Below, piece by piece: positions 1-64,000 of a stretch of DNA of 64,000 bases. How positions within the stretch are numbered: the stretch's first letter is position 1; each line of letters opens with the position of its first letter. The notes beneath the pieces were generated by a model. That model saw only the letters and a program-made list of their open reading frames with translations, did no database searches and was not told the origin of the DNA. Made by a program: the position numbers and the translations under genes. Source of the DNA: a virus; the IMG/VR virus record IMGVR_UViG_3300037104_000592, positions 18,377 to 82,376 of that record, one strand, 5' to 3'.

Positions 1-3000
1 TGCAGATGAATTAATTCCAAAAAAAGATGTTGTAGACACAACTGATGATTTAGTTGTAAAGTCATATAATGTTAAATCTGCTGTAGGTAATAAAGCTCCA
101 GATCATTTATTTATAAAAAGACAAATGGATTTTAAAACAAATCTAAAGCATGATATGACTAATTCATTTAAGACATTAGAAACTAAAGAGATTCCATTAA
201 AAATTGAAAAAATGGAAATTACAGATAAACCACTTAAAAAGAATGAAATAATGAAATCAGATTTAAGTTTAGTTAAGGTTTCATTAAAAGATGAATTTGG
301 AAAAAAACATAATGTAACAATTGAAATTCCAAAAATTGATCCTAATTCAGGAACGTTTAGAGTAAATGGGAGGACCAAGTGCTTAGTTAATCAAATAGTA
401 TTATGTCCAATAACATTTTTAAAACCATATGACTCAAAATTTGAAAGTTCATATTCTACGTTTCATATTAGAAGTAAACGAACAAAGAGAATGAATTATT
501 TAGAAATTTATATGGGTTCTTTCAAAAATTTACCTTTATTAATATTGTTAACATATAGTTTTGGATTTGATGAAACAATGAAACAATATGATATAAAGTA
601 TGAAATAAAAACAGAAAAACCAAAAAAGACTGAAAAGTTTGCATGTAAAATAAATGCAACCGAATATATTTACTTTGAAAATATTAATACAGAACTAAAA
701 CAAGAATTGATTACATCATTTATAAATGAAGGTATAGATAAATATGATATAAAACATAAATTTGGAACTAAAGAATATTTAAATGATTTGATTATAAAAA
801 TCACTGGAAGAGTTAATTCTACATTTCTTTTAAATGCAAACCTTGAAAATATTATTGACCCAGTTGCAAAACAAGTTTTAATAAATAAAGGACTTCCTCA
901 TGAGTTGAAATATATAATGCAATATATGGCTACCAAAGTTGTATCAGGTTTTTCTGAAAGTAGAAATGATTTAACAAATCAAAGAATTAGAGGATCAGAA
1001 GTAATAGTTAATTTAGCTCAAAAACAAATTTTATCTGCATATACTGTATATAAAGAACAGGTTTTAGCAGGTAATAAAAATGCAGAATTTTTAGTTAATC
1101 CAACAAAAGTTTTGAGTGCATTTTTAAATTCAGAAATTGTTGTTGATATGGAATATGCAAACCCAATTGAAGAAATGGCGGTTATGACTAGAATATCTCC
1201 AGTTGGAAAATCTATTGGTGGTATTGCAAATGCAAATGCAATTCAATCAAGCGCTAGAAATGTAAGTCCATCTTATTTTGGGAATATTGATCCTCTTGAT
1301 ACACCAGAAGGACCAAATGTTGGAATAACTCAACAATTAGCTTTAGGAGCAATGGTATCATCTTCAAGAGGATTATTTACTACTAAAAAAATATCAAATG
1401 AAGAAGGATCTGGAATTTTATCTACTTCTACTTGTATGATTCCATTTATTGAAAATAATGATGGAAATAGAATTCAATTTGCAGCTAATCAATCGAGACA
1501 AATGTTACCATTAAAAAACCCTCAACCTCCAGTTATAAGATCTGGGTATGAATCTGTTTTAACGAATGTCTTATCTGATAATTTTATTAAAAAAGTTCCT
1601 GAGAGATCTAAAGTTTTATCAGTAACAAGTGACCATATAATATTAGTTGGAAAATCAGGAAAAAAATATGATATTAATTTAACTCCTATTCATTTAAGAT
1701 CTGGAACTGGTCGAGATACTTTAAGTATTTTTAAAACTAAAGTTGTTAAAGGTCAAATTGTAAATGAAGGACAAATTTTAGCAGAAGGAAGTTGTATAAA
1801 AGATGGAGCAATTTCTTTAGGTAGAACTTTATGTGTTGGGTATATGCCCTATAAAGGATATAATTTTGAAGATGGAATTATTATAAATGAAAAATTAGCA
1901 ACAAATGATATGTTAACATCTTTGCATGGGTTAGAAGAAGAAGTTTTAATTTCTGAAAAAGATAGAGTTTTATTTATAGCAAATATTGGAGATAGACTTA
2001 AAAAAGGAGAACCATTACTAAGAAAAACTATTGGAGAAATTGAGCAATTAATTGGATTTGAAGATATTGAAGATGATACAACATCAGTATATGGTCAGGA
2101 TTTAATTAAGACGAGTCCAGGTGGTCTTATTGTTGATCTTGAAGTTTTTTGTAATGTTAGTGATGAAAAATTTCCAAAATTAAAATTTTATATTGATAGA
2201 ACAAGAAAAAGATATGGTGTTTCTGCAGATCAAAAATTTGTAGTAAAGGGAGTATCTATAAAAGGAGCTCTTGTAAGATTTAAAATAGAACAAGAATTAA
2301 AAATTGAAACTGGAGATAAATTAACTAATAGATTTGGAGCTAAAGGAATCATTACATTAATAGAAAAAGATGATTTAATGCCAAGAACTCCGTGGGGAGA
2401 TAGATTAGATGTTATATTAAATCCTTTGGGAATTATTGGTAGAATGAATCTTGGACAATTATATGAGTTATATTGTGGATTAATTTCTAGAGCTTTAGTT
2501 ATTAAATTACTTTCTTCTAAAAATAAAAAGCAAGCGCTAGATGTAATGACAAATGTTTTATCAAAATTAGATACATCTAAAAATAAAGAATATACAAATA
2601 AAATGGTTGGATCTATTGCAAAATTAAGCGATAGACAATTTTCATTATTAATTACTCAGATAAAAGATAGTGGTTTTATTCCTATTATAATTCCACCATT
2701 TAAAGCTCCCAAACCTAATCAAATAATGGAAGCTTTAAAAATGTTAGATTTGAAACCAGGATACCATTTGTATCTTCCTGAGTTTGGAATTAAAACACAC
2801 GATGCAGTTCCTGTTGGATATATGTATGTTTCAAAACTAGAACATATTGGAGAGATGAAAATACATGGTAGATCAACTGGACCTGTTGTTGGAAAAACAT
2901 CACAACCAACACAAGGAAAAAGTAGAGAAGGTGGTCAGAGATTAGGAGAGTCAGATGTTCATGTTTTAATTGGATATAATTGCCCAAAACTATTATCAGA

Positions 3001-3157
3001 ATTAATGGGACCATTGTCTGACGATACTATTAGTAAAAATGAAATGATTTCTGATATAATTCAAACAGGAGAAACAACCTTCAGAGTTCCTAAAATTTCT
3101 CCTGCTAAAGATTTATTAAACGCATATTTTATTTCGTTAATGTTGGAGAATAAATAG
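1..3157 (+). CDS. DNA-directed RNA polymerase beta-like subunit (5' partial)
   Basis: The reading frame is open to the left window edge (in-frame codons run from base 2 without a stop before the first ATG at 125), so the true start is upstream. The visible part covers most of a bacterial-type RNAP beta subunit. Landmarks in order from the ATG at 125: a divergent lobe region, DTPEGPNVG (rifampicin-pocket region) near residue 393, YKGYNFEDGIIINE near 575, GDKLTNRFGAKG near 730 followed by LNPLGIIGRMNLGQ, and GGQRLGESDV near the C-terminus, which is the clamp-anchoring end. The two active-site lysine contexts are present. It is very different from the second beta gene at 40278-43334, so the phage has two beta subunits, as expected when two RNAPs (virion and non-virion) are encoded. 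Family assignment is firm; which of the two enzymes it belongs to is not known. Confidence 0.93.
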   Translation, partial: ADELIPKKDVVDTTDDLVVKSYNVKSAVGNKAPDHLFIKRQMDFKTNLKHDMTNSFKTLETKEIPLKIEKMEITDKPLKKNEIMKSDLSLVKVSLKDEFGKKHNVTIEIPKIDPNSGTFRVNGRTKCLVNQIVLCPITFLKPYDSKFESSYSTFHIRSKRTKRMNYLEIYMGSFKNLPLLILLTYSFGFDETMKQYDIKYEIKTEKPKKTEKFACKINATEYIYFENINTELKQELITSFINEGIDKYDIKHKFGTKEYLNDLIIKITGRVNSTFLLNANLENIIDPVAKQVLINKGLPHELKYIMQYMATKVVSGFSESRNDLTNQRIRGSEVIVNLAQKQILSAYTVYKEQVLAGNKNAEFLVNPTKVLSAFLNSEIVVDMEYANPIEEMAVMTRISPVGKSIGGIANANAIQSSARNVSPSYFGNIDPLDTPEGPNVGITQQLALGAMVSSSRGLFTTKKISNEEGSGILSTSTCMIPFIENNDGNRIQFAANQSRQMLPLKNPQPPVIRSGYESVLTNVLSDNFIKKVPERSKVLSVTSDHIILVGKSGKKYDINLTPIHLRSGTGRDTLSIFKTKVVKGQIVNEGQILAEGSCIKDGAISLGRTLCVGYMPYKGYNFEDGIIINEKLATNDMLTSLHGLEEEVLISEKDRVLFIANIGDRLKKGEPLLRKTIGEIEQLIGFEDIEDDTTSVYGQDLIKTSPGGLIVDLEVFCNVSDEKFPKLKFYIDRTRKRYGVSADQKFVVKGVSIKGALVRFKIEQELKIETGDKLTNRFGAKGIITLIEKDDLMPRTPWGDRLDVILNPLGIIGRMNLGQLYELYCGLISRALVIKLLSSKNKKQALDVMTNVLSKLDTSKNKEYTNKMVGSIAKLSDRQFSLLITQIKDSGFIPIIIPPFKAPKPNQIMEALKMLDLKPGYHLYLPEFGIKTHDAVPVGYMYVSKLEHIGEMKIHGRSTGPVVGKTSQPTQGKSREGGQRLGESDVHVLIGYNCPKLLSELMGPLSDDTISKNEMISDIIQTGETTFRVPKISPAKDLLNAYFISLMLENK

Positions 3158-3190
3158 CGTGTAAAAACTGTTTTATATAGGAGATTAAAG

Positions 3191-3364
3191 ATGAAAACAA
3201 TTCTCGATGAAATGAAAAATAATGCTTTAATTTCTGCATATGAAATGGTTGTAGGAAAAGATACACAAAATGATGTAAAGAAAAAAGAAGATGTTTTTAA
3301 ATTTTTAACAATATTATATCCAAAAGAAATGACTAAAATAATAAAGGAAGAAGATGGAAAATAA
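3191..3364 (+). CDS. hypothetical protein, 57 aa
   Basis: A short ORF starting at ATG 3191, 12 bases after an AGGAGA ribosome site (about 3179). It follows the RNAP beta-like gene by 33 bases and overlaps the next start (ATG 3354) by 11 bases, which supports translation. The product is lysine-rich and probably helical, beginning MKTILDEMKNNALISAY. No family recognised. Confidence 0.65.
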   Translation: MKTILDEMKNNALISAYEMVVGKDTQNDVKKKEDVFKFLTILYPKEMTKIIKEEDGK

Positions 3365-3962
3365 ATCACTTAAAGTATTATTTGCTTATTCAGAACCATT
3401 ACCAGAAATGGAAGATGAGTATGATGGAGTTGATGAATTAATAGATGATGCTGAAATGAGATCTACTCTTATAGATTTAATTACATCAATTGGATCTGAA
3501 GAATTTGAACATATATATAATCTTTTTATAAATGAGATAAGAAATTTTGATATCTCATATCAAATAGCATTATGTAATGAAATTATGAAAAAAATAGAGG
3601 AAATATATAACTTTGAATTTTTAGGAAAAATTACATTACATACTCAATCTGACTGTGAAGATATTTATAAATTTTTAAACTTTTTAGAGTTTGATAATAT
3701 TGATTTTTTTGTAGACTTATTATATGGGATAGTTGAAGACTTAAGAAATGAGCCAATTAGAATAATTATAGAAAACAATTGGTTAATGATTGAAAGTAGA
3801 ATCTTAAAAGAGAACTTATCACAGTTGGTTATGTTATTTTTGAGAACAAATAATAAAGATGAGTTGATAGACTTCTTTGTATCAAAAATAACTAAAAATA
3901 AAGCAATAATCACTATGAAATTATTTGAAAGGAGAATAGAAAATGGCGAGAGTAACAATTAG
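3354..3962 (+). CDS. hypothetical acidic protein, 202 aa
   Basis: ORF with a very acidic segment near residues 14-30 (EPLPEMEDEYDGVDELIDD), then a largely helical body and a basic C-terminal end. It overlaps both neighbours (57-aa gene upstream, 84-aa gene downstream), the mark of a translationally coupled operon that begins with the RNAP beta-like gene. No conserved family or membrane segment recognised. A transcription-related role would only be guilt by association. Confidence 0.75.
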   Translation: MENKSLKVLFAYSEPLPEMEDEYDGVDELIDDAEMRSTLIDLITSIGSEEFEHIYNLFINEIRNFDISYQIALCNEIMKKIEEIYNFEFLGKITLHTQSDCEDIYKFLNFLEFDNIDFFVDLLYGIVEDLRNEPIRIIIENNWLMIESRILKENLSQLVMLFLRTNNKDELIDFFVSKITKNKAIITMKLFERRIENGESNN

Positions 3963-4197
3963 AAAAGGAAACATGGCTTTAGTGGATATGGATAGGTCAG
4001 ATCTTATTGATGTGAATCCATCACATGATGGTGTTGTTTTTACGTTTAAAAATAATGCTTATCTTTATTTTACAGATCAGAATCTTCCAACGGCAGTAAA
4101 GGAAGTTATGAAGAATACTGCTAACAATTTTCCACTCGCGACTTTAGATTTTGATGTTGGAAATTATAAGAAACCAGTTACAGCAGAGATTAAATAA
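3943..4197 (+). CDS. hypothetical small protein, 84 aa
   Basis: The ATG at 3943 lies 9 bases after AAGGAGAA, inside the end of the preceding gene. The 84-residue product is predicted mostly beta (segments VTIRKG, GVVFTFKNNAYLYF, LATLDFDVGNYK) and compact. Its codons use more C and G than the neighbours, which can accompany high expression. It is the last gene before the hairpin at 4274-4314. Function unknown. Confidence 0.75.
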   Translation: MARVTIRKGNMALVDMDRSDLIDVNPSHDGVVFTFKNNAYLYFTDQNLPTAVKEVMKNTANNFPLATLDFDVGNYKKPVTAEIK

Positions 4198-4273
4198 ATT
4201 CATTATAAAAACTTGATCTATATATATTAATTAGTATAAGAGTAAGATTTATATTATAATTTCGCTTTACTGT

Positions 4274-4314
4274 TGAGCATCTATGAATCTTTAAAGTGGC
4301 TTCATAGATGCTCA
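4274..4314 (+). terminator. intrinsic terminator-like hairpin
   Basis: A perfect 14-bp stem (4274-4287 pairs with 4301-4314) with a 13-base loop, followed by CTTATTTTTAA. It closes the operon that ends at 4197. The stem is only moderately GC-rich, so strength is uncertain. Confidence 0.7.
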
Positions 4315-4394
4315 CTTATTTTTAACTAAAATTTAACTACTTTTTAAAGGATTTTTATGTTTTTTAATTTAACTAATTTTTTAAAAAAGGAGGT

Positions 4395-4436
4395 ATGAAT
4401 ATTTTACGTCAAATTGATAAAGAGAGGGGGGTGTAA
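4395..4436 (+). CDS. possible 13-aa leader peptide
   Basis: A strong ribosome site AAGGAGG ends two bases before ATG 4395, which opens a 13-codon ORF (MNILRQIDKERGV) ending TAA at 4434-4436. The spacing is short, and the next ORF starts four bases after the stop, with its own purine-rich AGAGGGGGG inside the leader. This arrangement would allow coupling or attenuation control of the 49-aa gene. Expression is inferred only from the ribosome site and layout. Confidence 0.35.
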   Translation: MNILRQIDKERGV

Positions 4437-4440
4437 AAGG

Positions 4441-4590
4441 TTGTTTGAAGTAGAAGTAAAAAAAGAAGATCCAGAACACACAAAAAAAGTAAGAAGAAGA
4501 ATTGAAGAAAAAATAAGACATTTTAATGGGGAAAAAATTGAAGCATTAGCTGTAGTTCTCGATGTTGATACCAACACGGAGAAGAAGTAA
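4441..4590 (+). CDS. hypothetical small charged protein, 49 aa
   Basis: A TTG start at 4441 preceded by AGAGGGGGG gives a 49-residue ORF (MFEVEVKKEDPEHTKKVRRR at the start), rich in Lys, Arg and Glu, with a hydrophobic strand IEALAVVLDVD near the end. It is flanked on both sides by strong hairpins, so it looks like an independent small transcription unit. Short, and the start codon is weak, so moderate confidence. Confidence 0.5.
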   Translation: MFEVEVKKEDPEHTKKVRRRIEEKIRHFNGEKIEALAVVLDVDTNTEKK

Positions 4591-4621
4591 ATTATTTATT
4601 TTGCAATAATATTATCTATCG

Positions 4622-4695
4622 CAGCAACCTGTTTACTATTAGGTGCATTGATCGGATATATTCGATTAATTCGCTTAATAGTAAACAGGTTGCTG
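4622..4695 (+). ncRNA. 20-bp stem-loop, terminator or small RNA
   Basis: Bases 4622-4641 pair perfectly with 4676-4695 (20 bp), enclosing a 34-base loop that itself contains a small AT-rich hairpin around ATCGG...CGAT. T-rich runs (ATTTTTTGG, TTTTTTG) follow 8 to 20 bases downstream. The stem is longer than a normal intrinsic terminator. It may terminate the 49-aa gene transcript, block exonucleases at its 3' end, or be a separate RNA. Confidence 0.6.
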
Positions 4696-4747
4696 ATTAA
4701 TTATTTTTTGGTTTTTTGTCATTAAAATATTTAATTAAGGAGGAAGA

Positions 4748-5335
4748 ATGAGAGTTATATCTGTTGAAAAAATTATTGAGAACTTAAATGTACATGTTTA
4801 TCCTATTACTATTGTTAAATTTCTTTTAAATAAAAGAAGAATTTTATCTTATTTCGAAAAAGCTGCTTCTAATGATTTTGAAATAAGAGGAGTAAAGTAT
4901 AAACTTGATAATTCTGATTGTGTAATTTGTAATGAGAAAAAGAATGAAGAAGTTTCATGCAGACAGCATACTTCAATAAATAGAGTATTAGAGTCAGACA
5001 ATGTAATGTTTGATTTGGATACAAATACCTATTTTTATAAAAATGAAATTTTTAGAATTGTTGGAGATAAAGTAGTTATTGTATATTGTCCACATCCAAA
5101 ATTAATTACTTCTCCAATAACAGATATTAAAGTTCGAAAGATAAACCCAATAACAGTTGAAGATCCAGAGCTTTTAAAGAAAATGTCTGAATCTAAATTA
5201 AATAAAGTTAGTGATTTTATTTCAAGTAAATTTTTAGATCAATATATGAAATGTTGGTTTAATGATGAATTCTCAATCGTTACAATTCCTGAAGATAGGA
5301 ACTTTTCAAATTTTTGCTTAGTACCAAATAGATAA
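4748..5335 (+). CDS. hypothetical zinc-binding protein, 195 aa
   Basis: Starts at ATG 4748 after AAGGAGGAAG, a strong ribosome site. Residues about 57-75 hold a cysteine cluster, CVICNEKKNEEVSCRQH, that could bind zinc (C-x2-C...C-x2-H). The N-terminal 40 residues look helical (MRVISVEKIIENLNVHV). No family recognised. It is the first gene of the unit that continues with the candidate single-stranded-DNA-binding protein at 5377, so a nucleic-acid role is plausible but not shown. Confidence 0.75.
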   Translation: MRVISVEKIIENLNVHVYPITIVKFLLNKRRILSYFEKAASNDFEIRGVKYKLDNSDCVICNEKKNEEVSCRQHTSINRVLESDNVMFDLDTNTYFYKNEIFRIVGDKVVIVYCPHPKLITSPITDIKVRKINPITVEDPELLKKMSESKLNKVSDFISSKFLDQYMKCWFNDEFSIVTIPEDRNFSNFCLVPNR

Positions 5336-5376
5336 AAATTTTAAAAATTTTAAATAAACAAAGGAGAATTAAACAA

Positions 5377-6273
5377 ATGGAAATTAGTGATTATTCAGAA
5401 TTATCAGGGATGGCTTTTGAAGCCAAAGAACAAATAGCACCAGAAGATGAGTTTTTTCACTCAGTTTATATTTCTGGACAAACAAGAAAGAACCATATTG
5501 GAATTACAGAACAGGTTGGTAAACTTCAAATTAGAGGGGTAGATTATAACCTTGATGAAGTTTTTGGAATTATTACTCATATTAAATCAGTTTTGGTCAA
5601 ATCTGTTCAAAAACAAAACAGAGAAAGTACTGAATGTTTTTCTTGGTGTCAAGGAGCAGCACCATGGAAAAGTAGTACGGGAAGAATGTGTGGAAAAAAT
5701 GCTGCAGAAAGAGCATCTGTAGACTATTGTAGTGGTTGCAGATCTCAAATTATTGTAGCAATGATTAGATGTAATCCAGATGGATCTTTATTTTTGAGTG
5801 AAAATAAAAAACCTATTTTTATTTTCATTAGAGGAAAAGGAACTAAATATTCAAATGTATCTGAATATTTAAATAATCTTTCAAAATTAGATTTAGATCC
5901 TATTTTTACACCAGCAACTCCTGAATCTCTAAAATTTGAAAAGTCTACTGTTAATCATAAGAGATTTATAACAAAAATTAAAGTTGGATTTACTCCGACT
6001 AAATTTGGAAATAAATCTGTGTATGAACTTGAAAAACTTTCTGAACTTCAAAAGCAACAAGTTCCTTCATTGCTAAAAGCAGCTAAAAATACAGTAACTA
6101 AATTTAATGAAAAGTTTGATTGGTCTCTTAAAGCTGGTGCAAAAACTACTGGATATTCAAATGTACCTGAAGCAGAATCTTTTGGAGAAATTGGAAACGA
6201 CTCTGTTAAAACGGAATCTAAAAAAGAAGATCCAAAACCACAAAGCTTTAATTTTGATGATGTTGATTTTTAA
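5377..6273 (+). CDS. candidate ssDNA-binding protein with zinc site
   Basis: Three features suggest a phage single-stranded-DNA-binding protein. A flexible, charged C-terminal region ends in an acidic-aromatic tip, FNFDDVDF, like the partner-binding tails of SSB and T4 gp32. A central Cys cluster (CFSWCQG near residue 88, then a Cys at about 103 and YCSGCRS near 116) could hold one zinc, as gp32 does. The length (298 aa) equals that of gp32 within a few residues. The sequence of the core is not recognisably gp32, so this is inference from architecture. The ribosome site is AAAGGAG before ATG 5377. The gene is close to replication and recombination functions of the window. Confidence 0.45.
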   Translation: MEISDYSELSGMAFEAKEQIAPEDEFFHSVYISGQTRKNHIGITEQVGKLQIRGVDYNLDEVFGIITHIKSVLVKSVQKQNRESTECFSWCQGAAPWKSSTGRMCGKNAAERASVDYCSGCRSQIIVAMIRCNPDGSLFLSENKKPIFIFIRGKGTKYSNVSEYLNNLSKLDLDPIFTPATPESLKFEKSTVNHKRFITKIKVGFTPTKFGNKSVYELEKLSELQKQQVPSLLKAAKNTVTKFNEKFDWSLKAGAKTTGYSNVPEAESFGEIGNDSVKTESKKEDPKPQSFNFDDVDF

Positions 6274-6285
6274 TTAAAAGTAATA

Positions 6286-6335
6286 TTGACCAAGAATTTG
6301 GTATTTATAGAAAGTTCAATTCTTTCCTTGGTCAA
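6286..6335 (+). promoter_or_regulatory. hairpin upstream of homing endonuclease gene
   Basis: A 9-bp stem, TTGACCAAG at 6286-6294 with CTTGGTCAA at 6327-6335, lies between the SSB candidate and the HNH endonuclease gene. It ends eight bases before the GGAGA ribosome site. There is no T-run, so it may be a processing or translation-control element rather than a terminator. Confidence 0.45.
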
Positions 6336-6355
6336 CATATTTGGAGAATACAAAA

Positions 6356-7255
6356 ATGTCTAAATATAATTTATGTGATTATGGGTGTGGTAAACCAGCA
6401 AAGCATAGATTTAAGAATGGTAAATGGTGCTGTGAGGATTTTTTTACAAAATGTTCGAATTTTAAACCTAAAATTAAACGTTCTGGAAAAGATCATGGAA
6501 TGTTTAATAAACATCATACTCAAGAAGTTAAAGATAGAAATAGAGAAATTACAAATAATTTTACCTTATTTGAAAATCTTGAAAATATATTATGCGATTA
6601 TGGTTGTGGGAAAGAAGCAAAATATATTTTGAATAATGGAAAATATTGTTGTAATGGATATACAGTCCAATGTACAAATATTATAAAACGAACAATAGTT
6701 GGAGGATTTAAAAACAAACTTACTTTTGATAAATACAAATTGAAGCACCCAAAACTTTTTGAGGTTGAAGAGATAAGAGAAAATAATGGAATTATTGAAG
6801 TTAAATGTAAATTTTGTAGAAAATGGTTTAATCCAAAATATGAACAATTGAGAGCAAGAATTGGTTGTATAGAAAATAAAATTAGAAAAGAGAATTGCTA
6901 TTTCTTTTGTTCTGAAAACTGTAAAATAAAATCCCCTGATTATTTAAGTGGATTAAGAAAAGATCCTGTTGAAGTAAAAAATTTGAATAGTTATAGAGAA
7001 GAAGTTATTAGATTAACAGGAATTACTACAAGAAAGAATAAAAATAAAATAAAATTTATAGAGTTAAGAGGTAAAAAATTTAAAAAAGCTCTTGATCATA
7101 AATTTTCAGTAATTGATGGTTTTAAAAATAATGTTGATCCAAAAATAATGGCTAATATAAATAATTTAGAAATAATAGATGAATCTTTAAATAATTATAA
7201 AAGAGGAAAATCTTCAATAACATTAGAAGAATTATTAAAAACTTATGAAGAATAG
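6356..7255 (+). CDS. HNH homing endonuclease with duplicated zinc-finger head
   Basis: The start is ATG 6356, with GGAGA 8 bases upstream; an in-frame TTG at 6341 overlaps that ribosome site and is unlikely. The 299-aa product has two copies of a Cys module, LCDYGCGKPAKHRFKNGKWC at about residues 5-24 and LCDYGCGKEAKYILNNGKYC near 78, each followed by a further Cys. After a third Cys pair (CKFCRKWF) the C-terminal part carries an HNH-like core, LDHKFSVIDGFKNN...NINNLEII, followed by NNYKRGKSS. This is typical of free-standing phage homing endonucleases. The same head motif begins the gene at 21915, which has a different nuclease domain. It probably spreads between phage genomes by cutting an allele that lacks it. 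Confidence 0.8.
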   Translation: MSKYNLCDYGCGKPAKHRFKNGKWCCEDFFTKCSNFKPKIKRSGKDHGMFNKHHTQEVKDRNREITNNFTLFENLENILCDYGCGKEAKYILNNGKYCCNGYTVQCTNIIKRTIVGGFKNKLTFDKYKLKHPKLFEVEEIRENNGIIEVKCKFCRKWFNPKYEQLRARIGCIENKIRKENCYFFCSENCKIKSPDYLSGLRKDPVEVKNLNSYREEVIRLTGITTRKNKNKIKFIELRGKKFKKALDHKFSVIDGFKNNVDPKIMANINNLEIIDESLNNYKRGKSSITLEELLKTYEE

Positions 7256-7270
7256 CGAGAAATTAATCAT

Positions 7271-8497
7271 ATGTCAAAAACAACTGAAGAAGCGAAGCAT
7301 TTTGAAAGATTAGATATATCAATTCTTAGTATTGGTAAAATTAAAAATCTTATAAAACAAAATATTAAAAATAATTTAAGGTGCTTAGATAATGGAGTGG
7401 ATTTAGAACGAATAACTATCCACATAATTGGTCCTGCTGGTGTTGGAAAAACTTTTTGCATGAAACAAATTGCTGATGAATTATCTAAAGAATTAGGAGT
7501 AAATTTTCAATGTACTATAATTAAAGCGCCAGTAATAAGTAGAGATGATTTACTTTGCCCATTTCCTGAAATAAATAATGGGTCAACTAAATTTAAAATG
7601 TTATATTCAGATTTTATTCCCACAGATAAAGATAGTTATGGATTATTTGTAATTGATGAATTTGAAAGAGGAGACACACAACTGAAACAACTTTGCTGGC
7701 AAATTCAAAATGAACAGAAAATTCATGTATATGATTTTCCTCGTAGATGGTTTGTGTTATCACTTGATAATCCAGATGATTCAGAATATTCTATGGACTA
7801 TCTAAGTGATGCAGCTGGATTAAGAAGAATGTTACATATTTATACAGATGTCTCAGTTCCCGATTTTCTATCATATGCTGTTTCTAATAATTTTCATCCA
7901 TATGTAATAGAATTTATTCAGGTTCATCCAGAATATCTATATGATTTTACCAGTCAGAAACTTGGTAGAATTTTTTCAAATCCAGCATCTTGGCATAAGG
8001 TAAGCAATATTTTATGGGGTTATGGAACTGAAAATGAAATATTTAAAAATTTTAATGATATTGATGCACAATGTTCTGGACTTTTGAATAATTCAATGAC
8101 TAGATTATTTACTGATTTTATGAAAAATAAAGACAATGATATTAGACCAAAAGATATTGTTAATAATTATAAAGATGAACGAAAGAAAATTAAGACACTG
8201 ATTGAAGAATCAAATAATACAAAAATTGGACAAATAATGCAATCATTTTTGACATATCTTTCTACTTCAAAACCTGATATAAATTCAAAAGAATTACAAA
8301 ATATTTCCAGATTTCTCCTTGATGTTCCAGCAGATATTGGGGCAACTTATTTTACAATGGTAAAAGAAATAAAAGAGAGAGATGAATCAGCATTTAAATA
8401 TTTAACTAAAATTCAAATGGATTTAATGAAAGATGATGAATATAGAACTAAGTTTTATGAAGCAATGGTTGATATGTCTAAAAGGTCAAGGAGCTAA
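7271..8497 (+). CDS. MoxR-like AAA+ ATPase
   Basis: A 408-aa ATPase. Walker A is GPAGVGKT at residues 54-61; Walker B is LFVIDEFERG, followed by a sensor region (FVLSLDNPDD). The fold and the neighbour, a VWA-domain protein starting three bases downstream, match MoxR-VWA chaperone pairs, in which the ATPase remodels or activates a partner held by the metal-dependent VWA adhesion site. The target in this phage is unknown. The ATPase and VWA genes are clearly one transcription unit; the ribosome site of the downstream gene (AAGGAG) is inside this gene's end. Confidence 0.85.
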   Translation: MSKTTEEAKHFERLDISILSIGKIKNLIKQNIKNNLRCLDNGVDLERITIHIIGPAGVGKTFCMKQIADELSKELGVNFQCTIIKAPVISRDDLLCPFPEINNGSTKFKMLYSDFIPTDKDSYGLFVIDEFERGDTQLKQLCWQIQNEQKIHVYDFPRRWFVLSLDNPDDSEYSMDYLSDAAGLRRMLHIYTDVSVPDFLSYAVSNNFHPYVIEFIQVHPEYLYDFTSQKLGRIFSNPASWHKVSNILWGYGTENEIFKNFNDIDAQCSGLLNNSMTRLFTDFMKNKDNDIRPKDIVNNYKDERKKIKTLIEESNNTKIGQIMQSFLTYLSTSKPDINSKELQNISRFLLDVPADIGATYFTMVKEIKERDESAFKYLTKIQMDLMKDDEYRTKFYEAMVDMSKRSRS

Positions 8498-8499
8498 GA

Positions 8500-9849
8500 A
8501 TGACTCCATTAGAGACAGGACAAGTAACTGTAAGTCCAGCAGAAAAAATTAAAGATATTATAGGACAATTAGTTCTAAGAGATTCCTTTTGGGGATATCT
8601 ATTTTCAAGAGTTGGAAAAATAGAAGATGAAAGTTTTCCTTCTGTTGCAGGAATTGGCGCCTTAAAAGATGGAATGCTTTATCTGTTTTATAATCCAATT
8701 ATGGTTTCAAAAATGAATGATAAAGATATTGAAGTTGTTTTATCTCATGAAGGAATCCATATCTTAAATAAACATATAAGTAGATTAATAAAAATATGGG
8801 CAGATGAAACTATAGAATCTGAAAAACAAAAGAAAATGTTAGTTTGGAATTTTGCAACTGATTTTAATGCAAATGCTATGATTAATGCACCTGATAAACT
8901 AATGGTTGGTGATAAAGAAATAAAATTATTAAAAGCTAAAGATTATAAATTAAAAGATGGTGAAACATCTGAATTCTATTATTATAAACTATTAGAAGAA
9001 TATGAGAAGCAAAAGAAAAATTTTGATAAAAGTGGATCTGGATCTTCTCATGAAAAATGGTTAATAGAAAAAGAAGGTCAGGGATCAGGAAGTGAAACAG
9101 GAGTAGGTCATGGAAAATGGACTAGTGATATAAAAGAAGTTTCAGATTTATATTCATTTGCAAGAAGAGTTGAGCAATCAACAAAAGAGATGGTTTTTAA
9201 ATCATCTAAAGCTGTTAGAAACAGAGGGACTCTACCTGGTAATTTACAAGAATTAATTAATCAATGTTTGAAGCCACCAGAAGTTCCTTATTATCAAATA
9301 ATTAAAAAATTGGTTAGAGGGTCAAGACTTGCTAAATATAAAATGGCATATACAAAAATAAATAGAAAAAGAACCTATTTATTTTTAACAGGAGAAAAGA
9401 AAGGATTACCTCAAATTTCTCCTTTCCCAGGTAAGACTAAAGATACGACTTTTAATATTTCATTAATATCTGATACATCTGGAAGTATGTCACAAGAGGA
9501 TATTTTAGAGTCTTTAAAAGGATTGAAAAGTATTATTGAAAGTGATAGATATTGTGTTACAACTGTAATTCAATGTGATACTGATGTTCGTAAAGAATAT
9601 ACAGTTAAAAGAGTAAAAGATATTGATTTTGAAATAAAAGGAAGAGGCGGAACAACTCTAGCACCTGGTTTATTTAGAGCTAAAGAATTAGATACAGATG
9701 TTAGTCTTGTTTTTACAGATGGATATTGTGATAATATAAATCAAATTGAAAGGAAGTTATTACCTAAAAAAATAATTTGGGTTCTAACTCCAGATGGTAA
9801 TAAAAATACTATTGATAAAACGGGATATATAGTAAGGATACCTAAATGA
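8500..9849 (+). CDS. metallopeptidase-like plus VWA domain protein (DUF2201 type)
   Basis: The 449-aa product has two parts. The N-terminal part has an HExxH zinc motif (SHEGIHILNKH, residues about 82-92) as in the DUF2201 putative metallopeptidase domain. The C-terminal part is a von Willebrand A-like domain with the metal-ion-dependent site SDTSGSMS at about 323-330 and a later conserved FTDGYCD. A charged linker with Gly/Ser lies between them. Paired with the MoxR-type ATPase upstream. The peptidase activity is family inference; the role could be assembly or disassembly of a phage or host complex. Confidence 0.8.
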   Translation: MTPLETGQVTVSPAEKIKDIIGQLVLRDSFWGYLFSRVGKIEDESFPSVAGIGALKDGMLYLFYNPIMVSKMNDKDIEVVLSHEGIHILNKHISRLIKIWADETIESEKQKKMLVWNFATDFNANAMINAPDKLMVGDKEIKLLKAKDYKLKDGETSEFYYYKLLEEYEKQKKNFDKSGSGSSHEKWLIEKEGQGSGSETGVGHGKWTSDIKEVSDLYSFARRVEQSTKEMVFKSSKAVRNRGTLPGNLQELINQCLKPPEVPYYQIIKKLVRGSRLAKYKMAYTKINRKRTYLFLTGEKKGLPQISPFPGKTKDTTFNISLISDTSGSMSQEDILESLKGLKSIIESDRYCVTTVIQCDTDVRKEYTVKRVKDIDFEIKGRGGTTLAPGLFRAKELDTDVSLVFTDGYCDNINQIERKLLPKKIIWVLTPDGNKNTIDKTGYIVRIPK

Positions 9850-11102
9850 AAAATATATTATTTATTGAATTTTATTATATATTACCCAATAATAGTATAA
9901 TGGTATTAAATAATGGTTTTTCTCCTTGTTATAATTTATGTAATAATATAATTTCTATAGAAATAAGATTAGATGATCTTGATTACACATTAAACTTATT
10001 ACGAAAAGCTCTCACTTTAGAAAAGTTTGATATGGTATATGTATCATCTTTTTATTTATGGCATACTATTTTTGTCTATAAAATAGCATCAGAATTTCCA
10101 AATATAAATTTTATAGTGGGTGGACCAGATGCAAGTTCTTCTAAAGTAAATACAAAATTATTATTTGAACAAGATAATTTTAAATTAACATCTGAACCAT
10201 TAAGATCTATATTTCCTGAGATATATCATGAAAGAAAATGGGGCCTTAATTTTCCAAAATTAGAAAGTAATATTAAAAATATTGAATTTTCAATGTGTAA
10301 TTCTAGAAGAACCTGTAGTTGGGGGAAGTGTAAATTTTGTACATCAAATAGTAAATTTCCAAGAATAAATTCTGGAGATGACCCCATAATAAATTTTATT
10401 GAAAATATTCCTACAGAACTAAGAGAAACTAAACAATTGCTTATTCATACTCAATTTCCTGATATTACTTTTAAGGAACTAAGAGAATTAACACCCATTT
10501 TTAATTATGATATAAGAATTAATTATTGTTCAGCACTTAGAGCAGTAAAAATTGATAGACTAAAAAAATTTAAGGATGTTTTAGTTGAAATATTAAATCC
10601 TAATAGAATTTCATTTCAAATAGGGATAGAATTTTTATCAAATAGAATGTTAGAGTATATGAATAAAGGATTAACTGTTGATGATTATGTAGGAACTATT
10701 ACTTTATTACAAGAATTAAATTTTTCTATAAATTTAAATATTATTCTTGGATGGAATAATTTAACTTTTAATGATGTTAAAGAATTTAATAATGCATTGG
10801 AAAAATTTGATAGTTCTAAAGTTCGTATAGTTTTAGGTAGATTTTATGCTACTAATGAAACTAAACCTTATTTTGAAAAAGATATAATTGAGTGTGAAGA
10901 AGAAGATAGAGGAAAACTTATTTTTAATCGGTATTATTTTAAATTGTCAGATAAAAAACAAATAAGTTTTAATAATTTAATTGAAAAAATATGTAAAAAT
11001 AAGTTTGAAGTATTAAATTATAATAATAATATATTATTGTCAAAAGCTGTTTTATGTATTGATAAACTATATAAAGATGCTAATTTAACTTTTAAAACTT
11101 AA
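9846..11102 (+). CDS. radical SAM protein, B12-binding type
   Basis: A 418-aa protein overlapping the VWA gene by four bases (ATGA). The N-terminal ~125 residues look like a cobalamin-binding Rossmann domain (FPNINFIVGGPDASSSK). The cluster motif CSWGKCKFC gives C-x4-C-x2-C rather than the canonical C-x3-C-x2-C; such extended spacing is known in some B12-dependent radical SAM enzymes, including RiPP-maturation types. A later GIEFLSNRMLEYMNKG matches the barrel region. It would bind a 4Fe-4S cluster and S-adenosylmethionine; the substrate cannot be told. Co-transcription with the MoxR/VWA pair suggests a linked function. Confidence 0.75.
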   Translation: MKNILFIEFYYILPNNSIMVLNNGFSPCYNLCNNIISIEIRLDDLDYTLNLLRKALTLEKFDMVYVSSFYLWHTIFVYKIASEFPNINFIVGGPDASSSKVNTKLLFEQDNFKLTSEPLRSIFPEIYHERKWGLNFPKLESNIKNIEFSMCNSRRTCSWGKCKFCTSNSKFPRINSGDDPIINFIENIPTELRETKQLLIHTQFPDITFKELRELTPIFNYDIRINYCSALRAVKIDRLKKFKDVLVEILNPNRISFQIGIEFLSNRMLEYMNKGLTVDDYVGTITLLQELNFSINLNIILGWNNLTFNDVKEFNNALEKFDSSKVRIVLGRFYATNETKPYFEKDIIECEEEDRGKLIFNRYYFKLSDKKQISFNNLIEKICKNKFEVLNYNNNILLSKAVLCIDKLYKDANLTFKT

Positions 11103-11113
11103 AGGATACCAAA

Positions 11114-11602
11114 ATGAAAAAAAGTGAAAATAGAAAAATTTTTGAAAACTTTAAAAAAGAACTTGATAAAATAGAAGAAAGATTTAGCGAGTTATCAGCA
11201 TCTAGAATGAACTTAGAAGACGCAATTAAAAATTTTGCATTAAAAATACTTAAGGAAGAAAAAGTTTTAACTAATTATCATTATGGAATAAATTTTAGAA
11301 ATAAAAAATATTCATTATTTGTTGATGAAGATATACGACCAGATTTCAAAAAATTAAAAGAATTATCACTATCAAGTTGGCCGAGTTTTTATATACCCGA
11401 AGATATAACAGTAAGTCTCGATGTAGATGATAATGAGTTATACATTTATGGATTTAAATCATTTCAAAGTTTAATAGATTTTGTAAATGAATATGAGTTA
11501 AAGGTTGATTTTTCAAAAATGTATGATGAGTCAAAAAATTTAAAAAATGAATTAAGAAGTATAACCAGATTGATTAAAAAATTAAGTCGGGGTAAAAATT
11601 AA
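11114..11602 (+). CDS. hypothetical protein, 162 aa
   Basis: The ATG at 11114 follows an AAAGGATA ribosome site. The product is helical at both ends (ENFKKELDKIEERFSELSAS near the N-terminus and KNELRSITRLIKKLSR at the C-terminus), so a coiled-coil or homodimer is likely, with a beta-containing middle. No family recognised. It starts a run of six small genes packed with gaps of at most 12 bases. Confidence 0.7.
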   Translation: MKKSENRKIFENFKKELDKIEERFSELSASRMNLEDAIKNFALKILKEEKVLTNYHYGINFRNKKYSLFVDEDIRPDFKKLKELSLSSWPSFYIPEDITVSLDVDDNELYIYGFKSFQSLIDFVNEYELKVDFSKMYDESKNLKNELRSITRLIKKLSRGKN

Positions 11603-11604
11603 AT

Positions 11605-11862
11605 ATGAAAATTACATCAAAATTTCATTGCTCAACTTGTAAAACTGAAGTTGAGCTTAAAAGAGAATGTAAAATAGGACCAATGTTATTTGAGAGGCAT
11701 ACAAACCGTTGTAGTTGCTCATATTGTATGGGTCTAAAAAAGAAAATTGGATTATGGTTACCAGAAGATAAATCTTGGAATAGTTGGAGAGTTATATATT
11801 TTAAATTATTTGGATATAATTTTTATTTAAGATGGACCCTACCAAAACCTAAAGGATTGTAA
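11605..11862 (+). CDS. small zinc-ribbon-like protein, 85 aa
   Basis: The N-terminal half holds paired cysteines, FHCSTCKTEV and CSCSYCMG, with His and extra Cys between them, as in a zinc ribbon. The C-terminal half is rich in Trp and aromatic residues (LPEDKSWNSWRVIYFKLFGY). No specific family recognised. Confidence 0.65.
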   Translation: MKITSKFHCSTCKTEVELKRECKIGPMLFERHTNRCSCSYCMGLKKKIGLWLPEDKSWNSWRVIYFKLFGYNFYLRWTLPKPKGL

Positions 11863-11863
11863 T

Positions 11864-12061
11864 ATGGGATATAATGGTGAAGATAAATGGGAAATGTATG
11901 GAAAAGAATTTAGCACTTCAGTTAGAACATTATCTGAATTAAAAAGTTTACTTATTAAACACCTTGAAAGTTTTGATGTAAATAAAGCAACTTCTAGTAT
12001 TAAATCCGAAGATTATAAAATAACTAATATTAGATTTTCTATAAAAAGGATATCAAAATGA
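11864..12061 (+). CDS. hypothetical protein, 65 aa
   Basis: A small ORF one base after the zinc-ribbon gene and overlapping the next start by four bases (ATGA). Begins MGYNGEDKWEMYGKEF; the C-terminus is basic (IRFSIKRISK). No recognisable domain; supported by tight packing only. Confidence 0.6.
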   Translation: MGYNGEDKWEMYGKEFSTSVRTLSELKSLLIKHLESFDVNKATSSIKSEDYKITNIRFSIKRISK

Positions 12062-12543
12062 AAAGATGGGGAGTTGGGGTAAACAATTATTATTTTACAG
12101 GTTCAATAATTTTAGAAGAAGCACCTTGGTATATTTTTCTAATTGAATATTCTATTCATTTTATTTGTCATTGGATTCCGAGAATTCCTCTTTCTAAACA
12201 TATTAAAATTATACGAGAAGGGGAAGAATATACTTTAAGAGATTATTATGGAACAACTGGAGATCTTTTTCATATTTATATTTGTAGTCCAATTTTTGAA
12301 TGGTGTTGGAATAGAATTAAATGGCAGACTATTTCGTTTCCGTATACTATGTTAAAAGAACAATTTCCTGATAGATTTGAAGATGAAAATGAATATTTAG
12401 ATAAAGATAGTGATGAAGAAGAAAAAAAGAATGTAAAAGATAATCTTGAATATTCAACAAAAATAGGTGATGAATTTAAAATTGTATATGATAAACTAAG
12501 TAATATATCAACTGTAAGAATGAAAAAGTTACATTATATATAA
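12058..12543 (+). CDS. hypothetical Trp-rich protein, 161 aa
   Basis: Rich in Trp, Tyr and Pro in its first 100 residues (IPRIPLSKHIKIIREGEEYT, LRDYYGTTGDLFHIY, WCWNRIKW), with an acidic stretch near residue 105-125. The hydrophobic run IFLIEYSIHFICHW near residues 25-40 is not a clear membrane helix. It resembles small conserved phage proteins of unknown role, but I cannot name a family. Confidence 0.65.
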   Translation: MKRWGVGVNNYYFTGSIILEEAPWYIFLIEYSIHFICHWIPRIPLSKHIKIIREGEEYTLRDYYGTTGDLFHIYICSPIFEWCWNRIKWQTISFPYTMLKEQFPDRFEDENEYLDKDSDEEEKKNVKDNLEYSTKIGDEFKIVYDKLSNISTVRMKKLHYI

Positions 12544-12555
12544 GGAGATAAATAA

Positions 12556-13281
12556 ATGCACTTCACAGTTTTAGTTATTGGGGATGATTTTGAATCTCAG
12601 CTAGAACCTTTTTGGGAATTGGATCTACCAAAAGAAACAATAAAAGATGATTATAGAGCTGAATTTCATTCTGATGTAGTAAAAGAAATATTAGAAGAAG
12701 ATTTTATAAAATATAAGCAAGAACTAAAAAGAGATTGGGTTGATAAAGTAGTTCCTTTAGAAGATGATTATAATACTTTAGATGAATATGCATTAATTCA
12801 ACATGGATATTATTTTGATGAAAAAACAAATTCTTATGGGTATTATTTAAATCCTAATTCTAGATGGGATTGGTTTACTGTTGGTGGAAGATGGACTGGT
12901 TATTTCAAACTAAAGGAAGGACGAACTGGAGATATAGGACAACCAGGAACTGGAAACAATAAACCAATAGAAGGATATGTTGATATAGTTAGAAAAGGCG
13001 ATATAGATTTTGAAGGAATGACTAAAGATAGTATAGAAACTGCTAAAAGAAGTTGGGAAGAAGCTAAATCTGAAAAAGATAAAGCAATGAAGAACTTTAG
13101 TTATGGTATTGAAGAAAATGACACAGAAGAAACATATATAAAAAGAATGTCTAATTTTAAACCCAATTCTATTTTGTATAACGGAGAGTGGATTGAAGAT
13201 ATGCTAGATAGAGAATTTAAAGAATTAATAGAAAGAATTCCTAATAATACAATATTGACTATTGTAGATTGTCATATATGA
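12556..13281 (+). CDS. hypothetical protein, 241 aa
   Basis: Starts at ATG 12556 after AAGGAGAT. It opens with a beta strand (HFTVLVIGDDFESQLEPFWE) and has the segment SRWDWFTVGGRW near residue 98, a pattern I have seen in conserved phage hypothetical proteins, followed by charged helices. It ends with a hydrophobic strand, NNTILTIVDCHI. Function unknown. Confidence 0.7.
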   Translation: MHFTVLVIGDDFESQLEPFWELDLPKETIKDDYRAEFHSDVVKEILEEDFIKYKQELKRDWVDKVVPLEDDYNTLDEYALIQHGYYFDEKTNSYGYYLNPNSRWDWFTVGGRWTGYFKLKEGRTGDIGQPGTGNNKPIEGYVDIVRKGDIDFEGMTKDSIETAKRSWEEAKSEKDKAMKNFSYGIEENDTEETYIKRMSNFKPNSILYNGEWIEDMLDREFKELIERIPNNTILTIVDCHI

Positions 13282-13293
13282 AAAGGTGCTTAA

Positions 13294-13500
13294 ATGGATA
13301 AAGAAAAAGAGTTTCATAGTCAACCAATTTATAAATGTATTTTACCAAATGAAGTTTGTAAATATTCATGTAGTCTTACAAGAATTGTAGTTTGTTCAAA
13401 GAAAGAATCTCCATGTTGGATTGGGACAAAAGAACATAAAGAATGGGAAAAATTTGTTTTAGGTCCAGATTCACCTGCTAGAGGATATGAATTTTATTAA
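13294..13500 (+). CDS. small Cys-rich protein, 68 aa
   Basis: Five cysteines in the first 42 residues (KCILPNEVCKYSCSLTRIVVC, then C in ESPCWIG) suggest a metal site. It starts at ATG 13294 and ends eight bases before the topoisomerase gene start, whose AAGGAGG ribosome site overlaps its stop. No family recognised. Confidence 0.6.
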   Translation: MDKEKEFHSQPIYKCILPNEVCKYSCSLTRIVVCSKKESPCWIGTKEHKEWEKFVLGPDSPARGYEFY

Positions 13501-13508
13501 GGAGGACA

Positions 13509-15305
13509 ATGTCTAAAACTTATACATCTAAAGATATAAAAGTAATGGATGAAATTGAGCATATAAGACTTAACAGTGGTATGTATATTGGAGAAACCAC
13601 TAATCCAGTTCATTTGATAGAAGAATGTTTGGATAATGCTTTGGATGAAGCAATTGCTGAATATGCTAAAATAATTGCAATTAATATAAACACCAAAAAT
13701 AATACTTTTTGTGTGATTGATGATGGGAGAGGAATGCCCTTTGATAATGATATAGCAATAACTATTGCAACCAAAATGTTTTCTGGTGGAAAATTCAAAG
13801 GATCTAAAACTGCATATGAAGTATCAGCAGGAAAGCATGGAATTGGATTAGTTGCTGTAAATGCATTAAGTGAAAATTTCACAATTGAAATATATAGAGA
13901 TAATAAACATGCTAAATATATATTTCAAAATGCTATCTTAAAAGAAAAAATAATAGAAAACTTTAAAGATAAAAAACCATTTAGCACTAAAATTCAATTT
14001 AATCCATCTAAAAAATATTTTGAAAGTTTAATTCCTAATATTGATAAGTTAAGAAAAAGATTATTAATATCTTCAGCTGAAATTCCAAATTGCACTTTTA
14101 TTTTGAATATGGATAAGAAAAGAGAAATTATTAAACTATCAAAAGGTGAGTTTTTTAAATCTTATTGTATGACAGATGTGGATAAAGAAACATCTCCTGT
14201 TATAAATATAGTTTCAACTGACGATAAAGAAAAATTTGATATTACATTTGGTTATTCGTTTGATGGTCCAATAACTCCAAAAGTAATATCATCTGTTAAT
14301 TTACTTCCTGTTGAATCTGGTGGAACTCATATAAATTTATTCTTTGATATGGTTAAAGATATATTTACAACTAAAGGGAAAAAATTAAATTTGAAATTTA
14401 CACCTCAAGATTGCTTATGTGGTTTAAGGGTTTATTTTTCACTTTATTTGAAAGAACCGGAGTTATCAGGTCAAGTAAAGGATAAGCTAATAAATAGAAA
14501 AGAATATTTTGATAAATTAGTTGTAAAATTAAGAAATCAATTAGATTCATATTTTAATAATAATTCCGAAGTTTTAGAGTCAATGTTAAATTTCTTTGTT
14601 GAGATTAGAAGGAAAGTTGACTCTAAAAAAGTAAAGAGTGAAACTCATGGAAGAAGATCTTCAACTAAATTTACAAAACTAAGAGATTGTTCAGGAATTC
14701 ATGGAGAGTTGTATGTGGTTGAAGGAGATTCAGCTGGTGGTGGGTTTATAGATTGTAGAGATGCTAAAAGACATGCTATAATGCCATTAAAGGGAAAAAT
14801 TCCATCTATTGCGAATAAAGAAGATATTTTGAAAAATAATGAAATAAAAGAATTTATTCAAGCGTTGGGTTGTGGTGTCGGTCCAGCTTTTGATATTTCA
14901 AAATTAAGATATAATAAAGTAATATGTGGAGTAGATCCTGATGCAGATGGGGGTCACATATTTTGTTTATTAACAATTGCTTTAGCAGCTCTAGCACCTG
15001 ATGTTATAAAAAAAGGCCATTATTATTTAGTTCAAGTTCCTCATTATGCATTAATTCATGGAAAAGAATTTACTCCATTATGGACAGCAGAAGAGGTAAC
15101 TAAATCTAAAAGTCATAAAGGACAAGTAATACTTGTGAAAGGCTTAGGGCAGCTCAACCCAGATCAATTAAAAGTATGTTGTCTTGATGAAAAAACAAGA
15201 AGATTAATTAAAGTTGTATATACATCAGATTTAAAGGAAATAATGGAACTTTTTACGAATGTAAATAAAAAAAGAGAACTTTTGAATGGAGAATTAAATG
15301 GATAA
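13509..15305 (+). CDS. type II DNA topoisomerase, ATPase (GyrB/ParE-like) subunit
   Basis: Complete 598-aa GyrB/ParE-type subunit, similar in size to phage T4 gp39. GHKL ATPase motifs: ECLDNALDEA (residue about 38), DDGRGMPFD (near 74), and KHGIGLVAVNAL (near 110). The TOPRIM metal site is VVEGDSAGG (near 405) and VDPDADGGH (near 480). It would use ATP to drive strand passage with the subunit encoded next, which overlaps it by eight bases. Together they relax or decatenate phage DNA during replication. The start ATG 13509 has a strong AAGGAGG site. Confidence 0.93.
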   Translation: MSKTYTSKDIKVMDEIEHIRLNSGMYIGETTNPVHLIEECLDNALDEAIAEYAKIIAININTKNNTFCVIDDGRGMPFDNDIAITIATKMFSGGKFKGSKTAYEVSAGKHGIGLVAVNALSENFTIEIYRDNKHAKYIFQNAILKEKIIENFKDKKPFSTKIQFNPSKKYFESLIPNIDKLRKRLLISSAEIPNCTFILNMDKKREIIKLSKGEFFKSYCMTDVDKETSPVINIVSTDDKEKFDITFGYSFDGPITPKVISSVNLLPVESGGTHINLFFDMVKDIFTTKGKKLNLKFTPQDCLCGLRVYFSLYLKEPELSGQVKDKLINRKEYFDKLVVKLRNQLDSYFNNNSEVLESMLNFFVEIRRKVDSKKVKSETHGRRSSTKFTKLRDCSGIHGELYVVEGDSAGGGFIDCRDAKRHAIMPLKGKIPSIANKEDILKNNEIKEFIQALGCGVGPAFDISKLRYNKVICGVDPDADGGHIFCLLTIALAALAPDVIKKGHYYLVQVPHYALIHGKEFTPLWTAEEVTKSKSHKGQVILVKGLGQLNPDQLKVCCLDEKTRRLIKVVYTSDLKEIMELFTNVNKKRELLNGELNG

Positions 15306-17820
15306 TTTAATCCCAAAACTTTATAGGGAATATGGATTATATGTAAATGAGTCTAGAGCATTTCCATTATCACAAGATGGATTAAAACCTGTTGAAAGAA
15401 GAATATTATTATCAGCATATCAAGTTGCAAAAGATAAATTTGTAAAATCTGTAAGAGTTGATGCACATTGTTTGGTTGGAAAAACAAAAATTAAAATAAC
15501 AAATGGAATAAAAACAATTGAAGAATTATATAAAGAAAATTATAGAAATTTCTATATTTTTGGATATGATTTAAAATTAAATAAACCCATTATTACCAAA
15601 GCAGATTGTGTTAGTCTGACAAAATTTGTTAATAAAATAATAAGAATTACAACGGAGAGTGGTATAATTGAGTGCACAGAAGATCATTTATGGTTAACAA
15701 AAGAAGGAGAATATAAAGAAACTAAAGAATTGATAATAGATGATTCTTTGGAAGTTATGGAATTTGGAATTCCAGATAAAAACAATATATTTAAAAATAA
15801 TTGGGTTGGCTGTTATCCATATGAAGTTGTTGAAAACAATGGAAATTTTTATAAAAGTCATTTTTTAGCAGATGAATATAATTGTAAAAATAATTTAGAA
15901 ATATTATTTGAATTAATTGATGGTTTTGATAGACATCATAAAGATAAAAATATATTAAATAATGACCCAGATAATATAACAAGAATGATTGTAGGAGATC
16001 ATTTAAAATTACATTATAATTTTTGGTTTAATTATAAAAATGGAAAAATATTTTTATCTGAAAACGGAAAAAGAATTCAAAGAGAACATCCAGAAATAGC
16101 TAAAGCTCTTGTAGAATTTACTAAACAAAAAAGTATAGATGATCCCACATGGCTGAGCAATAATGGAAAAAAATGTTGGAATAATCTTAACGAAGAAGAT
16201 CGTAAAAAACTTTCAAGAAAAATAGGAGATGGAATAAGAAAGTTTTATAGAGAAAATGGATCAGAAGAAAAAAGTAAAAAAACAATTGAGTACTGGAAAC
16301 AAGATTCAGAGTTAGTTAAAATTCATAGAGAAAAAAACAGATCAGCTGGGGTAATAACATCAAAAAAGAATTTTGAAAATAACCATAAAATTAAAATATT
16401 AAAAACTCTAAAAAAAATTATTGATAAAAATTTAGATCTGAATGAAGAAACATATAACTCTAATAGAGAAAAACTTTATCCACTGTATAATAAAATTTTG
16501 AAATATTTTAATTCATATGAAGAAGCAAATGAAGAAGCAAAAAAATATACAAATCATACTATACTAAATATAGAAGAAATTAATTTAGAAACTCCAATTC
16601 CAGTGTATGACATAATAAACTCAGAAAATTACCACAATTTTGTTGTTATGTTTGATGATAATACTGGAGTAATTTCCCATAATTGCTTGGGGCATTTTCA
16701 TCCTCATTCTACCGTATATCAATCAATTGTTCAATTAGTTCATCAAGGATTTTTAGATGGTCAAGGAAATTTTGGAAACAATATTGGACTAGAACCGAGT
16801 CCAGCGGCTGCTATGCGGTATACTGAATGTAAACTTTCTAAATTTATTAATAATATAGCTTTTAGATTAATTGATTATGTTCCTTGGGGTGAGTCAGAGT
16901 TAGATGATGAACCAGAATATATTCCATCAATGTTTCCTTTGTGTCTTTTAGGAAAAGAATATACGGTTGGAATTGGATTTGGATATAAAACTTTAATTCC
17001 TTGTTATACTCCTGAAGATCTTAAAAGTAGATTGTTTTATTTATTAGGAAAAACAAAAGAAAAACCTATAATTAAACCAATCACAGATTGTAAGATTTTA
17101 TCAACTGATAAGGATTTTGAAGAATTATTAACAACTGGAAAAGCTGTTATTTCATTTCAAGGAATTCATAAAATTGATAATGTTAAAAGTAAAGCTGTAA
17201 TAAAAAATTGGCCACCTGGAAAACGATTTGAATCTATTTTATCAAAGTTTGATAAAGAATTAACAAATCAAGATATTGGATTTATTGATGAATCATCAAA
17301 AGACAATGGTGGAACTCATATAGTTTTTGAAGTTTTAAAATCTAGAAATAAGAATGATATTTTTAGAACATTTTCTAAAAAGTTAGGGGATGTTTTAAAA
17401 GGTTCTATTTCTTTTGAAATGATTGTAGTTGATTCTGAATCAAGAACTCCAAAATTGATGTCCGTTGATGAGATGTTGCTTAAAACTTATAATATGTATA
17501 AAGCAACAAATGAGATAATGTTAAAGTCTGAAGAAAAAAGATTTAAAGATTTAATAAATGAAAATAAATTGATTCAAAAGATAAAACCATCTTTGTCTAA
17601 ACAATTACAATCAAAAGAAACTGATGTTGATAAAATAATTGATGCAATAAGTGCAGATACATTTATTGATAGAAATGTGGTTAAAGATATTATTCAAAAA
17701 CATAGAATTTCTAAGTTGTTATCTGTTAAAAATGATTTGAAAGAACTAGAAATAAGAATAGTAGATATAGTTGATTGTATAAAGAATATAGATAAGTTTG
17801 TTTTGAAACAATATACTTAA
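15298..17820 (+). CDS. type II DNA topoisomerase, DNA-cleavage (GyrA/ParC-like) subunit with intein
   Basis: An 840-aa precursor. The N-extein begins as a GyrA/ParC winged-helix region (GLKPVERRIL, residues 29-38). It is interrupted after H57 by a 405-residue intein (residues 58-462). The C-extein resumes CLGHFHPHSTVYQSIV and includes the catalytic tyrosine in AAMRYTE (Y508 in the precursor, about Y103 after splicing). The spliced protein would be about 435 aa, near T4 gp52 length and lacking the long GyrA C-terminal beta-pinwheel. It overlaps the ATPase subunit gene, so they are made together. The reading frame is continuous, so protein splicing, not RNA splicing, is expected. Confidence 0.92.
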   Translation: MDNLIPKLYREYGLYVNESRAFPLSQDGLKPVERRILLSAYQVAKDKFVKSVRVDAHCLVGKTKIKITNGIKTIEELYKENYRNFYIFGYDLKLNKPIITKADCVSLTKFVNKIIRITTESGIIECTEDHLWLTKEGEYKETKELIIDDSLEVMEFGIPDKNNIFKNNWVGCYPYEVVENNGNFYKSHFLADEYNCKNNLEILFELIDGFDRHHKDKNILNNDPDNITRMIVGDHLKLHYNFWFNYKNGKIFLSENGKRIQREHPEIAKALVEFTKQKSIDDPTWLSNNGKKCWNNLNEEDRKKLSRKIGDGIRKFYRENGSEEKSKKTIEYWKQDSELVKIHREKNRSAGVITSKKNFENNHKIKILKTLKKIIDKNLDLNEETYNSNREKLYPLYNKILKYFNSYEEANEEAKKYTNHTILNIEEINLETPIPVYDIINSENYHNFVVMFDDNTGVISHNCLGHFHPHSTVYQSIVQLVHQGFLDGQGNFGNNIGLEPSPAAAMRYTECKLSKFINNIAFRLIDYVPWGESELDDEPEYIPSMFPLCLLGKEYTVGIGFGYKTLIPCYTPEDLKSRLFYLLGKTKEKPIIKPITDCKILSTDKDFEELLTTGKAVISFQGIHKIDNVKSKAVIKNWPPGKRFESILSKFDKELTNQDIGFIDESSKDNGGTHIVFEVLKSRNKNDIFRTFSKKLGDVLKGSISFEMIVVDSESRTPKLMSVDEMLLKTYNMYKATNEIMLKSEEKRFKDLINENKLIQKIKPSLSKQLQSKETDVDKIIDAISADTFIDRNVVKDIIQKHRISKLLSVKNDLKELEIRIVDIVDCIKNIDKFVLKQYT
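15469..16683 (+). other. intein with HNH endonuclease domain in GyrA-like gene
   Basis: The insert begins with Cys (CLVGKTKIK, residue 58) and ends with GVISHN before a Cys +1, so both splice junctions carry the expected nucleophiles and the terminal His-Asn. Block B is TESGIIECTEDHLWL. Between the splicing halves lies an HNH-like core, FDRHHKDKNILNNDPDNI at precursor residues about 210-227, followed by a Lys-rich region. The insertion point is just before the GHFHPHST stretch of the cleavage domain, a conserved functional site where inteins usually insert. All splicing residues look intact, so the intein is probably active. Confidence 0.88.
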
Positions 17821-17832
17821 AAGGATTATGTT

Positions 17833-18159
17833 ATGGAAAAGATGAAATTTTACGAATATGAGTGCAAGGATTGTAAAAATGGAAGTTTATTTGTAAACAT
17901 TCTTTTAAACTATCCTTGTCCTAATTGTTTTGATGGAAAAAGAACATGGTTAGATGATATAATTCCTCCATCAAAAAAGAAATATGAGTCATTAAAAAAA
18001 CATTCTATAAATAAAAACATACAGGAGTTAGAGTCACGATTAAAACTAGAATGTTCAAAAATTGGAATAGAAACTACATTTGAAGCAATATTTACAAAAG
18101 ATAATCATAAAACTGTATGTATAAAAGAAATTTACCCAGATATTGAGGACTTGGATTAA
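17833..18159 (+). CDS. small zinc-ribbon protein, DW-motif family, 108 aa
   Basis: The Cys pairs are CKDCKNG (about residue 11) and CPNCFDGKRTWLDDI (about 32-46). This is one of seven related genes in the window with the plan C-x2-C-x-G ... C-x2-C-x-G ... W-x-D-x-I. The nearest copy follows after three bases. The pattern resembles DnaJ-type zinc fingers but lacks the rest of DnaJ. The C-terminal half is divergent and helical. Role unknown. Confidence 0.75.
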   Translation: MEKMKFYEYECKDCKNGSLFVNILLNYPCPNCFDGKRTWLDDIIPPSKKKYESLKKHSINKNIQELESRLKLECSKIGIETTFEAIFTKDNHKTVCIKEIYPDIEDLD

Positions 18160-18162
18160 ATT

Positions 18163-18513
18163 ATGAATGAAGAATTTGATGAATGTAATCAATGTAAAAA
18201 TGGAGTTATATATAATAATATAAAATTGTCATATCCTTGTCATAATTGTTTTGATGGAAAAAAATCTTGGTTGGATAGTATAATTAAACCACCAAGAGAA
18301 AAATATCACCGGTTATATCTTAAATATTTCTGGGATAATTTTTATATTTTAAGAAGTGCTATATATAGTGAATGTTCTAAAGTTGGATGTTTTGCAAAAG
18401 TTGAAATTGAACCTAGCAGATATGATAGAGATTTGAAATTTGTAGTTGATAAATCTGTTGCTATAGAATCTGCTACAAATTATATACTAAATAAGGATAA
18501 GGTGAGATTTTGA
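18163..18513 (+). CDS. small zinc-ribbon protein, DW-motif family, 116 aa
   Basis: A tandem paralogue of the gene just upstream: CNQCKNG followed by PCHNCFDGKKSWLDSI in the first 45 residues, and a similar ECSKVG segment further on (ECSKIG in its partner). Both therefore arose by duplication and have diverged in the C-terminal half. Possible nucleic-acid or protein binding through zinc; function unknown. Confidence 0.75.
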   Translation: MNEEFDECNQCKNGVIYNNIKLSYPCHNCFDGKKSWLDSIIKPPREKYHRLYLKYFWDNFYILRSAIYSECSKVGCFAKVEIEPSRYDRDLKFVVDKSVAIESATNYILNKDKVRF

Positions 18514-18514
18514 A

Positions 18515-18772
18515 ATGCCATATATAAAACCAGAACTAAGAAGAAAGTTTGATACATGTTTAACTGAACTTCAATCTAAGATTCTTGAAAAAGGTGAATT
18601 AACATATTGTTTATATAAATTATGTTCATTAGTTTTAAAAACTAAACAATATAATTATGAAAGTTTATCGTCTATTATGTCTTGTTTAGAGGACTCAAAA
18701 TTAGAGTGGTATAGGAAAAAAATGGCACCATATGAAAATATGAAGATTGATGAAAATGGAGATATATATTAA
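18515..18772 (+). CDS. conserved phage protein (DUF6899-like), 85 aa
   Basis: Begins MPYIKPELRRKFD and ends with the pattern LEWYRKKMAPYENMKIDENG, which I recall as the hallmark of the small DUF6899 family found in phages and bacteria. All-helical prediction. The function of the family is unknown. It sits one base after the zinc-ribbon gene and overlaps the next start by one base. Confidence 0.7.
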   Translation: MPYIKPELRRKFDTCLTELQSKILEKGELTYCLYKLCSLVLKTKQYNYESLSSIMSCLEDSKLEWYRKKMAPYENMKIDENGDIY

Positions 18773-19167
18773 TGAATAAAAAATTTACTGGAATTGGAGT
18801 AGATGCTGGAATGATTATGATTTGTGATGAATCATATTATGAGCAATATAATTATACAAAAGATCCTTTATTAAGTCAAAAGTTTAAACTTAAAAATGGT
18901 AATTATAATTGTGATTGGAAGATACCAAAGTCTTGGAATGGAAAAGTTGAAGGAAGAGGAATTTTAACTGTAAATTCAGAAAAAGTAATTATTTCTGACC
19001 CATGTTATTGTATTGGTGGAAAAAGTGATGGGTTTCAAACTGATGGTTGGGATAGATGGTTATCTGATACAGATTACGGAAATAATATTCCAATGGGTTG
19101 TTTAATTCTTGATAAGATGGGTGGAGATGGTTGTTATACTGTTCATTTAAAGTTAAAGGAGATATAA
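18772..19167 (+). CDS. hypothetical protein, 131 aa
   Basis: Contains IGVDAGMIMICDESYY near the N-terminus and a second related stretch, VIISDPCYCIGG near residue 76, so an internal repeat of a D-P/E-x-Y motif is possible. It ends with GGDGCYTVHLKL. Similar DAG...DPCY patterns occur in phage proteins of unknown function. The stop overlaps the next ATG by one base. Confidence 0.65.
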   Translation: MNKKFTGIGVDAGMIMICDESYYEQYNYTKDPLLSQKFKLKNGNYNCDWKIPKSWNGKVEGRGILTVNSEKVIISDPCYCIGGKSDGFQTDGWDRWLSDTDYGNNIPMGCLILDKMGGDGCYTVHLKLKEI

Positions 19168-19856
19168 TGTCTTTAAAAATATCAAAAGGAAATATGTATC
19201 CTTGGGTTACACACATGCATGCTCATCTGGGTGGAGAATGTAGTCATAAATGTTCTTATTGTTATGTTGATAATCCGATTGGTGGAAGATTGGGTAAATT
19301 TCAAGGACCAATAAGATTATTAAAACCAGAATTTGATGTAAAATATGGGTCAGAAAAAGCAATTTTTATTGAGCATTGTAATGATCTTTTTGCATCAGAT
19401 ATTCCTGATAATTTCATTGATAAAATAATAAAACATACAACACATTATCCAAAAAACTTTTATGTTTTTCAAACAAAAAACCCTATAAGATACAAAGATT
19501 TTTTGGATAAATTTCCGCCGAAGTGTATAGTTGGCTGCACAATTGAAACAAATAGAGATATGAATAAAATATCTAAAGCTCCGAATCCATTTAATAGATA
19601 TTTGGAAATGAAAGAATTAAGTGGAAAAATTCAAACATTTATAACTTGTGAACCAATTTTAGATTTTGATATAGAAGTTTTAGCAAACTGGATTGTAAAT
19701 ATTAAACCAGTTTTTGTAAATATTGGCGCCGATTCAAAAAATCATAATCTTGAAGAACCATCAATTGAAAAGGTTATGGAATTAGGAAAAATGATTTCAG
19801 ATGCTGGAATTGAAGTAAAGGAAAAAAGAAATCTCGATAGATTGAGAGGTAAATAA
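19167..19856 (+). CDS. DUF5131 (phage Gp37/Gp68-type) radical SAM-like protein
   Basis: ATG 19167 overlaps the upstream stop (TAATG) and has AAAGGAGAT before it, so the 229-aa form is preferred to an extended frame. The cysteine motif CSHKCSYCYV (C-x3-C-x2-C) is the radical SAM cluster site seen in the DUF5131 family, and the later VGCTIET, FITCEPILDFD and VNIGADS stretches fit that family. It is directly followed by QueD. Substrate unknown; it is not a standard QueE. Confidence 0.75.
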   Translation: MSLKISKGNMYPWVTHMHAHLGGECSHKCSYCYVDNPIGGRLGKFQGPIRLLKPEFDVKYGSEKAIFIEHCNDLFASDIPDNFIDKIIKHTTHYPKNFYVFQTKNPIRYKDFLDKFPPKCIVGCTIETNRDMNKISKAPNPFNRYLEMKELSGKIQTFITCEPILDFDIEVLANWIVNIKPVFVNIGADSKNHNLEEPSIEKVMELGKMISDAGIEVKEKRNLDRLRGK

Positions 19857-20284
19857 TGTTTACGGTAACTAAAAGCTTTAAAATTCCTATTGGACATCGT
19901 CTTAGTTTGCATAAAGGACTTTGCAATTCAATTCATGGGCATAATTTAAAAATTGATATTGAAATTGTAAGACAAGAATTAAATGAAAATTTTATGGTTA
20001 TAGATTTTTATGATCTTAAGAAAATATCTAATGAAATTATAGATAAATGGGATCATGCTTTATTATTAAATGATACAGATAGGCGTTTTATTGATAATTC
20101 AAAGAAGTTAATTAATCCTGAAAAAGTTTTCTGTCTTTATTTGGGAGATCCAACTTCTGAGAATATGTGTTTTGTATTATATAATTTATTATTTCAAAAA
20201 TTTAAAGAATTTGATCCTTGGTTGAGATTAAAATCAGTAACTATATGGGAATCAGATGAATCAAAAGCAAAGTATGAAGGATAA
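19856..20284 (+). CDS. queD: 6-carboxy-5,6,7,8-tetrahydropterin synthase (QueD/PTPS family)
   Basis: A complete 142-aa member of the pyruvoyl-tetrahydropterin synthase family. Zinc ligands H14, H28 and H30 are in IGHR and SIHGHN, the catalytic Cys is C23 in GLCNSIHGH, and the catalytic His and Glu are in KWDHALLLND and TIWESD; PTSENMC matches the substrate pocket. It would turn dihydroneopterin triphosphate into carboxytetrahydropterin, the second step toward preQ0. The matching first-step enzyme, FolE2, is at 45298. QueE and QueC were not seen in the window, so the pathway is incomplete here or is completed elsewhere. Confidence 0.88.
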   Translation: MFTVTKSFKIPIGHRLSLHKGLCNSIHGHNLKIDIEIVRQELNENFMVIDFYDLKKISNEIIDKWDHALLLNDTDRRFIDNSKKLINPEKVFCLYLGDPTSENMCFVLYNLLFQKFKEFDPWLRLKSVTIWESDESKAKYEG

Positions 20285-20298
20285 AAAAAGGATAAATA

Positions 20299-21726
20299 AT
20301 GTCTCAAGATAAAATAATAAGAAACTCAGGAATTGTTATACCAAAATCAGTTGTTGGTGCAGATCAGATAACTTACATAAAAGATTTTCTGACTAGAATA
20401 GTTCCTTCATATCAAAACTCTCCACCAGTAAGATTGAAATTTTATTTGGAAAACGATGAAGCTATTAAAGTTCCTAGATATTTTCCAATACAACATTTTA
20501 CAGATTCAGAAGTTATTGATATTAGAAAAGAAGGACAGGATATAGATATAAAACATAATATTGTATTAAGAGATGATTTACAGAAAAATGTTGTAAACTA
20601 TATGTTAAATAATACTAATGGAATTGTTCGTGCTGCACCGGGTTCTGGGAAGACGATTATTGGGGTTTTTGTTGTTTCTGAGTTACGAAAAAAAACAATA
20701 ATATTAACTCACCGTGATAATTTAGTGAATCAATGGATTGGACCAGGAACTAAAGAAAAAACTCAAGGATTTCTTGGATTTACAAATATTTCTTCTGATG
20801 AAATAGTTAGATTAACTTCATCTAACTTTAATGAATGTTTGAAAAAATCAATTATAGTATCTACAACACAAACTATTTTATCTTTACTAAAGAGAAATAG
20901 AGATGAATTTCTTTACGAATTAGCAAATAGTGGTATTGGAATATTAATTTCGGATGAAGCGCATGTTGTAACAGGAGCTCCAACATTTTCTGAATGTTCG
21001 TTACATATCCCTGCATATAGAACTTATGGACTCAGTGCAACGCCATCACGACATGATGGAACGGAAGATGTAATGGAATATCATCTTGGTCCAATTTATT
21101 CACCAGAGGGTGCTGCATCGGTTATGAATGGTCGTGTTGTAGTTGTTCTATTTGATTCTGGTCTTCTTCCAAAAAGCACAGCGTATATTTATTGGGGTGG
21201 AATGTTTCAGAGATCAAGGTATTTATCTATTCTTAAAAAATCAAAAATATTTATGAACATTTGTGAAACACTACTAAATAAATTTTATAAAGAAGGTCGA
21301 GATATTTTATTTGTTGGGGAAAGAATAAAATTATTAGAAGAACTTTTTAAAAGAATTAAATCTAATGATAAAGGATTATTTATTGGAAGTGCTAAATTAG
21401 ATATGATTGAAAATAAAGTTACTTTTTCAACTCCTAATAAATGTCGAGATGGTATCGACCTCGTGAGTAAGAATTTAGTTATAATGTCAAGTCCTATAGG
21501 TAATGTTGAACAAATGACAGGTAGAGTTTTAAGAATACAAGAAGGAAAACTTGAACCTATAATAATTGATATGGTTGATATAAATATTCATGAAATCAGT
21601 GGAACTTTAAATAAAAGATTGGATTTTTATAAAACAAAAAACTGGGATATTAAATATATCTTAGTATCAAGTGATGGAAACAAGAGAGAAATATCTAGTG
21701 ACGAACTAGAAACAATTTTAAAATAA
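20299..21726 (+). CDS. superfamily 2 DNA helicase, UvsW-like
   Basis: A 475-aa SF2 helicase. Motif I is APGSGKT (residues 113-119); motif II is SDEAHVV (a DEAH box); motif III is LSATPSR; motif VI is QMTGRVLRIQEG. The order and length fit T4 UvsW and related phage branch-migration helicases, which process recombination and stalled-fork intermediates. It precedes the SbcD/SbcC pair, a common linkage. A restriction-type role is less likely, as no nuclease domain is present. Confidence 0.85.
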   Translation: MSQDKIIRNSGIVIPKSVVGADQITYIKDFLTRIVPSYQNSPPVRLKFYLENDEAIKVPRYFPIQHFTDSEVIDIRKEGQDIDIKHNIVLRDDLQKNVVNYMLNNTNGIVRAAPGSGKTIIGVFVVSELRKKTIILTHRDNLVNQWIGPGTKEKTQGFLGFTNISSDEIVRLTSSNFNECLKKSIIVSTTQTILSLLKRNRDEFLYELANSGIGILISDEAHVVTGAPTFSECSLHIPAYRTYGLSATPSRHDGTEDVMEYHLGPIYSPEGAASVMNGRVVVVLFDSGLLPKSTAYIYWGGMFQRSRYLSILKKSKIFMNICETLLNKFYKEGRDILFVGERIKLLEELFKRIKSNDKGLFIGSAKLDMIENKVTFSTPNKCRDGIDLVSKNLVIMSSPIGNVEQMTGRVLRIQEGKLEPIIIDMVDINIHEISGTLNKRLDFYKTKNWDIKYILVSSDGNKREISSDELETILK

Positions 21727-21784
21727 TCTAGAACAAACAAATATATACATATATTTAAATAAATATATTTAGGAGGACTAGATT

Positions 21785-21922
21785 ATGCAGATTTTTACGA
21801 ATAATATTGATGCGGATGTTTATGACCAGATTAAAATTTTAGCAATCAAAAGAAAGAAGAAAATATCTGAAATTATATCAGAAGCGCTTGTTGATATTTT
21901 GAGGAAATACGAAAATGAGTGA
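21785..21922 (+). CDS. ribbon-helix-helix DNA-binding protein, 45 aa
   Basis: A 45-residue ORF with a strong AGGAGG ribosome site (about 21772) and ATG at 21785. MQIFTNNIDADVYDQIKILA then KRKKKISEIISEALVDIL gives a basic strand plus two helices, the ribbon-helix-helix (CopG/Arc) plan, including the S-x2-I-x2-A-L helix. It overlaps the homing endonuclease start by eight bases. It probably binds a nearby operator as a dimer; the AT-rich palindrome upstream (about 21741-21771) is a candidate site. Confidence 0.7.
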   Translation: MQIFTNNIDADVYDQIKILAIKRKKKISEIISEALVDILRKYENE

Positions 21923-22733
21923 ATATAATCTTTGTAGTTATGGTTGTGGAAACATAGCAACATTTCAATTTAAAAATGGTAAATGGTGCTGTTGTAAAAA
22001 TTTTAATTCTTGTCCTAATCAAATTATAAAAACTAAAGAAAAAACATACGAGAAAATATATGGTATTGAAAAAGCTGCTGAATTAATAAACTTAAGACGA
22101 AAAGCATTTGAAGGGGATAAAAATCCATCTAAAAAACTAGAAGCAAGAATAAAAATGTCAAAAAAATTAAAAGGAAAAAAATGTTGGTGTAAGGGACTAA
22201 CAAAAGAAACTAATTTATCTTTAAAAGCATCTAGCGAAAAAATGAAAAAAACTCCAAAAACAAAAGAACATAATCAAAAAAATTCAATTTCTCATAAAGG
22301 AAAAACTCCTTGGAATAAAGGGTTAACAAAAGAAACAAATTTATCTTTAAAATTAATGAGTGAAAAATTGAAAGGAAGGAAAAGACCAGATGCATCATTG
22401 TATATGATAAATGGCGGATCTTGTCATGCATCATCTTTTATTAAAAACCCATCCAAACCTCAAGTTTCTTTATATAATTTAACTAAAGAGATTTTTCCTG
22501 AAGCTATTTTGAATTATCCTGTTGAAGAAGTAAATAAAAATTTAGATATAGCAATTCCTTCTTTAATGATTGCAATTGAATATGATGGGTCATATTGGCA
22601 CAAAAATAAAGAGGATGATGATAAAAGACAAAAACTTCTAGAAAGTTTTGGTTGGAAATTTATAAGATATAGAGATCGTATCCCATCGTCAGATGGTTTA
22701 TTAAAGGATATTCAAATAATAAGAGGTGAATAA
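21915..22733 (+). CDS. homing endonuclease, Vsr-like nuclease with NUMOD3 repeats
   Basis: The 272-aa product starts with the same Cys head as the gene at 6356 (LCSYGCGNIATFQFKNGKWC). The middle has repeated NUMOD3-like DNA-binding motifs (GDKNPSKK; NSISHKGKTPWNKG; KLMSEKLKGRKRPD), and two near-identical TKETNLSLK repeats. The C-terminus, IEYDGSYWHK...DDDKRQKLL...GWKFIRYRD, is a Vsr-like (PD-(D/E)xK) nuclease core, as in I-Bth0305I-type enzymes. It sits between the helicase and SbcD genes, a recombination locus often invaded by such genes. Confidence 0.82.
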   Translation: MSEYNLCSYGCGNIATFQFKNGKWCCCKNFNSCPNQIIKTKEKTYEKIYGIEKAAELINLRRKAFEGDKNPSKKLEARIKMSKKLKGKKCWCKGLTKETNLSLKASSEKMKKTPKTKEHNQKNSISHKGKTPWNKGLTKETNLSLKLMSEKLKGRKRPDASLYMINGGSCHASSFIKNPSKPQVSLYNLTKEIFPEAILNYPVEEVNKNLDIAIPSLMIAIEYDGSYWHKNKEDDDKRQKLLESFGWKFIRYRDRIPSSDGLLKDIQIIRGE

Positions 22734-23077
22734 TGAAATTTAAGAGAGATTTTATAACAAATAGTTCATCAACTTCTTTTGTATTAGCAGGATTTAATAT
22801 TTCAGAAGAAGGTCATAGTTATGAAGAAGTAGAACGAAAAATACATGAGTTTGAAAAACATAGAGAAAAATCATATTATTATGGATTTGGACTTGAAGGT
22901 GGTGCTGATACCAATGATAATCTAATTATAGGTAGAATTCTTATTGATATTGATACTTATCAAGAATATGAAGAAATAGATTTTAATACTGATATTAGTG
23001 ATGTTATTGAACTTGCGAAAGAGTTTGGAGTCAATAAAAAAGATATTAAGTTTATTGTTTCTACTAGACAATCGTAA
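22733..23077 (+). CDS. FITNSSSTSF-leader protein, 114 aa
   Basis: Begins MKFKRDFITNSSSTSFVLAG, an N-terminal signature seen three times in this window (also 26578 and 26928) and known from many bacterial and phage hypothetical proteins. After the leader the sequence is acidic and unrelated to the other two. The start ATG 22733 overlaps the previous stop and has AGAGGTGA upstream. Function unknown; the conserved leader may be a recognition or processing tag. Confidence 0.72.
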   Translation: MKFKRDFITNSSSTSFVLAGFNISEEGHSYEEVERKIHEFEKHREKSYYYGFGLEGGADTNDNLIIGRILIDIDTYQEYEEIDFNTDISDVIELAKEFGVNKKDIKFIVSTRQS

Positions 23078-23092
23078 TTAAAGGAATGAAAA

Positions 23093-24118
23093 ATGAAATT
23101 TTTATTTTCAGCTGACTTACATTTATCAGGTTATCTTCAAGATAAAGTCGTCAAAGAGTCTAATCTTCCTGAGAGATTAGACTCAATTAAAAATATAATG
23201 TATCAGATGTCCGACTATTGTAGGACTAATGATATAGATAAAATAATTTTAGGTGGAGATTTATTACATAACAAGTCAGTAATTTATACTGATGCTCAAA
23301 GTGTATTACTTAATTATTTTCGTAATAATAAAGATTTATATTTTTATGTAATAGATGGTAATCATGATTTGGGAAGTCGTGGTGAAAATCCAAATTCTGC
23401 TCTTGAATCTTTAGATTCTGAATCAAATGTTTATAGATTTAAACAATCTGGGTATCTTGAGAATAATAAAGAAATCTTTATTGTTCCTTATAGCACTAAA
23501 ATGACTACAGAAATTAAAGAGAATAGTTGTAAATATTTAATATCTCATTTCGGATTAAATGAAGCGTTTCTAAATTCTGGAATAAGTCTTGTGTCTGATT
23601 TAGGAATAAAAGATTTAAAAAATAAATATAAATTTGTGTTACTTGGACACTATCATTCTCCGCAAGAAGTTCCATCAGAAGAAATTGATATTTATTATGT
23701 GGGTTCTCCGATCCAGCGAGATTGGGGAGAAAAGAATGAAATCAAGAGGTTCCTGGTAGTTAATACAGAAAAAGATCAAATCGTAAGTATTCCTACAACT
23801 GGATATAAGAAGTATATAGAATTACAATTAACTAAGGAAAATAAAGATGAAATTGTAAATCAAGCAAATGAATATAAAGCAAATGGGCATGATGTTAAAC
23901 TTATCAAAAAAGAAATATTTGATACAGATGATATTTCACAAGATTTAAGGATTGTTGAAAAAATTGAAAAAGATATTACAAATCGTGGAATTGATTCATC
24001 TATGTCTATGGAAGAAAAGATCTTAAAATATCTTGAGATTAAAAATATTCCTAAAGATAAAATTGATAGATATAAAAAAATTGGAATTGAAATAGTATCA
24101 TCTATTTCAGGAGGATAA
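23093..24118 (+). CDS. SbcD/Mre11-type nuclease subunit (T4 gp47-like)
   Basis: A 341-aa metallophosphatase. The motifs are FSADLHLSG (residue about 4), GGDLLHNKS (near 54), DGNHDLG (near 81), SHFGLN and LGHYHSP, giving the metal ligands of the Mre11/SbcD family. Size matches T4 gp47. Together with the ATPase subunit at 24380 it would process DNA ends and hairpins in recombination-dependent replication. A small gene lies between the two. Confidence 0.9.
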   Translation: MKFLFSADLHLSGYLQDKVVKESNLPERLDSIKNIMYQMSDYCRTNDIDKIILGGDLLHNKSVIYTDAQSVLLNYFRNNKDLYFYVIDGNHDLGSRGENPNSALESLDSESNVYRFKQSGYLENNKEIFIVPYSTKMTTEIKENSCKYLISHFGLNEAFLNSGISLVSDLGIKDLKNKYKFVLLGHYHSPQEVPSEEIDIYYVGSPIQRDWGEKNEIKRFLVVNTEKDQIVSIPTTGYKKYIELQLTKENKDEIVNQANEYKANGHDVKLIKKEIFDTDDISQDLRIVEKIEKDITNRGIDSSMSMEEKILKYLEIKNIPKDKIDRYKKIGIEIVSSISGG

Positions 24119-24119
24119 A

Positions 24120-24383
24120 ATGGACGAGAATGAAAGAAATCCTATTAATGTAAATGTTCTTTTTACTGATATACTTACTCTCTTATTAAATTTAGATAAT
24201 GGTGTAAATTTATCAATTTGTAAAAATATAGTTTCATGTGTTATGCATAATTTAACACCAGAAGATTTCAGTGAAGAAGTAAAATTACATTTTTATGGAA
24301 CTGCATATGGGGGTGATCTTAAAGTAGATTATCCAAAAGAATATGATAAATTATGTAAATTATTTGGGTGTCTTGCACTATGA
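24120..24383 (+). CDS. hypothetical protein, 87 aa, between sbcD- and sbcC-like genes
   Basis: Follows the nuclease gene by one base, with AGGAGG just upstream inside that gene, and overlaps the ATPase gene's ATG by four bases (ATGA). Mixed helical sequence with hydrophobic patches, DILTLLLNLDNGVNLSICKN. No domain recognised. The T4 homologues also have a small ORF between 47 and 46, but I see no sequence likeness. Confidence 0.65.
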   Translation: MDENERNPINVNVLFTDILTLLLNLDNGVNLSICKNIVSCVMHNLTPEDFSEEVKLHFYGTAYGGDLKVDYPKEYDKLCKLFGCLAL

Positions 24384-26569
24384 GAACTGTAAACTTCAGA
24401 AAAGTAGTGATGGAAAATTTCTGTTGCTATAAGAATAGATTAGAATATGAGTTTAAGAATGATACAATAGTTTTAGTAACAGGTCCTAATGGTGTTGGAA
24501 AATCTACAATCTTTTCTGCTGTTCCTTATACTTTATATGGCGTTAGTCCTACAGGACTCAAGGGTGAAGATGTCGTAAATAATGAAGTAGGAAAAAATTG
24601 TTATACAGCATTAGAGTTTGATATTGATGAAGATAAATATCTTTGCGAAAGATATGTTAAAAACTCTAAATTAGGAAATACAGCAACTTTAAAAAAGAAT
24701 ACTGTTTTAATTAAAAAAGGTCATACAGAAGTTATTGCAGAAATTGAAAGAATTTTAATCCCCCAGAAACTATTCTTAAATACTCTTCTATTTGGTCAGA
24801 AAGTTAAAACATTCTTTACAGATCTTAATGACACAGATCAAAAAGATATTTTTAGAAAAGTTCTCCAACTTGATGATTATATTCTTTATTATGATGAATC
24901 TTCTGATAAATTGAAATCATTCAAAAAAGAATTAGATAAAACTAAAGCTGAGATTAATTTAACAGTTGGTTTAATTGAAGGAGTCAAAAATCAAATATCT
25001 CAACTAAAAGAATCTCAAACTAGATTTAAAGTATCTAAAAATACTGAAATAAAAAAATTAAAAGATGAAAAATTAGAAATAGAATCTCAAATAGATGAAA
25101 ACAATAAAATTCTGCTAGAGTTTGGAGATGAAGATTTAAACTCTAAATCTAAAGAGTTAAATGAAAACTATTTTCTATTAAAAAATTCAATTGATATTAT
25201 AAATAATGATCTTAAAAATTCTTTAAGTCAAGCATTATCTAAAAAAAATGAAAAAGAAAATGAAATCAAAAATGAATATTCTTTAAGAAATTCTGAATTA
25301 ACTTCAATAAAAGATTCTAATATTCACAAAGAATTTTCTGATTGTCAAGAAAAATTAAAAGATATAAAAATAGAGTTATCAAAAATAGAAACTAGTCTTG
25401 ATAATGTAAGAGAAGATCATAGATTAAAAACAATAGATTATGGGATGACTCTTGAAAAAATAAAAAAACTTCAAGATAATTTAAATTCTGACTTAGTAAT
25501 ATGTCCATTATGTAAACAAGAAATAGGAAAAGAAAATATTTCTCATTTACAAAAAGAATTAGAAGCAACCGAGCAATCTGCAACTTTTGTAAAAAATGCA
25601 ATTGATAAATTGAAAGAAAAAGGTATTGAGTTAAGAGATAAAATAACTATAATGAAGGAAGAAGTAAACGAGATTTCAAATACAAGTTCTTCAAAAACTA
25701 AAGAAATAGAAAAAGAATTCACAATCAATAGTAAAGAGAATAAAGATAAATATCTAGCAGTATTATCTAAAATAGATACAATATATAAAAATATGGTTTC
25801 TTCTATTGATGAAGAAGCAAAAAATAAATCAAAAGAAGTTAAAGATAAAATATCTAAAGTCGAATCTGAAAGAGATAATATTTTAAAAAAGATAACCGAA
25901 AAACAATTTTTTATAGAAGTTATCATATCCTTAAAGAACCAAGTTATTTATACAGAAAATTTGATAAAAAGTAAATCATCTGAAAAATTTGATGATTCTG
26001 TTTTGAAGAAATCAGAAGAAAAGTATATTGAGTTACAAGATAATTTATTTGATTTAGAAGGAGATGAAAGTGATCAAGAAGATCTAATTGAAATATATGA
26101 TTTTTGGAAAACTGGATATTCAATGTCTGGTATTCCTTCAATGCTTATAGATGAAGCAATTCCATTTATGAACGAAAAAATTGGATTTTATTTAGATCAA
26201 ATTGGTGGAAGATATATTGTCTCATTTGATACTCTAAATCAAAATAAAAGTGGAGATTTTAAAGATAAAATTTCTGTAAATGTTTATGATACAGTTACAA
26301 AAGCAAATACAAGAAAACAGTTCTCGGGTGGTCAAACCAGAATTGTTGATATCGCAACCATTTTAACTTTAAGAGATTTACAAAGTAATATTCAAGATAT
26401 GAGAACTAATATTATTATTCTTGATGAAATATTTGACTCTTTAGATTCAAAAAATATTGAATATGTATCAACTGTTTTAAGAAAAATGACGAAAGGAAAT
26501 TCAATAAATATCATTAGTCATACTCAAATTGATCAATTAGATGTTGATGATACATTGAGATTTCTATAG
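24380..26569 (+). CDS. SbcC/Rad50-type ATPase subunit (T4 gp46-like)
   Basis: The start is ATG 24380 (ATGA overlap with the previous gene); an in-frame GTG at 24368 is less likely. 729 aa. Walker A GPNGVGKST at residues 35-43; long charged coiled-coil arms; a central zinc hook CPLCKQE near 375; ABC signature FSGGQTRI near 648; Walker B IIILDEIFDSLD near 677; and SHTQ with the H-loop His near the end. It partners the SbcD-type nuclease in DNA end processing. Confidence 0.92.
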   Translation: MRTVNFRKVVMENFCCYKNRLEYEFKNDTIVLVTGPNGVGKSTIFSAVPYTLYGVSPTGLKGEDVVNNEVGKNCYTALEFDIDEDKYLCERYVKNSKLGNTATLKKNTVLIKKGHTEVIAEIERILIPQKLFLNTLLFGQKVKTFFTDLNDTDQKDIFRKVLQLDDYILYYDESSDKLKSFKKELDKTKAEINLTVGLIEGVKNQISQLKESQTRFKVSKNTEIKKLKDEKLEIESQIDENNKILLEFGDEDLNSKSKELNENYFLLKNSIDIINNDLKNSLSQALSKKNEKENEIKNEYSLRNSELTSIKDSNIHKEFSDCQEKLKDIKIELSKIETSLDNVREDHRLKTIDYGMTLEKIKKLQDNLNSDLVICPLCKQEIGKENISHLQKELEATEQSATFVKNAIDKLKEKGIELRDKITIMKEEVNEISNTSSSKTKEIEKEFTINSKENKDKYLAVLSKIDTIYKNMVSSIDEEAKNKSKEVKDKISKVESERDNILKKITEKQFFIEVIISLKNQVIYTENLIKSKSSEKFDDSVLKKSEEKYIELQDNLFDLEGDESDQEDLIEIYDFWKTGYSMSGIPSMLIDEAIPFMNEKIGFYLDQIGGRYIVSFDTLNQNKSGDFKDKISVNVYDTVTKANTRKQFSGGQTRIVDIATILTLRDLQSNIQDMRTNIIILDEIFDSLDSKNIEYVSTVLRKMTKGNSINIISHTQIDQLDVDDTLRFL

Positions 26570-26577
26570 GTGACATA

Positions 26578-26928
26578 ATAAAAACTAAAAGCGATTTTAT
26601 AACCAATAGTAGTTCTACAAGTTTTATCCTTTCAAAAAGCAAAGATAAAGAAGTTGGAACTATTAAAATTAATTTTGAGGTAGATTTTAGAGACTTTAGA
26701 TCTAAAATTTTTAAAACTGAAGAAGAAATAATAGAATATTTTGGGAATGATCATCCTGAAATAAATGAAATGTTAGAAGAAATTAAATATGGAAGAGAAA
26801 TTGTAGTAATGAATTGTTATTCAGATAGTGATAATCCAATAGAGGTTGCTCTTTGTTTTGATGGAATAGATAATTTTAATTTTGAAGGTGATGATATAAA
26901 AGTAATTTGTGGCGAAGGTGGATATTAA
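26578..26928 (+). CDS. FITNSSSTSF-leader protein with ATA start, 116 aa
   Basis: An open frame runs from 26578 to TAA at 26926-26928 and encodes KTKSDFITNSSSTSFILS... after the first codon, matching the leader of the genes at 22733 and 26928. There is no ATG, GTG or TTG in frame: the codon where ATG is expected is ATA. An AGGTGA ribosome site lies five bases before it, just as at 22733. Either ATA is used as a start or the gene has lost its start. The body is intact and acidic, which argues for recent loss or real use. Confidence 0.6.
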   Translation: MKTKSDFITNSSSTSFILSKSKDKEVGTIKINFEVDFRDFRSKIFKTEEEIIEYFGNDHPEINEMLEEIKYGREIVVMNCYSDSDNPIEVALCFDGIDNFNFEGDDIKVICGEGGY

Positions 26929-27524
26929 TGAAAATTAAACAAGATTTTATAACTAATAGCAGTTCAACAAGCTTTACTTTAAGAGTATCTATAACATCTG
27001 AAATAGAATTATTAGATAAATTTGAAAAATTTGATGTGAAAAAATTAAAATTAAAAAACTTTAAATTTGAAAATTTAAAAGAATATAGTAATTCTGTATT
27101 TTTTGATCTAGCACTTAAAGAAAAAGAATATGATGATGAAGATGAAGTAGGAATGTTAAAATATATATCAGGTTGTCTTGAAGTAGGTAATACCTGTCAC
27201 CCAGATACTGATGAATTAATTGAATTAATATATGTAAATATACTTTTAAGATATTTTTGCTGTTGTTATAGTCCAAATACAGAAGAGGATTTAATTACCA
27301 TTTTTAAAAAAATAATCAAATCAATTGGTGGGAAAGTTAGATATCCATTTGGAATATTATTTACTCAAACACCAGATGCTGAGGGTGATGGGTATGGTGG
27401 AGATCCTCAAGGGTTATATACTAGTTATAAAGAACTATTTTTAGGAGAAGCTAAAGTAGGAAGAATTATTTTTATAAACGAAAGAGAAAGTCCAATAATA
27501 GAAACATCTAAAATAGGTGGGTAA
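26928..27524 (+). CDS. FITNSSSTSF-leader protein, 198 aa
   Basis: ATG 26928 overlaps the stop of the preceding paralogue. The product starts MKIKQDFITNSSSTSFTLRV. After the shared leader it has a helical, Cys-containing core (RYFCCCYSP) and a Gly-rich segment, DAEGDGYGGDPQGLY, near residue 150. The tandem position and shared leader of this and the previous gene suggest duplication with replacement of the body. Function unknown. Confidence 0.72.
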   Translation: MKIKQDFITNSSSTSFTLRVSITSEIELLDKFEKFDVKKLKLKNFKFENLKEYSNSVFFDLALKEKEYDDEDEVGMLKYISGCLEVGNTCHPDTDELIELIYVNILLRYFCCCYSPNTEEDLITIFKKIIKSIGGKVRYPFGILFTQTPDAEGDGYGGDPQGLYTSYKELFLGEAKVGRIIFINERESPIIETSKIGG

Positions 27525-27528
27525 ATAA

Positions 27529-27867
27529 ATGGGATATGTAAGAAGATCAGAAAGAATTAAACATTTGAAACAGTATAAAGATATTAGATTAATTTTTAAG
27601 AATTTATTTGATACTCCAAATTTTACAGATAATATTGTATATGGCGCAAGCTTTAAATGGTATTTTAATTCATTTTTAAGAAACAAATGGGGAAATGAAA
27701 AAAAAATAAAAGATAATGTTAAAAATTTTCTAGAAAATAATTTGCGAGGTATAGGGTTTATTTTTGAAGTTAAATTATTACCTCATCCTTGGGCATCAAG
27801 ATCAGGAATGTCTCCTAGTTTTAGAATTTTGACGAGGTTATATAATGGACCAAATTCAAATAGTTAG
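27529..27867 (+). CDS. hypothetical basic protein, 112 aa
   Basis: Starts MGYVRRSERIKHLKQYKD and stays basic, with LRGIGFIFEVKLLPHPW near the C-terminus. It overlaps the radical SAM gene by 23 bases. No family recognised; coupling to the radical SAM gene is the only context clue. Confidence 0.62.
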   Translation: MGYVRRSERIKHLKQYKDIRLIFKNLFDTPNFTDNIVYGASFKWYFNSFLRNKWGNEKKIKDNVKNFLENNLRGIGFIFEVKLLPHPWASRSGMSPSFRILTRLYNGPNSNS

Positions 27868-28870
27868 TTGGCTTCTTACACGAAGATGTAATCTTAGATG
27901 TTCATATTGTAGAATATCTAGAGATTATAAAGCACCTCCAGAATATAATTCAATGAAATATTTTCATCAATTAGAAATGAAAACGGAAGATATTTTAGAA
28001 ACATTAAGAAGATTAAAGCTTCATAATCCTAATGTTTTCCATATCTTTTACGGAGGAGAACCAACCCTTAGAACAGACTTATCAGAAATAATAGGATATT
28101 GTCATAAGGAATATATTAATTATACCATCATTTCAAATATGACTGATAGACCCAAAGAAGTAATTGATAACTTAATTAAAGAACACGGATTCCTTCAAGG
28201 ATTAACAGCGAGTATAGACCCTATTATCATGGAAGAATATTCAAATGAGGATAGATGGAGAAAAACTTGGGGAGGATATAGCTTAAGAAAATATAGAGGA
28301 AAAGTAAAGGATTTAGTTGCTGAGATAACTGTAAGTAATGATAATCTAAAGAATTTATATTCATTAGTTAGAAAATTAACAGATGATGGAATAAATTCTG
28401 ATATTACTTTTGTTGATATAGCTAAATCTCCATATTATGATTTCTCTAATGTTACAGATGATGATTTATTAGTTTATAAATCAGCCGAATTAAGAGATAT
28501 TATAAATAGAATAATTGGTGAAAAATTAGATGTTCATATGAGAGATATTCTTTTACCTGCTATTTATGATATTCTTCCTTCTGAATTAGATTGTAAGATT
28601 GAAGATGATGTTCATAATATAACAATTGATGCAGATGGAAGTATTCGATTATGTTTAAGAATTTGCGGAATTATAACTCCTGGATCTTTTAGGACTTCAA
28701 ACTTTTTAGATGAAAATGGAAAAATTCATGAAAGTTTAAAAGATGTATTAGGTCAAGATAAAAAAAGACTATGTCAAAAATGTAATTGGACCTGCCAGAT
28801 TATGAGTTCTTTATTATCAAAAAATGATGGAAATATTGAAAGTCTTCTTCATTCTGAAAGGAGATTATAA
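27845..28870 (+). CDS. radical SAM protein with C-terminal SPASM-like cysteines
   Basis: A 341-aa protein whose cluster motif is TRRCNLRCSYCRI (C-x3-C-x2-C) at about residues 12-24, followed by the SAM-binding FYGGEPTLR near 70. The C-terminal part has a second Cys group (CLRICG near 277, then CQKCNWTC near 312) as in SPASM/Twitch auxiliary clusters. Such enzymes modify peptides or proteins or activate sulfatases. The Cys groups and length do not fit QueE. The substrate may be a small neighbouring gene product, but no precursor peptide is evident. Confidence 0.8.
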   Translation: MDQIQIVSWLLTRRCNLRCSYCRISRDYKAPPEYNSMKYFHQLEMKTEDILETLRRLKLHNPNVFHIFYGGEPTLRTDLSEIIGYCHKEYINYTIISNMTDRPKEVIDNLIKEHGFLQGLTASIDPIIMEEYSNEDRWRKTWGGYSLRKYRGKVKDLVAEITVSNDNLKNLYSLVRKLTDDGINSDITFVDIAKSPYYDFSNVTDDDLLVYKSAELRDIINRIIGEKLDVHMRDILLPAIYDILPSELDCKIEDDVHNITIDADGSIRLCLRICGIITPGSFRTSNFLDENGKIHESLKDVLGQDKKRLCQKCNWTCQIMSSLLSKNDGNIESLLHSERRL

Positions 28871-29092
28871 ATGAGTAATCCTGCTACAAGTTCAACATTA
28901 TTAGAGAAGTTACTTGGAATAGACAAAGATAGAAAAAATAAATATCTTTTAAAAGAAATTAATAAACTATTAAATGAAAATAAAAATATGAAAATAGCAA
29001 TAACTATGTTATTGAATGATCTTCCATCAAATAAAGATTGGTTAGATCCTGTTTTAGAAAAGCAACTAAAAGAATATAGACTGGGGAAATAA
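28871..29092 (+). CDS. hypothetical helical protein, 73 aa
   Basis: ATG 28871 is the base after the radical SAM stop, with AAAGGAGA before it. All-helical, charged (LLEKLLGIDKDRKNKYL, INKLLNENKNMKIAITMLL). It could be a partner or substrate of the radical SAM enzyme, but lacks a clear precursor-peptide motif. Unknown. Confidence 0.62.
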   Translation: MSNPATSSTLLEKLLGIDKDRKNKYLLKEINKLLNENKNMKIAITMLLNDLPSNKDWLDPVLEKQLKEYRLGK

Positions 29093-29095
29093 TAA

Positions 29096-29434
29096 ATGGA
29101 AGAAAAGAAAAATCTAGATGAAATATCTTCTGCTATAGACTTTTTACAAAAAATAATTTTGGAGGATGTCATTTTTATAAAATTTAAGAAAAAAGATGGA
29201 AATGATAGAATTATGAAATGCACCTTAAATTTTTCTAGAATTCCAGAAGAATTGAGACCAAAAGGTGTTAATTTAAAAAATATTTTAAAGCAAATAAAGG
29301 AACATAAAATTCTTAAAGTTTTTGATCTTGAAAGTATGGGGTGGAGAAGCGCTCCATTTGATAGAACAGAATGGCTACAAACAATTGATAAAATCTATTC
29401 TATAAAGAAAGTTGAGGAGCTCTTTGAAAAGTGA
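29096..29434 (+). CDS. hypothetical protein, 112 aa
   Basis: The middle reads DVIFIKFKKKDGNDRIMKCT, then IPEELRPKGVNLKNILKQ and VFDLESMGWRSAPFD, the last resembling the short beta-hairpin 'core' of small phage transcription or nucleoid proteins that end in YDxxGWRSFR. This is a weak likeness. The stop overlaps the next GTG by four bases. Confidence 0.6.
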   Translation: MEEKKNLDEISSAIDFLQKIILEDVIFIKFKKKDGNDRIMKCTLNFSRIPEELRPKGVNLKNILKQIKEHKILKVFDLESMGWRSAPFDRTEWLQTIDKIYSIKKVEELFEK

Positions 29435-29616
29435 CAATTATAAAATATTTTACTTCAGCAGAATTAATAGTAGATCCAGCACAAGGAAAAATCTGGGTAA
29501 ATGCACCTAATTGTATTTTAAGAATTCAAGGACTAAAATTTAATAATGAAATAGAAAAGTTTTCAATGATTGACATAAATGGAAGTGATTCTTTTATGAT
29601 GGAAGGAGAGATATAA
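29431..29616 (+). CDS. hypothetical protein, 61 aa, GTG start
   Basis: A GTG start at 29431 overlaps the previous TGA (GTGA). The upstream gene's GAGGAG lies 11-16 bases before it. Short beta-rich product (KYFTSAELIVDPAQGKIWVN). No domain recognised. Confidence 0.55.
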   Translation: MTIIKYFTSAELIVDPAQGKIWVNAPNCILRIQGLKFNNEIEKFSMIDINGSDSFMMEGEI

Positions 29617-29617
29617 A

Positions 29618-29992
29618 ATGACAATGTTAGAAGAAATTCTAGAAAAAACAAAAACTTTACCCACTGATGATCAATTAAAACAAATTTGTGATCAAATACA
29701 AAAAGAAGAAGAAGAAAAATTTAGAGATTATTTAGGAGAGATGCCAAAAGGACCCAATATGTTTCTAGCAATTTGGGTTCCTGGAATTACAGGAAAAGAA
29801 TTATGTTATGTATGTTTAGAAAGAGAATTTCCTGGTAAATATTTAGTAACTCTTTGGTCTAAATTATCCGAAAAAAGTATAATAAAAAAGAAATCATTAA
29901 TAAGAACAAAAGTTTGGGAAGTTAAAGAAAGCGCTCCAAAAAAGATTTTAGAAGAATATGCTAAAATACTTAAGTTCATGAGAGGAAAATAA
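29618..29992 (+). CDS. hypothetical protein, 124 aa
   Basis: Starts at ATG 29618 with AAGGAGAG close upstream. Helical N-terminal third, then a beta segment with Cys (GKELCYVCLEREFPGKYLV) and a basic C-terminal third. The stop overlaps the start of the E2-like gene by one base, so it may belong to the ubiquitin-like unit. No family recognised. Confidence 0.62.
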   Translation: MTMLEEILEKTKTLPTDDQLKQICDQIQKEEEEKFRDYLGEMPKGPNMFLAIWVPGITGKELCYVCLEREFPGKYLVTLWSKLSEKSIIKKKSLIRTKVWEVKESAPKKILEEYAKILKFMRGK

Positions 29993-32616
29993 TGGCCGAG
30001 CAAATATCACCTATATTTATTGATGAAAATACAATTAAAGAAATATTTATAAATAGAGATTATACAAGACTCATAAGATCTTCTTATGATTCTAAAGCTA
30101 GAGATGTAAAATTGGATGAAACTAAACCAAAACTTGTAACATCTAAGATGAGAACAATAGATTTTTTTAATAAATTAAATAGTACAGATAGTAAACTAAC
30201 AATTCTTCCTAGAAATTGTAGATTTACTAATAAAATAACTGATAGAACAATATACGTAATTGAAGATCCTCCTATGTTAAGAACAGTTAAATTTAATATA
30301 GGATTAGAATCTGAAATTGAAAATTTAAGGAATAATGGTTTACTTACAAAGTTTGGATATGAAAATTTTCTAAATGATAATCCAAGTCCACCTTATAAAA
30401 TACAACTTTCATTCCCGTATGTTATTTATATTATAACTTTTGGGCAACATAATGAATTTTCAAATATGAAGTTATTTTATAGATTGCATCCTTTAACTGG
30501 AATAAAAGATTATTTACTCACAAGTAATTTATTGAATGTAGATTCTAACGGTTCTGTATGTTTAGGTCCACAAAATTCAAAAGATGTTACAGAAGTAAGT
30601 GATAAAGTAGATAATATTATAAATTCTTTTTGGGGAAATGAGTTTAATAATGATATTACACATTCATATTTATCATATTCTAATCAAAGAGAAATTTCTA
30701 CAATTCTAGCGTGGAAATATTATTCGAAAGTTGATCCAATGTTTATATTTGATGTGGAGTGGATAAAAAATACATATAATTTAGACTCATTTTTAAATTT
30801 TAAAAATTCTGGTGATGATATAAGAAGTTGTGAAAATATAATGTATAAACTTGAAGAGTATATTTTATATGATAAAGAAGATGAAGGACAAAAAGTTGTT
30901 GATAGAAGATATACTTATACCAGTCTTCCATTATTTGAAGATGAACAAAAGGGTTCTGACTATCTTGTAATTGGAGATGAAATTATATTTGAAGGGAAAA
31001 AATATTTTATATATGAAATAGTTCATGAATCAGATGGAAAAATTATTGTTTCATTGGAAGACGAGAATGGAAAGTTAATTTATAAAAAATATAATACAGA
31101 TTTTAGAGACAAAATAAGAAAAGAAACTTTGAAAAATAAAGAGCTTACAGAAATTAAAATTGATGGTCTTACTGTAAAAAAAGGAACCGTTTTAGAAGCA
31201 TTTGATGGTTATAAAAAGAGATTAAAACATGTACAAAAAATAAGAAAGACCAGAGATGGAAAAATAGAAATACAATGTGAAAAAAGTTTCTACATGATTG
31301 AAGATGGGAGTTTAGCTGGAGTAAAAGTTTTTGATATTAATAATTTAACTATTTCTAATGGTTTAAAAATTGTTAATGGAAATAAGTACATGATTTTTAA
31401 TAATATAACTAATCCTATATTTGATATTCAAACTGGAATTTTTACAGATTTAAAAGTAACTAACGACACTGTCTACTATAATTTTAAATATGTCAGACCT
31501 GCTGATAAAAAAGAATCTACAATTAATTATAGTGGAGATACTCAAACAACTGAAGTTTTTGATTATGATGAAAAACTTTTAAATAATTCCATGTTTCCTT
31601 TCTTTAGACTTGGAAAAATGATCATATCAAATATTGATAAAGATTATAAATTTCATATAATTAAAGGAAAAGGTATTGGGGTTACATCTTCTTCGGGTAA
31701 TGTAATTGATAGATATGATTTTGGGAGATATTTAAATTCTGATAAAGATATAAAGGAGAAAATTTTAAAAGATAATAAATTAAGAATTCCATCATTTGAT
31801 TTGGATATAGAATTTGATATTGGTGATAGAGTAGTTATAGCTGATTATTCTAAATCTTTAAAATATATTACTACAATAAGAACTATAACTGGATTTAAAA
31901 TTGCAGGGGATAATCTTTTTGTAGATACTGTAGATGAAAATAATATACCAGAAAGTACTCCTTATATAAATTTTAAAATTTATGATAAAAGTTATATTTA
32001 TTCAAAATCTCCTAAAGTTAATATTGGGTTAATTAGAAAAATAATAGATAATGATTTATTCAAAAGAGGAACTAAAGTAAGACCTAAGGTAAAAGGAATT
32101 TCATCATTTAAGAAAAAAGATGTTCATGAAATAGTTGGACTAATTACAGATACTGGGTCTAAACCTATTATTCTATGTTCAAATGGTCATACAATTTGGT
32201 GTGATGAAAAATCACTTGAAAATTTTGAACTTATAGATAAGAAATCTAAATTATATAATAAATCAAAATTAACAGAAATATTAGAAAATGAAAAAATATA
32301 TTGTAAATTTCAATCTGGAGATTTAGCTGATATTAAAGATGTATATGATAGAACTTCATATGAAGATTCAATTCATCTTTGCGGTATAGGAGCAAATAAT
32401 AGAATAATATTTAAAATTTTAAATTCTTTAAATGTATATGGTTCATATAATAGATCTGGAAGAAGAATTATAAGTCAACAATATCAAACTATTCCTATGC
32501 CAAGATATTTACCAACAACTGAATTAATAAGAGGGATTGGAGTTATTCCTAATTATCATGGTTGGTTTACTATTTCAAATAATTCGCTGTTTAAAATACA
32601 ATTGGAGAAAATATAA
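29992..32616 (+). CDS. E2-like (prokaryotic E2 family D / PRTRC-B-like) protein with SH3-like repeats
   Basis: An 874-aa protein. Residues about 135-230 match the prokaryotic E2 fold family associated with PRTRC systems: FPYVIYIITFGQ, LFYRLHPLTGIKDYLL, then DSNGSVCLGPQ with Cys190 at the place of the E2 active-site cysteine, and IINSFWGNEFNNDITH, like the FFxSxFTH end of PRTRC protein B. The remaining ~550 residues hold several SH3/KOW-like beta modules, each opening GDEIIFEGKKYFI, GTVLEAFDGYKKR, GDRVVIADYSKS or GTKVRPKVKGIS. These could bind nucleic acid or protein targets. It leads the ubiquitin-like unit, directly followed by the JAB and E1 genes. E2 activity is inferred. Confidence 0.65.
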   Translation: MAEQISPIFIDENTIKEIFINRDYTRLIRSSYDSKARDVKLDETKPKLVTSKMRTIDFFNKLNSTDSKLTILPRNCRFTNKITDRTIYVIEDPPMLRTVKFNIGLESEIENLRNNGLLTKFGYENFLNDNPSPPYKIQLSFPYVIYIITFGQHNEFSNMKLFYRLHPLTGIKDYLLTSNLLNVDSNGSVCLGPQNSKDVTEVSDKVDNIINSFWGNEFNNDITHSYLSYSNQREISTILAWKYYSKVDPMFIFDVEWIKNTYNLDSFLNFKNSGDDIRSCENIMYKLEEYILYDKEDEGQKVVDRRYTYTSLPLFEDEQKGSDYLVIGDEIIFEGKKYFIYEIVHESDGKIIVSLEDENGKLIYKKYNTDFRDKIRKETLKNKELTEIKIDGLTVKKGTVLEAFDGYKKRLKHVQKIRKTRDGKIEIQCEKSFYMIEDGSLAGVKVFDINNLTISNGLKIVNGNKYMIFNNITNPIFDIQTGIFTDLKVTNDTVYYNFKYVRPADKKESTINYSGDTQTTEVFDYDEKLLNNSMFPFFRLGKMIISNIDKDYKFHIIKGKGIGVTSSSGNVIDRYDFGRYLNSDKDIKEKILKDNKLRIPSFDLDIEFDIGDRVVIADYSKSLKYITTIRTITGFKIAGDNLFVDTVDENNIPESTPYINFKIYDKSYIYSKSPKVNIGLIRKIIDNDLFKRGTKVRPKVKGISSFKKKDVHEIVGLITDTGSKPIILCSNGHTIWCDEKSLENFELIDKKSKLYNKSKLTEILENEKIYCKFQSGDLADIKDVYDRTSYEDSIHLCGIGANNRIIFKILNSLNVYGSYNRSGRRIISQQYQTIPMPRYLPTTELIRGIGVIPNYHGWFTISNNSLFKIQLEKI

Positions 32617-33644
32617 TGTTTAAAATAGTTTGTTTAGATGGAACACAAAAAATACCAGAAGATGATATTTGTTATATTATAGCTAAGGGTGGGGTATATC
32701 TTAAGAAAAAAGTTGGAATGATTGAATCTTTAGCTCCAGTAAAGAATATTTCAATTTTAGAAGATGTTCAACCATATGCTAAAATGAATATTCCAAAAAT
32801 CTCTGGTGAAGATTTTGGAAAAGTTATGAGTTTTTTCAAAAAAGTTTATGAAGAACATAAATCTGAAGCAATAGTTCTTTTATATTATAATCCAAAAAAA
32901 GCAACTTATAAATTTTATGTTCCACATCAAAAAGTAAGTGGTGCTGGAGTTGATTATGTAAAAGGAGTTTCTATAGCAAATCATATTCAAGTAGGAACTA
33001 TTCATAGTCATGCTAATTTTTCAGCATTTCATTCTGGAACAGATGATAGTGATGAAGAACATTTTGATGGAATTCATATAACAATTGGTGATAACACCGA
33101 TGCTTTTCCATCTATCACTGCATCAATTGTTATAAATGGAACCAGATTTACAATAAATCCTATTGATTATGTAACAAAAATGGAAATTGTAGAATATACT
33201 AATTATTTTCCTCATATGTTCAGACCATCTTTCACAGAAATAAATGGAGTCAGAGAATATAAATCTAATGTAAAAACTCAACTTGGATATCAGCTAATGA
33301 TTTCAGACCAAGATAAAAAATTTAATGAAGCATGGTTAAAAATGATTGAGAATGTTAGACCTACTATAACTAATATCCCATTTTATACACAAGAACACTA
33401 TTTGGATTTATTTGATCCTAATAGAAAAGATAAGCAAGACAGATCTTATAGATACACATGGACTCCAGGTTCTACTAAAAAGAATAATCGTCCTGCTTAT
33501 AATCCTTGTGAAAGTTGTGTTTTTAAAAAATATAAATCAGACGATGAAAGAAAATCAATAACACAAGAGGACATACAACAAAGTTTCTCTGATATTTGGG
33601 ATGATTATAATGTGTATGATGATCCTTGGGGAAATTTAATATGA
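32616..33644 (+). CDS. JAB/JAMM metallopeptidase (PRTRC-A-like)
   Basis: 342 aa. A complete JAMM signature, H130-x-H132-x7-S140-x2-D143 (IHSHANFSAFHSGTDD), with a candidate catalytic Glu84 in SEAIVLLYYN. This is the zinc site of deubiquitinase-type JAB peptidases. The surrounding pattern (HSH...F.S..D..DE...FDGIH) also fits PRTRC system protein A. The C-terminus carries CESC. The likely role is to trim the modifier encoded at 34355, exposing its GlyGly, and/or to remove it from targets. It overlaps the E2-like gene by one base and the E1 gene by four. Confidence 0.85.
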   Translation: MFKIVCLDGTQKIPEDDICYIIAKGGVYLKKKVGMIESLAPVKNISILEDVQPYAKMNIPKISGEDFGKVMSFFKKVYEEHKSEAIVLLYYNPKKATYKFYVPHQKVSGAGVDYVKGVSIANHIQVGTIHSHANFSAFHSGTDDSDEEHFDGIHITIGDNTDAFPSITASIVINGTRFTINPIDYVTKMEIVEYTNYFPHMFRPSFTEINGVREYKSNVKTQLGYQLMISDQDKKFNEAWLKMIENVRPTITNIPFYTQEHYLDLFDPNRKDKQDRSYRYTWTPGSTKKNNRPAYNPCESCVFKKYKSDDERKSITQEDIQQSFSDIWDDYNVYDDPWGNLI

Positions 33645-34345
33645 GATTTAATGATATTTCTATAGTGGGTTTGGGTGGAATAGGCTCAATTTTAAGTAAT
33701 ACTATTTCAAGATTTATAAGTAACGATGCTAGAGAAAATGATCCAAGACAAATTATAAATTTAATTGATGGAGATTATTATGAAGAAAAAAACTTAGTTA
33801 GACAAGAATTTTTAAGATTTGGAAATAAAGCAGAATCTAAATTAAATGAATTAAGACCAAAATTTAATAATATTGAATTTAAAGATTATCCATATTTTAT
33901 AGATGATATAACTATTTCTAGAATAATTAAAGATAAAGATTTAGTATTTTTAGCAGTTGATAATCATAAAACAAGAAAATTAGTAAGTGATTATGCAAAA
34001 AAACTAAATGATATAATTATAATTTCAGGAGGAAATGAGCTAGAAGATGGTAATGTTCAATTGTATATTAGAAAAGATGGAGAAGATGTTACTCCATCTT
34101 TAACTGATTATCATCCAGAAATCAGAAACCCAATTGATAAATTACCAAATGAAATGAGCTGCGAAGAGTTACAAAACTCTGAACCACAACTATATTTTAC
34201 AAATTTAGGAGTGGCAACTTTTATGGCTTTTGCATTTTACAATGTCCTAAAAGGCTCAAATAATTTTTCAGAAGTATATTTTGATATGAACACAATGAAA
34301 GCTGATTCAAAAACAAGAAACTTAAAAAAAGAAAAAGGAGAGTAA
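33641..34345 (+). CDS. ThiF/E1-like activating enzyme (PRTRC ThiF-like)
   Basis: The start ATG 33641 overlaps the JAB stop (ATGA). 234 aa. ATP-binding Rossmann motif GLGGIG at residues 10-15; LIDGDYYEEKNLVRQ supplies the conserved D, N and RQ of E1/ThiF enzymes; VDNHKTR near 107 is the second signature. MSCEEL (C174) followed by PQLYFTNLGVATFMA corresponds to the SC..EAL..QDLFxN segment of PRTRC ThiF proteins. It would adenylate the C-terminal Gly of the modifier encoded next. Whether C174 forms a thioester is unknown. Confidence 0.85.
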   Translation: MRFNDISIVGLGGIGSILSNTISRFISNDARENDPRQIINLIDGDYYEEKNLVRQEFLRFGNKAESKLNELRPKFNNIEFKDYPYFIDDITISRIIKDKDLVFLAVDNHKTRKLVSDYAKKLNDIIIISGGNELEDGNVQLYIRKDGEDVTPSLTDYHPEIRNPIDKLPNEMSCEELQNSEPQLYFTNLGVATFMAFAFYNVLKGSNNFSEVYFDMNTMKADSKTRNLKKEKGE

Positions 34346-34354
34346 GGATTTATT

Positions 34355-34828
34355 ATGGCTAAAAAAGTATATTCGGCAGAGGAACTTTATAACAAAACAG
34401 TATCAGAACTTCGTGAAATGTGTGTTAAGTTTGGGATTACGGGTATGAGTAAAAGGAGAAAAGATGAGATTGTAGATGCTCTTTGTGATTATTATGAAGA
34501 TACAGCACCTGAACCCCAAGTTAAAACACCAGTTTCTTCTTCATCTATCGTTTCTATGAATGCTCAACTTTCGAGTTATAGAAACCCCGATTCAAAAAAT
34601 GATGACGATAAATACATCACCAATATTTTTGTGTCTTGCGGCGCAGCTTCTGGAAACTTCCCAGTTGTTGGAAAGAAAGTTGGAGCAGTTGCTGAATTCC
34701 TAAGAGAAGTTCTTAATATCGACCGTTTAAGTGTTGGAGTTGTGAATGGTGAAGAAGTTGAAGATAGTTATCTTCTTGCATCTGGAGATTCTCTTGAATT
34801 TCTAAAAGCAGGTGGTCGTAAAGGTTAA
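34355..34828 (+). CDS. ubiquitin-like (beta-grasp) modifier with SAP-like head
   Basis: 157 aa in two parts. Residues about 7-48 (NKTVSELREMCVKFGITGM, then KRRKDEIVDALCDYY) look like a SAP/Rho-N helix-extended-helix, often nucleic-acid-binding. Residues about 85-157 form a ThiS/MoaD-like beta-grasp domain, with VGVVNGEEVEDSYLLASGDS and the ending LEFLKAGGRKG. Gly-Gly is followed by Arg-Lys-Gly, so trimming would be needed to expose GG. It follows the JAB and E1 genes by ten bases. It uses more C and G at third positions than its neighbours, which fits high expression. Modifier function is inferred from context plus fold. Confidence 0.72.
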   Translation: MAKKVYSAEELYNKTVSELREMCVKFGITGMSKRRKDEIVDALCDYYEDTAPEPQVKTPVSSSSIVSMNAQLSSYRNPDSKNDDDKYITNIFVSCGAASGNFPVVGKKVGAVAEFLREVLNIDRLSVGVVNGEEVEDSYLLASGDSLEFLKAGGRKG

Positions 34829-34873
34829 TTTGTATTATTAAAAATATTATATTATAAAGAATCGGAGTTACTT

Positions 34874-35392
34874 ATGAAAGAAACACTAGATAAGCTTACA
34901 GATGAAGGTGTAAAGCAACTAAAATATTATTATAAGAAAACAAGGCTCTTTGGAAATATTTGCACTGTTTGTTTACTTATTGGAGAAAATAATGAACTTA
35001 TTTCAAGAGGAGTTTCTATTTGTTCATTATTAGATTCTCATAAAAAATCAACAGGAAAAAATATTGCTTTAGGAAGAGCAATAAAAGCTCTAAAAAATAA
35101 GAAAACAACAGATGAAATAAATCCAAATAGAGATTCTTTAACACATTGGATGTATACTAAAAATATAAATAAAAAAGATCCTTATTTTAGCGATATGTTT
35201 GAAGAAATTAAATATAATTGCTTTTCTACAAAACCTTTAAAAATTAATAAAGAAGAAGTTTTAAAAGTTGAAATACCAATGGATTTTCCATTGTATGCAA
35301 CTGTATCATTATTTACACATAAATCTTCATTTAAACCAACTCCTACGGATGAAGAAGTTAAAATAATTGAAAAAAGAAAAAAGTTAGATTAA
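34874..35392 (+). CDS. conserved hypothetical protein, 172 aa
   Basis: N-terminal CTVCLLIGENNELISRGVSI, then CSLLDSHKKSTGKNIALGRA, a pattern (RGxSICS...GRxIAxGRA) found in conserved phage proteins of unknown function. The start ATG 34874 follows ATCGGAG. It lies within the ubiquitin-like unit, just before the structured RNA, so it could be a target or accessory factor; nothing in the sequence shows which. Confidence 0.65.
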   Translation: MKETLDKLTDEGVKQLKYYYKKTRLFGNICTVCLLIGENNELISRGVSICSLLDSHKKSTGKNIALGRAIKALKNKKTTDEINPNRDSLTHWMYTKNINKKDPYFSDMFEEIKYNCFSTKPLKINKEEVLKVEIPMDFPLYATVSLFTHKSSFKPTPTDEEVKIIEKRKKLD

Positions 35393-35401
35393 ATTTTTAG
35401 A

Positions 35402-35569
35402 AAAATTGGGGTGGATAATCATACTGAATAAGTGGTTTTGAAACCTGGTACTAAGAAAGAGTGCGAACTCTGGGGCAGGAACCCAGATAGAAGCTTTAGA
35501 TGGCTCGATAGCTGACTGATAGATATTGCACCCAAAGTGCCTTATCCAGTATTATTCCACCCCAATTTT
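35402..35569 (+). ncRNA. multibranched structured RNA, 168 nt
   Basis: A 14-bp perfect closing stem (35402-35415 with 35556-35569, sequence AAAATTGGGGTGGA and its complement), then ATACTG/CAGTAT (35421-35426 with 35547-35552) and ATAAG/CTTAT (35428-35432 with 35541-35545). Inside are hairpins GGTT-TTGA-AACC (35434-35445), AGAGT-GCGA-ACTCT (35458-35471, a GNRA loop), a GGG/CCC hairpin (about 35472-35484) and GCAC-CCAAA-GTGC (35528-35540). No coding frame. The stem ends on the base before the AGGAGA ribosome site of the next gene, so it may be a cis-acting leader or a separate processed RNA. I could not match it to a known RNA class. Confidence 0.8.
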
Positions 35570-35581
35570 AGGAGATTAAAA

Positions 35582-35824
35582 ATGGGTAGTTATAATCAAG
35601 ATAAAGATGTTTTAATAAAAATGTTTGAAATGATTACAGATGAAAAGGGTTCTTCTCTAATGTTGTCTATTTTTTCATACGACAATGGACCGAAAAAATT
35701 AGCAATGACAAGATCATATAATAAAAAAGATGGATCTGTTGGATATTCTTCAGCAGGTAGATTAAGTCTTATGGAAGTTAATTTTCTAAAAGATAAATTA
35801 GATGAAATAATTAAAGAGATGTAA
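35582..35824 (+). CDS. hypothetical protein, 80 aa
   Basis: ATG 35582 with AGGAGATT immediately upstream; an in-frame GTG at 35537 lies inside the structured RNA and is rejected. The product has KMFEMITDEKGSSLMLSIFS and GRLSLMEVNFLKDKLDEII, mixed alpha/beta. No family recognised. It is the only gene whose ribosome site touches the structured RNA, so it is the best candidate for control by it. Confidence 0.68.
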   Translation: MGSYNQDKDVLIKMFEMITDEKGSSLMLSIFSYDNGPKKLAMTRSYNKKDGSVGYSSAGRLSLMEVNFLKDKLDEIIKEM

Positions 35825-35880
35825 CCCTCCCGATAACTATTTTTGATTTAAAGAACAAATAAAAGTCGTGGAGGAATAGA

Positions 35881-36756
35881 GTGTATAAAGATATAGCGAT
35901 TATAGGTTTAGGAAGTATAGGAGGTTTTTTATCGAGCAATATCATAAACATAGACACAATAAAATCTTTGGTTTTAGTTGATTATGATAGAGTAGAACTG
36001 GAAAATTTGAAAAATTCAATTTATAAAAAATCAGATGTTGGGAAATTTAAAGTTGAATGTGTATCTTCCGTTATAAAATTGTTCAATAGTGAAATAAATA
36101 TTACAGCAATAAAAGATAGATATATAGAGGGAAAAACAAAAATTCCAAAATGCGATTTAGTTATTGATTGTAGAGATTTTGTTTATGATAGAGGTTCAGA
36201 AATAAATATGAGATTATATATCTCTTCTAGACATTTAATAATTGATTGTAGAAAAGATATAAAATATCAATTACACTATGAAGGAAAATATATAGATACA
36301 TTAACAAAATCTGATATTTATTCTGCTACAGCTAATTTGTCAAGATTGATATTTAATGAAGAATTAAATGATATAATTAAAAACAATTTAGTTCATACAA
36401 TAGATATGGATGAATGCTTAAAATCAAGTGAAGAAACTTTAAATAACTATAATAATAAAATGGAAGTTGTTATGGATTATCATAAAAAGAATGATTGTTT
36501 CATAAATTTTCTTGAAAATGCAGAAAATATAATAAATTTCAATAAAAAAAGTGAAGTGAAAATTTGTCTAAACGATAAAAGATTTCCATTATCTACTAAA
36601 ATAATACCAAAAAATTATATTCAAAATGTAAATGACTTAAGTAAAAATTTTTTATCAATAATACCAGCTAAAAATCATAGTAGTTATATAGTTAAATCAA
36701 TTATAGAAAAAAATATTTGTTATGTAATTTTAATACCAGAAACAGGGGCTGCTTAA
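35881..36756 (+). CDS. second ThiF/E1-like protein with extra C-terminal domain
   Basis: GTG start at 35881 after GTGGAGGAA. 291 aa. Rossmann motif IIGLGSIGG at residues 8-15; LVDYDRVELENLKNS has the conserved D...D...E..N; SDVGKFKVE fits the 'dvG.pKa' helix; LVIDCRD near 94 corresponds to the D-N/D-R site. The usual arginine finger RQ is changed (NS), and the C-terminal ~70 residues (KICLNDKRFPLSTKI... to ILIPETGAA) are beta-rich and end Gly-Ala-Ala. That tail might be a beta-grasp-like extension; this is weak. Paired with a small E2-like gene two bases downstream. Confidence 0.7.
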   Translation: MYKDIAIIGLGSIGGFLSSNIINIDTIKSLVLVDYDRVELENLKNSIYKKSDVGKFKVECVSSVIKLFNSEINITAIKDRYIEGKTKIPKCDLVIDCRDFVYDRGSEINMRLYISSRHLIIDCRKDIKYQLHYEGKYIDTLTKSDIYSATANLSRLIFNEELNDIIKNNLVHTIDMDECLKSSEETLNNYNNKMEVVMDYHKKNDCFINFLENAENIINFNKKSEVKICLNDKRFPLSTKIIPKNYIQNVNDLSKNFLSIIPAKNHSSYIVKSIIEKNICYVILIPETGAA

Positions 36757-36758
36757 AA

Positions 36759-37100
36759 ATGAGCATAAAAACTATTACTATTGAGAAAAAAATAACACCA
36801 AGAATTGCTATTTATAAACGAGATGCCTTTGATATTTTAGAGGTTGATCCAGAATTCATGATAAATAAATATGAGATAACTTTAAAAGAATCAAAAGTAG
36901 TTTCTTTAAAATTATTTGCTTTACATCCAAATTGTAATCCAGATACTGGAGAATTTTGTTTAGGTCCTGACATAATTGAAAATCAAGCAAATGAATATCT
37001 TTTAGAAAAAGTTATTCCTTATACACTATCAGTATATAATTTAGATAGTTGTTATTTCAGGCCAAAAAATGGAAAAGTAAAATATGGAATAATGAAATGA
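36759..37100 (+). CDS. small E2-like conjugating protein candidate
   Basis: ATG 36759 is preceded by the end of the second E1-like gene; 113 aa. The core LFALHPNCNPDTGEFCLGPD has an HPN triad (H56-P57-N58) with Cys67 11 positions after His, close to the HPN-x7-C spacing of E2 enzymes (G-x-I/V-C-L). FAL before it and VIPYTLSVYNLDSCYF after it fit the E2 beta-strand and crossover regions. The same G-x-[V/F]-C-L-G-P is in the 874-aa protein. The small size, about 110 aa, is short for an E2 and the N-terminal helix is minimal, so this could be a degenerate or RWD-like domain. Confidence 0.6.
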   Translation: MSIKTITIEKKITPRIAIYKRDAFDILEVDPEFMINKYEITLKESKVVSLKLFALHPNCNPDTGEFCLGPDIIENQANEYLLEKVIPYTLSVYNLDSCYFRPKNGKVKYGIMK

Positions 37101-37119
37101 TTAGAGAGGTGGTGATTAT

Positions 37120-37335
37120 TTGAAAAATGCAACCAGATATAAAGAGAAAGTTATTAATGTTGTATCTGATATTATTGATGAATTAGAACCAATTATAAAA
37201 AAAGCAGGGAATAGTTTTATACACTTTGCTAAAGAGTTATCAGAGGAAAAATTAGAAGAATTATTGAATAAAGGAAAAAATAAAGTAAAAAGCAAATTAA
37301 AAAAAGGAGAAAACAATGCCTCCAAAAAAGAATAA
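37120..37335 (+). CDS. hypothetical helical protein, 71 aa, TTG start
   Basis: TTG start at 37120 with GAGGTGG upstream. All-helical, Lys- and Glu-rich (MKNATRYKEKVINVVSDI; ELSEEKLEELLNKGKNKVKS), ending in a Lys-rich tail. Overlaps the next gene by 20 bases. Located between the ubiquitin-like unit and the RNAP genes. No family recognised. Confidence 0.6.
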   Translation: MKNATRYKEKVINVVSDIIDELEPIIKKAGNSFIHFAKELSEEKLEELLNKGKNKVKSKLKKGENNASKKE

Positions 37336-37543
37336 GGATAAAGAGCAAAATTTCTTCAATGAATATTTTGAAAAAGAGATGACTAAGTTTGTAGACTCAA
37401 GAATAAAAGAAAACATTGAGAAAGATTCAAGTGAGATAGTTAGTACTTTATTTCCTTATATAGATAAAGTTATAAGTGATAAAATTAAAGAGCATATACA
37501 ATTTTTAGGAGAGACTTTAATAAAAACATTCAAACAGGAGTAA
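37316..37543 (+). CDS. hypothetical helical protein, 75 aa
   Basis: ATG 37316 with AAAGGAGA upstream. Charged helical sequence (NFFNEYFEKEMTKFVDSRI, SDKIKEHIQFLGETLIKTF). It lies seven bases before the RNAP beta-prime gene, as small RNAP-associated proteins often do, but no omega-subunit motif is seen. Confidence 0.62.
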   Translation: MPPKKNKDKEQNFFNEYFEKEMTKFVDSRIKENIEKDSSEIVSTLFPYIDKVISDKIKEHIQFLGETLIKTFKQE

Positions 37544-37550
37544 AAACTAA

Positions 37551-40247
37551 ATGCCAAATATATTAAACATAGATAAGTTTTGTGAAAACTTAAAAGGAAT
37601 TTCTTCTTTAAAAGCTATTGATAAAAGAAAATTCCATCCAAATGGATTATTCTCAGAGCAGATATTTGGTCCTTTAAAAAATTATACATGTCAATGTGGA
37701 ATATATCATGGAGTATCCAATGCAGGTGGAACTTGCGAAATATGTGGAGTTGATATTGTTCATAGTATTGAGAGAAGAAGAAGATTTGGAAAAATTGTTC
37801 TACCTTTGAAAGTTGTTAATCCAATTTTTTATGATTTGGTTATAAAATTGGGTGGAAATATATTAAAAAAGAATATAGATGAGTTAATGAAAAATGAAAA
37901 AAGTTATTTATATAAAGATGAAAATGATTATATTGTAGAAACTAAGTTACCCCATCCTACTAATACTCAAATATGGGATAGATCTGAAGCAATTTTTGAA
38001 TTAGTAAATGGACTTGCTACAGAGTTGGGAAATAATGAAAGTGGAATGGGAATTAAAGAATGGGAATTAATAAAAAATAATATTGATTGTTTATTTATTA
38101 AAAATGTTATAGTGTTACCACCTGATTTAAGACCTGCTGCAAAAGGAATGGATAAGAACGATCAACGAATGGATAAGATAAATAGATTTTATGTTCAAAT
38201 TCTTACAAAAAAAGAAAGTATGAGAAATACTCCTATAAATATAGAAACTGATAAAAGCGTATATTACAATTTTTTCAAGCAATTACAGAGAGATGTTAAT
38301 GAATTATATGAACATATTATTTCAAAAATATCCAAGAAAGAAGGTTTAATAAGAGGAAATATTTTAGGGAAGAGAATAGATTTCTCAGGTAGAGCTGTTA
38401 TTGTTCCAGAACCTTCTTTGAAATTAGATGAATGTAGTCTTCCATATTTAATGGTTTTAGAATTATTTAAAATTCAATTATCTAAAAAACTTATAGATTT
38501 AAAACAGTTTAAATTATTAAATGAAGCAATTGATTTTGTTGATAGGTGTATAGAATTATCAGATCCTATTTTATTTAATATTTGTCAAGACATAGTTAAA
38601 AATGAAGTTTGTTTACTTAATAGACAACCAACTTTACATAGATTAGGAATGATTGGATTTAAGATAAAAACTTCTTTAGATAAAGTTATAAAGATACACC
38701 CCCTAGTTTGTCCAGGATTTAATTCGGATTTTGATGGAGATCAAATGGCAGTATATATTCCGATTTCTGATAGGACAAAAGCAGAAGTTAGAGAAAAATT
38801 TATGTCAACTAAAAATTTATCTAATCCTTCAAATGGAAGTTTAATTACTATTCCAAGTCAGGATATGGTTTTAGGAATTTATATGTTGACTACATCATCA
38901 TTTGGAGAAGTTGAATATAAAGGTGAAAAAATAACAATTGGATCCAAAATATTCAATGAATGTTTACCAAGTGATTATCCATTAATAAATGGTTCAATAA
39001 ATAATAAGATCTTAAAAGAAACATTAAATGATATTAAAAATAAATATCCAGATGAAATAGTAACTGAAGTATTAGATAAAATAAAAGAAGTTGGTTTTAG
39101 ATTTTCAACAATATATGGAACCTCAATGTCTTTGAAGCATATTTCAATTGATGGAATTGATAAAATTAAAAATGATATTTATTCATTGGATAATATTCAA
39201 GATCAATTATCTGCAATCTCTAGTAAAAAAACTGAAGATATAATGAGGAAAAACTTTAAATATTCTTATCTTATAGATTCAGGTGCAAGAGGAAAATGGG
39301 ATCAGGTAAGACAAATAATTTTAACAAGAGGATATATTTCTAATTTTCAAGGAGATATTCTCCCAACCCCAATAAAGCATAATTTAATAGAAGGTTTAGA
39401 TCAACAAGAGTTTTTTAATTCAACATACGGTTGTAGAAAAGGATTATTAGATGTTGCATTAAATACAGGTGATTCTGGATATTTATCTAGAAAATTAATT
39501 TTCACTTGTGTTAACTTAATAATTGGGGAAGAAGATGATTGTGGAACAACAGATTATCTTGATATATTAGTTACTAGTGAAAAGAAAGCAAAAATGTTAA
39601 TTGGAAGATATTATTTAAATGATGGAAATTTATCTGAAATAACAGTTGAAAATCATAAAGGATTTGTTGGAAAATTAATTCAACTTAGAAGTCCTATTTT
39701 CTGTAAAAATGAAGAACTATGTCATAAATGTTATGGAAACTTATATAAAAATTTACATAGTAAGTTTGTAGGAATTATAGCTGCTCAAGCATGTGGAGAA
39801 GCTGGAGTTCAGCTAATTTTGAGAACATTCCATACAAGTGGTGTAGCAAAGATTTCGGAAGATCAAACAGATATGAGACAGTCAGATATCGTAAGTGATT
39901 TATCTTCTGTATCAAAAGTTCTTCATAATAAAGATAAAAAGGAATATAAAGAATTAGTTTCTAATTTATTTGACTTATATATTATAAATAGAGATATTCA
40001 CCATATTCATTTTGAATGTATAATTTCTCAAATGATGTGGAAAGGTTTTAGAAAATGGAGACTTCTACCAAATAGAGATAAAATTTCTTCAGACTATTAT
40101 TCAATTCAAACAGTTCCTGAAAAAGAAAGTTGGATTGTAGGATTAGCTTTCTCAAATCCAAAAAACCATATTTTAAAAGGAATTGTTCAAGATGGAAATT
40201 ATAAAGGAATTTTTGATAAAATAATGCTAGGAGAAATACCTAGATAA
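37551..40247 (+). CDS. DNA-directed RNA polymerase beta-prime-like subunit, unsplit
   Basis: An 898-aa single polypeptide. N-terminal zinc site CQCG...CEICG (near residues 45-64) as in beta-prime; active-site Mg loop NSDFDGDQMAVYIP with three Asp near 390-398; NRQPTLHRLG near 360; RGYISNFQGDILPTPI near 600; and a trigger-loop region IIAAQACGEAGVQ-LILRTFHTSG near 740. Both the N-terminal catalytic and C-terminal trigger parts are in one gene, unlike the split subunits of phiKZ-type RNAPs. It is shorter than cellular beta-prime (about 1,400 aa). Adjacent to the beta gene, as a likely single operon. Confidence 0.93.
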   Translation: MPNILNIDKFCENLKGISSLKAIDKRKFHPNGLFSEQIFGPLKNYTCQCGIYHGVSNAGGTCEICGVDIVHSIERRRRFGKIVLPLKVVNPIFYDLVIKLGGNILKKNIDELMKNEKSYLYKDENDYIVETKLPHPTNTQIWDRSEAIFELVNGLATELGNNESGMGIKEWELIKNNIDCLFIKNVIVLPPDLRPAAKGMDKNDQRMDKINRFYVQILTKKESMRNTPINIETDKSVYYNFFKQLQRDVNELYEHIISKISKKEGLIRGNILGKRIDFSGRAVIVPEPSLKLDECSLPYLMVLELFKIQLSKKLIDLKQFKLLNEAIDFVDRCIELSDPILFNICQDIVKNEVCLLNRQPTLHRLGMIGFKIKTSLDKVIKIHPLVCPGFNSDFDGDQMAVYIPISDRTKAEVREKFMSTKNLSNPSNGSLITIPSQDMVLGIYMLTTSSFGEVEYKGEKITIGSKIFNECLPSDYPLINGSINNKILKETLNDIKNKYPDEIVTEVLDKIKEVGFRFSTIYGTSMSLKHISIDGIDKIKNDIYSLDNIQDQLSAISSKKTEDIMRKNFKYSYLIDSGARGKWDQVRQIILTRGYISNFQGDILPTPIKHNLIEGLDQQEFFNSTYGCRKGLLDVALNTGDSGYLSRKLIFTCVNLIIGEEDDCGTTDYLDILVTSEKKAKMLIGRYYLNDGNLSEITVENHKGFVGKLIQLRSPIFCKNEELCHKCYGNLYKNLHSKFVGIIAAQACGEAGVQLILRTFHTSGVAKISEDQTDMRQSDIVSDLSSVSKVLHNKDKKEYKELVSNLFDLYIINRDIHHIHFECIISQMMWKGFRKWRLLPNRDKISSDYYSIQTVPEKESWIVGLAFSNPKNHILKGIVQDGNYKGIFDKIMLGEIPR

Positions 40248-40277
40248 AAAATTTTAACACCTCAGGAGGTGAAATTA

Positions 40278-43200
40278 GTGGATATAATAAATCCAAACTA
40301 TAAAATAAATGAAGAAAACAATATATTTTCAATAAGAGAAAAAGAATATAACTTAATAAAAGATAATGTAAGAGAAATTTTAAAAGCAGCAGAAGAAGTT
40401 GGTTTTTTAGTTAATGAACTTGGAATAACGGAATCTAAATTCTCATCTGGAGAATTACAGAAAACATTAAAGAAAAATTTAGTTATAAAATTAAGACGAG
40501 GATCTTCTGACATAGACTTATCTATGGCTATTCCAAAATTAATTGATAAAAATTATGTTATAATTGGAGGAAGGAAAAAAGTTCCTTTATTTCAATTATT
40601 TGATATTCCTGTAGTTACAAGAGGAAAAACTATAAAAATCAGAACCAATGTAGCAAGTATGATGATAGTAGATGAAAAAGAATTTCCATTTATTCATCTA
40701 TCAATTTTTAATAAAAAAGTTCCATTGTCCTTAGTCATATTTGCTTACTATGGTTTAGAAGAAACAAAAAATAAATTTAGTTTAGATAAAATAGAAATTC
40801 CTGAAATAAAAACTTTACATGATAAATTAATGACAGATTTAAAAGATTTTTATGAAGGATCAGAAGGGTTTACAAAAGAAGAATTTATCAAAGAAGTTGG
40901 TAAATTCTTCTCAACAAATGATGCAAAAAATAAAGGTGAAGATTTAATTTATGCTCTAGATCTTATTTTAAAGACCGATATAATGTCAGCTAAATTTTTC
41001 AAAACTGGAAACATTTTAGATGAAATTGTTGAGGTTATTAAATTAGGTGGTTATGATGATACTGATTTAAGAAATAAAAGAGTAAGGTGTTTTGAATATG
41101 TAATTTTAGCTAAAGTATCTAAAGCAATATTTGATCTATGTATGTCAAATAGATCAACCACAAGACAAGCTAAATTTAATGTAAATTCCAGTCAAATTTT
41201 ATCAGATTGTAATGTTTCAGATATTGTTCAATTTGATTTTTCAATAAATCCAATTGAACAATTAACAAAATTAACAAGAACAAGTTTGGTTGGTCCTGGT
41301 GGGTTTGACAGAGAAAATGTTCCAGAATATCTAAGAGATATTAATCCATCAATGTTTGGAAGAATTTGTCCTGTTGATACTCCTGATAGAGATAACTGTG
41401 GAATATTACAAAGTTTATTACCAAATACACCATTAGATGAAAATTTAAAATTTACAGATGAATCATTAGAAAAATCACCTATTTCTATTCCAGTTTCTTT
41501 AGTTCCATTTTTAGAACATGATGATCAAACTAGATTACAAATGGCATCATCACAAATGAGACAGTCTATTATGTTATCAGAGTTTGAAGTTCCTATGGTT
41601 CAATCGGGATGTGAAGGGTTATATACAGATCATAGTAGCTTTATAAAAAAGGCTAGAAAAAATGGAAAAGTATCTTATGTAGATCAGTTTAATATAATTA
41701 TTGTTTATGATGATAATGATTATGATATTTTTGATGTATCAAATAGAAGAATATATGTTGAAAATATGGATGTTATGAACATATATGTTTCTAAAGGAGA
41801 TAAAGTTAAAAAAGGAACGATTATTGCTGAAAGTAATTATTGTAAAGATGGAAAAATAAATTTTGGAAGAAATTTATTAACAGCTGTTATGCCATATTAT
41901 GGATATAATTATGAGGATGCAATTGTTATTTCTGATAGATTAGTAAAAGAAAATATTTTTACATCTATTCATTATATTGATTTATCATTTGTATTACCAG
42001 CAGATAAAATTTTACTTAGTTTAGAAAAAGATAAATATAAACCCCTTCCAACTCCAAAACCATATATAGATTTGGAAGAAGGAATTACAGAAGAAGAAAA
42101 AAGAAAAAGAAAAAGAGAATTAGTTTTAAAGGGTCAACATTATGCTATAATTAAACAAATTCCATCTACTACTTTGGATTACAATTCTATTTTCGAGGAA
42201 GAGATACCTTTAACTGCTAAAAGAGATATTTTAGTAACTGAAGTAAATATTTATCCTAATAAATGGAATGACTCAATTCCAAAATTTAATGAATGGATAG
42301 ATAAAAAATCTAAAGAACAAATAGATCAAGAGAATAAATTTAAGAGAATTATTTATGAAAATCTACCAAAAAGAAATGCTGATCAATATATAAGAGATCA
42401 TAATCTAGATAGATTTTCTCATATTGGAAAGTTTAAAATTAAAGGTGAAGAAATAAAAGGAACTTTAATTGAGATGTTTGGTTTTTATGTTAGACCAATT
42501 ACTATTGGAGATAAGATTGGAAACAGACATGGAAATAAAGGTGTAATTTCAAAAATAGTTCCACATAATCTTATGCCTAAATTAGAAGATGGAAGAAATG
42601 TTGATATATGTATAAATCCTTTAGGTGTTCCTTCGAGAATGAATGTTGGTCAAATATTTGAGTTACATTCTGCAATGTCTTTATATGATTTAAAAAAGAC
42701 TATGTTAAAAATGATAAAAGAAGGAAAATCCAAAGACGAATTGAAAACATATATTTTAAATTATATTAAAATCATTGATAATACAGAAAATAATTGGTAT
42801 TATAAACAGTTTGAAAAAAATATAAAAACTATAAATAAAAAGTTTATAGAAGATCTTACTATTCTTGCTCCACCATTTGAATCATCAACTAGAAAAATGA
42901 TATTAGATGCTTGTGAATATACAAATACCAAAACTGAATTTAAAGTATACGAACCATATGAAAAAATTGATATTCATGATATAGCTTGTGGGTTTATATA
43001 TTTCTTTAGAATGGTTCACATAGCTGAAAATAGATTAGCAGCTAGAGGGATTGGTTCATATGGAAGAAGAACAATGCAACCAGGTGGTGGTCGTAAACAC
43101 AAAGGAGGACAACGTTGTGGAGAGATGGAAATCGCAGCAATCATTGCTCATGGTGGACTTGAAAATCTATATGAAACTTTAACAACCAAGTCAGATTGTA

Positions 43201-43334
43201 TAGATCTTAAAAATAAACATATTAAGCAAGAAATAGGATCAGATTTCTTTAGAGAAAAAGAAGGAGATATTATAAAACCTGAAGCAGTTCAGCTTTTAGA
43301 GAATTATCTAACTGTTTTGGGTATAGAAAAATAA
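40278..43334 (+). CDS. DNA-directed RNA polymerase beta-like subunit, complete
   Basis: The start GTG 40278 is chosen because AGGAGG (40264-40269) lies eight bases upstream; a GTG at 40269 overlaps that site. 1,018 aa. INPSMFGRICPVDTPDRDN (a variant of the TPEGPNIG pocket, with Asp-Arg), PYYGYNYEDAIVISDRL, GDKIGNRHGNKGVISKIVPH near 744 with LNPLGVPSRMN-type motif (INPLGVPSRMNVGQ), and GGQRCGEMEIAAIIAHGG near the end. It pairs with the beta-prime gene upstream. The rifampicin-pocket change is worth noting. A hairpin follows the stop. Confidence 0.93.
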   Translation: MDIINPNYKINEENNIFSIREKEYNLIKDNVREILKAAEEVGFLVNELGITESKFSSGELQKTLKKNLVIKLRRGSSDIDLSMAIPKLIDKNYVIIGGRKKVPLFQLFDIPVVTRGKTIKIRTNVASMMIVDEKEFPFIHLSIFNKKVPLSLVIFAYYGLEETKNKFSLDKIEIPEIKTLHDKLMTDLKDFYEGSEGFTKEEFIKEVGKFFSTNDAKNKGEDLIYALDLILKTDIMSAKFFKTGNILDEIVEVIKLGGYDDTDLRNKRVRCFEYVILAKVSKAIFDLCMSNRSTTRQAKFNVNSSQILSDCNVSDIVQFDFSINPIEQLTKLTRTSLVGPGGFDRENVPEYLRDINPSMFGRICPVDTPDRDNCGILQSLLPNTPLDENLKFTDESLEKSPISIPVSLVPFLEHDDQTRLQMASSQMRQSIMLSEFEVPMVQSGCEGLYTDHSSFIKKARKNGKVSYVDQFNIIIVYDDNDYDIFDVSNRRIYVENMDVMNIYVSKGDKVKKGTIIAESNYCKDGKINFGRNLLTAVMPYYGYNYEDAIVISDRLVKENIFTSIHYIDLSFVLPADKILLSLEKDKYKPLPTPKPYIDLEEGITEEEKRKRKRELVLKGQHYAIIKQIPSTTLDYNSIFEEEIPLTAKRDILVTEVNIYPNKWNDSIPKFNEWIDKKSKEQIDQENKFKRIIYENLPKRNADQYIRDHNLDRFSHIGKFKIKGEEIKGTLIEMFGFYVRPITIGDKIGNRHGNKGVISKIVPHNLMPKLEDGRNVDICINPLGVPSRMNVGQIFELHSAMSLYDLKKTMLKMIKEGKSKDELKTYILNYIKIIDNTENNWYYKQFEKNIKTINKKFIEDLTILAPPFESSTRKMILDACEYTNTKTEFKVYEPYEKIDIHDIACGFIYFFRMVHIAENRLAARGIGSYGRRTMQPGGGRKHKGGQRCGEMEIAAIIAHGGLENLYETLTTKSDCIDLKNKHIKQEIGSDFFREKEGDIIKPEAVQLLENYLTVLGIEK

Positions 43335-43339
43335 TTAAT

Positions 43340-43369
43340 TGGGAGATTAATTGTGAAATTAATCTCCCA
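43340..43369 (+). terminator. strong hairpin after RNAP beta gene
   Basis: A 13-bp perfect stem (43340-43352 with 43357-43369) with a GTGA tetraloop of the GNRA type, five bases after the beta stop. The T-run that follows is only ATTTTA, so it may be a weak terminator or a transcript-end stabiliser. Confidence 0.6.
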
Positions 43370-43387
43370 CATTTTATGGTGAAAAAT

Positions 43388-43561
43388 ATGCCTTGCAATT
43401 TATGTAAAGGGTTTGGATATGAAAAATGGTTTATATATAATCCTGGTTCTAGTCAAGCAATTATTGAACCACGTGATTGTCCAGAATGTAAAGGAACTGG
43501 ATTAGATTGGACTGATATAATCTTAGAAAAACCAGAACTATATAATAGTAAAATATATTAG
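43388..43561 (+). CDS. small zinc-ribbon protein, DW-motif family, 57 aa
   Basis: Start ATG 43388 chosen because the product then begins MPCNLCKGFGYEK, as the related genes begin MKCPFC or MLCPRC. Cys pairs CNLCKG and CPECKGTGLDWTDII. This is the minimal form of the seven-member family in this window, and the next two genes are close relatives (both share LEKPELYNSKIY or LEYPDLYNKKIY at the end). Confidence 0.72.
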   Translation: MPCNLCKGFGYEKWFIYNPGSSQAIIEPRDCPECKGTGLDWTDIILEKPELYNSKIY

Positions 43562-43573
43562 ATGGTGTAATAG

Positions 43574-43813
43574 ATGGTTTTAATATGTAAAAAATGTAAC
43601 GGAGCAGGAAAAAAATTAAAAACTGAACTAATTCATAAACATTCATTTCCAGTATATCCAAGAGATTATAGATCATATTCTGCTGGTCCTTGTAAACTAT
43701 GTAATGGAAATTCTTGGTATTATGTTAATTGGGTAGATTTAGTTTTAGAATATCCAGATTTATATAATAAAAAAATATATAGGTTAGAAGAAGATGAAAT
43801 GTCCGTTTTGTAA
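43574..43813 (+). CDS. small zinc-ribbon protein, DW-motif family, 79 aa
   Basis: CKKCNGAG near the N-terminus, then CKLCNGNSWYYVNWVDLVL. Its C-terminal YPDLYNKKIY matches the end of the preceding gene (KPELYNSKIY), showing tandem duplication. The reading frame overlaps the next by 20 bases. Confidence 0.72.
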   Translation: MVLICKKCNGAGKKLKTELIHKHSFPVYPRDYRSYSAGPCKLCNGNSWYYVNWVDLVLEYPDLYNKKIYRLEEDEMSVL

Positions 43814-43979
43814 TAAAGGGTTTTATGAATATATAGCAGGAAGTGAAAAAACTGATTTTAATATTAATGATATAAATCCTGATAATATAATATATAAAAA
43901 AGCAAAGTGTATAGTATGTAAAGGCTCTGGAATTTTGGATTGGGTTGATTCAATTATATATGGTTATATGGGAGAATAA
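43794..43979 (+). CDS. small zinc-ribbon protein, DW-motif family, 61 aa
   Basis: MKCPFCNKGF then CIVCKGSGILDWVDSII. The longer spacer between the two Cys pairs distinguishes it from its neighbours. Third in a tandem set of four. Confidence 0.72.
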   Translation: MKCPFCNKGFYEYIAGSEKTDFNINDINPDNIIYKKAKCIVCKGSGILDWVDSIIYGYMGE

Positions 43980-43981
43980 AT

Positions 43982-44266
43982 ATGCTATGTCCAAGATGCA
44001 ATGGAGTTAAAGAAATAATTGTTGCAAATTTTAATTCTTATTCAGTATTTGAAAGATGTAAAATGTGTAAAGGAACAGGGGAAGCAGATTGGTTAGATAT
44101 AGTAGTATGTGAAAAAAATTCATCATTTTTGTTTGATGAAGAAGAATTTTCATATTTTATTAAAGAAAATGAACCGAACGTTGATATTTTTGCTGTAAAA
44201 GCTCAGATGGAAGAACTATTATCAAGTTCAAAATATAGATATAAAATTCATCATTTAAAAGATTGA
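43982..44266 (+). CDS. small zinc-ribbon protein, DW-motif family, 94 aa
   Basis: MLCPRCNGVK then CKMCKGTGEADWLDIVV, followed by a 45-residue acidic helical extension that its relatives lack. Fourth member of the tandem set. The stop is 15 bases before the next start. Confidence 0.72.
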   Translation: MLCPRCNGVKEIIVANFNSYSVFERCKMCKGTGEADWLDIVVCEKNSSFLFDEEEFSYFIKENEPNVDIFAVKAQMEELLSSSKYRYKIHHLKD

Positions 44267-44281
44267 GGTGCAAATTGAAAT

Positions 44282-44539
44282 ATGTTAGGTAAACAATATT
44301 GTCCTGAATGTGGAGCAGAAATAGGATTTGATATTAAAATCCCAGAAAAGTCTTATTTAATTGATTATGATAAAGGATTTTCTAGAAATGATAATAATGA
44401 TGCTTGGAGTCCAAATGGAGATGGTTTATATTTTGAGTTTTATTGCACGGAAGATATGATGCATGAATTAAATGATAGTATATCAGAAGAGTGGAAAGAC
44501 GAAGTTATTAAAAATTTTAAAGATTGGATAAAAAAATAA
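44282..44539 (+). CDS. small zinc-ribbon protein, 85 aa
   Basis: CPECGAEIGFD at the N-terminus gives one Cys pair; the rest (SWSPNGDG-like NDAWSPNGDGLYFEFYCTE) carries a further Cys but no second pair or DW motif, so it is not in the DW family. Ends with an amphipathic helix. Unknown function. Confidence 0.62.
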   Translation: MLGKQYCPECGAEIGFDIKIPEKSYLIDYDKGFSRNDNNDAWSPNGDGLYFEFYCTEDMMHELNDSISEEWKDEVIKNFKDWIKK

Positions 44540-44937
44540 TGCATATAGATGAACTTATTTTTGATGATTTATGTAAAGAACGTGGATTTAAACAATTTAG
44601 AAATGGACATCCTGATAGATATGTTGCATTAATAAAAAATAAATTTATTTATATAGCTAGAGTCGAAATTAAAAGTAAAAATGGAACTTTATCAAAATCT
44701 CAAAAAAGAATGGAAAAATTCTCTATTTTTGATTTCATACCATTCTTTAAGGTTAATAGCAATCAATTTAATAAATTTTTAAACCCAATAATTTTTAAAA
44801 AAGAAGCTTTTAAAACAAAATGGAAAAAGAGTATGGAATTTTTTCCATTTGATGAACCCACTATATATGATAGATTGTCTGTTATTTCAAAACAATTAAA
44901 AAAATTATCCAAAGTTATAGAAAAGAGTATAAAATGA
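44539..44937 (+). CDS. candidate PD-(D/E)xK / VRR-type small nuclease
   Basis: ATG 44539 overlaps the upstream stop (TAATG). 132 aa. GHPDRYVALIKNKFIYIARV followed by EIKSKNGTLSKSQKRMEKF fits the PD...ExK nuclease core (Asp, then E-x-K) with a Q-helix, as in VRR-NUC and Holliday-junction-type nucleases. It may act on phage DNA structures. The core is short and the rest unmatched, so this remains a candidate. Confidence 0.5.
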   Translation: MHIDELIFDDLCKERGFKQFRNGHPDRYVALIKNKFIYIARVEIKSKNGTLSKSQKRMEKFSIFDFIPFFKVNSNQFNKFLNPIIFKKEAFKTKWKKSMEFFPFDEPTIYDRLSVISKQLKKLSKVIEKSIK

Positions 44938-45308
44938 ATAAAGAAAATACACAAAGATTAACAGAAAATTTTCCTAAACTATATGGAGAAAACTTTCGAT
45001 TTTCATGTATGGATGGGTGGTTTAATCTTATATATGATTTGTCAGAAGAAATAACTAAATTGGATCCTGAATGTCAAGCAGCTCAAGTTAAAGAAAAATT
45101 TGGCGGATTAAGATTTTACATAGGTGCAAGACCAAAAGAAATATGGAACTTAATTGCTAAATATGAAAATGAATCTTGGAAAATTTGTGAGAGTTGTGGA
45201 TCATCTGAAAATGTAAAAAGAACCAGTGGTGGGTGGGTTCATAGTTTTTGTAATAATTGTACAGAAGAGTATTATAAAGAAAGGAAAAAAGATATAAATG
45301 ACAAGTGA
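44934..45308 (+). CDS. conserved phage protein with zinc site, 124 aa
   Basis: The stretch VKEKFGGLRFYIGA and the Cys pairs WKICESCGSS...FCNNCTEE match a conserved phage hypothetical family that I recognise by its KEKFGGLRFY core. It overlaps both neighbours. Function unknown; zinc binding is likely. Confidence 0.72.
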   Translation: MNKENTQRLTENFPKLYGENFRFSCMDGWFNLIYDLSEEITKLDPECQAAQVKEKFGGLRFYIGARPKEIWNLIAKYENESWKICESCGSSENVKRTSGGWVHSFCNNCTEEYYKERKKDINDK

Positions 45309-46152
45309 ACTTCCAGATATACAGCACTCTGAAATTCCGAAATATAAAATATATATAAATCAAGTTGGTGTTGATCATGTTAAAGTTCCATTTTTATTAG
45401 ATAGTTTGTATGGGGGAACTCATAGTCTTATAGCTGATGTTGAAATGTCTGCTGATTTAAGAGAAGATATTAAAGGAATATCTATGTCTAAACTTTTAAG
45501 AACTTTAATTAAATATTTAGATAAACCTTTAAAACATGAAATAATTCAACAAATTTTAGAAGAGTTTAAAACAGCTGTTGAAACTGATTCAGAACATAGT
45601 GTTATTAAATTTGAGTTTGAATTACCAATTAATAAAAAAGCGCCAAAATCAAATATGGTTTTTCCTCAATTTTATAAATGTGGATTTTCTGGAAAATTAG
45701 ATCATACTGAGTTTAGATTCTTTTCTAAAGTTAGGGTTCAATATCAATCCTATTGTCCATGTTCAGCATCTTTATGTAATCATTTATATGAAAATGGAGT
45801 TAATGGGTTTCCTCATGCGCAAAGAAGTTTCTGTGATTTATTAGTTGAAGTGAAACCTGAAAATGTTATCTGGTTAGAAACATTAATTGAATTAGTCGAA
45901 AATGCAGTTTCAAATAGAGTTTATCCTCTACTTCGAAGAATGGATGAACAAATAGTTGCTAAAATTGCTGCTGAAAATCCTCAATTTGTTGAAGATAGTA
46001 TTAGAAGAATTTGTAATGCTTTAAATCAAGAAGAGTTTATTTATGATTATATTTTGAAATGTAGTCATGAAGAATCAATACATACTTCAAATGCAATAGC
46101 AACTGCTTGGAAAGGAGTTCCTGCCGGATTTCGTGGGACATATTATTTATGA
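45298..46152 (+). CDS. folE2: GTP cyclohydrolase IB (FolE2 family)
   Basis: A complete 284-aa member. The family landmarks are VGVDHVKVPFLLDS, THSLIADVEMSADLREDIKG then SMSKLLRTL, YCPCSASLCNH (the LCPCS metal/active-site Cys) and FPHAQRSFCDLLVEV (AHNQRS-like). It would convert GTP to dihydroneopterin triphosphate, the substrate of QueD at 19856, the start of the 7-deazaguanine (queuosine/preQ0) route used by some phages to modify DNA. Folate use is the alternative. It overlaps the gene before it by 11 bases and the gene after by 4. Confidence 0.85.
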   Translation: MTSELPDIQHSEIPKYKIYINQVGVDHVKVPFLLDSLYGGTHSLIADVEMSADLREDIKGISMSKLLRTLIKYLDKPLKHEIIQQILEEFKTAVETDSEHSVIKFEFELPINKKAPKSNMVFPQFYKCGFSGKLDHTEFRFFSKVRVQYQSYCPCSASLCNHLYENGVNGFPHAQRSFCDLLVEVKPENVIWLETLIELVENAVSNRVYPLLRRMDEQIVAKIAAENPQFVEDSIRRICNALNQEEFIYDYILKCSHEESIHTSNAIATAWKGVPAGFRGTYYL

Positions 46153-46409
46153 AAAAATCACTATTAGAAGATTTAAGTTATTCTTTAAAACCAATTTCTG
46201 AAGCAGACTATGTTTTTGGTATTGAAAATAATAAAATAATAACTTTAAAATCAAGAACCGGAAGTACTTATCCAAATAATAAAAATCATAGTATTAAAGA
46301 AATATATGATATAATTAAAAAAATAGTTACAGATTTTAAATCAATTGATACATCACAATCTAAAAAACTAAAAAAAAGAACTGTCTTATTTTTACAATTA
46401 GAAGAATAA
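46149..46409 (+). CDS. hypothetical protein, 86 aa
   Basis: ATG 46149 overlaps the FolE2 stop (ATGA). Charged sequence with a basic C-terminal half (SKKLKKRTVLFLQLEE). No family recognised. Confidence 0.6.
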   Translation: MKKSLLEDLSYSLKPISEADYVFGIENNKIITLKSRTGSTYPNNKNHSIKEIYDIIKKIVTDFKSIDTSQSKKLKKRTVLFLQLEE

Positions 46410-46431
46410 ATAAAATTATTGGGGGAGTATA

Positions 46432-46950
46432 ATGTATAAAAAACTTAAAAATTTAATAGATAAATGTTGTTGTTTCAAAAAAACTTCTCATAAATTTTCT
46501 GAGATCAAATCATTGGAAGAATGGGAAAAAATAGAAAAAGAGTGGAAACAAAATCATCCTATTCTTTACATTTTAAGAGAAACTTATTATTGGTGTTATA
46601 GACTATGGAATCATAAAATAGCTATGATACCAAAAGAAATAAAATGGTTTTGTCAAAGAGGAAGAAGAGGATATTCAGATTGTGATGTTTGGAGTTTTGA
46701 TTGGTATTTAGCTGAAGTTATTTCAAAAGGGTGTAAACAATTAGCTAAAGAAAAACATGGATATCCTTATGGTTTAACTGAAGAAGAATGGGATGTAATT
46801 ATAAATAAAATATCTGATGGATTTGAAGAGTATATGAAAATTATAGATCATGAAGAAGAATATGATAAAATTACTCAAGAAGATTTCGATAAAAAAATGG
46901 ATGAACTTTTTGGATTATTAAGAAAATATTTTGTAAACTTATGGGATTAA
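46432..46950 (+). CDS. conserved phage protein, 172 aa
   Basis: The core RRGYSDCDVWSFDWYLAEVI, with YPYGLTEEEWDVIINKIS then FEEYMKII, belongs to a widespread phage family of unknown function. The gene at 60757 is a distant relative with the same order of motifs (RGFDSSELWSFFNTITDFIL; W...ILDKMI..FE; LFVNWYFALW). Starts with GGGGGAG before ATG 46432. Confidence 0.7.
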   Translation: MYKKLKNLIDKCCCFKKTSHKFSEIKSLEEWEKIEKEWKQNHPILYILRETYYWCYRLWNHKIAMIPKEIKWFCQRGRRGYSDCDVWSFDWYLAEVISKGCKQLAKEKHGYPYGLTEEEWDVIINKISDGFEEYMKIIDHEEEYDKITQEDFDKKMDELFGLLRKYFVNLWD

Positions 46951-46954
46951 AATT

Positions 46955-48106
46955 ATGATTGAAAAAGCAATGGAGTTATTAGACGTTAAGAAAGACGAAT
47001 TAAATAAATTTTCAGAGATTGATTCATTTAACAATAATCATTTATTAGAAGGTTTTATATGTAGAAAATCAGATCATAGATATGGAGCGCTTATAATTTT
47101 TAAAGTTAATGATGAAGAAACTGAGCAAATTATTTGGGCAACCCCAAAGCTTCATTATCCTTTTGATAAATCAGGAAAATATAATTGGCCCAATGTTTTA
47201 CAGCAAGAATTTTGGGAAAAATTAGATGGAACAAATATCTTGTCTTATTGGTATGTATATAAAGGTTGTAATTATGTGTCATACAAAACAAGACTGACAG
47301 CAATTGTAAAAGATTCAGGATTTTCTAATTTTAAATCAATGTGGTCTGAATATATGAAAAATAATGATTGGGTATATAAATGTATAACAGAAAATATAGG
47401 ATGGAATTTATCATTTGAATTATTCGGAAGTAGAAACCCTATTACAATAAAATATGATGTTCCATTAGAAGTAAATTTACTTTTTGGAATCAGACAAAAA
47501 GATCATATAATACGACCTCCAAGTGATTTATATCTTCCAAAAAATACTAAAACTCCTAGAACATATACTTTAACTGATGGTGGAGATAGTTTAACAGAAA
47601 TGTATAACTATTTCAGAACTTTCGCATCTGAAAAAAATAAAGATGATCTTTTAACAGAAGGTATGGTAATGTATGCTCATGTTGGAGAACCATCTTGGAG
47701 GATGTTCAAATGTAAACCTGAGGAAATTGAAAGAATACATTGGACGGCATCTGGAGTGATTTCAAGACATTCTTTATTTACAACTGGAATGAATGTATTT
47801 GAAAGTTATGATGATCCAATTCTTGATAATTTCTTAGAGTTATTAAAAGAAGAATACCCTCAAAAATTATTAACAAAAAATACATTTAAAATTGAAAAAG
47901 TTTGGCATGAGGTTTGTGCAAGAATAGAGTTTACTCAAGTTGTAAATTCAGTTTGGAAAAAAGCTATTGATAAAGGATTTGATGTTACAAAAGATAAAGT
48001 TGAAACAATGAGATTTGTATCACAATATTTTCCTAAAAATGTTATGAATAAAGTTGGTGGTATTATTTTAAAACAAGCTGGATTATTAAAGGAGAGAAAG
48101 AAATAA
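46955..48106 (+). CDS. RNA ligase (nucleotidyltransferase superfamily)
   Basis: 383 aa. Motif I EKLDGTNI supplies the AMP-acceptor Lys (K89); motif III WNLSFELFGSRN; motif IV LLTEGMVMYAH; motif V WRMFKCKP. These fit an ATP-dependent RNA ligase of the T4 Rnl2/DraRnl type. It would seal nicked RNA, for example tRNA cut by host anticodon nucleases, a known phage repair role; no anticodon-nuclease gene is seen nearby. The C-terminal ~120 residues are helical, as in Rnl enzymes. Confidence 0.82.
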   Translation: MIEKAMELLDVKKDELNKFSEIDSFNNNHLLEGFICRKSDHRYGALIIFKVNDEETEQIIWATPKLHYPFDKSGKYNWPNVLQQEFWEKLDGTNILSYWYVYKGCNYVSYKTRLTAIVKDSGFSNFKSMWSEYMKNNDWVYKCITENIGWNLSFELFGSRNPITIKYDVPLEVNLLFGIRQKDHIIRPPSDLYLPKNTKTPRTYTLTDGGDSLTEMYNYFRTFASEKNKDDLLTEGMVMYAHVGEPSWRMFKCKPEEIERIHWTASGVISRHSLFTTGMNVFESYDDPILDNFLELLKEEYPQKLLTKNTFKIEKVWHEVCARIEFTQVVNSVWKKAIDKGFDVTKDKVETMRFVSQYFPKNVMNKVGGIILKQAGLLKERKK

Positions 48107-48274
48107 ATGAAAGATGATTTAAAAGAAGTTTTAGATGAAATGAAAAAAGATCAAGAGAAACATCTTTTAAGAGAACCAGGATATTATTCTAATTCCCTAA
48201 TTACAAAAAGAAATAGTGGAATAAAACATCAATTTGAAGATTCTATTGGTGGGTGCTCAGCAAATTATAAATAA
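48107..48274 (+). CDS. hypothetical protein, 55 aa
   Basis: ATG at 48107 one base after the RNA ligase stop, with AGGAGAG 11 bases upstream. Charged helix (MKDDLKEVLDEMKKDQEKHL) then a Gly/Ser-rich end. No family recognised. Confidence 0.58.
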   Translation: MKDDLKEVLDEMKKDQEKHLLREPGYYSNSLITKRNSGIKHQFEDSIGGCSANYK

Positions 48275-48303
48275 AATAAAAATTTATAGGGAGAGAATGT
48301 AAA

Positions 48304-48570
48304 ATGGGATCTGTTAGAAAAACATATACAACTGAAGATGAAATAGATTATATAAATAATATATCTAGTAGAAAAGATAAAAACGGAGATATAATAATGC
48401 ATAAACTTTATAAACTTATGCGTTATAAAAAATCATTATTCAGAAGGTTTTATTGGGGAGATATTGATAAAACAAAAACTTTAGAACATTTAGAAAATTT
48501 AATAGATAAAGAATTTGAAATATTACCTGAAATTAAACTTGTAACAAATAATAAAAAGAAAGGAGTTTAA
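48304..48570 (+). CDS. hypothetical protein, 88 aa
   Basis: ATG 48304, GGGAGAG upstream. Begins MGSVRKTYTTEDEIDYINNI; basic helical middle (RYKKSLFRRFYWGD). The N-terminal part is of a type seen in small phage proteins. Function unknown. Confidence 0.62.
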   Translation: MGSVRKTYTTEDEIDYINNISSRKDKNGDIIMHKLYKLMRYKKSLFRRFYWGDIDKTKTLEHLENLIDKEFEILPEIKLVTNNKKKGV

Positions 48571-48571
48571 A

Positions 48572-48853
48572 ATGGCATCGGTAAATGAAGTTTTATCTTT
48601 ATTGAAAGTTATTAGAGAACGATTAAATGAATTAAAAGGGTTAAGAAATCAAGTATCTGTAAAAGATAAGTGGATGCGAGATGATTCTAAAGTAACAGAA
48701 CCACAATATTCTGTTCAATTAGTTGATAAGAAGATAGTCATGCTTCAAAATTTCATATTTCTTGCAGATTCTAAAATTAAGTCAATAAATGCAAAAACAG
48801 AAGTAGAAGGTTTAGAAGTTAATGTAAGCGACCTCTTAAGTCCTCTTGAATAA
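48572..48853 (+). CDS. hypothetical coiled-coil protein, 93 aa
   Basis: All-helical sequence LLKVIRERLNELKGLRNQVS with heptad-like spacing, likely a coiled-coil dimer. ATG 48572 with AAAGGAG upstream. Ends nine bases before a structured RNA. Unknown. Confidence 0.62.
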   Translation: MASVNEVLSLLKVIRERLNELKGLRNQVSVKDKWMRDDSKVTEPQYSVQLVDKKIVMLQNFIFLADSKIKSINAKTEVEGLEVNVSDLLSPLE

Positions 48854-48861
48854 AGGGGAAT

Positions 48862-49025
48862 TAAGCGACATTCAGAAAAAACTACAACTCTTGTTCCCGA
48901 AAGGGACATCCCTTCGTGTTACCCTACACTTTTAAAAAACAATATTGTTGTTAATTTATTATGGGGTTAAAGCGAATATATTGTTGAAACTTGTTGTAAT
49001 CTGTAATTTTTTCTGACGTCGCTTA
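48862..49025 (+). ncRNA. structured RNA, 164 nt
   Basis: Outer stem TAAGCGAC (48862-48869) with GTCGCTTA (49018-49025); next TCAGAAAAAA (48872-48881) with TTTTTTCTGA (49007-49016); then TACAAC (48883-48888) with GTTGTA (48993-48998). Inside are two overlapping hairpins that cannot form together: GTTCCC-GAAA-GGGAC (48893-48907, GNRA loop) and AAGGG-ACAT-CCCTT (48901-48914), plus GTGT-TACCCT-ACAC (48916-48929) and an AACAATATTGTT palindrome (48939-48950). No coding frame of useful length. Unrelated in sequence to the RNA at 35402. Confidence 0.78.
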
Positions 49026-49041
49026 CATTTTCAAAAATATT

Positions 49042-49335
49042 ATGGAAAAAATGATAAAAGTAGGTGATAAAGTTTGGACTTTTGATCCATGGGATTATAA
49101 AGTTTTAATTAGAGATATAGAAACTATACATAATAATATTGTATTTTTTAAATATGATTCTATTGAATTTTTTCCTGAATCATCTAATTATTCAGATGTA
49201 TATTTTACAAAAGAAGAAGCAACAAAAGGATTAATAAAACATATAGAAAATGAAATTAAAAAATATAGAATAAATATAAAATATTTTAAAAATTACATTA
49301 AAGAATTAAAAGAAGGAGATTTTAAAAATGGCTAA
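49042..49335 (+). CDS. hypothetical protein, 97 aa
   Basis: Starts at ATG 49042, right after the structured RNA; no strong ribosome site is visible for it, and a second ATG is at 49051. Begins with a small beta-barrel-like KVGDKVWTFDPWDYKVLI and ends with a long charged helix. It may be controlled by the structured RNA upstream. Overlaps the VWA gene by eight bases. Confidence 0.6.
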   Translation: MEKMIKVGDKVWTFDPWDYKVLIRDIETIHNNIVFFKYDSIEFFPESSNYSDVYFTKEEATKGLIKHIENEIKKYRINIKYFKNYIKELKEGDFKNG

Positions 49336-51094
49336 AAAGAAGAAGGTAGCAGAAACACTTAAGACTATTCTTGATAATCCAGTTATGGAAGTTATTAGGG
49401 ATAGGGCACAAGACATTGATGCAGTATTTGAAGAAGTTAATAGTTGGTGGGGTTATGACCTACTAAAAAGAAAACCAGGTCCCGCTTGTGTTGATGAAAA
49501 TTTTGTAGGAACTGATTTAGATCTCGCTTGTTTTCTATATGAACTATCAAGAAGAAATGCAGTTATTAACATTCCATCATACAAAAGTATGAGAGCAACT
49601 AAATTAAAAGAAGGTCAAGGAGTTATCTCTAAAGATAATAGGCATGGGTGTGTTCTTGGTCTTGCCGCTAATAAAGATGTGTTTTCATTCTCATTAAGAA
49701 TTAAAGATATGAATGTAATTTCAACTGATAAAGTTGGAGATTATAGAAATTTTTCAATCACAGATTTAGATGGGGATTGGTATCCTGGTTGGAGCAACCT
49801 TGAATTTATCCCAACAGCTAAAGAAAATAAATTTATTTTTGAAAATAAATTAGCAGTAGATAATAATATTTATTTTAAGAATTTTGTCCACCCCAATCGC
49901 TGGAGTTCTCTATTCGGCCAGTTTTATTTTATGACCAAAGCTTTAATAAATAGATTAAAAGAAGAATGTCAATATTATAATAAAGAAATTAAAAGCATGT
50001 TAGATGAAGGAATTAAATATCCCACAAAAGATGCTCCTATGGATTGGCCTGAATCTGAAAAAATACCTGGAAAGAAAGTTAAAGTAAAATCTTTTGAAGT
50101 TGAACTTGATGTTCCTGATAATGATTCTAAATATCCTACTTATAAACACAATGTTAAAAATTTAGTTGAACTTACAAATAAGAGAAAATATTTTACATAT
50201 AAAGTTATTCCAGATTTTAATTTTGCAGTTAGAACTGTTGAATATTCTTATTATAAATTTGGAAATGATAGAATTCCAGGTTGGATTTCAAATACACCTT
50301 GGGAAAATAATTATGTGGTTCCTGGTAAGAGAACTAAATGGGATAGAATGGTTCTATTTCAAGATAAAGTTGGAGAAGTAGGAATTTCTATTAAGAAAAG
50401 AATTTATGAAACAACTCAAGAAGTTGCATTGGGATATGATCATAGAAAAGGAAAACTTAAGAATTATGTAGCTATTATTCTTGATGAATCTGGATCTATG
50501 AATTCAATTAGAGAAGAAACTATTGGAGCATTTAATCAACAGGTTGAAACAATTAAAGCAAATGCTCATGATATGGAAACTTCAGTAAGTTTAGTGACAT
50601 TCAATACTTTTGTTGATAAACCTAAAATTTGGAATCAGTCTGAAATGTCACTTAAACCAATTACTTTAAAGGATTATGTTCCAAGAGGAATGACAGCATT
50701 GTATGATGCTGTTGGTGAAACGATTGATAAATTAAATAAGGTTGAAGATATTAATGAACCAGACACATCTTTTCTATTGGTTATTCTTTCAGATGGTGAA
50801 GAAAATGCATCTAAAAATTATAATTATAAAACTATTGCAGAAAAAATATCTGGAGTTCAAAATACAAAAAAATGGACTATTACCTTTATTGGAGCAAATC
50901 AAGATATGCAACAGTTAAGTAAACAGTTACATATTCCTGTTGGAAATGTTACTGCTTTTGCAGCAACCAGTAGAGGAGTTAAAGATGCAGGATTTACAGT
51001 AACTATGGGATTAAATAATTATTATAAGTCAAGAAGAGATGGAGAAACTATGATGAGCAGCTTCTATGTTGATGATAGTAAGAAAAAGGATTAA
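49328..51094 (+). CDS. VWA-domain protein, 588 aa
   Basis: The C-terminal half is a von Willebrand A domain: VAIILDESGSMNSIREET near residue 381 gives the DxSGS metal site, and later PRGMTALYDAVGE and LLVILSDGEENAS supply the rest. The N-terminal ~380 residues have no recognised domain and contain many Trp and Lys. Such proteins often bind AAA+ ATPases or surface partners. It is separate from the MoxR/VWA pair at 7271-9849. AGGAGAT precedes ATG 49328. Confidence 0.78.
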   Translation: MAKKKKVAETLKTILDNPVMEVIRDRAQDIDAVFEEVNSWWGYDLLKRKPGPACVDENFVGTDLDLACFLYELSRRNAVINIPSYKSMRATKLKEGQGVISKDNRHGCVLGLAANKDVFSFSLRIKDMNVISTDKVGDYRNFSITDLDGDWYPGWSNLEFIPTAKENKFIFENKLAVDNNIYFKNFVHPNRWSSLFGQFYFMTKALINRLKEECQYYNKEIKSMLDEGIKYPTKDAPMDWPESEKIPGKKVKVKSFEVELDVPDNDSKYPTYKHNVKNLVELTNKRKYFTYKVIPDFNFAVRTVEYSYYKFGNDRIPGWISNTPWENNYVVPGKRTKWDRMVLFQDKVGEVGISIKKRIYETTQEVALGYDHRKGKLKNYVAIILDESGSMNSIREETIGAFNQQVETIKANAHDMETSVSLVTFNTFVDKPKIWNQSEMSLKPITLKDYVPRGMTALYDAVGETIDKLNKVEDINEPDTSFLLVILSDGEENASKNYNYKTIAEKISGVQNTKKWTITFIGANQDMQQLSKQLHIPVGNVTAFAATSRGVKDAGFTVTMGLNNYYKSRRDGETMMSSFYVDDSKKKD

Positions 51095-51095
51095 T

Positions 51096-51308
51096 ATGAA
51101 AATCGAAAAATTGTTGTATATTACTCCTGAGAGCGATGTTGAAGATTCTCTTCTTATAGGTTTAGGATTATGTTGGATTCCTAAACGAACAGGATTTCCT
51201 ACCTATACTTGTTCATTAAGTGAAAAAAATGAAATATTAAATAGGTTAGATGAAATTGAAAAATTAATAGATGAGGAGAAAAAAAGTAGTGGAAGTTCTA
51301 AACATTAA
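51096..51308 (+). CDS. hypothetical protein, 70 aa
   Basis: ATG 51096 one base after the VWA stop, AAAGGATT upstream. Contains ESDVEDSLLIGLGLCWIPKR; ends with a charged Lys/Ser tail. Overlaps the next gene. No family recognised. Confidence 0.58.
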   Translation: MKIEKLLYITPESDVEDSLLIGLGLCWIPKRTGFPTYTCSLSEKNEILNRLDEIEKLIDEEKKSSGSSKH

Positions 51309-51633
51309 AAACAGTAAGAAATATACACCAGTTGGAACATCTTTAATGGGATATTTAAGAGCAGATATAAATGATATAATTAAAGTTTTAGGTGAACCAG
51401 ATAGTGAACCATCTGGAGACTCTAAAGTTGATTGGGAATGGATTTATAAATTAGACAATGAAGTTGTTACAATTTATAATTATAAAGATGGTCCGTCTTA
51501 TTTAAAAAATCCAAATATAACAATTGATAAAATAGAAGATTGGCACATTGGGGGAAACTCTCGTAGAGCAGTAGATTTAGTAAGAGATCTATTTGAAGAG
51601 AATAATATTAAAAGTGTGGTTTATGCAAACTGA
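51289..51633 (+). CDS. hypothetical protein, 114 aa
   Basis: GTG 51289 is favoured as the start because GAGGAG lies 10 bases upstream; an in-frame ATG at 51271 has no ribosome site. The product has DINDIIKVLGEPDSEPSGDS and VDWEWIYKLDNEVVTIYNYK, a compact alpha/beta protein seen in phages as 'hypothetical'. Overlaps the following start by 11 bases. Confidence 0.6.
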   Translation: MEVLNIKNSKKYTPVGTSLMGYLRADINDIIKVLGEPDSEPSGDSKVDWEWIYKLDNEVVTIYNYKDGPSYLKNPNITIDKIEDWHIGGNSRRAVDLVRDLFEENNIKSVVYAN

Positions 51634-51970
51634 AGAACTTATTGAATTATATTTAAAAGAGAGAGATTATCAAACTTTAGTGTTTGGTAATTATTCAAAA
51701 AATCCAGCTTTAAATTTTGGAACATTTATCATATTTCTTGACCAATATTTGGAAAAAATTAAGAAAGCATATGTTGATAAATGGGATAGAAATCTACCAG
51801 ATTGGATGATAACTTCAAAAGAATTTATTCAACAAAAATCAGCTCCAGTTGAAGCGTATGAACATTTAATAAAATTAATGGCTTTGGCTGGAGCAGCTCT
51901 TGAAATTTATACAGATATTAATGTAGAAAATTGGAGAGCAGAGGGGATAAATAAAAAATGGGAAGATTAG
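51623..51970 (+). CDS. conserved phage protein, 115 aa
   Basis: ATG 51623; the preceding gene ends 11 bases inside. Helical, with NPALNFGTFIIFLDQYLEKI and VEAYEHLIKLMALAGAALEI, of a kind common in phages. A link to MazG-type enzymes is possible from the helix pattern but no metal motif is seen. Function unknown. Confidence 0.6.
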   Translation: MQTEELIELYLKERDYQTLVFGNYSKNPALNFGTFIIFLDQYLEKIKKAYVDKWDRNLPDWMITSKEFIQQKSAPVEAYEHLIKLMALAGAALEIYTDINVENWRAEGINKKWED

Positions 51971-52200
51971 AAGAGTTAATACCTGAAATGGGAAAGACAT
52001 TTTTTATAGGAGATACTGAATATAAAGTATGTTTTATTAATAACGAAAAATGCAGATTTTCTGCAGATCCCAATTCAGAAGCAAAAAGCATACCTCAGAT
52101 GGGAAATAAATTTATGATTGAAAGTAATTCATATAAAGTTACTTATGTTCATGAAACAAAAAAAAGAATAACCGCTATACCATTATCAGTAGGTTATTAA
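51958..52200 (+). CDS. small tandem-repeat protein, 80 aa
   Basis: Two similar halves: MGKTFFIGDTEYKVCFINNE-KCRFSADP at residues 11-38 and MGNKFMIESNSYKVTYVHET-KKRITAIP at 48-75. The repeat (G-x2-F-x-I-x3-x-Y-K-V) looks like a small beta-barrel unit duplicated in tandem, as found in phage proteins of unknown function. ATG 51958 overlaps the previous stop region. Confidence 0.65.
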   Translation: MGRLEELIPEMGKTFFIGDTEYKVCFINNEKCRFSADPNSEAKSIPQMGNKFMIESNSYKVTYVHETKKRITAIPLSVGY

Positions 52201-52203
52201 AAA

Positions 52204-53001
52204 ATGAAAAAGGAGATTAAAAAAACAATGCAAGAAAATTTAGCAGAAATGTTGAGTTCATACAAGAAAGATGATGAAACAGAAGAAAATAATAAAGCAG
52301 GTGAAAATATGGTAGATCCCACAGAAAGTAAAGTAGAAGCAGCAGTAGTGAAAGAAGAAACTCCAGTTCTTAATCCAGTAAATATTATTTCATTTACCGA
52401 ATGGGTTGAAAAAAATAATTCTTCTCTCGGTTCAACAAGTGATATTACTAGAGTTAAAATTTCAGTATCTGATGTTGATTCCGCAACTTCAATTGGATTT
52501 AAAGCTCCTAATCTAAAAGGAGATAAAGATGAAGCTGGAAAAATTAAAAAAGAATTATACTTCATTAAAGAAGTAAGCAATTTTAGTGCTCTTGATCTTC
52601 CTATGTTTCATCTTAAACTTTATAAGGGAGATCTATTCAGAATTATTCATCAATATAATGAAAGAATTTTCATTAAAGAATATTCAATTAAAACAGGTTC
52701 AGTTCTTGTATTTTGTACTCCTATTGATAATCATTTGATTCCTTATTTAAAAACCAGGGTTAAGAAAGGTGATAAAGTTATTTCAGCAATTGAACCAGAT
52801 ATTAAAAAAATTACTGAAAAAATGAATGGAACAGGTGATGTTGAAGGACTTCAATTAATGTATAAGCAGTCTATTAAATATAAGGATAAGCTAACCTCTA
52901 TGAAAGAAATCGCAGATTGGATTTTGAAAAGATATGAGGAAGCAATTGATGTTAATCATCAAATTCAAATTGATGGAGTTCTTATTTCTCAGGTAAGTTA
53001 A
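52204..53001 (+). CDS. hypothetical protein, 265 aa
   Basis: A charged, low-complexity N-terminal ~55 residues (KDDETEENNKAGENMVDPTE), then a folded part with VNIISFTEWVEKNNSSL, LYFIKEVSNFSALDLPMFHL and KYKDKLTSMKEIADWILKRY. No family recognised. The disordered head is typical of proteins that bind through it. Its stop TAA (52999-53001) sits at the edge of the next structured RNA. Confidence 0.65.
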   Translation: MKKEIKKTMQENLAEMLSSYKKDDETEENNKAGENMVDPTESKVEAAVVKEETPVLNPVNIISFTEWVEKNNSSLGSTSDITRVKISVSDVDSATSIGFKAPNLKGDKDEAGKIKKELYFIKEVSNFSALDLPMFHLKLYKGDLFRIIHQYNERIFIKEYSIKTGSVLVFCTPIDNHLIPYLKTRVKKGDKVISAIEPDIKKITEKMNGTGDVEGLQLMYKQSIKYKDKLTSMKEIADWILKRYEEAIDVNHQIQIDGVLISQVS

Positions 53002-53126
53002 AAGATCCGACTTAAGTGTCGGAAGGCTCATACTAGTTAGAGTCTCTGATAGGTATCTGTCGGTCAAATGGTTTGTTCGACCTAACGTCATATTGACTTT
53101 AAAAATAACTTATCAGATGGTCTTTT
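53000..53126 (+). ncRNA. structured RNA with possible pseudoknot, 127 nt
   Basis: Hairpin TCCGAC-TTAAGT-GTCGGA (53006-53023). TTAGAGTC (53037-53044) can pair with GACTTTAA (53095-53102), and CTGATAGGT (53046-53054) with ACTTATCAG (53108-53116), one G-T pair in each; those two helices would cross, that is, form a pseudoknot. AAAAGA/TCTTTT (53000-53005 with 53121-53126) closes the whole. A smaller GGTC...GACC hairpin lies near 53061-53082. No coding frame. It sits between two plus-strand genes 140 bases apart. Confidence 0.65.
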
Positions 53127-53141
53127 TTAAGGATTAAGAAA

Positions 53142-53870
53142 ATGAATATAAACAAAAATTGTAAATTATTTTTACAAAATGTTTACTCATATGACATTTC
53201 AGCATGTCATTATAACATTCTGGAAAAACTTGGGGTAGATATTTCTCATTTAGATAAGAATGATAAAACACAAAGAAACATTCAAATTGGTTTAATGATG
53301 AGAAATAACCCTAAGTTAACTCCAGTATTGAGAGGAACTACTGAGTCTATAATATCTGAATATATTCTTAGAAATAATATATCAGAAGATGATATAGTAA
53401 TAAGACAATATGATGGTATCTTAACAACTAAAAAGTTAAAAGAAACAACTGATATGTATCTTCCGTTAGATCTAAGAAAAATATTTCAGGTATTTTTAAT
53501 TTCAATTGATAGAACCAAATATATTGGATTGGATGAAAAATTTTCTACAACTATAAAAGGAGTTCCTCATAGATACGAAAGAATAGAAAAAATATATGAA
53601 GAAATATTGAAAATAAACTTTATGAATAAAACATCCATCTTTAAAAAATTAGATGAAATAAAACATAGAGTTTTATTTGGAAAAAATCCTGAACTATATG
53701 GAATTCCATCATCCAATAATTTATTTAGTATATTCTTTAAACAATATGGTCAAATTGACATAACAGAGTCCATGCTTAGAATTATGGATACTGAAGATAT
53801 AGATAAAGAAAAATATTATGATTTATACATAAGGCCATTCTTTGAAAGTATAGTAGTAGAATTCGTTTAA
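53142..53870 (+). CDS. unknown protein, possible divergent polymerase-like palm
   Basis: 242 aa. YSYDISACHYNILEKLGVD near residues 14-32 resembles a polymerase motif A (hydrophobic-D-x2-S-x-x-Y), and IVIRQYDGILTTKKL near 85-99 resembles a motif C context with Y-D-G. Between them GLMMRNNPKLTPVLRG could be a motif B region. The C-terminal half is helical and unmatched. The likeness is from short motifs only, and the total length is too small for a full DNA polymerase. ATG 53142 follows TTAAGGATT. Confidence 0.45.
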   Translation: MNINKNCKLFLQNVYSYDISACHYNILEKLGVDISHLDKNDKTQRNIQIGLMMRNNPKLTPVLRGTTESIISEYILRNNISEDDIVIRQYDGILTTKKLKETTDMYLPLDLRKIFQVFLISIDRTKYIGLDEKFSTTIKGVPHRYERIEKIYEEILKINFMNKTSIFKKLDEIKHRVLFGKNPELYGIPSSNNLFSIFFKQYGQIDITESMLRIMDTEDIDKEKYYDLYIRPFFESIVVEFV

Positions 53871-53880
53871 GATTTTCTTT

Positions 53881-53960
53881 GCTTGATACATTTTACTTTT
53901 AAAATAAGACTCAAAAATTATAAATATTGTCATCTTCATTTTAGGGTAAAATGTATCAGC
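53881..53960 (+). ncRNA. long-stem structured RNA, 80 nt
   Basis: A 13-bp stem, TGATACATTTTAC at 53884-53896 with GTAAAATGTATCA at 53946-53958, extended by GC/GC at both ends with one bulged T. Inside, AAAATAAGAC and GTCATCTTCATTTT can pair next (53901-53910 with 53929-53942), leaving an AT-rich terminal loop. No T-run follows, so it is not a simple terminator. It fills the gap before the gene at 53985. Confidence 0.65.
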
Positions 53961-53984
53961 ATTAGAAAAATTAGGAGATAAGAT

Positions 53985-54290
53985 ATGAGTTTTACAGATG
54001 GAAAACCTTGGGTGGTTACAGAAAAAGACTGCAGGGTAAGTTGGGCTGGTGGGAAAAATGGAAAGTATTTCCTTTGTGGATTATGTGGTTATAAATTTAA
54101 ACCAGGAGACACAGTTCGGTGGCAGTATACTAATGATGTTCAAGGAGCTTCAGGAAATCCTCTTGTATGTGTTGAATGTGATGGAACAAAAGAAGAAATT
54201 GTTATTAAATATAAAAAACTCCATGAAGATTTTAATAAACTAAAAAAAATATTTCATCAAGATTGTGATGATTGTCAAGGATTTTTATGA
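53985..54290 (+). CDS. conserved phage zinc protein, 101 aa
   Basis: Two Cys pairs, FLCGLCGYKF and LVCVECDGTK, with MSFTDGKPWVVTEKDCRVSW before them: a widespread phage protein with an MSFTDGKPW start. Probably a zinc ribbon. ATG 53985 with AGGAGAT upstream. It overlaps the following DW-motif gene by four bases (ATGA). Function unknown. Confidence 0.75.
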   Translation: MSFTDGKPWVVTEKDCRVSWAGGKNGKYFLCGLCGYKFKPGDTVRWQYTNDVQGASGNPLVCVECDGTKEEIVIKYKKLHEDFNKLKKIFHQDCDDCQGFL

Positions 54291-54490
54291 AATGTGATAA
54301 ATGCGGTGGTGAAGGAACTATATATAAACATAATATATATATGAATAAACCATGTGATAAATGTTTTGGAAAAAAAGAATTGGATTGGGTTGAAAATATA
54401 GTAGGAGTTGACCTTCCAATGATAACAGCAGAACAAGTTAAAATATCATCATCTTATTTAAATGCATTGAGGAAAGCAAATGAAGTGTGA
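54287..54490 (+). CDS. small zinc-ribbon protein, DW-motif family, 67 aa
   Basis: MKCDKCGGEGTIYKHNIY then CDKCFGKKELDWVENIVG. Seventh member of the family seen also at 17833, 18163 and 43388-44266. The start ATG 54287 overlaps the upstream stop. The DWVENIVG ending is like that of small proteins found near structural genes in other phages. Confidence 0.72.
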   Translation: MKCDKCGGEGTIYKHNIYMNKPCDKCFGKKELDWVENIVGVDLPMITAEQVKISSSYLNALRKANEV

Positions 54491-54503
54491 AAGGAAAAAG
54501 TAA

Positions 54504-54833
54504 ATGATCAATATAGCAGAAGAAGTTGATAATGCAAGATATTCAGATATTTTAGAAGAAGTTGTAAATAATCTTAACCCTGTAGAATTATTAAGAAAAA
54601 ATTATGAAAGTGATTATCAAGGATTTGTAGATATAGATGTATTATTAGAAAATGGTAGAGTATTTTCTTATAACTATAGTTATGGATCATGTTCTGGTTG
54701 TGATGAATGGGAAGATAGAAGTTACTCAGATGCAGAAATTGCAGAAGAAATGCGAGAACATGCTGTACTTTTTGAAAATATAGATGAATATAATTTATGG
54801 AGAGAAAAAGTAATAGAAGAAAACATAAGATGA
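54504..54833 (+). CDS. conserved phage protein, 109 aa
   Basis: Acidic. GSCSGCDEWEDRSY in the middle and AEIAEEMREHAVLFENIDEY after it match a conserved phage hypothetical type. Cys pair possible for metal. Overlaps the next gene by four bases. Confidence 0.65.
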   Translation: MINIAEEVDNARYSDILEEVVNNLNPVELLRKNYESDYQGFVDIDVLLENGRVFSYNYSYGSCSGCDEWEDRSYSDAEIAEEMREHAVLFENIDEYNLWREKVIEENIR

Positions 54834-55018
54834 AAAATAAAAAAGAAAGAAAAAATTATAAAGATGATACATGGATAGTTGGTAAATATTTAATAGAAAA
54901 ACAAAGACAAGAATATCTTGTATTTAGATATGATGAGCTTTTAGCTACTAGACCAACTTTAGAATTGGCAAGAGAATTTATTAAAAGAGATAGGAAAACT
55001 ATACAATATGAAGAATAA
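54830..55018 (+). CDS. hypothetical basic protein, 62 aa
   Basis: ATG 54830 overlaps the previous stop (ATGA). Lys/Arg-rich, beginning MKNKKERKNYKDDTWIVGKY, with YLVFRYDELLATRPTLELAR in the middle. No family recognised. Confidence 0.6.
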   Translation: MKNKKERKNYKDDTWIVGKYLIEKQRQEYLVFRYDELLATRPTLELAREFIKRDRKTIQYEE

Positions 55019-55613
55019 AACAAAAGATAAAATGTCTATTTTAAATTTATGTGGTGGAAAAATAATTCCTGAAATTTCTAATGAACAGTTTCTTATAAAT
55101 TTAGATCAAATATACTTTGAACCTGATTCTATTCCATTTGCTAGAGGTCAACATATGGTATATTTGCAAAATTATAATTTTATTAAAAATAGATTATACA
55201 TAAATCATGATGTTTATGACTTTCTTGAAAGATATGATATTCCATTCGATAAAATAATCATTTATAGATTTTTAGAACATGTTCCTAAATCTAATGTTTT
55301 ATATTTTATTTATTTATTGTCAACTATAACAAAACCTGGTGCAATATTAGATGTTATAGTTCCTGATTATACATTACTAGCTCAAAGAATTTTAGACGAA
55401 GATCCTTTTAGAACTGGTTTTGAAGGCGAAGATATAATAACAACTTATGAATTATTAAACGACCTTCCAAGTCCACATTTAAGTGTGTGGACTAATGCTA
55501 GATTAGTTTATTTCTTTAATTTAGAGAAAAGATTTTGTGTGAAATCAATTGAAAATAAATATGAATTTGATGGTAGAAACATATATATAAGAGCATTGAT
55601 TGAAAGGGTATAA
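55008..55613 (+). CDS. SAM-methyltransferase-like protein, 201 aa
   Basis: The N-terminal LNLCGGKIIP, then IYRFLEHVPKSNVLYFIYLL and GAILDVIVPDYTLLAQR, fit a class I methyltransferase that lacks a perfect G-x-G-x-G. The order glycine loop, HVP helix and PDY loop is as in methyltransferases that act in cell-surface or sugar pathways. The missing residues in the glycine loop mean it may be inactive or a relative. Overlaps the previous gene by 11 bases. Confidence 0.5.
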   Translation: MKNKTKDKMSILNLCGGKIIPEISNEQFLINLDQIYFEPDSIPFARGQHMVYLQNYNFIKNRLYINHDVYDFLERYDIPFDKIIIYRFLEHVPKSNVLYFIYLLSTITKPGAILDVIVPDYTLLAQRILDEDPFRTGFEGEDIITTYELLNDLPSPHLSVWTNARLVYFFNLEKRFCVKSIENKYEFDGRNIYIRALIERV

Positions 55614-55865
55614 ATGTTAAAACAATATTTATCAAATTTAGTTTCAGGATCAAATATTATTGAAAAGGTTGCCATTCGTGAAACAGTTACAATTTTATGG
55701 TATCTTAAAAAAGGAATAAATAAAGAAGAATCTGAAAACTATTTAAATGAAGTTAAAAAATCAATCAAAAATAATTTTGTAGGAAATGTAGAGTTTAAGG
55801 TGGTAGAAGATATAGAATCAATTAAAGAGGAGATTTGTTATGAAAGAGAATGCTCAAAAGAATGA
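55614..55865 (+). CDS. hypothetical protein, 83 aa
   Basis: Follows the methyltransferase-like gene directly. Helical, with a C-terminal acidic stretch (VVEDIESIKEEICYERE). Overlaps the following gene by 26 bases. No family recognised. Confidence 0.58.
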   Translation: MLKQYLSNLVSGSNIIEKVAIRETVTILWYLKKGINKEESENYLNEVKKSIKNNFVGNVEFKVVEDIESIKEEICYERECSKE

Positions 55866-56193
55866 AGGATTTTCACAGGTTTGTGTTTGGCCTGCAACGC
55901 TGGTTGGAGAAGAAAGAGCTGAAGAATTTGAAAAATATATGATGAATAAATTTGAAACAAGAATTCAATATTTAGAAGAAATTGAAACATTTCCTGATAC
56001 AAACCTAGGAGAAAATATAGAAGGAACTGGAGGAAGAAATGATGTATTCTTTGCAGTTCATAATGATGATATTGGAAAATTTGCTGTTCCTAGATTAGAA
56101 TATGGTATTAGATGGATTGAAGATGTTTTAAGTAAAGATAATTATAAAGATAAAATATATCCTACTAGAGTTTTTGAATATAAAACATGGTGA
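55840..56193 (+). CDS. conserved phage protein, 117 aa
   Basis: VCVWPATLVGEERAEEFEKY, then DTNLGENIEGTGGRNDVFFA and VPRLEYGIRWIEDVL: a pattern I recognise from a conserved phage hypothetical family. Mixed alpha/beta. Start ATG 55840 with AGGAGAT 12 bases upstream. Confidence 0.7.
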   Translation: MKENAQKNEGFSQVCVWPATLVGEERAEEFEKYMMNKFETRIQYLEEIETFPDTNLGENIEGTGGRNDVFFAVHNDDIGKFAVPRLEYGIRWIEDVLSKDNYKDKIYPTRVFEYKTW

Positions 56194-56201
56194 GGTAAGA
56201 A

Positions 56202-56348
56202 ATGTGGAATTTATTTAAATGGATGAAATCAAATAAAGAAGATGAAGAAAGAATTATGAGAACCTGTCCGACTTGTTTTCGGTGCTTCTATGGAGAAGAT
56301 GTTCCATACCCAATCAAATGTTTAAGATGTTTAAGAAAGGAGATTTAA
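56202..56348 (+). CDS. small zinc protein, 48 aa
   Basis: ATG 56202, GAGGTAAG upstream. MWNLFKWMKSNKEDEER then CPTCFRCFYGEDVPYPIKCL, then RCLRKEI: four or five cysteines that could form one zinc site. The stop is three bases before the next gene. Unknown function. Confidence 0.58.
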   Translation: MWNLFKWMKSNKEDEERIMRTCPTCFRCFYGEDVPYPIKCLRCLRKEI

Positions 56349-56351
56349 AAA

Positions 56352-57221
56352 ATGAATTTTTTAGAAAAGTTTGCAGCTATGGGTCTTGTACAAATCAGTC
56401 AAAATGCGTTTAGGTATAGTGATCAATATAGTAGTGTAATCTATGAGAAAATAAAAACATGTGATACAAATGAAAACATTCCACTTTTATCTGTTTGGAC
56501 TAAATCTCCAGCTGCAGAAAAATATACATTTCAAGGAATAGTTTCATTAGTTTATAATTTTATTGGAAATAATATTGCAAATGCTAGAGTTAGAGAATCA
56601 ATAGCAGAAATTAAAACTCCTGTATTTAGAGAATATACAAATTTAAATTCAAGATATACTTTCATGCATTCAGATCTTCTAATTCAAAATGCAAGCAATA
56701 TTCCTGAAGTGGGTGATGTTTATCCTCATGTAACAGTTAGAAATTCATATGATGGAAGATCAGGAATTTTAATTTCTTTTGGTATAAGTTTACTTCGTGA
56801 TAATCTTAGAAATTCTTTATCTTTTAGAAAAGTTTTAACATCCTTTAGACAAATTCATTCTCAGCATTCTAAAACTAGCTTCACAACTGCAGTTGGAGGA
56901 TACGTTGATACCATTTCTTCTAATATTTTAGATTTTGTAAAAATAAATTTTGAAACTCCAGTTGCAGAAGATGCTTTACTTGCTACATTAGATTTGGTTG
57001 AATCTTTAGGTCAAAGAAGAAGAACTGCAGTTTCAGATACAATTCAAAAAATAACAGAAGGAAAATCATTTGTTAGTTGCTGGGATTTGTTTTTAGCTAT
57101 TACAAGATTTTCTACTGTTGAAAAGAATTTAAATGCTAAAGTTCTTCTTGAAGATATTGTAGAAAGAACTTTGGTTATTCCAGTTAAAATGATGGAAATG
57201 ATGAAAGAGATAAATAAATAA
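56352..57221 (+). CDS. DUF932-like phage protein, 289 aa
   Basis: VRNSYDGRSGILISFGISLL near residues 135-154 resembles the DUF932 phage/plasmid family core (NSHDGS...R..C.N). The N-terminal half has KSPAAEKYTFQGIVSLVYNF, the C-terminal half is helical. The match rests on one motif. AAGGAGATT precedes ATG 56352. Function of the family unknown; often near ssDNA-related genes. Confidence 0.45.
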   Translation: MNFLEKFAAMGLVQISQNAFRYSDQYSSVIYEKIKTCDTNENIPLLSVWTKSPAAEKYTFQGIVSLVYNFIGNNIANARVRESIAEIKTPVFREYTNLNSRYTFMHSDLLIQNASNIPEVGDVYPHVTVRNSYDGRSGILISFGISLLRDNLRNSLSFRKVLTSFRQIHSQHSKTSFTTAVGGYVDTISSNILDFVKINFETPVAEDALLATLDLVESLGQRRRTAVSDTIQKITEGKSFVSCWDLFLAITRFSTVEKNLNAKVLLEDIVERTLVIPVKMMEMMKEINK

Positions 57222-57223
57222 AT

Positions 57224-57460
57224 ATGAGTTGGGATTATGAACATATAAGAAGATTTTCTGGAACTAAAAAAATAACTATAAATATATTTGAGGGAAATAT
57301 TGAGGGGTTACATTCTTTAATTAATTGGTTAGAGGGATTTGAATCTTCTGGAAAAACAAGAGTTCCTGGTCATCTATCTCTTGTTATGCACTTCAGAGAA
57401 ATAATGAGTCAATTATATGAAGAAGAACAACTATCACATAAACCTAAAGCTGATCCATGA
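57224..57460 (+). CDS. hypothetical protein, 78 aa
   Basis: MSWDYEHIRRFSGTKKITIN, then helix LHSLINWLEGFESS and SLVMHFREIMSQLYEEE. Overlaps the peptidase start by four bases. Helical, no family recognised. Confidence 0.6.
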   Translation: MSWDYEHIRRFSGTKKITINIFEGNIEGLHSLINWLEGFESSGKTRVPGHLSLVMHFREIMSQLYEEEQLSHKPKADP

Positions 57461-58209
57461 ATAATATAAATAATTTTATAAAGAAAATATTAAAAGTATC
57501 TATTGAAAAGGAGTTTTCATTTCATCATCTTGGTATTGTTGGTTCTGACACTATTCACTTTATTAAAAGCAATGGTAAAGTTGATTACCCAAATATTTTA
57601 ATAGCAGCTGGTTTTCATGGTGATGAACCAGCAGGACCGTTGAGTATTTTAGCTTTTCTTGAACAGTTAGATATAAAAGATATTTCTAATATTAATCTAT
57701 CTTTTTTACCATTAGTTAATCCTTCTGGTTTTCGAAATATTACACATTGTAATGATTGGGGGGAAAATCCAAATAGAGGATTTTGTAACCTAAAAGTGAA
57801 TGAAAAATTATCACTTGAAGGAAAAGTTTTGATGGAAAATTTAGAAATATTAAAAGAAAGTTCCAAAGATGGTTTTATATCTTTACATGAGGATGCTGAC
57901 GAGAAACATTCTTATTTATATACATATGAGAAAAGTGATAAAATAGGACCTTTTTCATTAATGCTTAGAAATATAATTTTAAAACATTTTACTATGTTAC
58001 CAGATGGAAACAATCCAATCGTTGGTAACATAGTAAATAATATTATTTTTAATGATTGTGATGGTTCTCTTGAGGATAGATTATTTCATGAAGGTTCTTC
58101 TTTTGCAGCATGCACAGAAACACCTGGAAAACATGGTTTATCTAAAAGAATTACAGCAGACGTTGAAATTATAAAAGCTTTTATTAATTTTTCAATAGGG
58201 GGAAATTAA
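57457..58209 (+). CDS. M14-type zinc carboxypeptidase / deacylase
   Basis: 250 aa. AAGFHGDEPAG gives H54-x2-E57 zinc ligands; PLVNPSGFR and DWGENPNRGF the substrate pocket; SLHEDADEK the third ligand His; CTETPGKH near the end carries the catalytic Glu. The pattern is that of the M14/succinylglutamate desuccinylase (AstE/ASPA) group. Substrate may be a peptide, an acylated amino acid or peptidoglycan-derived, so a lysis or modification role is possible. Confidence 0.75.
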   Translation: MNNINNFIKKILKVSIEKEFSFHHLGIVGSDTIHFIKSNGKVDYPNILIAAGFHGDEPAGPLSILAFLEQLDIKDISNINLSFLPLVNPSGFRNITHCNDWGENPNRGFCNLKVNEKLSLEGKVLMENLEILKESSKDGFISLHEDADEKHSYLYTYEKSDKIGPFSLMLRNIILKHFTMLPDGNNPIVGNIVNNIIFNDCDGSLEDRLFHEGSSFAACTETPGKHGLSKRITADVEIIKAFINFSIGGN

Positions 58210-58644
58210 ATGGTGATATGTATAGATTTCGATGGGACGTGTGTAGATCATAGATATCCTGATATAGGTCCAGATGCTCCTTTCGCTGTAGAAACTTTAA
58301 AAGAGCTAGCTAATTTTGGACATAAACTTATTTTATTTACAATGAGAAGTAACATAGGTCTTGTTGATGCTATAGGATGGTTTAAAGAAAGAAATATTCC
58401 ATTATATGCAATACAATTTAATCCTGAACAAAACAGTTGGTCAACAAGTAATAAATGTTATGCAGAGTTGTATATTGATGATGCAGCATTTGGATGTCCT
58501 TTGATTCACCCAGAAGGTTTTAATAGACCATGTGTAGATTGGACTAAAGTTATTATTAAATTTACAGAGGAGAAACAACTATGTGGGAATTTAATCCAGG
58601 TAGTGATGAAGCAATTAAAAGAGGATGTGTTTGCCCAATCTTAG
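58210..58644 (+). CDS. HAD-family hydrolase
   Basis: 144 aa. Motif I DFDGTCVDH (residues 6-14), motif II ILFTMRSN, and YIDDAAFGCPL near the C-terminal part as motif IV. A small HAD phosphatase of the kind often carried by large phages, with a likely nucleotide or sugar-phosphate substrate. Starts one base after the peptidase stop. The end overlaps the next gene by 64 bases in another frame. Confidence 0.82.
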   Translation: MVICIDFDGTCVDHRYPDIGPDAPFAVETLKELANFGHKLILFTMRSNIGLVDAIGWFKERNIPLYAIQFNPEQNSWSTSNKCYAELYIDDAAFGCPLIHPEGFNRPCVDWTKVIIKFTEEKQLCGNLIQVVMKQLKEDVFAQS

Positions 58645-58769
58645 ATAATGAACATGGACGAGGATGTGGTTGGGTAAATGCAGATGGAACTCAAGCATTT
58701 TGGATAACACAAGGATGTCCATTACATTCATTAACGGAGATAAAAGATGAACAAAACAGAAGAAATTAA
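58581..58769 (+). CDS. small conserved phage protein, 62 aa
   Basis: MWEFNPGSDEAIKRGCVCPI then EHGRGCGWVNADGTQAFWIT: a small phage protein with paired Cys that recurs in many phages. AGGAGAAAC precedes ATG 58581. Overlaps both neighbours by about 23-64 bases. Function unknown. Confidence 0.68.
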   Translation: MWEFNPGSDEAIKRGCVCPILDNEHGRGCGWVNADGTQAFWITQGCPLHSLTEIKDEQNRRN

Positions 58770-59232
58770 AAACCTCAAACAAAAAATTGAAGAGATGACT
58801 GAAACATTGGATTGTGCAACAAATAATCAATGGTCACAATGGGAACTTGATAAAAGTAGAATTATAGCTGAAAATATGGCTAACGGGTTTCGAATTATAG
58901 AGTTGGAAGAACGAATTAAAGAACTAGAGAAACTTGAAAATGCATTGAGAGGTAAGGTTCATAAATATCAACTTCTAATAGGACCTACTGAACGACAAAA
59001 TGAAAAGTTAATAGAAATATTGAAAAATTTTGAATCTAAAATTTTTAAAATGTTCAATGATACTCAGGATTTGCTTGATGATGTTATGAGTATAAATCAG
59101 GAGATTGCAGAAGAAAAAAATATTAGTTCAGAGTATGTTATTCCAGAAGGAGCAGGAGCTTTTCTAGATAGAAATAAAGATGAAATTAAAGCTGCATTAT
59201 TAATTTTACAAGGAGATGATAAAAGTAAATGA
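58747..59232 (+). CDS. coiled-coil protein, 161 aa
   Basis: Heptad-rich sequences KNLKQKIEEMTETLD and RIIELEERIKELEKLENALR, then KFNESKIFKMF-like helix (EILKNFESKIFKMF) and an acidic C-terminus. A dimeric or trimeric structural or scaffold protein is possible. No family recognised. Confidence 0.65.
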   Translation: MNKTEEIKNLKQKIEEMTETLDCATNNQWSQWELDKSRIIAENMANGFRIIELEERIKELEKLENALRGKVHKYQLLIGPTERQNEKLIEILKNFESKIFKMFNDTQDLLDDVMSINQEIAEEKNISSEYVIPEGAGAFLDRNKDEIKAALLILQGDDKSK

Positions 59233-59504
59233 AATGGCATGGTGGAGAAACTAAAAAAGCAAAAAGAAATAGATTATCAGAATGGCATAAATATTTTGCT
59301 TGGCATCCTGTAGTAGTTGGATATTCTTATAATGGAAGAAAAATAAAATGTTGGATGTGTTATGTTGAACGACAAGGAAAACATGATTCCTACTTCAGTG
59401 ATTTTAGAAATTGGAGATGGGAGTATAGAGAACTAGAAAGGACACAAGAAACACAAGAAATAAAAGGTTTTTTAAAAATATGGGCAAGAAAGAAAAAAGA
59501 ATGA
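59229..59504 (+). CDS. conserved phage protein, 91 aa
   Basis: Rich in Trp and basic residues (RLSEWHKYFAWHPVVVGYSY; CWMCYVERQGKHDSY). A small basic family recurrent in phages. Overlaps both neighbours by four bases. Function unknown. Confidence 0.66.
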   Translation: MKWHGGETKKAKRNRLSEWHKYFAWHPVVVGYSYNGRKIKCWMCYVERQGKHDSYFSDFRNWRWEYRELERTQETQEIKGFLKIWARKKKE

Positions 59505-59668
59505 AAGATACTGCACCAATGAATAAAACAAGATGGAAAATAATTATGACCCCAATTGATAAAATAACTAAAGGATTAAAGTCAGAAGAATATTATAAAA
59601 GACAGGTTACGATGATACAAGAAATGGCTAATTGGTTTAAAAAGTGGAGAAAAGAAAAAAATGAGTGA
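59501..59668 (+). CDS. hypothetical basic protein, 55 aa
   Basis: ATG 59501 chosen because it overlaps the previous stop (ATGA); an in-frame ATG at 59480 is less tightly coupled. Lys-rich, with MTPIDKITKGLKSEEYYKRQ and KKWRKEKNE at the end. No family recognised. Confidence 0.55.
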   Translation: MKDTAPMNKTRWKIIMTPIDKITKGLKSEEYYKRQVTMIQEMANWFKKWRKEKNE

Positions 59669-59930
59669 TGAAAAATATAAGCAAATGCTAGATCGTCACA
59701 AACAAGAAATAGAAGATTTTCGAAATAATTGTCCTCATTCTGTTATATCAGATTGGATTCCTTTTATGTGGGCACCTGGACATTTTTCACATCATGTTAA
59801 AGTATGTGAAAGATGTTATAAAACAATAGAGGAATCTATGCCACAACCAGTTATTAAAGCAGAGGTTACTTCTAGTTATCAAACTGAACATAAATGGAAA
59901 GAAAATGATAAAAAAGAAAAGGACTTATGA
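59661..59930 (+). CDS. small Cys/His protein, 89 aa
   Basis: CPHSVISDWIPFMWAPGHFS then HHVKVCERCYKTIEE: Cys and His residues that could hold one zinc, in a type of small protein seen in other phages. Overlaps the previous gene by eight bases and a membrane-protein ORF by 26. Function unknown. Confidence 0.66.
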   Translation: MSDEKYKQMLDRHKQEIEDFRNNCPHSVISDWIPFMWAPGHFSHHVKVCERCYKTIEESMPQPVIKAEVTSSYQTEHKWKENDKKEKDL

Positions 59931-60045
59931 TCCATATGATCATTTTGTGATATTATTAATTGGATTAAATATTTGGATGTTTACTAATTGGAAATGGGGA
60001 GTTGGTTCTATATTAATTATGTTTATTCTTGAAAGATATACTTAA
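59905..60045 (+). CDS. small membrane protein candidate, 46 aa
   Basis: ATG 59905 inside the end of the previous gene, 46 residues ending TAA at 60043-60045. A basic N-terminus (MIKKKRTYDPYD) then HFVILLIGLNIWMFTNWKWG and VGSILIMFILERYT: one long or two short membrane segments. It could be a holin-like or other small inner-membrane protein; no signature confirms this. Confidence 0.58.
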   Translation: MIKKKRTYDPYDHFVILLIGLNIWMFTNWKWGVGSILIMFILERYT

Positions 60046-60060
60046 AAATAGAGGGAAGAA

Positions 60061-60285
60061 ATGAAAGTTTATATTTTTGAAATTGGTTCTTATTGGGATA
60101 CTCCTGATGTAACAAAAGTATTTGGTAGTTTAGAATATGCTATGAGTCATATTCCAAAAGGATTTAAAGAACTAAAACAATGGGGTTGTGAAACAAGTAA
60201 AGAATATTACGCACAAAATGAAAAAAGTAGAAGATGGTTAAAAATAACTCCTCATGAAGTGGAAAGAGAGAATAGAAAAAGTTGA
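60061..60285 (+). CDS. hypothetical protein, 74 aa
   Basis: ATG 60061 after GAGGGAAGA. MKVYIFEIGSYWDTPDVTKV, then charged helical sequence. Its C-terminal KITPHEVERENRKS is followed by an overlapping TTG-start gene. No family recognised. Confidence 0.6.
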   Translation: MKVYIFEIGSYWDTPDVTKVFGSLEYAMSHIPKGFKELKQWGCETSKEYYAQNEKSRRWLKITPHEVERENRKS

Positions 60286-60551
60286 GTAATAATACTTGGA
60301 AATCATTTAGAGAATATATAAATAAAAAAGAAGTAGGAACTTCGATAAGTAGAAAAGAAATAAAAATGAATATAAAACATTATGGTTACTTTACTTTGGA
60401 TACATATAAACGTATTCTTGAAGCTGTTGGGTGCTTAGAAACAGAAAAAAGAGGTCAATATAAAATCATAATGAAAGTTCCTGATTTACCATATAATATC
60501 ATGAGAGATCTTGCTTATATAACTTTAGGTGGAAATAAAATTGGTAGGTGA
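60282..60551 (+). CDS. winged-helix-like protein, 89 aa, TTG start
   Basis: TTG 60282 overlaps the previous stop (TTGAG). WKSFREYINKKEVGTSISRK, then YGYFTLDTYKRILEAVGCLE and TEKRGQYKIIMKVP have the helix-turn-helix plus beta-wing layout of a small phage winged-helix family. It may bind DNA. The family role is unknown. Confidence 0.6.
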   Translation: MSNNTWKSFREYINKKEVGTSISRKEIKMNIKHYGYFTLDTYKRILEAVGCLETEKRGQYKIIMKVPDLPYNIMRDLAYITLGGNKIGR

Positions 60552-60554
60552 AAG

Positions 60555-60779
60555 ATGAGACTATTAATATTTAAAGGGTGTTTCGATCCAATTCAATGTC
60601 CATATATTTATACTAGCTCTAACTACCCATATGTTCTACACTCATGTAGACACCCAAAAATAAAAAAAGAATGTATGAACATGCAAATTCCATCTTTTGG
60701 TTTTCCATATTTTTGTGAATTATGTAAAATTATTGAAGAAAATAATGAGGATAAAAATGTCAAAAAAAAGAACGAGTGA
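60555..60779 (+). CDS. hypothetical Cys-rich protein, 74 aa
   Basis: Has FKGCFDPIQCPYIYTSSNYP and CRHPKIKKECMNMQIP, then CELCK, with several Cys that could form a zinc site. The C-terminus is Lys-rich and overlaps the start of the next gene. No family recognised. Confidence 0.55.
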   Translation: MRLLIFKGCFDPIQCPYIYTSSNYPYVLHSCRHPKIKKECMNMQIPSFGFPYFCELCKIIEENNEDKNVKKKNE

Positions 60780-61302
60780 TACAGCAAGAGAATTAGCAGA
60801 TGCTCTTATAGATATGATGCTTCTTTTTTCTAAGAAAAGCGAATATCATAAAAAGTTTTTATACTCTTTTAATAAAAGAATTGAAGAGAGAAAAAAAGAG
60901 TTAGGAATAAAAGATTCTATAAGAGATACAAATAATAATGTAGATATAAAATATCTTGGAATACCAAATATTTGTTTTTCTTTAACTGATGCTGATGATG
61001 ATAGAGAAAAATTATTTTCAAAACAACGAAAAGAAAGAGGATTTGATAGTAGTGAGTTGTGGTCTTTCTTTAATACAATTACTGATTTTATTCTTCCTAG
61101 ATTAAAAGTATTTAAAGAAAATACTTGCGGTCATCCTGGTTCATTAGAAGATGAAAAAGACTGGAGAGATATATTAGATAAGATGATAAAATCTTTCGAA
61201 ATATCAAAAGAAAAAGATGGGATGATGAGTAATAAAGAATATAAAGAATGGAAAAAAGGAATGAATCTTTTTGTGAATTGGTATTTTGCTTTATGGTATT
61301 AA
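60757..61302 (+). CDS. conserved phage protein, 181 aa
   Basis: ATG 60757 preceded by GAGGAT. RGFDSSELWSFFNTITDFIL, then PRLKVFKENTCGHPGSLEDE, W-x-DILDKMIKSFE and LFVNWYFALWY are the landmarks of a widespread phage family of unknown role. The 172-aa gene at 46432 shares the same order of landmarks. Terminator follows 19 bases downstream. Confidence 0.72.
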   Translation: MSKKRTSDTARELADALIDMMLLFSKKSEYHKKFLYSFNKRIEERKKELGIKDSIRDTNNNVDIKYLGIPNICFSLTDADDDREKLFSKQRKERGFDSSELWSFFNTITDFILPRLKVFKENTCGHPGSLEDEKDWRDILDKMIKSFEISKEKDGMMSNKEYKEWKKGMNLFVNWYFALWY

Positions 61303-61320
61303 TTAATTATAGAACAAATT

Positions 61321-61349
61321 AAAAATAGAGTGCTTTCTGCTCTATTTTT
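61321..61349 (+). terminator. intrinsic terminator
   Basis: AAAAATAGAG (61321-61330) pairs with CTCTATTTTT (61340-61349) around a nine-base loop, and a run of T extends to 61351. Classic intrinsic terminator, ending the unit that closes at 61302. Followed by a GGAGG ribosome site of the next gene. Confidence 0.85.
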
Positions 61350-61375
61350 TTGTAAATTTTTTATGGAGGAATATT

Positions 61376-61642
61376 ATGAAAAAAACTTATCTTCAAATAC
61401 TAACTGAACAATTTGAAAAACAATTACCAGTTGGAAAACATAATAATATTCCAGATTCAGAGTTTGATAAGGATGAACTGAAAAAAGGAATTTCTGTAGA
61501 ACATGAACATTCGAATGACCCAAATATTTGCAAAGCTATTGCAAAAGACCATCTTAGCGAAATACCAGGAACTGGAAAGGGGGATGGTTATTATTCATTA
61601 TTAGAAAAAATGGAAAAAGAAGGTAAAAAGGAATCTAAATAA
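61376..61642 (+). CDS. hypothetical protein, 88 aa
   Basis: ATG 61376 with ATGGAGG upstream. Charged, with FDKDELKKGISVEHEHSNDP and CKAIAKDHLSEIPG. This HEHT/H-type pattern (VEHEHSNDPNICKAIAKDHL) is known in phage proteins of unknown role. First gene of the next plus-strand unit; its stop meets the baseplate-like gene start. Confidence 0.65.
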   Translation: MKKTYLQILTEQFEKQLPVGKHNNIPDSEFDKDELKKGISVEHEHSNDPNICKAIAKDHLSEIPGTGKGDGYYSLLEKMEKEGKKESK

Positions 61643-62878
61643 ATGCCAGAAAAAAAACGAGTTTTCACTCCATCTAGGAGTTATGATATACAATTAAAAA
61701 TAAAAGATTTAGATTACACAAATGATTTACAGCAGGTTAGGTTTGTATCTTCAATAGCTGGAGCTTATCAAATTGTTACTTTAGATATTTCGCTTGACCC
61801 AAATGATATAATATTAGAAAATATTTTTGGAAAAGAACCTTTGAATCTACAAATAAAAATGATAGGAAGAGGAATAGAAATAATACCTTCAGAACATTTA
61901 AATATAGAGTTAATGTATTTAGATTCTGATTCATCTATGCCAATGAAATCTGGATTATCAGAAGGATCATTTAAAGATAGAACAATAGTTTCATTTACAA
62001 CAGTTCCGAGAAAACCATTTAAAGCAATGTCAACAATAGTTAATGATGTATTTATAAATAAAACTCCAACTGAAATTGTTTCTCAACTAGTATCTTCAAC
62101 TGGATGTCAATTAGTTATGGATTCAGATGAAAAAAATAATAATAAAATAGATCAGGTAATGATTCCACCAACTAGTCTATATAAAACAATTAAATTTTTA
62201 GATGATAATTTTGGACTATATGAAGGAGCATCTAATTTAGGATTTTGTCAATTTGATAATAAATTTTATGTAATGAATCTAACAAAAAGAATGGATAAAA
62301 CTCAAACATTTACAATATATCATCTTGCAACAGACTCGGATGATACTAATAAAATTATTGAAAAAAGTTCTGATGGTAAAAACTTTTTTACTTATAATGA
62401 GTTACAAAATGGTTATACAGGAAATGCCTTATTTGCTTCACTTGCAAAAAAAGCAAATATAATATTAAAACCAACTAATACATTATTTAAAACTAAAGTA
62501 TTTGATTTAGCAGATATATGTAAAGATTATGGTGCTATAGCTAAAAATCAAGAAGTTGATTCTGATCCTGAGTTAAATAATAGAGAAACATATGTAACAT
62601 CAGATCCCGGTTATGGTGAAGGTAATCTTGCTATATCTCCTATAGCTAGAAAAATAATAGGAATGGCAACTTTAGAATTTGATTTAGAAAAAGATTTACC
62701 CGTATTAAGTTTAATTAATGTTGGAGAACCTGTTAAAGTCATAACAAAAACAGCTGAATATATTCCTCTTAGTGGAAAATATTTATTAAAGTCTAGTGAT
62801 ATAACATTTAATAGACCTGCTGCAGATTGGCAAGCTACATGTCATATTGTATTAATGCGTTCAAATAAAACTATATAA
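61643..62878 (+). CDS. candidate baseplate hub / gp27-like structural protein
   Basis: 411 aa, no signal or membrane segment. It is beta-rich at the N-terminus (SYDIQLKIKDLDYTNDLQQV), with the segment TPTEIVSQLVSSTGCQLVMD and then VMIPPTSLYKTIKFLDDNFG-LYEGASNLGF, a pattern like phage hub proteins (gp27 or D-type) in which M-x-P-x-x-x-x-x-x-x-x-L-x-x-x-G-x-Y-x-G recurs. The C-terminus is again beta-rich. I infer a virion baseplate role. The only structural gene candidate here; the bidirectional terminator follows. Confidence 0.45.
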   Translation: MPEKKRVFTPSRSYDIQLKIKDLDYTNDLQQVRFVSSIAGAYQIVTLDISLDPNDIILENIFGKEPLNLQIKMIGRGIEIIPSEHLNIELMYLDSDSSMPMKSGLSEGSFKDRTIVSFTTVPRKPFKAMSTIVNDVFINKTPTEIVSQLVSSTGCQLVMDSDEKNNNKIDQVMIPPTSLYKTIKFLDDNFGLYEGASNLGFCQFDNKFYVMNLTKRMDKTQTFTIYHLATDSDDTNKIIEKSSDGKNFFTYNELQNGYTGNALFASLAKKANIILKPTNTLFKTKVFDLADICKDYGAIAKNQEVDSDPELNNRETYVTSDPGYGEGNLAISPIARKIIGMATLEFDLEKDLPVLSLINVGEPVKVITKTAEYIPLSGKYLLKSSDITFNRPAADWQATCHIVLMRSNKTI

Positions 62879-62907
62879 AAAAAGAAAGTCATAAAGACCT
62901 TCTTTTT
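62879..62907. terminator. bidirectional terminator at convergent genes
   Basis: AAAAAGAA (62879-62886) pairs with TTCTTTTT (62900-62907), with GTC/GAC (62888-62890 with 62896-62898) inside around a five-base loop and one mismatch. T-runs exist on both strands, so it can end the plus-strand unit (stop 62878) and the minus-strand unit (last stop at 62889). Confidence 0.75.
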
Positions 62908-63083
62908 ATGGTTAATAAGGATAAGGAAGTTGTAAAAGTTTTTACATCTTCATCAATAGGTTCTTTTGAGTTTCCTATGAATTGGTTATCAATGATTGAA
63001 TTAATCAATTCATTTTTTTCTTCTAGAGGTATAACTTTCAACATCCCAAGCTGAACTCCAGTTACCAAATATCTTCCTGCCAT
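62889..63083 (-). CDS. hypothetical protein, 64 aa
   Basis: Minus-strand ORF with ATG at 63083, starting MAGRYLVTGVQLGMLKVIPL, a compact amphipathic sequence ending basic (LLTIKRRSL). AAGGAGAAAAA lies upstream on that strand. Start overlaps the end of the 45-aa gene. No family recognised, last gene of the minus-strand unit. Confidence 0.62.
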   Translation of the reverse strand: MAGRYLVTGVQLGMLKVIPLEEKNELINSIIDNQFIGNSKEPIDEDVKTFTTSLSLLTIKRRSL

Positions 63084-63199
63084 TTTTTCTCCTTCTCATT
63101 ACTTTTTTTCTTTTCAAGATCTTTCTCATATCGAGTTTTCTTCAAATCCCTCTTAGCTATCTTCTTGGATATCTTATCCCATCTTAATCTCCTTGCCAT
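63062..63199 (-). CDS. small very basic protein, 45 aa
   Basis: ATG at 63199, TAA at 63064-63062 on the minus strand; about 45 residues, beginning MARRLRWDKISKKIAKRDLK and full of Lys and Arg, then an acidic-basic tail. Overlaps the 64-aa gene start. Preceded by GGAGAATAAATAAA. Possible nucleic-acid binder; no family. Confidence 0.55.
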   Translation of the reverse strand: MARRLRWDKISKKIAKRDLKKTRYEKDLEKKKSNEKEKKWQEDIW

Positions 63200-63222
63200 T
63201 TTATTTATTCTCCAAATTTATT

Positions 63223-63393
63223 TTATTTTTTAATCTCAGTAGCACGAACCCAATAACACCAATACATATTCATTAGATAAGAAACTGTATTGGAAATTCT
63301 ACCTTCAGTTGAGGTATTTAAATTAGAGTGATAGTATTCAAATTGAGATTTATAAAACTCAATTTTAGATGGATCAAAGACATCTATTATCAC
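63223..63393 (-). CDS. hypothetical protein, 56 aa, GTG start
   Basis: GTG at 63393, with AAGGAGAAA upstream on the minus strand. MIIDVFDPSKIEFYKSQFEY then LNTSTEGRISNTVSYLMNMY; mixed helical, aromatic C-terminus. The start overlaps the stop of the next upstream gene (GTGA). No family recognised. Confidence 0.58.
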   Translation of the reverse strand: MIIDVFDPSKIEFYKSQFEYYHSNLNTSTEGRISNTVSYLMNMYWCYWVRATEIKK

Positions 63394-63539
63394 TTATTGT
63401 ATTTCTCCTTCCAAACTTTAGTTTTCTTACAAGATTTGCAAGTGACTTTCTTCTTGTAATTAGTTGTTTTTGTAGAAGAATTTCTAAGTCTTCCACAAGC
63501 CACAATAACCGCATTATAAAAATGTATTATCTTTTTCAT
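63390..63539 (-). CDS. small basic zinc-type protein, 49 aa
   Basis: ATG at 63539, stop TGA at 63392-63390. MKKIIHFYNAVIVACGRLRN, then VTCKSCKKTKVWKEKYNK: a C-x2-C pair near the C-terminus with many Lys. The ATG overlaps the stop of the 97-aa gene. Short; possible metal or RNA binding. No family. Confidence 0.58.
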   Translation of the reverse strand: MKKIIHFYNAVIVACGRLRNSSTKTTNYKKKVTCKSCKKTKVWKEKYNK

Positions 63540-63829
63540 ATTCCTCCTCCACCTTCAATTAAATCCTTACTTAGAAGATCTTCTTGTTTTTTGTTGTAAT
63601 ATTCATCAACAAATGTAAAGTGAGGATATCCTTTACTCCAGTCGATTGATGCAAAGGGTCTACCGAAAAAAGTTATTGGGTTATCAAATATTATATTTTC
63701 TGATTGATGTAATCCACAGATACAATAGATGTAATGCATTGCACGCCCAATTGAATTTCCTTTATATTTGGAATACCATCCTTCCTCTATTCTATCAATT
63801 GGTGTTTCTTTCATGATATATTCTGACAT
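63536..63829 (-). CDS. hypothetical protein, 97 aa
   Basis: ATG 63829 with GGAGAAGG upstream on the minus strand. Residues include RIEEGWYSKYKGNSIGRAMH, YIYCICGLHQS and ITFFGRPFASIDWSKG, then an acidic-basic end with GGGGI. Mixed, no family. First complete gene of the minus-strand run. Confidence 0.62.
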   Translation of the reverse strand: MSEYIMKETPIDRIEEGWYSKYKGNSIGRAMHYIYCICGLHQSENIIFDNPITFFGRPFASIDWSKGYPHFTFVDEYYNKKQEDLLSKDLIEGGGGI

Positions 63830-63856
63830 TTTTCCTTCTCCTTTTTTATTATATTA

Positions 63857-63872
63857 TGAGTCTTATAGACTC
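63857..63872 (-). promoter_or_regulatory. small hairpin between minus-strand genes
   Basis: GAGTCT-TAT-AGACTC, a 6-bp stem around 63858-63872, just past the stop of the gene that runs off the right edge. With the T/A-rich flank it may be a weak terminator or RNA-processing site. Confidence 0.4.
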
Positions 63873-64000
63873 CTAGTTTAAACCTTCTTCTGAGTATCTT
63901 TCAGAACCTGTTATTCTACTTAAAGCAACCAATGCTTCATCTCTAAATTTTCCATCAGGAGATTCATTAAAAACTTTAATTAAAATTCTTTTTTTCCATG
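63873..64000 (-). CDS. hypothetical protein (5' partial at right edge)
   Basis: On the minus strand an open frame enters from beyond 64000 and ends TAG at 63875-63873. The visible C-terminal 41 residues include WKKRILIKVFNESPDGKFRD and EALVALSRITGSERYSEEGL. ALVALSRITG is reminiscent of a HEAT-like helix, but the length seen is too short to judge. The start is outside the window. Confidence 0.55.
   Translation of the reverse strand, partial: WKKRILIKVFNESPDGKFRDEALVALSRITGSERYSEEGLN

Follow-up and report, generated by a model that had tools for sequence, protein, structure and literature searches.

Few non-coding RNAs are known from phages, and most large uncultured phages have never been searched for them. 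The stand-alone structured RNAs encoded by phages include the pRNA of phi29, GOLLD, and the small stable RNAs of T4; in the phi29 pRNA, the 5' and 3' ends are paired in a long helix that surrounds a loop-rich domain. On the bacterial side, Y RNAs are bound by Ro60 proteins (TROVE plus VWA) and are often encoded near RNA-repair genes. In AT-rich genomes, GC enrichment is an established sign of functional RNA. The locus described here lies in an AT-rich (26.7% GC) stretch of 64,000 nucleotides, referred to as the window, which covers positions 18377-82376 of a virus record 82,376 bases long. It resembles the phi29 pRNA in that it would be a phage-borne ncRNA whose paired ends enclose a loop-rich domain of similar size, but differs from the pRNA, GOLLD and the T4 RNAs in that it matches nothing in Rfam and no common sequence has been shown; the candidate thus belongs to a known kind, that of phage structured RNAs, but to no family. 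The reading favoured here, to which we give an even chance, is that the stretch encodes an orphan structured phage ncRNA of ~165-210 nt, on the plus strand and embedded in an operon; it is preferred over, in falling order of probability, an intercistronic mRNA structure, a cis-acting leader and a DNA-level repeat.

A rough gene call places every retained gene of the window on the plus strand, with mostly short gaps, and no tRNA was found there. Within this dense genome, the structured element occupies a 197-nt gap between an upstream ORF of 93 aa (48572-48853, plus strand) and a downstream ORF of 94 aa (49051-49335, plus strand; 97 aa if read from the ATG at 49042); relatives were sought for both ORFs and none was found, and the gap holds no plus-strand ORF of at least 40 aa. 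The initial annotation had placed the RNA at 48862-49025, ahead of a gene at 49042 described as having no clear ribosome site. The site is weak indeed, but the gene more plausibly starts at 49051 (TATGGAAAAAATG), where a weak GGA ribosome site is present, and equally weak sites are found at many genes of the same phage. As for the extent, the structure is real but larger than proposed, since it reaches upstream into the 48572-48853 ORF and spans, at its maximum, 48821-49032.

The closure of this element has statistical support, and the proposed switch is its weakest point. Three nested closing helices had been proposed, and all are recovered by modelling, with pair probabilities mostly of 0.75-1.0: an outer helix of 8 bp (48862-48869/49018-49025), a second of 10 bp (48872-48881/49007-49016) and an innermost one of 4 bp (48883-48886/49002-49005). 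The 5' side of the inner part (TCAGAAAAAA C TACA, 48872-48886) pairs with 49002-49016 at 0.75-1.0. This helix has C-A mismatches on the plus strand where the minus strand would form G-U pairs, and strong selection for a plus-strand RNA fold is made less convincing by this. In the pairing model, the 3' side of the closing helices (49002-49032) is common to two alternative 5' arms. The first arm (AATGTAAGCGAC, 48821-48832), located in the 3' end of the upstream ORF, forms a perfect 12-bp helix with 49018-49029, with modelled pair probabilities mostly of about 1; any such 12-mer inverted repeat appeared in just 6 of 3000 local shuffles. This arm co-occurs with P2, a 12-bp hairpin (48835-48865) that carries the stop codon of the upstream ORF and is more stable on the plus strand (-11.4 kcal/mol) than on the minus strand (-6.1 kcal/mol). 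The second arm (48856-48869), used without the first and excluding P2, is modelled to pair with 49018-49032 if the transcript starts past the stop codon or if 48821-48832 is blocked.

The 64-kb window has three copies of the motif AAGCGAC, all within the element: two on the plus strand (48826 and 48863) and one on the minus strand (49018). They lie in the two alternative 5' arms and the one common 3' arm, so that closure survives the blocking of either 5' arm. The closing helix being able to accept either arm, the molecule would close with or without the 3' end of the upstream gene. Which arm is used could depend on a ribosome that is completing translation of the upstream ORF; in the models, however, blocking either arm preserves the closing helix and barely alters the accessibility of the downstream start codon (0.13 to 0.22). 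The pair of arms thus looks more like a way of making closure robust than like a switch that has an output.

The region enclosed by these helices includes a GC-rich, C-rich centre (48888-48929, 52% GC) whose C count is equalled at only one other place in the 64 kb. It contains the two overlapping, mutually exclusive hairpins that had been noted previously: hairpin 1 (48892-48908), a CCC-GAAA-GGG stem-loop with a GAAA tetraloop, about -5.9 kcal/mol and a probability of 0.66, and hairpin 2 (48898-48916), with an ACAU loop, -6.5 kcal/mol alone and a probability of 0.23. Hairpin 2 also excludes helix 48913-48917/48972-48976, which, together with 48921-48926/48962-48967 (ACCCTA/TGGGGT), forms an apical helix (48913-48976; probabilities 0.45-0.67) that is not significant as a domain. 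When a definition fitted after the case had been seen was applied to local shuffles, 1.2% of them had a pair of overlapping exclusive hairpins of similar strength; among 556 genomic tiles, 1 did. Folded alone, the central domain (48887-49001) has chance-level stability (z -0.82), so that the statistical support covers the closure of the element and not the detail of its centre.

Alternative helices just ahead of a gene whose ribosome site is weak recall riboswitches and translation-coupled leaders, and a riboswitch or translation-dependent leader acting in cis on the 49042/49051 gene, in which alternative hairpins or arms would alter downstream expression, could draw on two mutually exclusive pairs: hairpin 1 against hairpin 2, and the first arm with P2 against the second arm. 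In addition, P2 and the first arm share sequence with the upstream ORF, so that a translating ribosome could choose between arms. We nevertheless regard such a leader as unlikely, and the switch inferred in the initial annotation is not borne out: the overlapping hairpins lie in the chance-level centre and reach neither the ribosome site nor the start codon, the element includes no intrinsic terminator, the 3' arm is paired whichever state is modelled, and start-codon accessibility is nearly constant (0.13 to 0.22). None of the features that would give a switch its output was seen when looked for. Unlike riboswitches, therefore, the element neither sequesters a ribosome site nor forms a terminator in any modelled state; moreover, it matches no Rfam family and no known aptamer, and the product of the downstream gene offers no metabolic hint. 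A control role for this gene is at most possible.

Taken as a whole, the element is far more stable than chance would predict. Including the upstream part makes the fold better: the plus strand of 48815-49041 attains -61.7 kcal/mol (z -5.4 to -5.7, about -5.5), the minus strand reaches a weaker -57.2 kcal/mol over the whole element, and none of 200 dinucleotide shuffles was as stable. Stability beyond that of composition-matched shuffles is hence a property of the complete element and not of the centre alone (z -0.8), the fold signal stemming from the closing helices and one extra hairpin. In a plus-strand fold scan of the whole window, the frame of which was aligned to the element and gave it a slight advantage, the element ranks second with z -5.1, against a minimum of z -4.1 in the shuffled control; several coding stretches come close to it, and z is near 0 in most other sizeable gaps. 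A scan using windows that did not span the whole helix missed the element. The first rank is held by a long simple hairpin at 4622-4695, very long and near-perfect (arms of 37 nt, 86% complementary; z about -9), which lies in an intergenic gap and contains AAGCGA on its minus strand. The gap at 53871-53984 is filled by an imperfect inverted repeat, with arms TGATACATTTTAC/GTAAAATGTATCA (z -4.8 on the plus strand, -6.4 on the minus strand). With regard to the element itself, the earlier description as a structured RNA is backed by the closing-helix statistics, by a GC-rich centre in a 26.7% GC genome and by the intergenic position; modelled end-to-end folding beyond chance, combined with the GC-rich centre, indicates that this stretch of ~165-210 nt is probably a structured RNA.

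A second locus in the window follows the same plan. The sister element (35402-35569, plus strand) fills the gap 35393-35581, has a 14-bp perfect closing helix (AAAATTGGGGTGGA, 35402-35415/35556-35569) around a GC-rich centre, with z -4.3/-5.8, and runs right up to the AGGAG that serves as ribosome site for the following gene; it has no Rfam match even at E <= 5. It shares the architecture of 48821-49032 without sequence similarity. Only two places in the window have a perfect inverted repeat of 12 bp or more with at least 4 G/C and a spacing of 60-260 nt, against 0.44 expected from shuffles, and both are these two intergenic gaps. Independently, 42-mers as GC-rich as the centre of the element are confined to predicted genes except in this one pair of gaps. 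No argument for a functional RNA is stronger than this convergence of two unrelated signals, which suggests that the phage has a small set of structured RNAs of one architecture and no common sequence. That they would represent a new class of RNA in this phage lineage, sequence-unrelated but built on one plan (a long perfect closing helix, an AT-rich second helix, a GC-rich centre, and an exact fill of the intercistronic gap), possibly processed from operons and serving an infection-specific function, for example with a phage-protein partner, is a rather unlikely extension. If the element is indeed an RNA, this genome, which also encodes multi-subunit RNA polymerases of its own, has two structured RNAs or more that Rfam does not see, and the coincidence of a GC-rich island and a long closing helix in the same gap provides a practical sign by which others could be sought in AT-rich phages.

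The location of both elements between genes also accommodates a simpler proposal, that of an mRNA structure without a specific RNA function, which would serve in RNase III-type processing, in mRNA stability, or in bridging the upstream stop and the downstream start. The fold signal does reside in the closing helix and not in the centre, and in both elements the helix starts at most 10 nt from the upstream stop (here with the second arm) and ends just before the start region of the next gene. Without such bridging, reinitiation fails past about 20-40 nt (PMC10666635). However, a bare hairpin would be enough for any such purpose, which leaves the GC-rich centre without explanation, and translational coupling is reported, in a review, to be reduced by structure placed straight after the stop codon (PMC12548453). 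On balance, an intercistronic structure of this type is improbable.

An explanation at the level of DNA must also be weighed, namely a remnant resembling a MITE or transposon with terminal inverted repeats (TA followed by AGCGAC at one end, GTCGCT followed by TA at the other), or a set of repeated protein-binding sites. Each arm is an inverted and diverged copy of the other (88% over 25 nt), the AAGCGAC sites are repeated, and the interior is non-coding and as short as that of a MITE, with TA at both ends; flanking TA is, however, uninformative since it is its own complement, and no convincing target-site duplication is seen. Unlike MITEs, the element is single-copy everywhere searched, with no second copy in the record, in phages, in plasmids, or by arm patterns in IMG/VR and GTDB genomes. 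A DNA-level origin, which would account neither for the GC-rich centre nor for the unrelated sister element, is thus very unlikely.

Searches for relatives returned no family. The earlier proposal of an Rfam search as a check led to no match: Rfam release 15 at curated thresholds gave none in the window, and at E <= 10 over 48700-49200 the output was noise, consisting of five weak hits that fall well short of threshold and belong to unrelated families. Neither blastn in phages and plasmids nor pattern scans of IMG/VR and GTDB genomes, collections that may leave out records very near the window, gave a homologous element. The core 17-mer CCCGAAAGGGACATCCC has two matches in IMG/VR, both apparently in coding sequence and with similarity ending there, and the closing arms GTAAGCGAC...GTCGCTTAC have two, without further pairing or similarity; a stricter arm pattern is absent from IMG/VR and occurs once in GTDB genomes, where it falls within an iron-sulphur-repair-like gene and the alignment is limited to the pattern. 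All of these were set aside as chance.

For the favoured orphan ncRNA, the following scheme can be proposed. The RNA would be transcribed as part of a polycistronic phage mRNA, and its 5' and 3' ends would be held together by the long closing helix, via either of the two 5' arms; the double-stranded base might be a site of nuclease processing or protect the RNA, and the functional part could be the GC-rich centre, as a binding site for a protein or for a second RNA. The paired ends also recall Y RNAs, and a VWA-domain protein of 588 aa (49328-51094) is encoded close downstream, with the VWA domain in its last third and a match below the curated cutoff. A Ro60-bound Y RNA was rejected: no TROVE domain and no Y-RNA match were found, and a predicted structure of the VWA protein, with a pLDDT of 30, gave no information. 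Another VWA-like gene, unrelated-looking, is present elsewhere in the phage. Three further candidates were discarded: an antisense RNA, as the minus strand is also foldable, like that of any inverted repeat, but the element over its full length is more stable on the plus strand; an intron, the size being too small and Rfam giving no group I/II match; and a programmed ribosome bypass, in view of the lack of any hint that the flanking ORFs form one protein.

The wider genome offers some context. No relative came from searches with single proteins, for which both flanking ORFs, the VWA protein and RpoB were used, but a two-row RpoB alignment search identified a relative phage, L013 (RpoB 58%, RpoC 55% and FolE2 59% identity). 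In L013, the genes that flank block 46149-52200 of the window are adjacent and the whole block is absent, so that this block and the RNA in it are lineage-specific relative to L013; this absence counts against the favoured ncRNA and could be cited in favour of the DNA-level explanation. Next to the block, 45298-46152 encodes a FolE2-type GTP cyclohydrolase (E 1e-63), kept in L013 (59%). Within the block, a 383-aa protein (46955-48106) has KLDGTN and FELFG motifs reminiscent of nucleotidyltransferases/RNA ligases, but searches of Pfam, PHROGs, PDB and phages gave nothing significant for it. RNA polymerase beta/beta'-like genes are present in two sets (125-3157, 37551-40247, 40269-43334, and L088 13375-16407), the two beta proteins sharing only 30% identity. 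The cluster at 29992-36756 contains a weak E2-like match, a weak JAB-like protease, two ThiF/E1-like proteins, and a small protein that begins like Rho_N/SAP, ends in GGRKG and could be a ubiquitin-like modifier; taken together, these read as a phage ubiquitin-like conjugation set, perhaps PRTRC-like. Finally, as read from translations only, a topoisomerase/gyrase A-like gene (15298-17820) is seemingly interrupted by an intein with an HNH-type endonuclease, and further homing-endonuclease-like genes are found at 6341-7255 and 21915-22733.
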